The position numbers were made by a program, and so were the translations under genes. 39,093 nt of DNA. It comes from an archaeon (lineage in GTDB: Archaea; Nanobdellota; Nanobdellia; Woesearchaeales; GW2011-AR9). The notes beneath the pieces are model-generated. The model did no database searches, was not told the DNA's origin, and was given only the letters and a program-made list of their open reading frames with translations. Shown here in pieces: positions 1-39,093 of the stretch. The first letter of the stretch is position 1. Each line of letters begins with the position of its first letter. The stretch is taken from positions 1-39,093 of the forward strand of contig JABHQR010000017.1 in the NCBI GenBank assembly GCA_018696395.1, given 5' to 3'.

Positions 1-156
1 AAAAGTAGGTTTAGAGGATTAAGAAGTAAAATACCTTATATGAAAAAAAGAGAATTTGGATGGAAAGTAATAACTTATAACTTAGAAAAGTTAGCTAAAG
101 TTATTCGGTGGATCATAGCTAATCTCTTTTGGGACAGCGCCGTTTTTGTTGAATAG
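1..156 (+). pseudogene. C-terminal end of a DDE transposase (cut by window start)
   Basis: The first frame is open from base 1 to a TAG at 154-156 and gives 51 residues. The segment has basic residues, then GWKVITYNLEKLAKVI, which resembles the C-terminal end of IS5/IS1182-type transposases, where a helix like YNLxxLxxI follows the catalytic Glu. The start lies outside the window, so it cannot be told whether this is an intact insertion sequence or a remnant. No terminal inverted repeat was recognised in the following bases. The family call rests on a short tail and is tentative. Confidence 0.45.
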
Positions 157-180
157 GTAATAACTGATTTTTTGAAATCA

Positions 181-624
181 TTAATTTACAAATGGGAACA
201 CTTCTTGTCTCTCTTTTGCAGGCCTATAACCTGAATTGATGTGTTCAAATTGTTCTAAAAATAAGGAATATTCATCTAGTGATAAACCTTGATATTTTAT
301 TGCAGAATCGTCAATGTCTGTATCTATCCAAATCTGTTTTGGAAAACTTAATCTTGAAATATGTCTTATTCCTTTATCTTTAACTAAGTATGTTGCTAAT
401 CCTTCAATATTGTCTCTGGGAAAACTTTTACTATCTTGGACATCTTTAATATCAATTCCTTCTTCTGATGAAAATGAAACATTGTAAAAAGATTTTTGGA
501 ATAAGTATTGTTTCCCTTCCACTATGATTATATCTTTTCTTAGAAATTCATTACTTTTTGTTTCTTCAATTAATTGATAATGTTTTGAAATTAAGATTTC
601 TATCTTTCTATGTTCATTTGTCAT
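181..624 (-). CDS. Hypothetical protein, 147 aa
   Basis: An uninterrupted frame of 147 codons with an ATG start at 624. The product is acidic and soluble, with no signal peptide, membrane segment or motif that I recognise. It has a mix of predicted strands and helices and a central segment rich in Asp (IWIDTDIDDSAIKYQG). It lies between the transposase tail and tRNA-Val on the minus strand, so it may be an accessory gene. AT-rich sequence just upstream (625-665) could hold a promoter. Function unknown; the coding call is moderate because there is no homology to lean on. Confidence 0.6.
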   Translation of the reverse strand: MTNEHRKIEILISKHYQLIEETKSNEFLRKDIIIVEGKQYLFQKSFYNVSFSSEEGIDIKDVQDSKSFPRDNIEGLATYLVKDKGIRHISRLSFPKQIWIDTDIDDSAIKYQGLSLDEYSLFLEQFEHINSGYRPAKERQEVFPFVN

Positions 625-694
625 ATTTTTGAAGAATTAGTTATCATATTAAAAACATTTCTAAACCTAAGGATCTGTATCAATATTAATTAAT

Positions 695-701
695 AAAAAA
701 A
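695..701 (-). terminator. Poly-T terminator of tRNA-Val
   Basis: Immediately after the CCA end of the tRNA, the minus strand reads seven T residues. This fits intrinsic termination at oligo-T in archaea. Confidence 0.5.
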
Positions 702-777
702 TGGTGGGCCTGCCCGGACTCGAACCGGGGATCAATGCCTTGTAAGGGCACTGTCATAGCCACTAGACCACAAGCCC
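702..777 (-). tRNA. tRNA-Val, anticodon UAC
   Basis: On the minus strand 76 bases fold as a full cloverleaf. The acceptor GGGCTTG pairs with CAGGCCC, allowing one G-U pair. The D arm closes GTC/GAC. The anticodon stem GTGCC/GGCAT encloses the loop CTTACAA, which places TAC at positions 34-36. The T arm is CCCGG-TTCGAGT-CCGGG. The discriminator is A and CCA is encoded. The tRNA therefore reads GUA valine codons. There is no intron. A near-perfect palindrome (777-797) touches the mature 5' end. Confidence 0.95.
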
Positions 778-966
778 AAACTTTTTAAAAAAGTTTGATT
801 AAAACAATGTTAAGTTACGATACATAAGTCCCTATTTAAAAATATTTCGGGTTTTGTTAGTAAAATTTCTTTTGGTGGGCAAATCTCTTGTAAAAAATAA
901 ACTTATTTTTGAAGTTACTGGTTAGTAGAAACATTTAAATAAAAATGTATTTTGTATTAAAATAAT
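778..966. promoter_or_regulatory. Intergenic region with tRNA leader and TATA box of the next gene
   Basis: Together with the tRNA and its terminator, this makes the protein-gene-free stretch 625-966. The sequence 831-845 (TATTTAAAAATATT) is a possible TATA box for the tRNA on the minus strand. TTTAAATA at about 933-940 sits about 30 nt before the ATG at 967 and would give a leaderless plus-strand transcript. No SD site precedes 967. I see nothing else in this stretch. Confidence 0.4.
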
Positions 967-1473
967 ATGTGGGATTTAAAATATCAATTTTGTTTTAAAG
1001 ATTCAGATTTAACTTTGAACGAAAAACTTTTTGTAAATGGTCATTACTGTCAAAATAGAAGGTTGTATAGTGTTGGATTTGGTATGTCTAGTTTAAGGCT
1101 GACAATGTTAAGTGAGGAATCTTACGATTATAATTTTGGCTATCATATCTTTTCTGATAAATTTGAATTAAGCAAACCTCATTTGTTTAAAGGAAATGAT
1201 TTTGAAAAAGTTTGTTCTTATGGTGAGTCTAAATTAAGGGGGATGTATTTAGGTAATCTAGGTTATGATTCTGCATTAAAATACAATGGTTTTTCTAAAT
1301 TGTCTCGTTTTTTAATTAAGCAGGGTATTGAAAGTAAGATTAAAAAACATCTTAAATCTGATAACTGTCGAGTTAATGTTGGTAATTTAATCTCTTCTGT
1401 TTTGGGTCGAAGAGAACCATTAAAAACCGAACATTTTGAAATAAGTAATTTAATTTGTGTAAATTTCAATTAA
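967..1473 (+). CDS. Hypothetical protein, 168 aa
   Basis: A 168-codon frame starting at ATG 967, with a TATA box about 30 nt upstream as expected for a leaderless archaeal gene. The product is basic, with scattered Cys (residues about 8, 27 and 69) but no CxxC pair, no signal peptide and no membrane segment. I recognise no domain. It lies between tRNA-Val and the convergent coiled-coil gene. A reading on the other strand at 1263-1469 lacks any signal of its own and is treated as a shadow. Confidence 0.6.
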   Translation: MWDLKYQFCFKDSDLTLNEKLFVNGHYCQNRRLYSVGFGMSSLRLTMLSEESYDYNFGYHIFSDKFELSKPHLFKGNDFEKVCSYGESKLRGMYLGNLGYDSALKYNGFSKLSRFLIKQGIESKIKKHLKSDNCRVNVGNLISSVLGRREPLKTEHFEISNLICVNFN

Positions 1474-1510
1474 ATCTTATATCTCTGTTGATTTTTAGTT
1501 GATGTTTTTT

Positions 1511-2218
1511 TTATTTAATCTTGTGTTTCATTATTTTTTCAATATTTTCTTCAAATTGGTTTAAAATTGTTTTTGTTTCTTGGACATAAATCTCTACATT
1601 AATCACTCTTCGTTTGATTGCTTTAATCTTAGAAATTCTTTTTTTAAATATTTTAATTTTCTTTTCTAATTGATTGATTTTGTGATCTTTATCATTACTA
1701 TTCAAATATAATTTTAATCTAAACAGTTCAAAACTTGATTTTCTTTTGTCTGACTTGTATCTTTTAATCAGTGGATTAATTTCAGCTAAGAATTGGTTTA
1801 AATGTTTTTTTTGAAATTTAATTAAGGTCTCTAACTTTTTATAAGTTTCTCGAATTGCTTTTTTATGTGTTCTTCTAAAAAATCCTTGATTAATTTGTAA
1901 TTCTTTTTTAGTTATTTTCCTTAATTTTTTAACGTAATAAGGAATGTCATTGATTGCTCTCCTAACAACAGATTCAACCTCTTTTATCTCTTCTAAGAAA
2001 TGTTGAAATATTTCTAAATTTTCTTCTTCATTTTGTATCAATTCATTAATTTCTTTAGCTATAGCTTCTAAACTGGCTCTTTCCTCTTTTTCAAATTCCA
2101 TAATTCCTTTAAAAGTAATTTTGTGGCTTACTATTCTTTCTAGTAAGATCACTCCCCTAGGATCTATTTTTTCTCTTTTTTTCAAAGATTCTTGACTTTC
2201 AGCTCCAATTCTAACCAT
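1511..2218 (-). CDS. Coiled-coil hypothetical protein, 235 aa
   Basis: ATG start at 2218, 60 bp from the divergent methyltransferase-kinase gene. Residues from about 45 to the end are dominated by Lys, Glu, Ile and Leu in heptad-like spacing, with hardly any Gly or Pro, so most of the protein should form long alpha-helical coiled coils. The C-terminal half is strongly basic. There is no signal peptide and no transmembrane segment. The composition would suit a structural or nucleic-acid-associated protein, but no family is recognised and no function is claimed. Confidence 0.65.
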   Translation of the reverse strand: MVRIGAESQESLKKREKIDPRGVILLERIVSHKITFKGIMEFEKEERASLEAIAKEINELIQNEEENLEIFQHFLEEIKEVESVVRRAINDIPYYVKKLRKITKKELQINQGFFRRTHKKAIRETYKKLETLIKFQKKHLNQFLAEINPLIKRYKSDKRKSSFELFRLKLYLNSNDKDHKINQLEKKIKIFKKRISKIKAIKRRVINVEIYVQETKTILNQFEENIEKIMKHKIK

Positions 2219-2224
2219 GGTAAA

Positions 2225-2243
2225 TTCCTTTTAATTTAAGGAA
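2225..2243. promoter_or_regulatory. Inverted repeat between divergent genes
   Basis: TTCCTT-7 nt-AAGGAA lies midway between the start codons at 2218 (minus) and 2279 (plus). The AT core could serve as a shared promoter or operator element. This is inference from symmetry and position only. Confidence 0.3.
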
Positions 2244-2278
2244 AGTTATTTTAATTAATAATTGTTTTGGAAAAAAGT

Positions 2279-3535
2279 ATGGTGAATTTAACTGATAATT
2301 GCTTAGATTTTTCTCAAGAAGTCTATGAGCCAGCAGAAGATTCGTATTTATTACAGAAATCTGTTCGAAAATTAGCTTTTGGCAGAGTTCTTGATATGGG
2401 TACTGGGTCAGGTATTCAAGCATTTGAAGCTGTGGGATGTAAAGATGTTAGAACAGTCTTAGCTGTTGATGTTAATCCAAATGCAGTAAATATTTTGAAA
2501 AGTAAAGTTAAAAATGAACATATAAATAAACTAAGGGTGATTGAAAGTGATTTGTTTTCTAAAGTGGAAGGGCAGTTTGATACTATTATATTTAATCCGC
2601 CTTATTTGCCGCAAGATAAAGTGGGTGATAAGAAAATTAATGATCTGGCTTTGTATGGTGGAAAGAATGGTTATGAAGTTATTCAACGTTTTTTGAATCA
2701 GTCAGGTGAACATTTAGCACAAGATGGTGCTATTATATTATTGGTGTCTAATTTGTCGGGTTTAAGTAAAATTAAAGAAATAATTACATCTAACTTATTT
2801 GGTCATGAATTGCTTGAAGAAATCAGTTTACCTTTCTTTGAAAAGTTGTATGTTTACAAGATTTGGAACAGTGATGTTCGGAAGGCTTTAATTTCAAGAT
2901 CTGTGAGTAACATTTCTTTTTTAGCTAAGGGTCAAAGGGGTTTGGTTTTCAAAGGAAAATGGAAAAAGAATTCATTTGTAAAAACTCATCTTGCTAAAGA
3001 TGAAATAACTGATGTGGCAATAAAAATTGTTAATCCAAAAAGTAATATTGAATTCCGGATTGAAAATGAAGTTAATTGTTTGAAAAAATTAAATCGTGAA
3101 GGTATTGGTCCAAGATTATATTTTTATGGGCAAGGTTATTTTGTAATGGGTTTTTTGGAAGGTTTGAAGTTACCTGAATTTTTGGAATCTGAAAAAAAAT
3201 TAATATCTTCAGATAAATTGTCTGAAAAATCTAAATCAGTTTTAAAAGAAGTTTTGAGGCAATGTTATGTTCTTGACAAATTGGGTATTTCCAAGGAAGA
3301 GTTTCATCGGCCAATTAAACATGTCATGATCTCTGAAGATTTGAAAGTAACCTTACTGGATTTTGAAAGGTGTCACAATTCTGAGAAACCAAACAACGTT
3401 TCGCAATTTTGTACTTTTTTAGCCAAGTTAAATAGGATTAATTCTGAAGAATTGTTTGAACTTGCCGGGAAGTATAAAAAGAGTTATTCTATTGAAGATT
3501 TTAATTGTATTTTGGGTGCTGTTGAAAGAGCTTAA
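2279..3535 (+). CDS. HemK-like methyltransferase fused to a COG2112-type kinase-like domain
   Basis: The N-terminal half (about 1-200) is a class I SAM methyltransferase with the glycine loop DMGTGSGI near residue 42 and NPPYLP near 106, the signature of HemK/PrmC/Mtq2 enzymes that methylate glutamine in release factors. From about 205 to 375 follows a divergent protein-kinase-like region: a Gly-containing loop (KGQRGLVFKG), VAIK with the presumed ATP-binding Lys near 249, HRPIKHVMI in place of the HRD loop, and LLDFER in place of DFG. This matches the archaeal predicted Ser/Thr kinase group COG2112. The frame can be extended to a TTG at 2267, but ATG 2279 is preferred because it puts the usual short N-terminus before the YEPAEDSYLL motif. 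HemK enzymes are normally about 200 aa, so the fusion is clear. Whether the kinase is active is not known. Confidence 0.88.
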   Translation: MVNLTDNCLDFSQEVYEPAEDSYLLQKSVRKLAFGRVLDMGTGSGIQAFEAVGCKDVRTVLAVDVNPNAVNILKSKVKNEHINKLRVIESDLFSKVEGQFDTIIFNPPYLPQDKVGDKKINDLALYGGKNGYEVIQRFLNQSGEHLAQDGAIILLVSNLSGLSKIKEIITSNLFGHELLEEISLPFFEKLYVYKIWNSDVRKALISRSVSNISFLAKGQRGLVFKGKWKKNSFVKTHLAKDEITDVAIKIVNPKSNIEFRIENEVNCLKKLNREGIGPRLYFYGQGYFVMGFLEGLKLPEFLESEKKLISSDKLSEKSKSVLKEVLRQCYVLDKLGISKEEFHRPIKHVMISEDLKVTLLDFERCHNSEKPNNVSQFCTFLAKLNRINSEELFELAGKYKKSYSIEDFNCILGAVERA

Positions 3536-3542
3536 TTTTGAT

Positions 3543-4190
3543 TTAATAAAATTCTAATTTTCCTTCACAAAAAGTTCCTTGTTTCAATTCTACTGGTCGC
3601 CAATTGTCAATAACCAATTCTGCGTTAAGCCAATCTGCTAAAGCTTTTGGATTTCCAATTGTTGCTGATAATGCAATTATCTGTGGGGAAATTAACCTTT
3701 TTAGTAAAGTGATGATGATCTCTAAAGTTGGTCCTCTTGTGGGGTCGTTAAGCAGGTGAACTTCATCAATGACTACTAATTTTATTTCTGAAAGCCACTT
3801 GACTTTATGCCTGATGAGGGAATCGAGTTTTTCTGTTGTGAGGATTAAGAGGTCATAGTTAGCTAAATGGGGTGAATCTGAATCAATTTCTCCAGTTGAT
3901 TGGACAACCTTAAATTCTGTATTTTTTAGCAATTCTTGGTATTCTTTGTATTTTTCGTTTGCTAATGCCCTTAAAGGAACCAAATAAATCACTTTACCTT
4001 TGCTTAAGTGATTAACGATTGCCATTGTTGCAACCATTGTTTTTCCAGATGCTGTTGGTGCACAAATGAGTAATGATCTCTCGTCTAAAAGGCCCGCATT
4101 TATACTTTTTTCTTGCACTGGGTTTAATGTAGGGAATTTTGTGTAATGTTCTTTGAAATATTTTGGTAAGCTTAAGTCTTGGAATTTCAT
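3543..4190 (-). CDS. Hel308-type helicase, first RecA domain only (215 aa)
   Basis: Superfamily 2 helicase motifs are present in order: a Q-type motif (LNPVQEKSI), Walker A APTASGKT, Ia VPLRALANEKY, Ib TTEKLDSLIR, motif II DEVH and motif III SAT. The order and wording fit the archaeal Ski2-like repair helicase Hel308/Hjm, which is normally about 700 aa. Here a stop follows LEFY, a few residues after the WRPVEL linker, exactly at the boundary with the second RecA domain. RecA2, winged helix and ratchet domains are absent, and the sequence beyond is occupied by the opposite-strand gene ending at 3535. A TATA box (4208-4220) about 25 nt before the ATG suggests it is transcribed. It is either a split gene whose partner lies elsewhere or a truncated relic. 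Confidence 0.85.
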   Translation of the reverse strand: MKFQDLSLPKYFKEHYTKFPTLNPVQEKSINAGLLDERSLLICAPTASGKTMVATMAIVNHLSKGKVIYLVPLRALANEKYKEYQELLKNTEFKVVQSTGEIDSDSPHLANYDLLILTTEKLDSLIRHKVKWLSEIKLVVIDEVHLLNDPTRGPTLEIIITLLKRLISPQIIALSATIGNPKALADWLNAELVIDNWRPVELKQGTFCEGKLEFY

Positions 4191-4608
4191 TTTATTGTGG
4201 TTGGTGGTTATATTTAAATTATTTTTGTTTTAAGACAAAACAAGCCATATATTTAGCTTAAATTAAGGTTTAGCTAACTTTTTACTTTGCTTTTTGATTT
4301 AAACAGAGCTTATAGTTAATATAGAACATAGTTCTAGTTGTAACTTTGGAATGGTGAACTGTTGAAAGCGCAAATATTTTTAGTTTCAGGCCTTGAAACT
4401 TTATTTGGGTTGGTTTCAACCTCCTATTTTGCGAAAAGCTTATAAACGACTCAGGGCTTTTTTGACTAAATAATAATCAATTCCTAACATATTTTCGTCT
4501 GTAAAACGAAAAAGGTCTTTCGGGATGGTGATGTCCTTTTCGAAATTTTTATCAGGCGAGCACATACGTGAGGAAAAGAGAGGATGAAAATAGGAGGTGT
4601 TTCATAAA
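4191..4608 (+). promoter_or_regulatory. Promoter, operator-like repeats and long leader of the S-layer gene
   Basis: This 418-base gap without a protein gene serves both neighbours. The helicase TATA box is at 4208-4220 (minus). For the S-layer gene, TTATAAAC at 4440-4446 is the best TATA box, placing transcription start near 4466 and giving a leader of about 140 nt. Just upstream are two inverted repeats: AGTTTCA-5-TGAAACT at 4382-4400 and GGTTG-GTTT-CAACC at 4408-4421. GTTTCA or its complement occurs three times in 36 bp. In the leader, CGAAAAAGG (4507-4515) can pair with CCTTTTCG (4535-4542). A strong SD, GGAGGTG at 4593-4599, precedes ATG 4609. Confidence 0.6.
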
Positions 4609-7080
4609 ATGAACACTATAAAAATATTAAAAAGACTTACAGCTGTTGCGGCAGGAGCTACAATGCTTGGTGCAACCATAATGGGTGCTGCAGCTGCAGA
4701 TTTGAGTAATTATCCAGATTCGTTTGTTTCAGATGGCGTATTCGATGGATATTTTGTTGTTGGTGAATCAGCTAGTTCAATGGATAACTTAGCTATGACT
4801 GACATCGCAACTAACATGTGGTACACTGCAGAAGGTGAAACTACAACAACAACTTTAAATGGAGACAGTTGGTTAGTAACTACATCTAGTAACTACTTAG
4901 AGTTAAGTGAAAACATTGCTTCTATTGCAAATTACATCGGTGATGATGAAATGGATGCATTAGCTGATGGCGAAATTTCAAACTCTAAAGGTACAGCTAG
5001 TTATGAACAGTTCTTGTATTTTGATGAAGCAAATGGTACTGTAACTTACCAAGAAGACGATGATGATAACATTGGTTTTTTCTACAAAATTGATAATTCT
5101 GATGTAATTGCGAGATATTATTTAGACTTTGGTGATTCATTAGAATCAGACATAACCTCTGGTAGTTTAGACGATATTGATGATGAAATCATAACTCTTT
5201 TTGGAGAAGAATATACAATCGTGACTGCTGAAAATACTAGTAACGGTGTTAAATTAACTCTTATGGGTGGTTCAGCTGCAGATACATTAAGTGAAGGCGA
5301 ATCTCAAACATACGACATCAATGGTGTTGAGTATGAAGTTGAATTGACTTTTACAGATGGAACAGATGCTCAGTTTAGTATTAATGGTGAAACAACATCT
5401 AAATTAGCTGATGGTGAAACTGATGTTCTTGAAGATGGTACGACTATTGGGGTAACTAGTATCTCATACCAATCTTATGCTGGTGGTATCCATACTGCAA
5501 CTTTCTTCGTTGGAGCTGACAAGATGGTTTTAGAACATGGTCAGTCTTTAAGTGTAAATGAAGAAAGTATCAGTGAAGCAATTGTAACAATAACTTCTAG
5601 CGAAGCTAGTTTGGATATCTCTATTGATGATATAGGGGTTAACATGACTGCAGATGATGATTACTATGTAGGTGTTGGTGATAAGTTAAGTGAAAACGCT
5701 GAATTGGACGAACCACAAGTATTATTCACTCAGAATTGGGATATTGAATTAGTTGGTGTAGATGTAGACTTTGTTGAAGAAGCTAGTTTAACTTTCTCTG
5801 AAGGGGATGACCAAGCAGATTTGAAATTAGAGTTATATGATGGTGAAGCATCTATCTCTTTAATATACCAGAATGAAACTGCTTTAGATGTTGTGTATAG
5901 TGGTGAAGATGATGATTCAAGGTTAATTTTAGAAGCTAATTCTACAATAACTGATGAAGATTACTTCTTTTTGAATACAGCTGATACAACCTCTTCAACT
6001 GCTGATGCAAAGAGTTATTTCTTGCAGTATAAAGGAGCGGATGATGTTAACGAGTCAAGTCCAAAAGTTAATATTAAGAATGTCATAACTGGTGAGACTT
6101 ATGAAAGAAGTTTAACTGTTTTATCTCATAATGCAACCACTTTTGATTTAAAGTTAGGGGGATTAACTTTTAACTTTAACGCAACAACAGGTGGGCAAGA
6201 TGATGATTTTGCAATTAGGTTGACTGATGCTGCAACAGGGTATAGTTATACTGATGCTTCCCATGATGCAAGGTTATCACTAAGAACTGCAGATAACAAT
6301 AAGGTTACTTTAGTGCAAAATTTGAATAACGAAACTGCTGGTGATTGGAATGTTGAGTATGTTGTAGATGATGCTGATAAGTTTGATGACTCAGATGTAA
6401 CTTCATATCTTGTTATGAATGCAACAATAACTGGGCAAAGTACTGGTGAGTTAAGTACTTCTGCCGGTGAAATGACTGCAAGTCAGTTAGTTGATTCAAG
6501 TGATTCGGATATTAGTTATTATCGGTCAAACTTTGGTGAGTCATTAGTTACAACTGATGCTGATAGTAGTCCGACTAAGTATGAGTTATCTTTGCCAAGT
6601 ACACAGGCTGAAGTTCAGTTATACATAACTTCTGGAGCTACCACAAGTACATCTTCAAGTGATGGAACTTTAACTCAAGTACAAATTGTTGATGCTACCA
6701 AGCTAGACAGTGAAGTATCAAGTTTAAGTGCACAGAACTTAATTGTTGTTGGTGGTCCATGTGTTAACACTGTAGCAGCTGACTTATTAGGTAACCCAAG
6801 TGATTGTACTGAAGGATTCACACCTGGAGTAGCTAGAGTTAAGATGGTTGACAATGGTGATTACATGGCTATGCTTGTTGCTGGTTACAGTGGCGATGAT
6901 ACAAGACTTGCAGGACAAGTACTATCTCATAATTATGAGAATGGTGGATTGTCAGGTGAAGAAGTAGAAATCGAAGGTACAACCTACAGTGATGCAACAG
7001 TTAGTGAACCTACTGAAGAAGTTGTTGAAGAAGTAGTAGTAGAAGAAGAAGCAACTGAAGAAGTAGTAGCTGAGGAATAA
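4609..7080 (+). CDS. S-layer protein
   Basis: Major surface-layer protein, 823 aa from ATG 4609. GTG 4597 in the same frame lies inside the SD and is rejected. An N-terminal signal peptide has Lys/Arg at about 4-9, then an Ala/Gly/Met hydrophobic core, with likely cleavage after about Ala30. The mature N-terminus (NYPDSFV...YFVVGESASSMDNLAMTDIA) and the region from about 707 (NLIVVGGPCVNTVAADLLG ... LVAGYSGDDTRLAG) match the Methanococcus-type S-layer family (TIGR01564-like). Two Cys near 715-730 could form a disulfide. At least eight N-X-S/T sites are visible (for example NTS, NST, NES and several NAT and NET), so it is a natural substrate for the adjacent AglB. The product is strongly acidic, ends in a Glu/Val-rich tail, and has no C-terminal membrane anchor. 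Confidence 0.9.
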   Translation: MNTIKILKRLTAVAAGATMLGATIMGAAAADLSNYPDSFVSDGVFDGYFVVGESASSMDNLAMTDIATNMWYTAEGETTTTTLNGDSWLVTTSSNYLELSENIASIANYIGDDEMDALADGEISNSKGTASYEQFLYFDEANGTVTYQEDDDDNIGFFYKIDNSDVIARYYLDFGDSLESDITSGSLDDIDDEIITLFGEEYTIVTAENTSNGVKLTLMGGSAADTLSEGESQTYDINGVEYEVELTFTDGTDAQFSINGETTSKLADGETDVLEDGTTIGVTSISYQSYAGGIHTATFFVGADKMVLEHGQSLSVNEESISEAIVTITSSEASLDISIDDIGVNMTADDDYYVGVGDKLSENAELDEPQVLFTQNWDIELVGVDVDFVEEASLTFSEGDDQADLKLELYDGEASISLIYQNETALDVVYSGEDDDSRLILEANSTITDEDYFFLNTADTTSSTADAKSYFLQYKGADDVNESSPKVNIKNVITGETYERSLTVLSHNATTFDLKLGGLTFNFNATTGGQDDDFAIRLTDAATGYSYTDASHDARLSLRTADNNKVTLVQNLNNETAGDWNVEYVVDDADKFDDSDVTSYLVMNATITGQSTGELSTSAGEMTASQLVDSSDSDISYYRSNFGESLVTTDADSSPTKYELSLPSTQAEVQLYITSGATTSTSSSDGTLTQVQIVDATKLDSEVSSLSAQNLIVVGGPCVNTVAADLLGNPSDCTEGFTPGVARVKMVDNGDYMAMLVAGYSGDDTRLAGQVLSHNYENGGLSGEEVEIEGTTYSDATVSEPTEEVVEEVVVEEEATEEVVAEE

Positions 7081-7089
7081 ATTCCTTAA

Positions 7090-7112
7090 TTTTTTTCTTT
7101 TTTTTTCTTTTA
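7090..7112 (+). terminator. T-rich terminator after the S-layer gene
   Basis: Three T runs separated by single C residues begin 10 nt after the stop codon, typical of archaeal intrinsic termination. They separate the S-layer transcript from aglB, which has its own promoter. Confidence 0.6.
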
Positions 7113-7149
7113 ATTTTGTTTAATTCTATAACTAACCTTTTAACTTCAA

Positions 7150-7204
7150 TAAATCTTATAAATAAAAGCTAGTTCTGAATCTATTCTGAGGGGGTTTTAT
7201 TAAA
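7150..7204 (+). promoter_or_regulatory. Promoter and SD of aglB
   Basis: CTTATAAATA near 7155-7164 is a good TATA box. GAGGGGG at 7188-7194 is an SD 10 nt before the GTG start at 7205. Together they support independent transcription and the non-ATG start. Confidence 0.55.
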
Positions 7205-10200
7205 GTGGCAGAAGATATTATAATTGAAAATTTAAATTCAAAACCAAAAAAAGAAGAAAAACAAGAACTTAATGTTCAAGATTCTAACAATGTTGTAATT
7301 GAAGGATTAGATAATTCAAATGAAAATCATGATGTAAATTTAGAACAAAACAATCCAAAAATCAAAATTGATTCCAATCAAGAAAATATTTCAGAACAGC
7401 CTAAAATTGAAGTAGTTGAATCTGGAACTTCTAGGCATTTTAAAGAAGAAGATGAAAAAGATGATATTTTTGGTGAAAAAAATGTTGATGATGATTTTTC
7501 ATTTGATTTTTCTGAAATAAAAAATAAATTGAAAAATTTATTTTCAAAAAATGTTACTGAAAAAGATACAACTTCAACAGATATCAAGAAAGAAGAATCT
7601 GACCTTTCATTCGATTTTACAAAAATAAAAACTTTTGCTAAAACTAATTACAAATGGTTAATTCCACTTTTATGTATTTTATTTGTAATGTCAGTTTCTA
7701 TGTATCTTAGGGTAATGCCTTTGTCAATGCCAATTGCAGAACAATGGGCAGAAGATACAGTGATGAACTTTTATCAAAATCAAATCGGTGGCAGTGTTGT
7801 AGAACAATATCCTAACCTTCCAGAAGCCAATCTTAATGCTTTAATTCAGCAAGAGTTGACAACGTTTTTGGAGGATAATAGTGCGCAGATTGATTCAGAC
7901 ATTGCTTCGTTAGCTGAACAATATCGTAATCAATACAAAAACAGTGATGGGACTTTATACTTGTTAGGTTTAGATCCTTGGCATTATATGAGTCAAACTG
8001 GGTATATTTTAGAGAATGATTATCCTGGGACTTCTATAAGTGAAGAAGGGGAATTTATTGATGATTATAGGTTAGCCCCATTGGGTGTAAGTGGGGAATT
8101 GAATTTTCATGTGTGGTTTGGAACTTTATTACACAAAGTGTTAAATATTTTTTCAGTGTTACCTATAATGTTTACATTTTTCTTTGTGGGGGTAATTTTT
8201 TCAGCGTTAGCAGTTATTCCTGCTTTCTTTATTGGAAAAAGAATTACTGGAAATAATGTTGGTGGGTTTTTTACTTCTTTACTAATTGCAGTTTCTGCAT
8301 ATTTTGTTCAAAGAACAACTGGTGAAAGTTCAGATACTGACGTTTATACTGTCTTTTTCCCATTACTTATTACTTGGCTTTTTTTAGAAGCTTTTGAAGC
8401 TGAAAATTTGAAGAAAAAATTAGGTTTAATTTCTCTCGCAGGTTTAGTAACAGGAATTTTTAGTTTTGCTTGGACTGGCTGGTGGTATGTATTTGATTTT
8501 ATAATTGCAACAATCAGTTTATATTTAATCTATTTAGCAGTTATTAACTTTAAAAATATTAAAGAATTTGTTAAAACTAATGATTTTTTAAGTTTAATTT
8601 ATTTAGCTATTACTTATGTTTTCACTTCAGCAATCTTTGTAAGTTTATTTAATTCATTTAGTTTATTTACAAACTCTGTATTTGGACCTTTTAATTTTAT
8701 AAGATTAAAAGAAGTAGCAGTAACTTCAGTTTGGCCAGAAATTTATACTACTATTGCTGAACTTAATGTTGCTCCTTTTTCTCAAGTAATCGGTTTATTA
8801 GGTGGGAAATTACTGTTTGTTCTAGCGATTTTAGGTGTTTTATTAATTATTTTCACTAAAAATAAAAAAGGTGAAAGAAATATTGAAGTTGCAATATTTT
8901 TAACTATTTGGTTCATTGCTTCATTTTATGCAACAACTAAAGGGGTAAGATTTGTTTTACAAGCAACACCTGTATTAGCTATTGGGTTAGGTGCATTTAT
9001 GGGAATTACTTGGGATTATGCAACTAAGTGGGTTAATAAAGAATTGAAATTAAACAAATTACTTGCAAGTTCAACAATATTTTTAATTTTAATGTTGTTA
9101 ATGATTCAACCGATTCAAGCAGGTTATGCTTCAGCATATAGTTCAGTACCTTCAATGAATGATGGGTGGTTTGACACTCTTGAAAAAATTAAGTATGAAG
9201 CACCAGAAGATATCATTATTACTTCTTGGTGGGATTTTGGTTATTGGTTTAGGGCTATTGCAGACAGGCCTGTAACATTTGATGGTGGTACTCAAGTTGG
9301 CCATGGCGCATACTGGGTTGGTCAATCACTTTTAACCGACAATGAACAGACAACTGCTGGGATTTTAAGAATGTTAAATTGTGGTCAGAATACTGCTTTT
9401 GAAGAACTTGATTTAATTATTGATAATACTGCAACTTCTGTTAAAATTATTGAAGAGATAATTCTTTTAAGTGATACTGAAGCGAAACAATTTTTAACAA
9501 ATGATTATAGTTTAACTGATGAAGAAGCAGAAAATGTTTTATCATACACTCATTGTGATGCTCCAACAGATTATTACATTACTTCTAGTGATATGGTAAG
9601 TAAAGCTGGTGTTTGGGGTCATTTTGGTAGTTGGAATTTTGAAAAAGCTATGATTTATCAAGATATTAATGGTCTTACTCAAAATGATGCAATTAATTAT
9701 TTGATGGAAAATTATGGTATGTCTGAGGAAGATGCAGATCAAACTTATTATGAAGTTCAAACAACTGATGCAGATTATTGGATCTCTGGATGGCCATCAT
9801 ATTATTCATCATTATATTCTTGTGATAATGGTGATGAAGAAAATATTTTGATATGTTCAATGAATACTGTTCAGGGTGCAATGTCATTTGAAATAGATTT
9901 AATTACGATGGATACAATAGTTTATTCAAATTCAGAAACTAATCTTCATCCAGATACTTTAGTTTATGCTGATGAAAACGGTTTGAATGAATTGGTGTTT
10001 GAAAATAATACTATTGGGATGTCGTTGATTCTTATTCCATCAAGTTCTGGTGACTCTTATTCAGCATTAGTTTCAGATCCATTATTAGCATACAGTACTT
10101 TTACCAAATTATTTTATTTTGATGGGCATGGAACAATTTGTTTTACCCAATTTGATGAAACTGAACAATTTACTGGTGGGAAAATTTCAACATGGATTGT

Positions 10201-10642
10201 TGATTATGAATGTCAGCAAGAAAATGAAGTTTTAATGCAACCAGTAGGTACTACAACGACAGAAGATACTTCTGATGATACTGATGTGGTTGATGATTCA
10301 ACTGATATTGATAGTGGTCTTGAAAGTATTGGGACCGTAAGTGAAATGGTAGAAGCATCACACATTTTAATTATGACAGATACCAGGACAGATGAAGAAG
10401 CATTAGAATTAATAGGTTCTATCCTAGGGACTGTTACTGCAGAAACTTTTGCTGATTATGCTGAAGAATATTCAGAAGGTCCTTCTTCAGTTAATGGTGG
10501 TGAATTGGGTTGGTTTGGTAAAGGTCAAATGGTTTCAGAATTTGAAGATGCAGCATTTGCATTAGAAATTGGCGAAATTTCTGAGATAGTAGAAACTCAA
10601 TTTGGTTATCATTTGATTTATGTTAGTAACAAAACTGGTTAA
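7205..10642 (+). CDS. aglB: AglB oligosaccharyltransferase with C-terminal parvulin domain
   Basis: STT3/AglB enzymes transfer a lipid-linked glycan to Asn in N-X-S/T on the outer face of the membrane. Family motifs are all present: DPWHY (D257, first acidic motif), DTD at 377-379 (second acidic motif), TIAE at 516-519 (external loop 5), WWDFG at 675-679 (acceptor binding) and the DxxK motif DMVSK at 796-800. About a dozen membrane segments lie between 150 and 640. Two parts are unusual. Residues 1-145 form an acidic, hydrophilic, presumably cytoplasmic extension. Residues about 1048-1145, after an Asp/Thr-rich linker, form a parvulin-type prolyl isomerase domain with ASHIL at 1051, GGELGWFGKGQMV at 1098-1110 and FGYHLIYV at 1133. 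It sits outside the cell if the AglB C-terminal domain does. Start is GTG 7205 with its own SD. Confidence 0.95.
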   Translation: MAEDIIIENLNSKPKKEEKQELNVQDSNNVVIEGLDNSNENHDVNLEQNNPKIKIDSNQENISEQPKIEVVESGTSRHFKEEDEKDDIFGEKNVDDDFSFDFSEIKNKLKNLFSKNVTEKDTTSTDIKKEESDLSFDFTKIKTFAKTNYKWLIPLLCILFVMSVSMYLRVMPLSMPIAEQWAEDTVMNFYQNQIGGSVVEQYPNLPEANLNALIQQELTTFLEDNSAQIDSDIASLAEQYRNQYKNSDGTLYLLGLDPWHYMSQTGYILENDYPGTSISEEGEFIDDYRLAPLGVSGELNFHVWFGTLLHKVLNIFSVLPIMFTFFFVGVIFSALAVIPAFFIGKRITGNNVGGFFTSLLIAVSAYFVQRTTGESSDTDVYTVFFPLLITWLFLEAFEAENLKKKLGLISLAGLVTGIFSFAWTGWWYVFDFIIATISLYLIYLAVINFKNIKEFVKTNDFLSLIYLAITYVFTSAIFVSLFNSFSLFTNSVFGPFNFIRLKEVAVTSVWPEIYTTIAELNVAPFSQVIGLLGGKLLFVLAILGVLLIIFTKNKKGERNIEVAIFLTIWFIASFYATTKGVRFVLQATPVLAIGLGAFMGITWDYATKWVNKELKLNKLLASSTIFLILMLLMIQPIQAGYASAYSSVPSMNDGWFDTLEKIKYEAPEDIIITSWWDFGYWFRAIADRPVTFDGGTQVGHGAYWVGQSLLTDNEQTTAGILRMLNCGQNTAFEELDLIIDNTATSVKIIEEIILLSDTEAKQFLTNDYSLTDEEAENVLSYTHCDAPTDYYITSSDMVSKAGVWGHFGSWNFEKAMIYQDINGLTQNDAINYLMENYGMSEEDADQTYYEVQTTDADYWISGWPSYYSSLYSCDNGDEENILICSMNTVQGAMSFEIDLITMDTIVYSNSETNLHPDTLVYADENGLNELVFENNTIGMSLILIPSSSGDSYSALVSDPLLAYSTFTKLFYFDGHGTICFTQFDETEQFTGGKISTWIVDYECQQENEVLMQPVGTTTTEDTSDDTDVVDDSTDIDSGLESIGTVSEMVEASHILIMTDTRTDEEALELIGSILGTVTAETFADYAEEYSEGPSSVNGGELGWFGKGQMVSEFEDAAFALEIGEISEIVETQFGYHLIYVSNKTG

Positions 10643-10682
10643 TTACTTTAATCAGTTAATTTTATTAATAAATAAATTTTTA

Positions 10683-10690
10683 TTTTTTTT
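10683..10690 (+). terminator. Poly-T terminator after aglB
   Basis: A run of eight T residues 41 nt after the aglB stop codon in an AT-rich spacer; a likely intrinsic terminator. Confidence 0.45.
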
Positions 10691-10743
10691 ATAATTAAAA
10701 AGAAGAGTTAAGGTTAACATAATTAGTCAAGAATTGGTGTTAA

Positions 10744-12543
10744 ATGTTAAATAAACAATTTGAAAAATTAAAAAGTAAAATCAAAAATTTTACTTGGCAA
10801 GATTGGTCATTAATATTTTTAATTTTGGTAGTTTTTACTTTTTATTTTGGTTTAATGTCTAATCTAGAACATTTACCTAGCCCTATTTTTGGTGGTGATT
10901 ATTATCGAGATAGGGGTTTTGTTCAAAATATTATTGAAGGGAATCCTATCTGGTCAGATGGTTTTTATCTTAATGAAATACAATATTATCCTTATTTAGT
11001 TTTTGTAATGGAAGCTTTTATTGTTATGTTAACTGGTTTGAGTGTTGATACTGTGTTTCTATTTTTTCCTTTATTAGCTTTAATATTGTCGGCAATATCT
11101 TGGTATATGCTTGGAAAAACTTTATTCAAAAATAAAACTTTGGCGTTAACTACTGTGTTTGCTATGTTTGCTATAATGTTTTTCTATCCCTTTAAATCTT
11201 CTTCAATGGGTTATTTAGTATTAATACCTCTATTTTTTCACTTTTGGATTAAATATGAAATTAATTTTAAGAGAAGTTATGCCATTTGGGCAGGTATCAT
11301 TTTAGGTTTAATATCTCATGTACATGGTGGTCGGTTTTTAGCTACTTTCGGAACTGTGGGTTTAGTTATCCTTTATTTGTTCTTTAAAGATTGTTACAAA
11401 CAAAAGAAAGAGTTAGGTATTAAAAATAGTTTGATAAGTAATCTGGTGAATTACTTTAAAAAATATTATTTAATAATCTTAATTGCAGTTGGTATTTCAA
11501 TGATTTATTTCTTACCATTAATAATCAAATATAATTTTCATTCAGTAAACAATGTTACAGTTTGGGGGGATACTAGTGTTGAGTATTTGGGGTTAAGTTG
11601 GGCTTTAAATTCAATAAAATCAATGTTTTTTAACACTGGCAATTTGTTCTATCTAATAACTGGATTAATTTCATTATTGGGTTTTTTAATTTTATTATTT
11701 TCAAAGAAAAGTAAAGAACTTTCATTTATTCCTCTTTTATTTATTTCTAATTTTATTGTATTAGAACATCATTTAATTACTAGGCCTTTAATGGATTATT
11801 GGTTTAATCCTTCTAAATTGTATCTGTTGGGTTTTTTCATGCCAGTATTTTTTGTTGTAGGGGTTATTTTTATTGCAAAACAGATACTCAAAAAAATTAA
11901 TTATAATCATGTTGCAATAGGGATAATAATTTTATTATTAATTCCTAGCATCTATTTGAAATATGATGGTTTCTCTGAAAGCCAATGGGTATTATATGGG
12001 ATGGAAGAAAGTGAATATATTGATGAGTTATACTATTTAGGTGATTGGATGTCATCACATGTTACTAACTATGAAACAATATTAAGTAATGATGAAACTG
12101 GATTTATGTTAGCGATGGTATCTGGTAAAAAAGTAATGTTAACAAGACGTACACATGCAAGTTATTTTATTGATATTGATCAAAGAATTGCTGAAGCTTC
12201 GGTTGCAATGTATGGTGATAATCTTAATGAAACATTAAGGGTATTAAATGAGTATGATGTCAATTATTTATATTTAGATACTTACCTTTTATCATCTCCA
12301 ATGAGGGTTAGGCCAGATTTAGCAGAATATTTGGATGATTATAATATTGAGTATGAAGAAGTTTATGATCGGTATGATGTGGCAGTTCCACCAGAATCAG
12401 CTTATATGCAAGATTTACTTTTAATATCTCCTCTGAATATTACTGAAACTTTTTTGGATTTATGGGATAAAGTTTATGTTGTTGAAGTTGAAGGTAGTGT
12501 TGTTGCAGAAATGTATGAATTAAAAGAAGAGTATCAGAATTAA
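10744..12543 (+). CDS. GT-C-like multi-pass membrane protein, 599 aa
   Basis: About 11-12 hydrophobic segments follow a short basic cytoplasmic start. The first extracytoplasmic loop contains FGGDYYRDRG (D52, R55, D56), an acidic motif placed as in GT-C glycosyltransferases that use polyprenyl-phosphate sugars. A soluble C-terminal part of about 190 residues follows the last membrane segment, again as in GT-C enzymes. The likely role is a membrane glycosyltransferase acting on the S-layer glycan, given aglB upstream and glycan genes downstream. The exact family and substrate are not recognised. GGTG at 10736-10739 lies just before the ATG. Only 53 nt separate its stop codon from the preferred start of the next gene. 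Confidence 0.7.
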   Translation: MLNKQFEKLKSKIKNFTWQDWSLIFLILVVFTFYFGLMSNLEHLPSPIFGGDYYRDRGFVQNIIEGNPIWSDGFYLNEIQYYPYLVFVMEAFIVMLTGLSVDTVFLFFPLLALILSAISWYMLGKTLFKNKTLALTTVFAMFAIMFFYPFKSSSMGYLVLIPLFFHFWIKYEINFKRSYAIWAGIILGLISHVHGGRFLATFGTVGLVILYLFFKDCYKQKKELGIKNSLISNLVNYFKKYYLIILIAVGISMIYFLPLIIKYNFHSVNNVTVWGDTSVEYLGLSWALNSIKSMFFNTGNLFYLITGLISLLGFLILLFSKKSKELSFIPLLFISNFIVLEHHLITRPLMDYWFNPSKLYLLGFFMPVFFVVGVIFIAKQILKKINYNHVAIGIIILLLIPSIYLKYDGFSESQWVLYGMEESEYIDELYYLGDWMSSHVTNYETILSNDETGFMLAMVSGKKVMLTRRTHASYFIDIDQRIAEASVAMYGDNLNETLRVLNEYDVNYLYLDTYLLSSPMRVRPDLAEYLDDYNIEYEEVYDRYDVAVPPESAYMQDLLLISPLNITETFLDLWDKVYVVEVEGSVVAEMYELKEEYQN

Positions 12544-12596
12544 AAAAATGTGGGGAAGATGCCCTTATGTTGATTAATAGGGGTGTTATGTTTAAA

Positions 12597-13538
12597 ATGA
12601 AAAAAATTGTTATCACTGGTGCAACTGGGTTGGTTGGATTTAATCTGTTAAGTATTATTGATGGGGATAAATATAATATTATTGCAATAGATAAAAATAA
12701 AAATAATCTGAAATTGGGAAAAAAATTGTTTCCCAAAGTTAATTTTGTCCATGCTGATCTATCTGAAATAGATGACTCTTGGATTGATTTAATTAAAGAA
12801 TCTGATTGTGTGATCTCTTTACATGCTCAAATTTCTTCTCCTCAAAAAGACCCTTACATTAAAAATAACGTTGGTGCTACTAAAAATTTAATTAAAGTAT
12901 GTGAAAAAAATAAAGTTAATAATTTTATATATTTCAGTTCTTCTGTAGTTATCTCTGTTGCTGATGATCATTATACTAACACTAAAAGAGACGGGGAAAA
13001 TTTAGTTAAAAATTCTAATTTAAATTATACTATTCTTCGTCCACCTTTGATGTATGGCTGTTTTGATGTTAAACATTTAGGATTCATGGCAAAATTGATG
13101 GATGTTAGCCCTATTTTTCCAGTGCCAGGGTCTGGAAAGTATATGCGCCAACCATTATATGTTTTAGATATTTGTAAAATTGTTTTAAAAATAATTGAAC
13201 TAGAACCAGAAAATAAGATTTATAATATCATTGGCAAAGAAAAAATTAACTTCATTGATTTGTTAAAGATAATTGCTCAAGAAAGAAAAATGAAAAGATT
13301 ATTTTTTAAAATTCCAATTCCTGTGTTTCTTTTTTTACTAAAAATATTTGGGTTGTTAACCAGTAAAAAACCTTTTGTACCTGAACAATTAACTGCTTTA
13401 ATGGCTGGAGATGATTTTCCACTGAGTAATTGGGAAGAAACATTTAAAATAAAGTATACTCCTTTTAGAGAAGCAATTAAAGAAACAATTAATTCAGAAT
13501 ATTATCCTTATCGAAAAAAGATGATTAAAACAAAATGA
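12597..13538 (+). CDS. Extended SDR, NAD-dependent sugar epimerase/dehydratase family
   Basis: The Rossmann motif TGATGLVG begins seven residues after Met at 12597, followed by acidic patches for NAD binding. A downstream HYTNTK carries the catalytic YxxxK, and SSSV provides the Ser. The frame can be extended to ATG 12567 or 12588, but 12597 gives the normal N-terminus, and GGGGTG (12580-12585) lies at SD distance. About 313 aa, normal for extended SDRs. It probably modifies a nucleotide- or lipid-linked sugar. Its stop overlaps the next start by four bases (ATGA), so it is translationally coupled to the FAD oxidoreductase. The substrate cannot be read from the sequence. Confidence 0.85.
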   Translation: MKKIVITGATGLVGFNLLSIIDGDKYNIIAIDKNKNNLKLGKKLFPKVNFVHADLSEIDDSWIDLIKESDCVISLHAQISSPQKDPYIKNNVGATKNLIKVCEKNKVNNFIYFSSSVVISVADDHYTNTKRDGENLVKNSNLNYTILRPPLMYGCFDVKHLGFMAKLMDVSPIFPVPGSGKYMRQPLYVLDICKIVLKIIELEPENKIYNIIGKEKINFIDLLKIIAQERKMKRLFFKIPIPVFLFLLKIFGLLTSKKPFVPEQLTALMAGDDFPLSNWEETFKIKYTPFREAIKETINSEYYPYRKKMIKTK

Positions 13539-14800
13539 AAAAGAAATTAATTATATTAGGCGGTGGATTGTCTGGTTTAGCGGCAGCAGAAAAATTATCT
13601 TTGAAGTATGATATAACAATAATCGAAGCAGCACCTTTTTTAGGAGGTTTAGCGTCTAATTTTGAAAAAGATGGTAAGTTTATACCAAGATATTATCATC
13701 ACATAATTAAAAGTAATAAAACTACACAAGAATATGTTAAAAATTTTGGTGAAGTGGATTCTAAAAAATTAAAATGGCAAAAAATTAAAATTGCGATAGG
13801 ATTTAAATCAAAATTGTTTAATATTAGCGAAATACTTGGTCTTTTGAAATTTAACTATCTTAATTTGTTTGAAAAGTTTAGATTTGGAACATTTGGGTTA
13901 TACACTCTTTTTTTAATGAATCCAGATAACATTGATGAAAATTTAGACGCTGAGAAGTGGTTGAACAAATATGCTGGGAAAAATGTTACTAAGAAAATTT
14001 TTCATAATTTATATTCTAGAAATAAATTTAATATTCCTTTAAGTAGGATCTCTGCAAAACAATTTGCTAATAGGTTATTTGAAAAAGAAATTTATGATTA
14101 TTTTACTTTTCCAGAAGGTGGTTATCAGAAGATGATTGATAACCTTCAGTCAAAAATTGAATTAAGTGGGGGAAAGATTATGTTAAGTACTAAGCCAGAT
14201 TCAATTGATTTAATTGAAAAAATCATGAAAATTGATGGTAAGGAGATTAAGTATGACCTTTTGATTAATAGTATTCCTTTCCAAGAATTTGTGCCTATCA
14301 CTAAAGGTCTCCCTGAAGAATTTAAAAACCAAATTTTAAAGATTAAATATTGTCCCGCAGTTAGTATCTGTTTTGCAACTGAGCAATTTCTTGATAAAAA
14401 AAATTATTGGATTAATTTGTTTGATGAAAGAGCACATATCGTTATGCAACATTCAATCCTTAATGATACTTATAGTGAAAAAATTAGTTGGTGTCTTAGG
14501 TATGGTGGAAGTGAAGAGGATTTAGAATTAAGTGAAGAACAGATTAAACAAGATTATACTGAAGTTGTGAAAAAATACTTTCCTCAATGTAAAATTAATT
14601 GGGTAAAGGTAATGAGAACAAAATATGGTGAGCCAATTTATGACATTGATTATCATAAATATATGCCTGGGTATAAAACCCCTATTGAAGGTCTTTATTT
14701 TACTGGTATTCAGTTAACTCATCCTAAGATCAGGAATATGAACGTGGCATTGGAGTCTGGAGTTAAGGTTGCAGAAATTGTGTTGAATGATAACCAGTAA
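13535..14800 (+). CDS. FAD-dependent oxidoreductase (HemY/amine-oxidase-like)
   Basis: A dinucleotide-binding fold opens the protein (IILGGGLSGLAAAEKL) with Glu at the end of the second strand (IIEAAPFLGGLASNF), and a typical FAD-binding C-terminus (LYFTGIQLTHPKIRNMNVALESG) closes it. This is the arrangement of COG1232 NAD(P)/FAD oxidoreductases (protoporphyrinogen oxidase, UDP-galactopyranose-mutase-like and polysaccharide-locus relatives). Length 421 aa is normal. In glycan clusters such proteins often accompany an SDR and a GT2 enzyme, and here the SDR overlaps it by four bases. A redox step on a sugar or on the polyprenol carrier is plausible, but the substrate is unknown. Confidence 0.82.
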   Translation: MKKKLIILGGGLSGLAAAEKLSLKYDITIIEAAPFLGGLASNFEKDGKFIPRYYHHIIKSNKTTQEYVKNFGEVDSKKLKWQKIKIAIGFKSKLFNISEILGLLKFNYLNLFEKFRFGTFGLYTLFLMNPDNIDENLDAEKWLNKYAGKNVTKKIFHNLYSRNKFNIPLSRISAKQFANRLFEKEIYDYFTFPEGGYQKMIDNLQSKIELSGGKIMLSTKPDSIDLIEKIMKIDGKEIKYDLLINSIPFQEFVPITKGLPEEFKNQILKIKYCPAVSICFATEQFLDKKNYWINLFDERAHIVMQHSILNDTYSEKISWCLRYGGSEEDLELSEEQIKQDYTEVVKKYFPQCKINWVKVMRTKYGEPIYDIDYHKYMPGYKTPIEGLYFTGIQLTHPKIRNMNVALESGVKVAEIVLNDNQ

Positions 14801-14811
14801 ATTGTAAATTA

Positions 14812-14818
14812 TTTTTTT
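14812..14818 (+). terminator. Poly-T terminator after the FAD oxidoreductase gene
   Basis: Seven T residues 11 nt after the stop, followed by further T-rich sequence to about 14838, end the preceding operon before the next promoter. Confidence 0.45.
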
Positions 14819-14871
14819 CATTTATCTATTTTTCTTTTAATGAGTTATGTTTAAGTATATAATTCACAAAT

Positions 14872-14879
14872 TTTATAAG
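14872..14879 (+). promoter_or_regulatory. TATA box of the GT2 gene
   Basis: TTTATAAG is centred 29 nt before ATG 14905, and there is no SD, so the transcript should be leaderless or nearly so. Confidence 0.5.
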
Positions 14880-14904
14880 CAGTATTCTTAAGAATAAGTT
14901 AGTT

Positions 14905-15579
14905 ATGAAAATTTACATAGTTATTGCTGCATTTAATGAAGAAAAGAAAATCTCTTCTGTAATCAAAAACCTTCAAGAAGAAGGTTATAATCACATAATT
15001 GTGGTAGATGATGGTTCTAAAGATAAAACTTATGATCAAGCAAATTCTACTGGTGCAATTGTCCTTAAACATGTTATTAATCGTGGTCAAGGAGCAGCAT
15101 TAAAAACTGGGATTGATTATTCAGTAGATCAAGGGGCAGAAATTTTAGTAACTTTTGATGCTGATGGTCAACATGATGCTAAACAAATTAAAAAATTAAT
15201 TAATCCCCTTATTGAAGAAAAGGCAGAAGTCGTTTTAGGAAGTCGTTTTTTAGATGATAGTTCTAACACTCCACCATTAAGAAAATTTTTTCTTAAAACT
15301 GGGGCTTTTATATTTAGGATAATGTACGGTGTAAAATTAACTGATTCTCATAACGGATTTAGGGCATTATCAAGAAAAGCAGCGCAAGAAATTAATTTAT
15401 CTCAAGATAAAATGGAACATGCTTCTGAAATTGTAGAAGAAATTGGCAAACATAAATTAAAATATCTAGAAGTTCCAGTTACAATTACTTATACAGATTA
15501 TTCTTTACAACATGGTCAAAGAACAAGTAATGCATTTAAAATATTTTTTAAGATGATACTTAAAGCATTTTTGAAATAA
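14905..15579 (+). CDS. GT2 glycosyltransferase, dolichol-phosphate mannose synthase type
   Basis: The GT-A fold shows AAFNEEKKI near the start, VVDDGSKDKT for nucleotide binding and TFDADGQHD with the metal-binding DxD, then SRFLDD. The family (DPM1-like; archaeal AglD/AglJ relatives) moves a sugar from a nucleotide donor onto a polyprenyl phosphate on the cytoplasmic face. At 224 aa it consists of the catalytic domain alone, without C-terminal membrane segments. The product would be the donor for the GT-C enzymes in this window. A T-rich spacer separates it from the flippase-like pair that follows. Confidence 0.88.
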   Translation: MKIYIVIAAFNEEKKISSVIKNLQEEGYNHIIVVDDGSKDKTYDQANSTGAIVLKHVINRGQGAALKTGIDYSVDQGAEILVTFDADGQHDAKQIKKLINPLIEEKAEVVLGSRFLDDSSNTPPLRKFFLKTGAFIFRIMYGVKLTDSHNGFRALSRKAAQEINLSQDKMEHASEIVEEIGKHKLKYLEVPVTITYTDYSLQHGQRTSNAFKIFFKMILKAFLK

Positions 15580-15658
15580 ACCTTTATTTTATAATTCTTA
15601 TTAATCGTGGTAATTAAAATAGGAAGATATATTAACTTTTAACAAATAAGTTGATAAT

Positions 15659-16018
15659 GTGAATAATAATCTTAAAGGAATTATTGGTATGGTTATATGT
15701 ACTTTACTTGTAGCTATTGGTCAGTTTTTTCTTAAGAGGGGGGTTGAAATTTTCAATTTATCATTAATCTCAATAATAACAAATTATTGGTTGATTATTG
15801 GATTATTTATGTATTTTATTGCTTCCATTCTTTTAATTAAAGCTTTAAAATTAGGCGATTTATCAGTGGTGTTTCCTTTCGTTTCTTTAAGTTATGTTTG
15901 GGTGGCAATTGGATCAATGTTAATTCTATCAGAAGTTATGACTTTCATTAATTGGGGGGGAATTTTAAGTATTTTATTAGGGGTATTTTTGTTAGGTAAG
16001 GGTGGTTTAAATGCTTGA
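15659..16018 (+). CDS. Small EamA/SMR-family membrane protein (first of a pair)
   Basis: 119 residues with four hydrophobic helices, the size and pattern of EmrE-like or ArnE/ArnF-like proteins. GDLSVVFPFVSLSYVWVAIGSMLILSE is typical of the third helix region in this superfamily. The start is GTG 15659; the nearby ATG at 15657 is in another frame. A G7 run lies at 15954-15960. It overlaps the next gene by eight bases, so both are probably made together and may form a heterodimer. Lying directly after a dolichol-phosphate-sugar synthase, the pair is a candidate flippase for lipid-linked sugars, like ArnEF for lipid-linked aminoarabinose. Confidence 0.78.
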   Translation: MNNNLKGIIGMVICTLLVAIGQFFLKRGVEIFNLSLISIITNYWLIIGLFMYFIASILLIKALKLGDLSVVFPFVSLSYVWVAIGSMLILSEVMTFINWGGILSILLGVFLLGKGGLNA

Positions 16019-16352
16019 AATGTTATTATTTATTGTAATAATGATAATCAGTACTTTTTTTGGAGCATTAGGTTCACTTAAATTCAAAAGAGCAGCAAAT
16101 AATTCTCAATCTCTCTTTTTTTTAATAAAAAATGTTGATTTTTATATAGGTGGGATCTTATTTTCTATTGCATTTGGAACATATTTGTTGATACTAAATA
16201 AAGGCGATTTATCTTCATTATTTCCTTTAACTTCAATAACTTATGTTTGGACTTGTATCTTATCAGTTAAGTATTTGAAAGAGAAAATGAATTTTATGAA
16301 ATGGTTAGGCATATTTTTTATTATGTTAGGTGTTTTCTTGGTTGCTTTGTAA
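16011..16352 (+). CDS. Small EamA/SMR-family membrane protein (second of a pair)
   Basis: 113 residues and four hydrophobic helices. The third-helix motif NKGDLSSLFPLTSITYVWT aligns by eye with the same region of the preceding protein, so the two are paralogues. The genes overlap by eight bases. Paired SMR proteins work as antiparallel heterodimers in known cases. Here transport of a lipid-linked sugar is the likely job, by context only; a drug-efflux role cannot be excluded from sequence. Confidence 0.78.
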   Translation: MLEMLLFIVIMIISTFFGALGSLKFKRAANNSQSLFFLIKNVDFYIGGILFSIAFGTYLLILNKGDLSSLFPLTSITYVWTCILSVKYLKEKMNFMKWLGIFFIMLGVFLVAL

Positions 16353-16412
16353 TTTTGATCAAATAAAATCTGGAGTTGAATGAACTAAATTAAAATTTAA
16401 TAAAAAAATAAC

Positions 16413-17477
16413 TTAGAAAAACCATCTAACTATGGATAAAATCCCTTGTTTCCATGGTACTCTATGTGAAACTCCAGTTTTATTCTCATACTCTTTATAA
16501 TTTTCTAAGTACCACTTATAATTGTCAATTAATGCTTGTTTGTTAGAATATTTTGGAGCATAACTTAACTGTTTTTCAGCTTTTTCAATTGAAACAAAAG
16601 AATCTTCGGGGGCAGTTTCGTAAACCCATTTGTATAAAGGGGACAAGTGTAACCATTCTAATATTCTTAATACTAAAATTAACGGTTTTGCAGGAGTTCC
16701 AATAATTTTTTTACCAAATCCAGCATAGTCAGTAACTGCACCGAAATCTTCTTTCATGGTGGTATATTCCTTTGCTCCAATGTTAAAAGTGTCATTTACT
16801 ATCTCTTTATCTTTAGTTGCACATAGATAAATAGCATCACATAAATCTCTTACATCTAAGAGTTGATATCTATTTTTACCCCATCCCACGATTGGAATAT
16901 TCTTACCTCTTCTAATCCAATCATAATATATTGCAAAAACACCTAATCTTTCTGGACCTACAAACGATTTTGGTCGTATGATGGATATACACATCCCTTT
17001 TTCACGATAATCAGTACAAACTTTTTCTGCTTTGATTTTAGAAATGCCATACGCACCGACTCCATCGAGTTTATCATTTTCAAATAATGGGTGATGGTCC
17101 GGAATTCCATATACTGCTGTGCTTGAAATGTGAATCATTCTGTTAACATTATTTTCATGGGCTGCTTTGATAACATTTTCAGTTCCATTAATATCAGTTG
17201 AATAAATCTCTTTTTCAGTGTATAATGGTAATGCTGCTGCACAATGAATCACTATATCAACATTTTTCATGGATTCTTTTAGTAATTCAAAGTTTCTAAT
17301 GTCTCCTTTGATAATTTCAACATTTTTTGTTTGTTCTTTTTCTGGATAATCAAAATCTACTAAATCAAATGATTTTATTTTATGACCTTTATCTAAAAGA
17401 AATCTAATTAAGTTGATCCCTAAAAATCCAGATCCTCCAGTAATGAAGTATGTTAAGGGTTCTGTTTTATGTTCCAT
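16413..17477 (-). CDS. Extended SDR, nucleotide-sugar epimerase/dehydratase family
   Basis: TGGSGFLG near residues 13-20 binds NAD. SSTAVYG supplies the catalytic Ser region and YGISK the YxxxK. The C-terminal half is longer than usual, and the product is 354 aa. A TATA-like element at 17501-17510 (minus strand) is 28 nt from the ATG, so this is a stand-alone, probably leaderless gene, ending in a T7 run at 16398-16404. It probably works on a nucleotide sugar; the closest feel is the 4-epimerase/3-beta-HSD-like group, but the substrate is not readable. Confidence 0.85.
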   Translation of the reverse strand: MEHKTEPLTYFITGGSGFLGINLIRFLLDKGHKIKSFDLVDFDYPEKEQTKNVEIIKGDIRNFELLKESMKNVDIVIHCAAALPLYTEKEIYSTDINGTENVIKAAHENNVNRMIHISSTAVYGIPDHHPLFENDKLDGVGAYGISKIKAEKVCTDYREKGMCISIIRPKSFVGPERLGVFAIYYDWIRRGKNIPIVGWGKNRYQLLDVRDLCDAIYLCATKDKEIVNDTFNIGAKEYTTMKEDFGAVTDYAGFGKKIIGTPAKPLILVLRILEWLHLSPLYKWVYETAPEDSFVSIEKAEKQLSYAPKYSNKQALIDNYKWYLENYKEYENKTGVSHRVPWKQGILSIVRWFF

Positions 17478-17604
17478 TTTTAATTAAAACAGATTTTATT
17501 AAATATAAAGTTATCTATTGTTGGTTATAATTTTTATAAATTCATAACTATTATAAATAAGCTTTTTTTTTTAATAAGTTAAAGAAAATCAATTTGTGTT
17601 TTAA

Positions 17605-17928
17605 ATGGAAATCATTCAATATTTAATATTTATATTTGGAATTTTTGCAATAAGTAGATCTATCCTTAGACTTAAATCTAAATCAATTAGTAAATTAGAA
17701 TTTTTATTCTGGTTAGGTATCTGGTTGACAGTAATAATTTTAGGGTTGTTGCCAAATTTTACTACTTTTTTCTCTAGTATTCTTGGTATTGAAAGGGGAG
17801 TTGATGCTATAATCTATGTTAGTATAATCGCACTGTTCTATTTACTATTTAGGTTATATGTGAAAGTTGATGAAATAAATTTGGAAATCACTAAATTAGT
17901 CAGAGAACTAGCTAAGAAAAGAAAATAA
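17605..17928 (+). CDS. DUF2304 family membrane protein, 107 aa
   Basis: Three hydrophobic helices followed by a short charged, coiled-coil-like tail (KVDEINLEITKLVRELAKKRK). This is the layout of DUF2304 proteins, which commonly lie beside GT2 polyprenyl-phosphate sugar synthases and may help anchor them. The next gene, a GT4 transferase, starts only four bases after its stop. TTATAAATA at about 17551-17559 is a likely promoter. Biochemical role unknown. Confidence 0.75.
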   Translation: MEIIQYLIFIFGIFAISRSILRLKSKSISKLEFLFWLGIWLTVIILGLLPNFTTFFSSILGIERGVDAIIYVSIIALFYLLFRLYVKVDEINLEITKLVRELAKKRK

Positions 17929-17931
17929 CAA

Positions 17932-19077
17932 ATGGATAAAATGAAACAAAAATTCTTATTACTAACAGAATATTTTCCTGAATCAGAAAATGCAGAAATA
18001 ACTGGAGGTGTAGAAAATAGGTGTTTCAATATAGTTAAATTTCTATCCTCAAAATATGATGTTAAGGTTATTTGTTCTAGGCAACAAGGTCAGATAAAAC
18101 ATTCTAGTGTATTTGGTTGTGATGTGTTTAGGGTTGGTCCAGAAATTTCTTATTCTAGTAAAGGTGATTTAATTAAAAGATTTATGTTTGCATATTCTGC
18201 TTATAAATTAGCAAAAAAGCAAAAAGATGTTGATTTAATAGAAGCAGAATCATTCTTAACCTATTTACCTACATACTTTGCAGGAAAAAAAATTAAAGCT
18301 AAAAAAATTGCAACTTGGCACGAAACATGGGTTGGTGAATGGATAAAAAATAAAGGTTTTGTAACTGGTCTTTTTGGAGAAATATGGGAAAGATTTAGTA
18401 TTAAATTAAATTGGGATATGGTGATTTCGGTAAGTAATTTCACTAAAGAAAGATTATTAGAGAGAAAGATTAAATGTAAAAATATTAAAGTAATACCAAA
18501 CGGTATTGATTTTGATAAAATTGAACAAGTAAAAATATCTCATTCTGATGAAGTGGGTAAAATTAAAAGAATTTGTGTAGTTGGTAGATTAACCCCTATG
18601 AAAAGAGTGGATATTATAATCAATGCATTTTCAAAATTAATTAAAGAAACTCCTCGTTTGGAATTAAATATTGTTGGATCAGGACCAGAATTAGAAAATT
18701 TAAAAAAGATAGTAAATAATCTTAATTTATCTGAAAAAATTATTTTTCATGGATTTATAGAAAAATATGAGGACGTTATTAAAATAATGAAATCTTCAGA
18801 TTTTTATGTATCTGCTTCTGAGTTAGAAGGATTTGGTATAACAGTTTTGGAAGCAATGGCTTGCAATTTACCAGTAATCCTTTCTGATATTAAACCTTTT
18901 AGAGAAATTAGTGAAAATAAAGCTATTTTTTTTGAAGATGTTAATCAACTTTACAAAGCATTAAATTTTATTATGGCGCATAATGAATTAAATAAAGAAC
19001 AACTTAAAAAACAAAGTAAATTATTATCTAAATATCATTGGGATGAAATCATAAAAAAAGGTTATGATCTTTGTTAA
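17932..19077 (+). CDS. GT4 family glycosyltransferase
   Basis: GT-B glycosyltransferase of 381 aa. The C-terminal donor half has VIPNGIDFDKI, VVGRLTPMKRVDIII and the E-x7-E motif in ELEGFGITVLEAMA. The N-terminal half has the usual GGVENR loop after the first strand. Retaining GT4 enzymes add mannose, glucose or similar sugars from GDP- or UDP-donors onto lipid-linked acceptors in the cytoplasm. It is co-transcribed with the DUF2304 gene. GDP-heptose or GDP-mannose would be reasonable donors, but nothing in the sequence decides this. Confidence 0.88.
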   Translation: MDKMKQKFLLLTEYFPESENAEITGGVENRCFNIVKFLSSKYDVKVICSRQQGQIKHSSVFGCDVFRVGPEISYSSKGDLIKRFMFAYSAYKLAKKQKDVDLIEAESFLTYLPTYFAGKKIKAKKIATWHETWVGEWIKNKGFVTGLFGEIWERFSIKLNWDMVISVSNFTKERLLERKIKCKNIKVIPNGIDFDKIEQVKISHSDEVGKIKRICVVGRLTPMKRVDIIINAFSKLIKETPRLELNIVGSGPELENLKKIVNNLNLSEKIIFHGFIEKYEDVIKIMKSSDFYVSASELEGFGITVLEAMACNLPVILSDIKPFREISENKAIFFEDVNQLYKALNFIMAHNELNKEQLKKQSKLLSKYHWDEIIKKGYDLC

Positions 19078-19085
19078 TTATTAAA

Positions 19086-20693
19086 ATGAATATTAAAAAA
19101 TATCTGGAAATTTTTATTCTTTTGTTATTTTTTTCAGTATGTTTACATATGGGTTTGGCTTCTTATAATCATCAGATTGACCATGAATACCCAGTTGGTT
19201 ACTTTGCATCAGATCCTTTTTGGCATCAAGGAGCGACAGATTGTTTATCAGTTTCTGGCCAGTCAGAATATTATTGTTCATATATGGTAAGTGGTTATAA
19301 TAATGTTTTAGCATTTAATCCCCCTTCTCTTTATCATCTTACTGTTATGTTTTCTGAAATAAGTGGGTCTGAAATTTATGATATTATACTTTTGTTAACT
19401 ATTTTCTTTTTAACATTACTAGTTTTGTTACTTTATATTATGGCTAAGAAGTTTAATCCTTTTGTTGCATTACTTTCATTACCTTTAGTTTTAATGATTT
19501 TTTCTTATCCATTTAATACCAGTTATATACATGGTCAATGGATTTTTATAATTGGTAGTTTTTATTTGGTTGCTTTATTTTGGTCTATTAGTAAAATTAG
19601 AATGAAATATTCATTTTTATTGGTTGGACTTTTTTTAGCTGCGATGTCTTTATCACATATCCCAGAATTTATTTTTGGAATAATCTTTATTTTGATTTAT
19701 TTAACAATGAAAAAGTGGGATTATTCTCTTTTTAAGAAATTTTTATTATCTGGTGTTATATTTGTACCATTATCTTTTTATTATTTAATTTTATTTTATG
19801 TCAGTTATGTTAAAATCTCTGGTGAAAGTGTAACTACTTTTAGCATAATGAAAGAAGCTTCTGGGTTTCCTACCGTCCTGTTTAATGAGTTTGGAATTTT
19901 ATTAATGATTATTTTAATTATTGGATTAATTATTGGTTTTTATTTATTATTAATTAAGAAAAAGATGAGTTTAATTTTAATCTCTTCCTTTTTTATGGTT
20001 TTGGTTGGGTTTTCAAATTATGTGGGAATCGGAAATAGGGCTTTTCAAACTAGGTTACTGTGGCCAATTTATTTATCTCTGTTTTTTGGATTATTTTTAT
20101 TTTATTTAATAAATATTTCAAATAATCTCATTGTCAAATTGAGCAATAAATTAAGCAATATCAAAACCTATTTGTACTTTGCGATTACTATTATTTTGCT
20201 TATTTCGTTTGCTTACAATATTCAATCGTATGGTGGAGAAGGATTTATGGACCAATATCATTGGGAAGGAATTACTTTTTTTCAAGGAGTAAAACCAAAT
20301 GCCACAGTTTTATTTGTTTATGGGGATATGTATAATCAAGATCAAATGTTATGGAGTACTTGGAGATTAACAAGTAGGGTGAATTTAGAAGAATATTATG
20401 AATCAGTACAAATTGGAGAAATTAAGAGAACATTTCTTATAGACCCAATTACCACTTATTTGCCTTACAAAGAATCCTTTTTATCTTATCAATTATATGG
20501 GAAAAATTCTACTGAACAAGATATTTGTGAATATGATTACTTTTTATTTGATCTTGAAGGAGATTATCCTATTTTGATTGAATATGGGTTACTAATCAGA
20601 GAAAAAATGATAGTTAATAATGAAGAAGTTTTTAATAATGGGTTAGTGTCTATAATAAATAATAATAATCCGGGTGGTGATTGTTTTGAGTAA
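19086..20693 (+). CDS. GT-C-like multi-pass membrane protein, 535 aa
   Basis: About ten or more hydrophobic segments. The first external loop contains SDPFWHQG (D43), an acidic motif placed as in GT-C transferases and similar to DPWHY in AglB. The C-terminal part from about 380 onward is more soluble. The start at ATG 19086 is preferred over the in-frame TTG 19071, which would overlap the GT4 gene. The C-terminus carries an Asn run made by AAT codons (20655-20671). It is likely a membrane glycosyltransferase of the same glycan system; substrate unknown. Confidence 0.68.
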   Translation: MNIKKYLEIFILLLFFSVCLHMGLASYNHQIDHEYPVGYFASDPFWHQGATDCLSVSGQSEYYCSYMVSGYNNVLAFNPPSLYHLTVMFSEISGSEIYDIILLLTIFFLTLLVLLLYIMAKKFNPFVALLSLPLVLMIFSYPFNTSYIHGQWIFIIGSFYLVALFWSISKIRMKYSFLLVGLFLAAMSLSHIPEFIFGIIFILIYLTMKKWDYSLFKKFLLSGVIFVPLSFYYLILFYVSYVKISGESVTTFSIMKEASGFPTVLFNEFGILLMIILIIGLIIGFYLLLIKKKMSLILISSFFMVLVGFSNYVGIGNRAFQTRLLWPIYLSLFFGLFLFYLINISNNLIVKLSNKLSNIKTYLYFAITIILLISFAYNIQSYGGEGFMDQYHWEGITFFQGVKPNATVLFVYGDMYNQDQMLWSTWRLTSRVNLEEYYESVQIGEIKRTFLIDPITTYLPYKESFLSYQLYGKNSTEQDICEYDYFLFDLEGDYPILIEYGLLIREKMIVNNEEVFNNGLVSIINNNNPGGDCFE

Positions 20694-21039
20694 AGAAAAA
20701 TTAATTCGAGAAAGTAAATATCTGATAATTTGTTTTTGTTTATTGATGCTTTCTTTTAAAATTGTTTTTTATAAAGAAAGTTTAATAGTTATCATAAGAA
20801 TAATTTTTTCTTTATATTGGATGTTTATTTTACCTGGGTTGAGTTTGATGTACATTTTTAATGATAAACTTAATTTTTTTGAAAGATTAGTGGTTGGTAT
20901 TGCGGTAAGTTCAGCAATTTTAGGTATTTTAAGCTATTATTTAGCTTTATTTGGTTTTCATGTAAATAATCACGTTTATTTTATCCCTCCTTTAATAGTT
21001 TTAATTTCCATTATTGTTTATTTTTATAAGAAAAAGTAA
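20674..21039 (+). CDS. Small membrane protein, DUF1616-like, 121 aa
   Basis: Three to four hydrophobic segments with LPGLSLMYIF and FFERLVVGIAVSSAILGIL, a pattern seen in DUF1616-type proteins and in the N-terminal part of some polysaccharide-locus membrane proteins. The frame opens at GTG 20674, overlapping the previous gene by 20 bases. TTG 20686 is a plausible alternative, with GGTGGTGAT just before it acting as SD. It probably forms part of the GT4/GT-C operon. Its separate function is unknown. Confidence 0.6.
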   Translation: MVIVLSKEKLIRESKYLIICFCLLMLSFKIVFYKESLIVIIRIIFSLYWMFILPGLSLMYIFNDKLNFFERLVVGIAVSSAILGILSYYLALFGFHVNNHVYFIPPLIVLISIIVYFYKKK

Positions 21040-21117
21040 TTTATTTTCATATAATGTATTTAATTTGCATAATACTTAAAAATGAAATAATCAATTTAAT
21101 GTTAATAACAAGTATGT

Positions 21118-21126
21118 AAATATTTT
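21118..21126 (+). promoter_or_regulatory. TATA-like element of the second GT4 gene
   Basis: An A/T block (ATATTTTTAAGAG) centred about 30 nt before ATG 21152; no SD is visible, so a leaderless start is likely. Confidence 0.35.
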
Positions 21127-21151
21127 TAAGAGATAAATTAAGTGATGTTCA

Positions 21152-22294
21152 ATGAAAATAGCTATGATAATTGATTCTTGGAAGCCATTTTGGGCGGGTG
21201 GTCAGATACATGTATGGGAATTATGTCAGGGTCTTGTGAAAAATCATGATTGTAAAATAGATCTTTTTGTAATGAATCTCAAAGGAAACAATGGGGGCCA
21301 GAAAGAAACTTATTTTAATGACAAATTAAATATTTATTATGTCGGAAAAGTTGCAGAATTCAATTTTCTTCCCAGAATTAAATGGTGTTATGATTTAATC
21401 AAATTTGTTAAAAAAAAGAATAAAAAAGAAAAGTATGATATTATCCATTCTCATGCGAATCTTGCGGGATTTCCAGGTAAAATATTAAATAAAAAGTTAG
21501 GTTTACCAATTACTTATACTGTTCATGGTTGTGGTTTAGAAGTAATCAAGGAAATGTATGGTAATAATATTAAAAGTAAAATTCTTTATTTTTTAGAAAA
21601 TTTTTTACAAACTAAGATTAAATATGATTTAGAAATAACTGTTGATAAGAGTTTTCTAAAATATAATAACTTTAATAAAAAAATTGAAGTAATTCCAAAT
21701 GGCGTTGATATTAAAAAATTTGATAGTATTGAATCAAATAAATCAGATAAATTTAAAATAATCTTTGTAGGAAGATTACACCCTCAAAAAGGATTAACTT
21801 ACTTATTGGATGCACTTGAATTGATTAAAACTGAATTAAAAAATGTTGAAGTGCATATTATTGGGGGGGGGGAATTAGAACGGATTCTAAAAGAAAAAAC
21901 TGAAAAATTAGGCCTATCGGACATAGTTAGATTTAGAGGGAAAATTTATGGTGATAATTTGATTAAAGAATACAAATCTTCCAATTTGTTTGTTTTGCCT
22001 TCTCTTTATGAAGGTCAACCTTTAACTTTGTTAGAAGCTTGGGGAGCAAAACTTCCAGTTCTTGTAACTGATGTTGGTGGAAATAAAGATTTTGTAATTG
22101 AAGAAAAAAATGGTTACATTGTTAATCCTAAAGACATAAATGGTCTTGCACAAACTTTATTAAAAGCAATAAAGAATCTTACGTTAAGTCAATTTGGTGA
22201 AGAAGGGTACTACCTTGTCAAAAATAATTATACCTGGGATGATATGGTGGAAAAAACTAAAAGTATGTATGAGAATATTTTAAATAAAATTTAA
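21152..22294 (+). CDS. GT4 family glycosyltransferase with a G10 tract
   Basis: GT-B fold, 380 aa. Seen motifs are PFWAGGQIHVWEL after the first strand, HSHANLAGF, VIPNGVDIKKF, VGRLHPQKGLTYLLDAL and the E-x7-E motif YEGQPLTLLEAWGAKLP. It should transfer a sugar from a nucleotide donor to a lipid-linked glycan in the cytoplasm. A run of ten G residues (21863-21872) encodes the Gly-Gly-Gly of HIIGGGELE. Loss of one G gives a TAG two codons later, and gain of one gives a TGA after about ten codons. The gene could therefore switch on and off by slippage; here it is in the ON frame. Confidence 0.9.
   Translation: MKIAMIIDSWKPFWAGGQIHVWELCQGLVKNHDCKIDLFVMNLKGNNGGQKETYFNDKLNIYYVGKVAEFNFLPRIKWCYDLIKFVKKKNKKEKYDIIHSHANLAGFPGKILNKKLGLPITYTVHGCGLEVIKEMYGNNIKSKILYFLENFLQTKIKYDLEITVDKSFLKYNNFNKKIEVIPNGVDIKKFDSIESNKSDKFKIIFVGRLHPQKGLTYLLDALELIKTELKNVEVHIIGGGELERILKEKTEKLGLSDIVRFRGKIYGDNLIKEYKSSNLFVLPSLYEGQPLTLLEAWGAKLPVLVTDVGGNKDFVIEEKNGYIVNPKDINGLAQTLLKAIKNLTLSQFGEEGYYLVKNNYTWDDMVEKTKSMYENILNKI
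21863..21872 (+). repeat. Poly-G tract (10 G) inside a glycosyltransferase gene
   Basis: Ten consecutive G residues in a gene otherwise rich in A and T. It encodes GGG GGG GGG plus the first base of GAA. Both neighbouring lengths put a stop codon in frame at once. Confidence 0.9.
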
Positions 22295-22341
22295 TATATC
22301 AATTTGAAATATTGTAACATAACAAAAATTAAGGGGATTAA

Positions 22342-23583
22342 ATGTTAATTAAACAAGCAGTGATACTTTGTGGGGGATTAGGTACAAGATTAAAACCAAT
22401 TACAGATCATGTTCCTAAACCTATGGCAGAAGTAAATGGTAAACCTTTTCTAGAATATTTAATTTTGCAACTTAAAGATAATGGGATAAAAGAGATATTA
22501 CTTCTTACTGGATATAAAAAAGAGAATATAGAAGAATATTTTAAAGATGGTGCAAGGTGGGAAGTTAATATCTCGTATTCTAGGGGAGATACTGAATGGG
22601 ATACTGGTAAAAGAATATATCAAGCTCGTAATTTAATTGATACTCATTTTTTATTACTTTATTCTGATAATTTTGTTCAGTTTAATCTTAACAAATTAAT
22701 TGAATTTCATAATTCTCATGAAGGTTTAATCAGTTTAACTTTATTCCAAAAAAAAGAAGGAAATAATATTATTATAAGTGAGGGTAACAAAGTTTTATTG
22801 TATGATAAAAAAAGACAATCACCTGGGTTAAAATATGTTGAATTAGGTTATATGATTGTAGATAAAAAATCATTTCAATATTTTGATGAAAGTAATTTTT
22901 CTTTCTCAAATACTATCAAAAATTTAGTTGATCATAGGCAAGCTTTTGGATTAATAACTAAACATCAATATTATAGTATCTCTGATCCAGATAGGTTAAA
23001 ATTAATGGGGGCTTATCTTTCAAAAAAGAAAATAATTCTCCTTGATAGGGACGGCATAATTAATGCTAAAGCACCTAAGGGGGAATACATAACTTCTCCT
23101 GAAAAATTTACAGTTATTCCAAGTATCTTAAAACCTTTAAATGAATTAAGTAAGGAAGGCTATTCATTTATAGTAATTTCAAATCAAGCGGGAATAGCTA
23201 GGGGAAAAATGTCTTTAGAAGATTTGAATAAAATTGACCTGAAAATGAAAGAGATATTTAGGGAGAATGGGATAAATATTTTAAAATCGTATTACTGTCC
23301 ACACCACTGGGAAGAAGGTTGTTACTGTCGTAAACCTAATCCTGGCATGTTAATTAATGCAGCAAATGAGTTTAAATTTAGATTAGATCAAACTTTTTTT
23401 ATTGGTGATGATGAAAGAGATGTTTTTGCAGCATATAATGCTGAATGTAAATCTATTTTAGTTGGAGATCATTATAATAAAAAATATTTAGATAGCTATC
23501 CTTGTGAACCAGATTATTTTGCGTTTGATTTAGAACATGCAAAAAGTTATATCTTAAATAATAATAATAATACAAATAATTGA
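22342..23583 (+). CDS. HddC-GmhB fusion: heptose 1-phosphate guanylyltransferase and heptose bisphosphate phosphatase
   Basis: Residues 1 to about 228 form a sugar nucleotidyltransferase with GGLGTRLKPITDHVPKPM at 11-28, matching HddC, which makes GDP-D-glycero-alpha-D-manno-heptose from the 1-phosphate and GTP. Residues 229 to about 400 form a HAD phosphatase of the GmhB type: DRDG at 235-238, SNQAGIARG near 280, a zinc site around C319, H321, C327 and C329, KP at 331, and GDDERD at 355. GmhB removes the 7-phosphate of heptose 1,7-bisphosphate. So one protein performs two consecutive steps, with phosphatase and transferase in reverse order of the pathway. GGGG at 22333-22336 is the SD. The C-terminus is a short Asn run coded by AAT repeats. 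hddA follows after 16 bases. Confidence 0.9.
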   Translation: MLIKQAVILCGGLGTRLKPITDHVPKPMAEVNGKPFLEYLILQLKDNGIKEILLLTGYKKENIEEYFKDGARWEVNISYSRGDTEWDTGKRIYQARNLIDTHFLLLYSDNFVQFNLNKLIEFHNSHEGLISLTLFQKKEGNNIIISEGNKVLLYDKKRQSPGLKYVELGYMIVDKKSFQYFDESNFSFSNTIKNLVDHRQAFGLITKHQYYSISDPDRLKLMGAYLSKKKIILLDRDGIINAKAPKGEYITSPEKFTVIPSILKPLNELSKEGYSFIVISNQAGIARGKMSLEDLNKIDLKMKEIFRENGINILKSYYCPHHWEEGCYCRKPNPGMLINAANEFKFRLDQTFFIGDDERDVFAAYNAECKSILVGDHYNKKYLDSYPCEPDYFAFDLEHAKSYILNNNNNTNN

Positions 23584-23599
23584 AGAGGATTAAATAAAA

Positions 23600-24583
23600 A
23601 TGATAATTTCAAGAACACCATTTAGAGTAAGTTTTGTTGGTGGGGGTACCGACCTACAAGCATTTTGGTCAAAAGAAGAAGGACAAGTTTTGAGTACTTC
23701 AATAAATAAATACATCTATGTAACTGTAAAAAAACAACTTAATTTTGTAGAATTTAAATATAGAATTTCTTGGAATAAATTAGAATTTGTAAATAATATT
23801 GAAGATATTGAACATCCAATTATACGTGAAGCTCTTAAAATGTTAAAAATAGATTTTCCTTTAGAAATTACTACTTTTGCTGATATCCCTTCAAGTACCG
23901 GATTAGGGTCTTCAAGTTCTTTTACAGTTGGTTTATTACATGCTTTATATGCATTAAAAGGTGAAAGAGTGACTAAGAATCGTTTAGCTGAAGAAGCAGC
24001 ACATATTGAAATTAATATGCTTGGTAGGCCAATTGGTAAACAGGATCACTATGCAGCAGCCTATGGTAATCTTAATATAATTAAATTTTTAACAAATTCA
24101 GATACTATGATTTATCCAGTTCTTTATAAAAAAGAAGTGGTAGAAAAATTAAGTAAAAATTTATTGTTATTTTACACATATCAAAAAAGGGATGCTCATA
24201 AAATACTCGAAGAACAGAAAGATAAAACTATTGATAAATTTGATAACTTAAAAAAAATGAAAAATCTTGTTCCTTTACTTGAAGAAGTAATTTCAAAAGG
24301 TAACTTAGATGAGTTTGGAAGATTACTTCATCAAAATTGGATTCTAAAAAGAGAAATTACTGATAAAATTTCAAATTCTGCCATTGATGAATATTATAAT
24401 AAAGCTATAAATGCTGGTGCAATAGGTGGTAAACTTTTAGGTGCGGGAGGGGGCGGATTTTTACTTTTTTATGTTCCTCCCGAAAAACAAGAAGCAGTTA
24501 GGAATGCTTTAAGTGAGTTATATGAATTGAGATTTAATTTTGATACAGCTGGAACTAGGATAATTTATTATAACCAAAATTAA
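23600..24583 (+). CDS. hddA: D-glycero-alpha-D-manno-heptose 7-phosphate kinase
   Basis: GHMP kinase of 327 aa, typical length for HddA. SRTPFRVSFVGGGTDL opens the protein as in HddA/FKP-like sugar kinases. PSSTGLGSSSSFTVG is the ATP-binding GHMP loop, and GGKLLGAGGGGFLLFY is the C-terminal motif. HddA phosphorylates C1 of heptose 7-phosphate, between the GmhA and GmhB steps. Lying 16 bases after the hddC-gmhB fusion with GAGG (23585-23588) as SD, it belongs to the same operon. The stop codon falls within a TAAAT repeat shared with the convergent gene. A fucose or mannose kinase function is an alternative, but the neighbours argue for heptose. Confidence 0.9.
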   Translation: MIISRTPFRVSFVGGGTDLQAFWSKEEGQVLSTSINKYIYVTVKKQLNFVEFKYRISWNKLEFVNNIEDIEHPIIREALKMLKIDFPLEITTFADIPSSTGLGSSSSFTVGLLHALYALKGERVTKNRLAEEAAHIEINMLGRPIGKQDHYAAAYGNLNIIKFLTNSDTMIYPVLYKKEVVEKLSKNLLLFYTYQKRDAHKILEEQKDKTIDKFDNLKKMKNLVPLLEEVISKGNLDEFGRLLHQNWILKREITDKISNSAIDEYYNKAINAGAIGGKLLGAGGGGFLLFYVPPEKQEAVRNALSELYELRFNFDTAGTRIIYYNQN

Positions 24584-24606
24584 ATTAAATTAAATTAAAT
24601 TAAATT
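24577..24606. repeat. TAAAT pentanucleotide tandem repeat between convergent genes
   Basis: Five complete TAAAT units plus a partial one. It contains the stop codon of hddA (24581-24583) and the last codons and stop of the minus-strand E1 beta gene (24595-24597). A T8 run follows. Confidence 0.9.
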
Positions 24607-25539
24607 ATTTTTTTTAATTTTTTCAATTATCTGATTATGATCTATAACCAGTTTGTCTTCGTTAGGACTTAACCAATCTCCTGACAAATCTCTTGATAGT
24701 AATATATTACTTTTTAGGGTAGTTACTTCTAAAACATCTTTAATTAAAGAATTGCAAGAAAGATTAATACTTTTGCTGTCATCTAATATTATCATATTTT
24801 TTGTAATTGATGTATCTGAAATAATTTTACTCCAATCTCCATTAATAATAGAACTTACTGAGAATAAAGATGCATTAATATTCTCTTGTTTAAGTTTGTT
24901 ATATAATTCTAACCCTTGGGGGAATGAAAAATTGAAACATACAATGGTTGCATCATTTCCAGAATAATATTTGAAAATATTGCCTTTTTCATCAGTGTTG
25001 ACCAATGAAGGACATAAAATTTCCTCTGAACATAATCTTTGACTAATGCCAATTATTCTAAATCCTGGAGAAATTAAATGTTCTTTTAATATCTTCTCTG
25101 CATCAACTTTATTTGTTATTGCATAACCAGGAATACGTGCGATAGAACAGAAATCGCTAAAATTATTCAAACTGGATTGTAAACCTTGATAACCATTATC
25201 AATAATGGGTGTGAAAATTGTGAATGAAGATTCTGGTTTTTTTGTTCTAATAAAATTGTATGTGTTCACTAGGTGATCAATACCAAGGAGCAGAAAATCT
25301 TGTTGTTTCATAAAAAAAATTGAAGGAACTTTACTTAACATTAAACCAAAACCAATGCCGCATAAAGAATTTTCACTATTGGATGTGTTTAATATTAAAC
25401 CATCTTTTTTCACCGTTAATCCTCTAGTTAAACCTGAAATGCAAGAACCTGCACTAACATTTTGTCCAAAAATTACAATCTCTTCTGGTTCAGCAACTAA
25501 TTCTTTAATTAATTGATTAACATAAGTAATATACTTCAT
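24595..25539 (-). CDS. Thiamine-diphosphate enzyme, E1 beta-like subunit
   Basis: 314 aa with a transketolase pyrimidine-binding domain followed by a transketolase C-terminal domain. NTSNSENSLCGIGFGLML contains the Glu that activates the thiamine ring in this superfamily. ATIVCFNFSFPQGLELYNKL begins the C-terminal domain. It overlaps the E1 alpha gene by four bases (ATGA), so the two subunits should be made together and form the usual alpha2-beta2 enzyme. No E2 or E3 gene is nearby, so an oxidative decarboxylase complex is unlikely here. Transfer of an acyl or ketol unit to a sugar is the more likely role. Confidence 0.78.
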   Translation of the reverse strand: MKYITYVNQLIKELVAEPEEIVIFGQNVSAGSCISGLTRGLTVKKDGLILNTSNSENSLCGIGFGLMLSKVPSIFFMKQQDFLLLGIDHLVNTYNFIRTKKPESSFTIFTPIIDNGYQGLQSSLNNFSDFCSIARIPGYAITNKVDAEKILKEHLISPGFRIIGISQRLCSEEILCPSLVNTDEKGNIFKYYSGNDATIVCFNFSFPQGLELYNKLKQENINASLFSVSSIINGDWSKIISDTSITKNMIILDDSKSINLSCNSLIKDVLEVTTLKSNILLSRDLSGDWLSPNEDKLVIDHNQIIEKIKKNNLI

Positions 25540-26513
25540 TTTATTTCCTCTTTTAATTCACATTTCAATTCATTTAAGATTCTTTTTGAAGTTTCATTTA
25601 TTAAGTTATCATCAAAATACTTTTTTAATACATAAACTGGATCTTTTTCAGAGTTATCTATAATAAAAAAATTATATGAATCTAATAAATTAATATCTGG
25701 CGCGTTACCTGCGTGATAATTAACAAATTTTCCTAAGGGAAATTCGTTTGTTTTCATTCTCCAAAAACCTAAAGTTGTTAAATTTACTTCAATACAGATT
25801 GGTTGTTTATTTTCTATAGCATATTTTTTCAACTCAATCATTTTTTTTTGATAAGCATAAACATCATTGCCTTCTAATCTTTCATAATCTACTCCTATTG
25901 ATTCACATAATTTTTCAATATCAATATGGCTTCTACGTTCATTGATGGATGTAGCTAAAGACCAATCATTATTTTCTACTATTATAAATGAGCTTAAAGA
26001 ATTACTTTTAAGAAAAACTAAGGTTTCATAAAAACTACCTTCTTCCATGGCACCGTCCCCAGTTACAACTGTAACTAAGCCCGTCTCATTTTTAACTTTT
26101 TTTCCTAATGCTAAACCAGCAGCTACAGATAAATTATTTCCTAAAATACTAGAAGTATAAATTATCCCTTTATCTTCATTAGCTAAATTCATTGACCCTA
26201 ATATCCCTTTTGCAAGTCCACTTTTTTTGAGATAATATTCATCTAATTCGGGCTTTAATAATTTAAGCCTGGCTAGGTTATAATGGATATTTCTATGAGA
26301 AAGAACTAACTGGTCATCTTTATCCATAATGTTAGAGATTGCTACAGCTATTGCTTCATGGCCAAAAGCTAAATGGATTGGTATTTTAAATTCTTTTTTT
26401 TTAATTAATTCATTAATTAACATCTGACTTAATCTTATTCGAATTACTTCTTGTGCTAATTTAAAACTATTAGTATTAGAATTATTCTTAGGGAATGTAG
26501 AATCATTTAGCAT
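25536..26513 (-). CDS. Thiamine-diphosphate enzyme, E1 alpha-like subunit
   Basis: 325 aa of the dehydrogenase E1 alpha family. The thiamine diphosphate and Mg motif runs from GDGAMEEGSFYE at 152 to ENNDWS at 180. LSHRNIHYNLAR corresponds to the active-site loop, and FGHEAIAVAIS to the family's N-terminal GHEA motif. It overlaps the preceding SDR gene by 11 bases and the E1 beta gene by four. Placed last but one in a sugar operon, it probably acts on a keto-sugar or supplies a two- or three-carbon unit. A metabolic acetoin or pyruvate dehydrogenase would need E2 and E3, which are absent from the window. Confidence 0.8.
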   Translation of the reverse strand: MLNDSTFPKNNSNTNSFKLAQEVIRIRLSQMLINELIKKKEFKIPIHLAFGHEAIAVAISNIMDKDDQLVLSHRNIHYNLARLKLLKPELDEYYLKKSGLAKGILGSMNLANEDKGIIYTSSILGNNLSVAAGLALGKKVKNETGLVTVVTGDGAMEEGSFYETLVFLKSNSLSSFIIVENNDWSLATSINERRSHIDIEKLCESIGVDYERLEGNDVYAYQKKMIELKKYAIENKQPICIEVNLTTLGFWRMKTNEFPLGKFVNYHAGNAPDINLLDSYNFFIIDNSEKDPVYVLKKYFDDNLINETSKRILNELKCELKEEIK

Positions 26514-27390
26514 TTTCTTCCCTCAATATTCTTAATCCTTTTTCAAGATCAATCATTGGTTCCCACCCTAATATGTTTTTTGCTTTTTCACCAGAAACAT
26601 TTCTCACACTGATGTTATTAGGATTATTTTCTACTACATTTGGGTCAATATTAAATATTTTACCACTTACATTAATAATATCCTTTAACGTTATTAATTT
26701 ACTTCCTTCAAGATTAATTATATTAAATCCTTTTAATCCTAATGATTTAATTATTCCATTAACAATGTCAGATATGTGAATAAACTTTCGGGCTGATTGT
26801 AATGAACCAACATTAATCTTTTTATTATTTTCAACTTGATCAAAGAAGGATTCTACCGCACACCAATTAGCTTTTCTGAATCCATATATTATCCCAAAAC
26901 GTAAAATGGTGACGTCACCAAAACCATGTTTATGTTTTTGTCTTAAATTACATTCACTAACCAATTTTGATAATGCATATTCTGAGTTTAAGTTAGTAAT
27001 GTCTATCATTGATTCTTCATTTTTTTCTCCAGTTCCAACAAAATTATCATAAACCCATTCACTTGAAGCAAAAATAAACTGTTTTACATTTTTGTTGGCA
27101 GCAGCGTTAATTAGATTTAAAGTTCCCATTACATTAACATCAAAACATTCATAAGCTTTATCTTTACATAAATTGTCTGTTGATAATGCTGCTAAATGGA
27201 TCAGTGCGTCCACATCTTGAGGAATATAGTCTTTAACATTCTTATCTCTAATATCTACTTTATGGAACTTATAAGAAACATCATTGGCTTCAGAATAATC
27301 TAAACCAATCACTTCTATTCCTTTTTCTAAACATTTCTCTATTAATTTTTTTCCAACAAAACTTTCTGACCCAGTAATTACTACTTTCAT
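26503..27390 (-). CDS. Extended SDR, nucleotide-sugar epimerase/dehydratase family
   Basis: 295 aa with TGSESFVG as the glycine motif (variant of TGGxGFxG), HLAALS after the fourth strand, SSEWVYDN for the catalytic Ser region and YALSK for YxxxK. RKFIHISDIVNGI is the usual C-terminal pattern. The ATG follows the stop codon of the triple-fusion gene with no gap (TAA then ATG), and its end overlaps the E1 alpha gene by 11 bases, so it is translated within the same operon. Probably a reductase or epimerase on the sugar made by this operon. Confidence 0.85.
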   Translation of the reverse strand: MKVVITGSESFVGKKLIEKCLEKGIEVIGLDYSEANDVSYKFHKVDIRDKNVKDYIPQDVDALIHLAALSTDNLCKDKAYECFDVNVMGTLNLINAAANKNVKQFIFASSEWVYDNFVGTGEKNEESMIDITNLNSEYALSKLVSECNLRQKHKHGFGDVTILRFGIIYGFRKANWCAVESFFDQVENNKKINVGSLQSARKFIHISDIVNGIIKSLGLKGFNIINLEGSKLITLKDIINVSGKIFNIDPNVVENNPNNISVRNVSGEKAKNILGWEPMIDLEKGLRILREENAK

Positions 27391-30114
27391 TTATTTCACC
27401 CGCTTTAAATAACCGTCCATGCAGTGTGAGACATATAATTTATTGAATTTTTTATCAATCTCGAAATGACCATTTTCTTTTAGAAATATGTCAATTGCTT
27501 CTGAAGGGCCATTGTTCAAATATCTTTCTTCTGCAGCGTTATTTTTTGCTAATTCAGAGGTGACTGTATCAAAAACAACAATGTAACTATTAACTCCTAC
27601 TAAATCCCAATACATTCTTAATTCTTGTAAAACATGTTCTTTTGTATGGTTAGAATCTAAACAAAGTAAAACAGTAGAATTTTCAGGTATTTTGTCTTTT
27701 ACTTTTTGGACAATATTATCATCAATAGAACTGCCTTCAATTAGTTCAATTCTTTTAAAGAAAGGATGTTTCTCTAAAACTTCTAAATTATGTTTTCTAA
27801 TATCAATATCTACTCCAATAACTTTGCCTTTACCTAATAACTCTAGTAAGGAAGAATAATAAATTGCTGAACCACCATGTGCAACCCCTATGTCGATGAT
27901 TACATCTGGTTTAAGATTATAAATTAATTCTTGCATCATAACGATGTCTTCTGGAGTTTGTATAATTGGGATTCCAAACCAGTCAATTTCATAATTTAAT
28001 TTATTTTTTGCAATAAGGTTAATTCTTTCATCACCATTTTTTTTTAATTGTTCTACATCTTTATTTTTTTCTGTTAATACATATTGTCTCAAATCGTTCA
28101 TTTTCTCACCTTCTACTTTCTTTAATGTTCTTAAATTTGAATTAATTTTTTTTTCTTTTATAAGATAATTTAATTGGTTTAATCTAATGAAATTTTTACC
28201 TCTAAAATCTTGTTCAGTAAAATTTACCTTTTTTAAGGTTTCTACCAATTCTTTACCACCTTTAATTAGGCCCCATTCAGGTTGATAATAATCTTTTAAT
28301 TCAGTTAATATTTTTTCAAAACTAACTTTATATGTTCTTGAATCAGGACCATGTTCTCCAGTAAAAACAACTGTGCTTCCAGGAACACATTCTTGTGCTG
28401 CTTCTGCAAGGTTTCTAACAGTATAATTTCCTTCAGACATTCCCACATTATAGGATTGATTAGCAATTAATTCTTTAGGGGCTATTATTCCTGCAATGAA
28501 AGCATTAGATACATCTCTTACATGTATTGCTGGTCTCCAAGGAGTGCCATCACTTTTAATTTCTATATTTCCAGTAGAAAAAGCACAAGCAACAAAATTA
28601 TTAAATACAATGTCTAATCTTAATTTAGGACTAACACCAAATACTGTTGATGGCCTAAAACAAACTACTGTAAATTCATCTGAATGTAATTTATGTAATA
28701 CACACTCTGCATCCCATTTGGTTTTTGCGTATTCTGTAATCATAGAAGTGGTATCGACCATATCCTCTTTTATTTCTGTATCAGTATCACTTTTGCCATA
28801 CATGCTTTGTGATGAAGCGTAAACAAATCTTTTAACACCTACCTCTTTAGCCATTAATGCAAGTTTAATTGTTCCTTCGAAATTAATTTCTTTAGTTAAT
28901 TGTGGGTCAAATTCTCCTAACGGGTCATTAGATAATCCTGCAAGATGTATGATTGCATCAACACCATTAAGATCTTCCTTTGAAACATCACGAATATCTT
29001 TAATTATTTGTTTAGATGCTTTTTGGTTAGTATCATACAATAAACAGCTATCATCATAATAATTAATATCATATCCAACTACATTAAATCCTTTCTCAAT
29101 TAACATTGGAACCAGAACAGAACCAATATAACCTAAATTACCCGTAACAAGAACAGTTTTATTATTTTTAATAGTATTAATATCATTATTTTTATTACAC
29201 TTATTATTATTGTTTATATTTACATTCCCATTACTTGTAATGTTTTCACACATTTTCTTTACACCTTCATTTATTGAAATTTTTGGAGTCCATCCAGTAA
29301 GATTATTAATTTTTGTTATATCTGCCCAGAAGTTTGTTTCTTGTAGGAATTTATTATCTTGTTTTTCAGGAGAGTATATCATATTAAACTTAAAGTGATT
29401 ATAAACAATATTAACAATTTCTTTAATTTCTGTTGATTTTCCAGAACCAACATTGTAAATCCCCGAAATACAATTTCTGGTTAAAGAGTAAATAGCTTCT
29501 GCTACATCATTAACATATATAAAATCATTTTTTGCGTATGGAGTCTTAATTTGAATATCTTCACCTTTACTAATTTTATGAACTATTTGTGGTAATAAAG
29601 AATGTTCATTTTGTCCTGGGCCATAAACATAAAATAATCTTGCCCACACAAATTCCTGTTGATTTTCTTTAGCAATTTCTTTACCAAGATTATATAATGA
29701 ATTTTTTGCCGAAATAAATGAATTATTTAGTTTAGGTGGTCTATCTTCTAACATAATCCCTTGTTTTTCACCATATTCCCAACAACTTCCAGTGGTAATT
29801 ATTTTTTTACATCCAATATCTGCAAGAACTTTATACAAGTTTAACCCATTATTAAGATTTTTGATACTCATTTCAGAACTATAATCTGGGATTCCTTCCC
29901 AGGCCATATGGATTGTTAATTCTGGATTAAATTCTTTGAGGGTATCTTTCCAATTATCAATACTAGACAAATCTCCATTTATCACTTTAATCTTATCATT
30001 ATTAAAAAGATTCTTTTTTCTAGATAATATTAATATCTCATCACCACTTTCATTTAATCGTTCTATTACTGGTTTGCCAACAAAACCAGTGCCACCTGTA
30101 ATAAAAATTTTCAT
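27391..30114 (-). CDS. Triple fusion: SDR + SDR + CmcI-like methyltransferase (907 aa)
   Basis: Domain 1 (1 to about 290) is an SDR with TGGTGFVG at 6-13 and YNLGK at 141. An Asn-rich linker (293-318) follows. Domain 2 (about 319-655) is a second, different SDR with TGNLGYIG at 324 and YAKTK at 462. Its closest feel is LPS-type NDP-sugar epimerases/reductases. Domain 3 (672-907) is a class I methyltransferase of the CmcI/rhamnosyl-O-methyltransferase group, with DIGVAHGGSA at 741, VIGVDID near 765 and CLDSNHT near 818. Met672 (28101) is preceded by GGTGAG, an SD-like sequence at 28105-28110, so domain 3 may also be made alone. The gene start overlaps the previous stop by one base (TAATG). It probably performs several tailoring steps on one sugar. 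Confidence 0.88.
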   Translation of the reverse strand: MKIFITGGTGFVGKPVIERLNESGDEILILSRKKNLFNNDKIKVINGDLSSIDNWKDTLKEFNPELTIHMAWEGIPDYSSEMSIKNLNNGLNLYKVLADIGCKKIITTGSCWEYGEKQGIMLEDRPPKLNNSFISAKNSLYNLGKEIAKENQQEFVWARLFYVYGPGQNEHSLLPQIVHKISKGEDIQIKTPYAKNDFIYVNDVAEAIYSLTRNCISGIYNVGSGKSTEIKEIVNIVYNHFKFNMIYSPEKQDNKFLQETNFWADITKINNLTGWTPKISINEGVKKMCENITSNGNVNINNNNKCNKNNDINTIKNNKTVLVTGNLGYIGSVLVPMLIEKGFNVVGYDINYYDDSCLLYDTNQKASKQIIKDIRDVSKEDLNGVDAIIHLAGLSNDPLGEFDPQLTKEINFEGTIKLALMAKEVGVKRFVYASSQSMYGKSDTDTEIKEDMVDTTSMITEYAKTKWDAECVLHKLHSDEFTVVCFRPSTVFGVSPKLRLDIVFNNFVACAFSTGNIEIKSDGTPWRPAIHVRDVSNAFIAGIIAPKELIANQSYNVGMSEGNYTVRNLAEAAQECVPGSTVVFTGEHGPDSRTYKVSFEKILTELKDYYQPEWGLIKGGKELVETLKKVNFTEQDFRGKNFIRLNQLNYLIKEKKINSNLRTLKKVEGEKMNDLRQYVLTEKNKDVEQLKKNGDERINLIAKNKLNYEIDWFGIPIIQTPEDIVMMQELIYNLKPDVIIDIGVAHGGSAIYYSSLLELLGKGKVIGVDIDIRKHNLEVLEKHPFFKRIELIEGSSIDDNIVQKVKDKIPENSTVLLCLDSNHTKEHVLQELRMYWDLVGVNSYIVVFDTVTSELAKNNAAEERYLNNGPSEAIDIFLKENGHFEIDKKFNKLYVSHCMDGYLKRVK
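28099..28113 (-). promoter_or_regulatory. Internal SD and start codon for the methyltransferase domain
   Basis: Minus strand GAAGGTGAG-AAA-ATG. It lies precisely between SDR domain 2 and the methyltransferase domain, and translation from here would give 236 aa, the normal length of a free CmcI-like protein. Confidence 0.5.
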
Positions 30115-30677
30115 TATTGTTCTAATCCCCCATGTTTTTCAACAAATTCTTTGAAGCTCATTCCTTTTGAATCTCTGTCTGAAATTACTGCTGGATTATT
30201 TGTAGGCCAATAAATTCCAATGTCTGGGTCATTCCATTTTAAAACTGCTTCATTATTTGAGGCATAATAATTGTCTACTTTGTATGCTAAATGGCAATTA
30301 TCTGTTAAAGTACACATTCCAGGTACACATCCACGGGGAATATAAAGTAAATTTTTCTTTTCGCCAGATAAAACAACTGAAATCCATTTTCCAAAAGTAG
30401 AGGAATTCTTTCTTAAATCAACTACAACAAAGAAAATTTCTCCAGTAATTACTCTTAACAATTTTGTTTCTGTGTCTGGTTTAAATTGAAAATGAATCCC
30501 TCTAACAGTATGTTTAAATTTAGAAAGTGAATGGTTCTCTTGTGCCCATTCTCTATTTAAATTATGTTCTTTGAATATTTTTTCATCATAAGTTCTCATA
30601 AAAAACCCTCTGTCATCACAGTGGGGGTTTAATTGAATCTCATAAACTCCTTTTATTTCTTTTTCATTAAATTCCAT
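30114..30677 (-). CDS. RmlC-like NDP-sugar 3,5-epimerase (cupin)
   Basis: 187 aa from ATG 30677, with GAGG at 30685-30688 as SD; the in-frame start at 30698 would put that SD inside the gene. RGIHFQ provides the base His62, VISDRDS the Asp partner and KLLRVITGEIFFVVVDLR the cupin strands, as in dTDP-4-dehydrorhamnose 3,5-epimerase. One difference stands out: the usual AHGF is VPGM here (Pro119 where His is conserved). No rmlA, rmlB or rmlD is in the window, so a different 4-keto sugar may be the substrate. It is the first gene of the five-gene minus-strand operon. Confidence 0.85.
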   Translation of the reverse strand: MEFNEKEIKGVYEIQLNPHCDDRGFFMRTYDEKIFKEHNLNREWAQENHSLSKFKHTVRGIHFQFKPDTETKLLRVITGEIFFVVVDLRKNSSTFGKWISVVLSGEKKNLLYIPRGCVPGMCTLTDNCHLAYKVDNYYASNNEAVLKWNDPDIGIYWPTNNPAVISDRDSKGMSFKEFVEKHGGLEQ

Positions 30678-30865
30678 TTTTATGCCTCTAATTACCAATA
30701 ATCTGTGTACATATCTTGATTTTTCAATTAAGTGATTATTTTAACTACTTTATATTTAATATTTTACTAGTTTCATTTCAAGAACTGCTTTTAAAATTTA
30801 TGTAAATATAATCCCTATTTAAGTCTTATAATCTCTTTATTGCACTCTTTTTTTAATAGCTTAAA
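30678..30865 (-). promoter_or_regulatory. Promoter region of the five-gene operon
   Basis: On the minus strand an A/T block (TTAAATATAAAG, roughly 30750-30762) is the best TATA candidate, giving a leader of about 50 nt that contains the GAGG SD. Nothing else is seen in this spacer. Confidence 0.35.
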
Positions 30866-31972
30866 TTACTTAATAAATTTTTCTTTCTTTGGGGGGCTTT
30901 TAATTGGGAATTTTTTAATAAAATATTTCATCCTTTTATAATCCTGATTTATATTCATTATCTTTTTTAACTTATTTTTTCTTTGCCAATTAATTTTTAA
31001 CCATTTGATTAAAATATAAATTTTAGCAAGGTTATTATAAATTGTAGGGTTTGTGAAAAAGCGTTTAAGAACAATGATATATTTTCTTGATTTTTGATAA
31101 TCAAAAAATATTTTCATATTTTCATCAACAATTTTATCTGCAGATTTGTAATCTATTTTAGAATGTTTAGATAACTCTTCCACAATTGATTTTTTAAACA
31201 AGTTATATCTTGATTTAAATGAACCATCATCAATATATTCTTGGATCAGATTTACTTGTGGTTTAACTCTCTGAAAATCAATAGTTTTATCTCTAGCAGC
31301 ATAGAAATAATTTTCACGTTTTACTTTTCCTTTTATTGCAGTCAAAAAAGAGAAGATATATTCCCCAAAAGGAAATTCTATGGAATCAGTTTCTAATGCT
31401 TTAGAAAAGATGTTGCATAACTCAGATTTCCTATGTACTCCAAAGATAAAGAATTGGTAATTTAATGCTATTTTTTTAAATCTTGATATTGTATCCTTTT
31501 CAAAACAGTCAATAGGGTCTCCTTCTTTCCAAGAAAAAAGAAATTTACTATATTTTTCAGATAAAGGATAATTGATGAAATAAATATTTCTTCCTTCAAC
31601 CGAGATATAATCTTTATTTTGTTTTAAAAAATGTAATGATTTTTTGAGTCCCTTTAAACTTAAAAAGTCATCATCTGCACACAAAGCTACATATTTAGTT
31701 TTTGCTTTTTTAGTAGTGCTATACCATTTAAAAAATGGCTTAATATTGGACGGATAAGCATTATCATGAATTATGTTTAAATATTTTAATTTATTAATTA
31801 TTTGTTGATTTTTTATCTTATTTTCTTTGGTGCTTGAATCAGAGATTAATATGTCCAGAGGGAGTTTATAGCTATCCAAATAAGATAAATTTCTATTAAG
31901 AAAATCGGGACAGTTATGGGTTGGGATAATTAAAGTAATATCCTTAAATTGATCAATTTTTTGATTAGTCAT
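30866..31972 (-). CDS. GT2 glycosyltransferase, TIGR00180-like
   Basis: 368 aa. LIIPTHNCPDFLNRNLSYL opens the GT-A domain, ILISDSS corresponds to the nucleotide-binding VDDGS, and YVALCADDDFL carries the metal-binding acidic motif. The following segment resembles the TIGR00180 domain of unknown glycosyltransferases. The C-terminal third is basic and helical with no clear membrane span. A TATA-like stretch at 31985-31995 is near the ATG, so it may be leaderless. It would add one sugar of the glycan; donor and linkage unknown. Confidence 0.75.
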   Translation of the reverse strand: MTNQKIDQFKDITLIIPTHNCPDFLNRNLSYLDSYKLPLDILISDSSTKENKIKNQQIINKLKYLNIIHDNAYPSNIKPFFKWYSTTKKAKTKYVALCADDDFLSLKGLKKSLHFLKQNKDYISVEGRNIYFINYPLSEKYSKFLFSWKEGDPIDCFEKDTISRFKKIALNYQFFIFGVHRKSELCNIFSKALETDSIEFPFGEYIFSFLTAIKGKVKRENYFYAARDKTIDFQRVKPQVNLIQEYIDDGSFKSRYNLFKKSIVEELSKHSKIDYKSADKIVDENMKIFFDYQKSRKYIIVLKRFFTNPTIYNNLAKIYILIKWLKINWQRKNKLKKIMNINQDYKRMKYFIKKFPIKSPPKKEKFIK

Positions 31973-32037
31973 ATTATTAAATATAGAATTGTAATGTCGA
32001 ATTCCATCCTTTAAAATTTATTATTAAATTTATGTTA

Positions 32038-32643
32038 TTAATCATAATTGTATTTTTCTTTCAAATTTTCCATTATAACTCTTTTAACACAATGAAATAC
32101 CATTGAATGTAAGTCTTCTACTATCTCCATATCATTAATGTTAATATGTACATAATTATCTACAAGTAATTTTAGTTTTCCCCCGTCATAACCACAAAGG
32201 GCAAAAGTTTTTGCACCTTTAATTTTAGCTGCTTCTACACCATATAATACATTTTTAGAATTACCACTTCCTGAAATTCCTATCACCAAATCTTTATTTG
32301 TAACAAAATTTTTAACTTGTTCTTCAAATATGTGGTTATAAGAAATATCATTAGCGATTGCCATCATCGAGGCATTGTTATCATTTAAACAAATTGCTTT
32401 AAACCTTTTATCTAAACCATAAGAAATTCCTTTTAATACATCACCACAAAAATGGCTAGCATTAGCTCCACTCCCACCATTACCAAAAACATAAATGGCT
32501 CCACTATTTTCATAAACTTTTAAAATTTCATTTACTAATTTAATTATCTCTTCTTGGTTTACTTGATTAATTACCTTCTGAGTATTATTAAGATATTCTT
32601 CAACATTTAATTTATGGTTCCTATCTGTTTCTATGTTTATCAT
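32038..32643 (-). CDS. gmhA: Sedoheptulose 7-phosphate isomerase
   Basis: 201 aa SIS-domain protein of the normal GmhA length. IYVFGNGGSGANASHFCGD is the phosphosugar-binding loop, GISGSGNSKNVL the second SIS motif, and EDLHSMVFHCVKRVI carries the C-terminal His near the active site. GmhA converts sedoheptulose 7-phosphate to D-glycero-D-manno-heptose 7-phosphate, the substrate of HddA encoded about 8 kb away on the other strand. It has its own TATA box (32667-32675) 28 nt from the start and is likely leaderless. DiaA/LpcA-like SIS relatives are an alternative, but hddA and gmhB-hddC make the heptose role convincing. Confidence 0.88.
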   Translation of the reverse strand: MINIETDRNHKLNVEEYLNNTQKVINQVNQEEIIKLVNEILKVYENSGAIYVFGNGGSGANASHFCGDVLKGISYGLDKRFKAICLNDNNASMMAIANDISYNHIFEEQVKNFVTNKDLVIGISGSGNSKNVLYGVEAAKIKGAKTFALCGYDGGKLKLLVDNYVHININDMEIVEDLHSMVFHCVKRVIMENLKEKYNYD

Positions 32644-32666
32644 TAAATCATATTGGAATTAGTTGA

Positions 32667-32726
32667 CTTATAAAGATTATGATATAATATTCAATTGTAA
32701 ACTAAAGAACCATAATCTTTTTATAC
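32667..32726. promoter_or_regulatory. Divergent promoter pair of gmhA and the PMT-like gene
   Basis: Two inverted arms, TATAAAGATTATG (32669-32681) and CATAATCTTTTTATA (32711-32725), each hold a TATA box 27-28 nt from the start codon of one gene (32643 minus, 32748 plus). The shared part CATAATCTTTWTATA includes the BRE position. A similar block, CATAACCTTTTTAAAG, precedes pseB. Confidence 0.6.
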
Positions 32727-32747
32727 AATCTAAAATGATTTTAAACA

Positions 32748-34217
32748 ATGATTAATAAAAGTAAAAAAAATTATTTATATCTATTATTTATTATACTCAT
32801 TTTAGGTTTATTTCTGAGAGCTTATCATTTAGATGTACCTTTTGAAGGGTTTCATGCTGCTAAAGAAGTGCAATTTGCTAGTATGGCACAACATTTTCAA
32901 GAAGGAGGACATTATTTTGTACCAGAAACTCATTGGGAAGGTTTCAATACCAATGTTTTTTTCCCTGGGTGGTTAGTTTTAGGATCGTGGGATCTTTTTG
33001 GGAGTAATTATGAATGGGCTGCAAGGTTACCATTTTTGATAATGGGTTTATTATCAATAGTTTTAGTATATCTGATCGGAAAAGAGATGTACAATAAAAA
33101 AATAGGGTTATTTGCTGCTTTCTTTTTAGCTGTATCCCCCATGGCGGCTTACTTTAGCAGAAATGTTCAAGGTGAATCTCCTTTAATATTTTTCTCTCTC
33201 CTCACAATATATCTGTTCTTCTTATTTAAAAGAACAAAAAAGATTAAATTTTTTTACTTAAGTTCTTTTTCATTGCTATTTGCTTCTATGAGTAAGTATA
33301 CTACTTTGTATATTTTGTTTCCAATTATAATATATTATTATTTGAATAGAAAAGAGTTTAATTTGAATTTTAAAAATTGGATCTTATATGTTGCTATTCC
33401 ATTAATACCTACATTTTTATATATGCAATATGTGAAATCAATAGTTTCTGAATTAAATTTTGCAACTAATTTTGATTTTATAGATATGGGGTTAACTAAC
33501 CTTTCTTCAATATTAGACTTTAACGGTTTGATTTATAGGGTAATACATTTAATTGGGGGGGTCAATCCAATTCCTATCTTCTTAACAATGTTTTTAATAT
33601 ATCTGATTATAAAGAAAGGATGGTTAAAAAATGACGAATTTATTTTTTATTGGTTAATTAGTTATTTTTTGGTATATCTCTCTTTTTTGAATATAGCCAC
33701 CCCTGGTAATAATTATTATTTAATCTCTTTCATCCCACCTATCTGTTTAATTGCAGGAAGAGGGATCATGCAAATAAAAAATAAATTTGTAATATCAACT
33801 TTAATTTTTCTTACAATTTTGATCTCATTTTTTTCTTTATTAATCATTTATGATGTAAATTATCCTTACAAAGATGCGGGTAATGAATTGTCAATATTAT
33901 TAGCCCCTGGGGAAGATTTTTATAGAGTCGGCGACCCTTCTGTATGTTATTATAGTGGCCATAGGTGTTATCCCTCAGAATCAGGATATAATCTATTTGA
34001 AATGAATTATAATTATCTTTCTATACAAAGTGCAATTTTCAACAGAGATATAATTTATGATCAAGAATCAGTAGATTATATCAATAATAATTTTGATCTG
34101 ATATATAATGTGACTGGGAATGTAAGAATTTTAAAAGGAACAACATTTACTCCTGGGGAAGAACCTGAATATGAATTAATTTATATTAGAAAACAAGTTA
34201 TGTCTTTTCAGACTTAA
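32748..34217 (+). CDS. PMT/ArnT-like GT-C glycosyltransferase, 489 aa
   Basis: About 10-11 membrane segments. The first external loop holds LDVPFEGFHAAKEVQFASMAQHF, the region where PMT_2/GT39 and ArnT enzymes carry their catalytic acid; E33 is the best candidate, since the usual DE pair is not conserved. RLPFLIMGLLSIVLVYLIGKEMY and AAYFSRNVQGESPLIFF are typical of the family. It should transfer a sugar from a polyprenyl phosphate outside the membrane. A G7 run lies at 33555-33561. Its last 20 bases overlap the convergent gene. Confidence 0.82.
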   Translation: MINKSKKNYLYLLFIILILGLFLRAYHLDVPFEGFHAAKEVQFASMAQHFQEGGHYFVPETHWEGFNTNVFFPGWLVLGSWDLFGSNYEWAARLPFLIMGLLSIVLVYLIGKEMYNKKIGLFAAFFLAVSPMAAYFSRNVQGESPLIFFSLLTIYLFFLFKRTKKIKFFYLSSFSLLFASMSKYTTLYILFPIIIYYYLNRKEFNLNFKNWILYVAIPLIPTFLYMQYVKSIVSELNFATNFDFIDMGLTNLSSILDFNGLIYRVIHLIGGVNPIPIFLTMFLIYLIIKKGWLKNDEFIFYWLISYFLVYLSFLNIATPGNNYYLISFIPPICLIAGRGIMQIKNKFVISTLIFLTILISFFSLLIIYDVNYPYKDAGNELSILLAPGEDFYRVGDPSVCYYSGHRCYPSESGYNLFEMNYNYLSIQSAIFNRDIIYDQESVDYINNNFDLIYNVTGNVRILKGTTFTPGEEPEYELIYIRKQVMSFQT

Positions 34218-35652
34218 CTGTCTTCATTAATTTAGACAATTTAACAATACCTTTAGCATATTCAGACATATTTTCATCAGAAAGAACTTTACTATTATCA
34301 ATTTCATTTGAATAAAAATATTGTTTCATTGCAAATAAACATTCGTGTGATGATTTTCTTAATGCTCGTAACAAATGTATTGCTTTCTTTTCATTTGTTT
34401 TCTTTGGATAATTATAAATCTCTCTTAAAGTTTCATCTAATTTTTCATAATCATTAACTTTTGTAACTAAAGAAGGGAAATCATAATAACTTCTTCCAAA
34501 TAGAATCACCGGTTTGCCTAAAAATATTGATTCCATTCCAGTAGTGCCAGCTAAAGTAATTACGCCTTTAGATTTTAGAATTAGCTTTTTATTAGATTCA
34601 GCGTAATGTAATAGTCTTACATTTGGTATCTTTTTAATTTCACGTAAAATTTTCAAACTGGTTGAGCCAATTTCTGCAGGATGCTCTTTTGTATAAAGTA
34701 AACAATTTGCTGGTAATGCTCTAGCTACAAGTTTAATCATGGAAAGTCTACTTTCAATGTGGTTACACCAAACCCTGCCTGTTGTATCGTCAAATGTTTG
34801 AAGTGGAAAATAAAAAAAATGTTTATTTTTACATTTCTCATAAAAACCAAATCTTAATAAATTTGTTCTGATTAATCTTAATAAATATTTTTTTAACCCT
34901 CTACTTACATTTAAATAAGGTGTGTCTTTTTCAATAAAAGAAATTTTTAATCTATCAAAAAAGTATTTAACTTTATTTATTGATAAAGTTGGTTTATATA
35001 ACTCTTCTAAAGATAATGTTGATGTAATTGCTTCACTTTTAAAATTAGCAATGACTTTTTTAACATCTTTTTCTTCTTTATCATTTAGTTCTATCTTTTC
35101 TTGATTAAAATAATAATCCATCAAATTGAAACGACCATAATTATCGTTGCTTAATGTGAAACAGTTTGAAAAAATAGCTGCAGTTATACCAACATAAATT
35201 GGTTTGTCTTTCCCTTTAACAATCACTTCTGAAACTAATCCCATCATTTTATTTCCACAACTATAAACAAAATCAAAGTTATCTTTTGAAATTATTGTAT
35301 CTAAAACATAAAAATATTTTACCATATCTTCCATTGATTTTTTGTAATCTATAGAAGAATAGTCTGTATCACCAAATAATATCTTCTGTGCATTGAATTG
35401 ATATTTTTGTTCTAATTGACTTAACTCTAGAAAAACATTTTTGACTTTAATTTTTTTCATTTCATCAGGAATATAAATTATCTCAATATTTAATCTTTTT
35501 AATTCTAATGCGCATTCTTTATTGTCTGTGAAGAAAGTAGGATCATAATTATATTCTTGTAATTTATCTCTCATTTTTTTTGTAAGGTGAGCTCCTTCTT
35601 TACCAGTTCCATCAAAAGGCCCAGTGTGAAATAATATTTTTATATTTTCCAT
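34198..35652 (-). CDS. Capsule-type polysaccharide transferase-like protein, 484 aa
   Basis: A soluble two-domain protein with a GT-B-like C-terminal half: FYFPLQTFDDTT near the middle, LLYTKEHPAEIG, and TLAGTTGMESIFLGKPVILFG. These motifs occur in capsule biosynthesis proteins related to KpsC/KpsS and in CDP-glycerol/Kdo transferase-like families. ATG 35652 is chosen over 35670 because a TATA element (35678-35690) lies about 30 nt upstream of it. It overlaps the convergent PMT-like gene by 20 bases at the 3' ends. It probably adds a sugar or phosphate-linked unit to the glycan. Exact activity uncertain. Confidence 0.7.
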   Translation of the reverse strand: MENIKILFHTGPFDGTGKEGAHLTKKMRDKLQEYNYDPTFFTDNKECALELKRLNIEIIYIPDEMKKIKVKNVFLELSQLEQKYQFNAQKILFGDTDYSSIDYKKSMEDMVKYFYVLDTIISKDNFDFVYSCGNKMMGLVSEVIVKGKDKPIYVGITAAIFSNCFTLSNDNYGRFNLMDYYFNQEKIELNDKEEKDVKKVIANFKSEAITSTLSLEELYKPTLSINKVKYFFDRLKISFIEKDTPYLNVSRGLKKYLLRLIRTNLLRFGFYEKCKNKHFFYFPLQTFDDTTGRVWCNHIESRLSMIKLVARALPANCLLYTKEHPAEIGSTSLKILREIKKIPNVRLLHYAESNKKLILKSKGVITLAGTTGMESIFLGKPVILFGRSYYDFPSLVTKVNDYEKLDETLREIYNYPKKTNEKKAIHLLRALRKSSHECLFAMKQYFYSNEIDNSKVLSDENMSEYAKGIVKLSKLMKTVKSEKT

Positions 35653-35785
35653 TTTTAACGAGATATTCATTAAACAATTTAAATAATTTGCGAAACTGAT
35701 TTCATTATTTAAGTCTGTAATTTATAATAATTTATTTGAATGATTAGTAAGGTGCTTTACTAATCAAAGTCTCAAAATTCATAAC

Positions 35786-35795
35786 CTTTTTAAAG
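35786..35795 (+). promoter_or_regulatory. TATA box of the pse operon
   Basis: CTTTTTAAAG centred 27 nt before ATG 35818, with no SD; leaderless transcript expected. It is preceded by CATAAC, resembling the gmhA/PMT promoters. Confidence 0.5.
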
Positions 35796-35817
35796 CCAAA
35801 TCTAAACAAGTGGATTT

Positions 35818-36834
35818 ATGGAAATATTTGAAGGAAAAACAATTTTAATTACTGGAGGAACAGGGTTTTTAGGAAGAAGTTTGATTCGAAGAATTCTTAA
35901 ACACAACCCCCAGGCAATTCGAGTGTTTAGTCGTGATGAAGTTAAACATTATAAAGTTCAGCAATTATTCAATAATGATGAAAGGTTGAGATTTCTTTTA
36001 GGGGATGTAAGAGATTTAGATCGTTTAAGAAGGGCAACCCAGGGGTGTGATATTGTAATTCATGCTGCTGCTTTAAAAAGAGTTGATATGATTGAATATA
36101 ATGTAGGCGAATCTATAAAGACCAATGTAATTGGGACCTTAAATTTGGTGAATGCTTGTACTGAAAATAAAGTAAAAAAAGTAATATTTATTTCAACTGA
36201 CAAAGCTTGTGAACCAGTAAATTCTTATGGTGCATGTAAATTTGTAAGTGAAAGGATTTTTGTAGAAAGTAATTATAGTAGGGGCGGTCCATATCCTCAA
36301 TTTACTTGTGTGAGGTATGGGAATGTTATGCAAAGTACTGGTTCTGTAATTCCTTTTTTTGCTGAAAAAATTAAAAGACAGGAAAAAATCCCATTAACTC
36401 ATGCTGAAATGACACGTTTTATTATCTCTGCAAATCAAGCAGTAGATTTAGTTTTTGATGCTATTAAATATGGGATTGGTGGTGAAATATTTGTTCCAAA
36501 ATTACCTTCATTTAAAGTAACTCAGCTAATTAATGTTCTTGATAAAATTTATGGGCATAAGAGTGAAATTGATTTGATTGGTGTAAGGCCTGGGGAAAAG
36601 ATTCATGAATTAATGATTAATAGTAGTGAAATTCCATACACTTACGAATTTAAAAATAATTTTGTGATAACTTCTCAAATTCAAGATTATATCAATGAAA
36701 AAAATGCTATCTATATGTTAGAAGGGAAAAAATTAAATCTAATTGAAATGGGTGATTTTTGTTCAAAAGACACTTTAGTAAGTGATGAAGAGGTTAGTGA
36801 AATAATCAACAACTCTTTATTCAGAAAAAATTAA
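35818..36834 (+). CDS. pseB: UDP-N-acetylglucosamine 4,6-dehydratase (inverting)
   Basis: 338 aa, the usual PseB length. TGGTGFLG at 12-19 binds NADP. HAAALKRVDMIEYN and STDKACEPVNSYGACK (D128, K129, Y137, K141) are the signature of PseB/FlaA1-type inverting dehydratases. The enzyme converts UDP-GlcNAc to the 4-keto-6-deoxy-L-arabino sugar by 4,6-dehydration with 5-epimerization. The aminotransferase gene starts four bases after the stop, making a two-step module. A CapD-like retaining dehydratase is less likely because those are longer and membrane-bound. Confidence 0.92.
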   Translation: MEIFEGKTILITGGTGFLGRSLIRRILKHNPQAIRVFSRDEVKHYKVQQLFNNDERLRFLLGDVRDLDRLRRATQGCDIVIHAAALKRVDMIEYNVGESIKTNVIGTLNLVNACTENKVKKVIFISTDKACEPVNSYGACKFVSERIFVESNYSRGGPYPQFTCVRYGNVMQSTGSVIPFFAEKIKRQEKIPLTHAEMTRFIISANQAVDLVFDAIKYGIGGEIFVPKLPSFKVTQLINVLDKIYGHKSEIDLIGVRPGEKIHELMINSSEIPYTYEFKNNFVITSQIQDYINEKNAIYMLEGKKLNLIEMGDFCSKDTLVSDEEVSEIINNSLFRKN

Positions 36835-36838
36835 CACA

Positions 36839-38017
36839 ATGGTGAATAACGACAATAAAATCGGTCAAAGTATTTCTTATGGGAAACAAACAATAAGTGA
36901 AGAAGATGTTCAAGAGGTAGTTAAAACTTTACAAAGTGAGTTTCTTACGTGTGGTCCAAAAGTAAAAGAGTTTGAGGTGAAATTTGCAGATTATGTTGGT
37001 TCTAAATATGCTGTGGCAGTTTCAAATGGGACAGCAGCATTACATTTAGCATGTCTGTCTGTGGGGTTAAAAAAGGATGATGAATTAATTACTTCGCCAA
37101 TTACTTTTGCTGCTTCTGCTAATTGTGCACTATATTGTGGTGCAAAACCAGTATTCGTTGATGTTGATGAAAATGGATTGATTGATGCTAATAAGATTGA
37201 GAATAAGATCACAGAAAAAACTAAAATAATTATTCCGGTTCATTATACTGGGTTATCTTGTAATCTAGAAAAAATAAAAGAAATTGCTAACAGACATAAT
37301 CTTATTATTATTGAAGATGCGTGTCATGCTCTTGGCGCTAAATATAATGATTATAACATAGGAGATTGTAAATTTTCTGACATGGCCTGTTTTAGTTTTC
37401 ATCCAGTCAAACATATTACAACTGGTGAAGGTGGGATTATTACAACTAATTCAAAAGAGATTTATGATAAATTATTGGTTTTAAGACATCATGGGATAGT
37501 TAAGGACTCTAATCAATTTATTAATCAGAATGAAGGGCCTTGGTATCATGAAATACAAGAGTTAGGGTTTAATTATCGAATTACTGATTTTCAATGTGCT
37601 TTAGGAATGAGTCAATTAAATAAAATAGATTCATTTGTTAATAAAAGAAGAGAGATAGCTAAAAAATATGACTTTGCTTTTAAAGAAAGCCAAGGAATTG
37701 AAATAATTAAAGAGAACGAAAATTTATTTAATTCATATCATCTTTATGTAATTAAAGTAAAAGACAAATTTGTAAGGTTAAGCTTGTTTAATTACTTGAG
37801 GGACAATAATGTGTTTTGTCAAGTACATTATATCCCTGTATATTGGCACCCTTATTATCAAAAGATAGGATATAAAAGAGGATTATGCCCTATTGCAGAA
37901 AGTTTTTATGAAAGAATAATCAGTTTGCCAGTTTATCCTAATCTAGGTGAGAATGATCAAGATAAAGTAATATTGTTAATTAAAAAAATATGTGATGGCA
38001 CCATTGTTAATTTTTAA
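36839..38017 (+). CDS. pseC: PseC-type UDP-4-keto-sugar aminotransferase
   Basis: 392 aa DegT/DnrJ/EryC1/StrS family protein. ISYGKQTISEEDV near the start, SNGTAALHLACL for phosphate binding, EDACHALGAKY for PLP contacts and FSFHPVKHITTGEGG with the PLP lysine K191 match PseC closely. It would aminate the PseB product at C4 to give UDP-4-amino-4,6-dideoxy-beta-L-AltNAc. It is directly downstream of pseB (four-base gap). Later pseudaminic acid genes (pseH, pseG, pseI) are not in the window, so the end product is open. Confidence 0.9.
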   Translation: MVNNDNKIGQSISYGKQTISEEDVQEVVKTLQSEFLTCGPKVKEFEVKFADYVGSKYAVAVSNGTAALHLACLSVGLKKDDELITSPITFAASANCALYCGAKPVFVDVDENGLIDANKIENKITEKTKIIIPVHYTGLSCNLEKIKEIANRHNLIIIEDACHALGAKYNDYNIGDCKFSDMACFSFHPVKHITTGEGGIITTNSKEIYDKLLVLRHHGIVKDSNQFINQNEGPWYHEIQELGFNYRITDFQCALGMSQLNKIDSFVNKRREIAKKYDFAFKESQGIEIIKENENLFNSYHLYVIKVKDKFVRLSLFNYLRDNNVFCQVHYIPVYWHPYYQKIGYKRGLCPIAESFYERIISLPVYPNLGENDQDKVILLIKKICDGTIVNF

Positions 38018-38076
38018 TTATGTTTTTTAAAATCAATGTTGCCCATTATAGTGTTAATAATTAAGTAAATAATTTA

Positions 38077-38081
38077 GGAGG
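38077..38081 (+). promoter_or_regulatory. SD of the amidotransferase gene
   Basis: GGAGG nine bases before ATG 38091, supporting this start; the gene is 73 bases after pseC and probably in the same operon. Confidence 0.7.
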
Positions 38082-38090
38082 AAGATTAAA

Positions 38091-39093
38091 ATGAAAAGAT
38101 GTTCAAAATGTGTGATGCCAGAAACTTGGGAATCAATTAATTTTGGTGAAGAAGGAGTATGTAATATTTGTAAGAATATTAAAATTAAACAAGAAGTAAT
38201 AGATTGGGATATTAAAAATAAAGAATTAAATGAATTAGTTGAAAAGTATAAAGGTAAAGGCCAATATGATTGTATTGTTCCAATCAGTGGTGGGAAAGAT
38301 AGTTCATTTACATTAAATCATATTGTTACAAGATTGGGTCTTAAACCTTTGGTTGTTTGTTTTGATCATGGTTTTTATCGTCCAAGAGTAATTGCTAATC
38401 GTGATAAGATGCTTAAAAAATTGGGAGTTGATTTTATATTATTCAAACCTAATTGGCATATTGTCCAGAAACTTATGCTTGAATCCTTAAAAAGGAAAGG
38501 GGATTTTTGTTGGCATTGCCATACTGGTGTTTTTGCTTATCCTATGCAAATTGCAGTTAAATTCAAAATACCTTTAATATTTTGGGGTGAACCTAGTTCT
38601 GAATATGGTGGATATTATACCTATGGTGAAGATGATGAAGAAGTTGACGAAAGAAGATTTAATATGTTTGTAAATTTAGGAATTACTGCAGAAGATATGC
38701 TGGGAATGTTGGATGATAAAGTTACAATGAGAGATTTAGAACCTTTTAAATATCCCTCAATTAGTGAATTAAGATCATTGAAATGTAGGTCAGTATGTTT
38801 AGGTAGTTTTATCCCTTGGAATCCAAGAGATAATTCTGATGTTATAAAAAAAGAATTAGATTGGGAAGGTGAAGAAGTTGAAGGCGTTCCTCCAGGATAT
38901 GATTATGAAAAAATTGAATGTCAATTACAAGGTATAAGAGATTATATAAAATTCATAAAAAGAGGGTTAGGTAGAACTGCTCATTTAACTAGTATTGATG
39001 TTAGGAATGGCCTTATGGACAGAGAAACTGCACTCAAATTAACTGAAGAATATGATGGCAAGAGGCCAGCAAGTTTGGACCATTTTTTAAATA
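38091..39093 (+). CDS. pseA: N-acetyl sugar amidotransferase, PseA/WbpG/LegG-like (3' end outside window)
   Basis: 334 codons to the window edge; family members are about 370-380 aa, so about 40 residues are missing. The N-terminus has two CxxC pairs (C4/C7 and C24/C27) within CSKCVMPET...GVCNICKN, a probable zinc site. SGGKDS at 66-71 is the PP-loop for ATP. FCWHCHTG adds two Cys. This family converts an acetamido group on a sugar to acetamidino, using ammonia from a HisH-like partner; no such partner is seen before the edge. In context it modifies the PseB/PseC sugar or another N-acetyl sugar of the glycan. Confidence 0.88.
   Translation, partial: MKRCSKCVMPETWESINFGEEGVCNICKNIKIKQEVIDWDIKNKELNELVEKYKGKGQYDCIVPISGGKDSSFTLNHIVTRLGLKPLVVCFDHGFYRPRVIANRDKMLKKLGVDFILFKPNWHIVQKLMLESLKRKGDFCWHCHTGVFAYPMQIAVKFKIPLIFWGEPSSEYGGYYTYGEDDEEVDERRFNMFVNLGITAEDMLGMLDDKVTMRDLEPFKYPSISELRSLKCRSVCLGSFIPWNPRDNSDVIKKELDWEGEEVEGVPPGYDYEKIECQLQGIRDYIKFIKRGLGRTAHLTSIDVRNGLMDRETALKLTEEYDGKRPASLDHFLN

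Follow-up and report, generated by a model that had tools for sequence, protein, structure and literature searches.

In the window (the whole 39,093-nucleotide stretch of Woesearchaeales DNA analyzed here), we found an AglB/STT3 oligosaccharyltransferase (OST) that continues behind its C-terminal domain into a parvulin prolyl isomerase. This AglB–parvulin architecture is certain for the window protein; the enzyme family is a known one, and the arrangement is new and has evolved repeatedly. With relatives that carry parvulin or FKBP domains in the same place, we lean slightly toward the view that the OST of Woesearchaeota repeatedly turned bifunctional, adding folding to glycosylation through interchangeable parvulin and FKBP modules at one fixed extracytoplasmic site. 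Selection would then have favored an isomerase at the point of glycosylation, making these proteins a one-chain counterpart of eukaryotic OST plus FKBP11.

Architecture of the fusion protein

The features of the protein, delimited by hydropathy, Pfam matches, homologs, alignment columns, composition and a structure model, are as follows.

7205–10642, + strand: AglB/STT3 oligosaccharyltransferase–parvulin fusion, 1145 aa, GTG start
7205–7645, + strand: N-terminal tail, acidic, disordered and predicted to be cytoplasmic, residues 1–147, preceding transmembrane segment TM1 (148–175)
7487–7534, + strand: tail motif copy 1, DDDFSFDFSEIKNKLK, residues 95–110 (motif count)
7595–7642, + strand: tail motif copy 2, ESDLSFDFTKIKTFAK, residues 131–146, just before TM1 (motif count)
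7646–9139, + strand: multi-TM STT3 region, residues 148–645 (hydropathy, Pfam STT3, invariant alignment columns)
9140–10213, + strand: AglB C-terminal globular domain, predicted extracytoplasmic, residues 646–1003 (STT3-PglB_core, model, hydropathy)
9227–9241, + strand: WWDFG sequon-binding motif, residues 675–679 (columns invariant in the AglB alignment)
10214–10342, + strand: flexible acidic linker, residues 1004–1046 (composition, pLDDT)
10343–10639, + strand: parvulin prolyl isomerase domain, residues 1047–1145, with His1053 and His1136 (Pfam, homologs, Foldseek)

Translation of the open reading frame (ORF) gave no internal stops. Pfam assigned STT3 (PF02516) to residues 236–634 (E = 6.3e-39, 135 bits, cutoff 24.5), STT3-PglB_core to residues 672–725 (E = 8e-8, above the curated cutoff), Rotamase_3 (PF13616) to residues 1045–1143 (E = 6.3e-27, 94.9 bits, cutoff 22.5) and Rotamase (PF00639) to residues 1053–1141 (E = 1.9e-22, 80.5 bits, above the curated cutoff). 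These STT3 and Rotamase matches in one ORF bear out the preliminary description, which had read an AglB–parvulin fusion from short motifs, all of them present in this frame, and had pointed to the two rotamase families for the last ~100 residues. Acidic residues D257, D377, D379 and E519 of the STT3 region are invariant in the AglB alignment. Against TIGR04154, the AglB of the archaeosortase A system, the fusion scored 54.8 bits, below the cutoff of 450. Hydropathy placed the first TM segment at residues 148–175 and the last at 614–644, with none in the C-terminal domain beyond. The 44 residues between AglB core and parvulin contain 12 D/E and no K/R, confirming the acidic linker noted earlier, and the parvulin domain is itself acidic (20 D/E, 3 K/R).

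PrsA foldases were the sequences most similar to the parvulin domain, and NmPin was among its close matches. All 25 fused parvulin domains described below have the two catalytic histidines (His1053 and His1136) and the hydrophobic-pocket residues Phe1113 and Phe1133, and 23 of them keep Met1109, likewise a pocket residue. The third catalytic position, Gly1092 in the window protein, is Gly in seven of the 25 and Asp in the remaining 18. Parvulins usually have Asp or Cys in this position, which is variable, and the fold requires neither. Gly1092 lowers confidence in isomerase activity and leaves parvulin family membership unaffected; judged from its family, the fused domain is quite probably an active isomerase.

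The acidic N-terminal extension (36 D/E and 21 K/R in residues 1–148) had been considered unusual, a claim that did not hold, as tails of ~25–250 residues are common on AglB proteins of the order, fused or unfused. A tail motif approximating D-E-x-S-[IF]-D-F-S-x-I-K was counted in 69 of 123 AglB tails versus two of 2505 other ORFs and occurs, sometimes in two copies, in proteins such as L034, L072 and L085; this cytoplasmic motif could be a docking site. Other AglB variants were observed as well. Several unfused proteins (L133, L134, L137, L142 and L068) have long acidic C-terminal tails of 50–90 residues, several of them rich in N-x-S/T and, by topology, outside the cell. The window's family also contains a second, strongly diverged AglB type without an isomerase domain (L077–L083; 922–1010 aa, STT3 profile score about 120–140).

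Predicted structure and topology

In an AlphaFold2 model of the window protein, built with an alignment of 22 sequences, OST and parvulin were both well predicted, with confidence values of 77–94 over most of the parvulin. Residues 1–102, 109–136 and 1012–1045 were modeled as disordered, with pLDDT below 50 over most of 1–136 and at 1012–1045. In Foldseek, the model matched structures of PglB (E = 1.6e-19) and AglB (E = 1.3e-13), and its parvulin part separately matched PrsA (TM-score 0.84 on the target). The model thus shows an OST fold and, on a flexible tether, a separate parvulin fold, the outcome that had been predicted, with His1053 and His1136 both present.

In AglB proteins, the C-terminal domain is established to lie outside the cell. 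Because no TM segment follows this domain in the window protein, the parvulin should be outside as well; by this argument from the AglB family, the extracytoplasmic location already suggested for the isomerase is very likely.

Recurrence of the parvulin fusion

The window genome (1.38 Mb, 98.9% complete, 24 contigs) contains one STT3 and one parvulin, both in ORF 7205–10642, no cyclophilin and two FKBPs, neither of which has a signal peptide. The fusion is, therefore, the only PPIase of this genome that looks exported. Across the order, AglB–parvulin fusions were detected in 25 genomes from at least seven families, comprising 17 genomes of the window's family, six other families and two further named Woesearchaeota/Nanoarchaeota genomes. 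All 12 parvulin-bearing genomes in our first sample of the window's family have the parvulin on a long ORF, and among the matches listed for genomes sampled from other orders of the class, parvulin ORFs were at most 448 aa. Parvulin dN/dS in four close pairs was about 0.15, 0.20, 0.04 and 0.12, showing that purifying selection maintains the domain. Fragmentation of the window genome into 24 contigs might raise the suspicion of an assembly or annotation artifact, but 25 genomes, stemming from many studies, have the same open frame on different contigs and under purifying selection, which refutes this explanation and leaves it a negligible probability. Recurrence in related genomes, named earlier as support for a real architecture, is, thus, found, and the fusion is not confined to this assembly.

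Between the final strand of the AglB C-terminal domain and the parvulin lie typically 8–22 residues, and 44 in the window protein. Such close placement is what one would see if the isomerase were an intramolecular helper that assists AglB's own C-terminal domain in folding or assembling, but close AglB relatives such as L091 share the core domain, lack the isomerase and evidently manage, making this role very improbable.

FKBP domains at the same site

Three AglB proteins without parvulin carried ~121 extra C-terminal residues, identified by Pfam as FKBP_C (PF00254; 54–77 bits, cutoff 21.1). FKBPs and parvulins are unrelated in sequence, and their folds resemble each other. A search of 353 genomes of the order with this FKBP domain gave strong matches on AglB-length ORFs, and the fusion is present in about 40 genomes. 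All 40 loci examined, from 11 families, combine STT3 with FKBP, and 39 are single open frames, the exception being L228 with a frame break. The FKBP assignment of relatives such as L154 and L215–L254 is based on scores above the cutoff, obtained for the three initial members, and on the active-site residues Tyr, Asp and Phe, which are almost invariant over the 40 fusions. A model of an FKBP fusion likewise consisted of an OST and a separate FKBP, the latter with a Foldseek match to FKBP13. A few residues separate the FKBP from the final strand of AglB's C-terminal domain, which is the place occupied by parvulin elsewhere. This use of an unrelated isomerase family at the same position suggests a physical coupling of sugar attachment and folding outside the cell. 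FKBP fusions were found in none of 55 genomes from another order of the class, for which there was no positive control; no cyclophilin–AglB fusion was seen among the matches listed, the longest cyclophilin open frame being 442 aa.

These data also bear on a non-catalytic role, in which the isomerase fold would be a peptide-binding or docking arm that holds chains or recruits partners. Gly1092 at the Asp/Cys position of the window parvulin would fit such an arm, as would human FKBP11, seemingly an adaptor at OST-A with a buried catalytic site (PMC12804085). The retention of both histidines and the pocket phenylalanines in every parvulin fusion, and of the Tyr, Asp and Phe residues in the FKBP fusions, argues against it, and we consider a purely adaptor-like module improbable.

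Evolutionary history of the fusions

On a tree of 121 AglB cores, the parvulin fusion required 12 changes, ten of them forced by supported branches, and the FKBP fusion six, of which five were forced. One sister pair joins a parvulin-bearing (L125) and an FKBP-bearing AglB (L237) with 98% SH-aLRT support. Because about half of the examined AglB proteins in the order lack any isomerase domain and presence of the parvulin changed at least ten times on the tree, this domain is not essential to AglB function. The FKBP domains of the fusions group as a single clade that excludes the sampled free FKBPs, with the exception of one partial free sequence of uncertain placement. This pattern suggests a single origin of the FKBP fusion followed by loss or exchange. 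The parvulin domain tree was weakly resolved, with fused and free domains partly mixed, and the window's parvulin clustered with domains from other families, not with the 16 of its own family. An exchange of this domain is possible. The domain is too short, and its tree too weakly resolved, for a count of parvulin-fusion origins.

Exported cyclophilins in unfused relatives

Exported lipoprotein cyclophilins are common in relatives without a fusion. In raw counts for the window's family, an exported cyclophilin is present in two of the 12 fused genomes and in 16 of the 18 others (p about 1e-4); over the whole tree, the association between cyclophilin and fusion was not significant (ten independent pairs, median p 0.69). 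Replacement of the exported cyclophilin by the fusion, thus, fails tree correction and is a lead at most. Almost all Woesearchaeota cyclophilins (L259–L311) are exported and many have a lipobox; the cyclophilins of the fused genomes G070, G047 and G227 have no signal peptide.

The family-level counts and the free cyclophilins that many unfused relatives have instead would agree with a need for any extracytoplasmic isomerase, met here by a general envelope foldase for which AglB is merely an exported membrane anchor without a link to glycosylation. The long, flexible linker of the window protein is also in line with this alternative. We consider it unlikely, given that two mutually unrelated isomerase families both landed on AglB, out of all the anchors available, and that the cyclophilin association is not significant after tree correction.

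Genomic neighborhood

Three neighbors of the fusion gene are relevant here.

4597–7080, + strand: S-layer-like protein gene directly upstream of aglB, 827 aa (PF05124, 46.6 bits)
10744–12543, + strand: multi-TM membrane protein, 599 aa, without a Pfam match, also beside aglB in L096
14905–15579, + strand: GT2 glycosyltransferase, whose homolog is the commonest aglB neighbor in the order

The preliminary description had placed an S-layer gene with many sequons upstream of aglB and had hinted at its product as a substrate. The gene itself stands by its PF05124 match; the many sequons do not, as ten were counted versus 8.9 expected by chance. With these chance-level sequons, only nine prolines in 827 aa and an adjacency shared by just one other examined locus (L076), whose AglB has no parvulin, the S-layer protein is not supported as the specific client.

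Downstream of aglB, a cluster at 10744–24583 contains NAD-dependent epimerases, an amine-oxidase-type flavoprotein, GT2 and GT4 glycosyltransferases, a nucleotidyltransferase–HAD fusion and a GHMP kinase, and probably makes the lipid-linked glycan. No free isomerase genes were found near aglB in unfused loci. Elsewhere in the window, a 422-aa ORF (2267–3535) combines a small methyltransferase domain (residues 26–166) with a weak protein-kinase match (218–382), and two adjoining half-size EamA ORFs (15659–16352; 119 and 113 aa, 8-base overlap) resemble a paired small transporter.

Proposed function

Whether N-glycosylation and folding are coupled at the translocon, and by what means, is an open question that in eukaryotes is obscured by the many separate subunits and recruited factors. 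In our preferred model, the single OST of the cell would carry a prolyl isomerase permanently tethered on the extracytoplasmic face. As an exported polypeptide leaves the translocon, the AglB part would move the lipid-linked glycan onto sequons, while the parvulin on its flexible arm would grip the same unfolded chain and catalyze or chaperone prolyl isomerization, such that the chain remains competent for glycosylation and then folds fast. In relatives, the FKBP module at the same site would do the same job, and the conserved element would be the presence of an isomerase at the OST, whichever family it belongs to.

We judge it reasonably likely that the fusion is such a bifunctional OST–foldase acting on nascent exported chains. 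Action of the isomerase on AglB clients is the most likely reading, with similar, moderate confidence. From the combined data, we infer a coupling between glycosylation and folding, a view strengthened by the occurrence of FKBP, an unrelated family, at the same site. Several points weigh against the model: about half of the examined AglB proteins do without an isomerase domain, the parvulin came or went repeatedly on the AglB tree, unfused loci have no free isomerase gene near aglB, the neighboring S-layer protein has only nine prolines, and the active site of human FKBP11 is buried, with its authors arguing against isomerization of nascent chains (PMC12804085).

With two enzymes in one chain and two unrelated isomerase families, the coupling becomes testable with a single gene, and the fusion is a candidate tool for better glycosylation of recombinant proteins.

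Comparison with known systems

To our knowledge, no solved AglB or PglB structure contains a prolyl isomerase domain. Our literature search, which did not extend to most subscription journals, returned no paper on AglB–parvulin, AglB–FKBP or archaeal OST–parvulin fusions, and a survey of archaeal PPIases does not mention AglB and reports no parvulin in Nanoarchaeota (PMC8530231). The window protein shares the STT3 fold, the DxD and WWDxG motifs and the combination of a multi-TM region with an extracytoplasmic C-terminal domain with Archaeoglobus fulgidus AglB (PDB 7e9s) and Campylobacter PglB (PDB 5ogl). Unlike these OSTs, it has a prolyl isomerase behind the C-terminal domain.

The isomerase has separate counterparts. 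PrsA foldase lipoproteins of Gram-positive bacteria, the best match in sequence and fold, are extracytoplasmic membrane-bound parvulins but have no glycosyltransferase attached. A precedent for the proposed function is NmPin from Nitrosopumilus maritimus, an archaeal parvulin that is active, sits at the outer face of the membrane and is linked by its authors to S-layer folding (PMC4922055). The fused domain is closely similar to NmPin (PDB 2m08), likewise an archaeal parvulin outside the membrane; whereas NmPin stands alone as a single-domain protein that a lysine patch holds to lipids, the domain reported here is a covalent part of an OST and acidic instead of lysine-rich. A second precedent comes from human cells, where the secretory translocon recruits FKBP11 next to OST-A (PMC12804085). 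Both systems place a prolyl isomerase beside the OST, on the membrane side to which proteins are exported, but FKBP11 is a membrane protein of its own that is recruited together with the ribosome, whereas the Woesearchaeota isomerase, a parvulin in the window protein and an FKBP in relatives, is fused to the OST itself.
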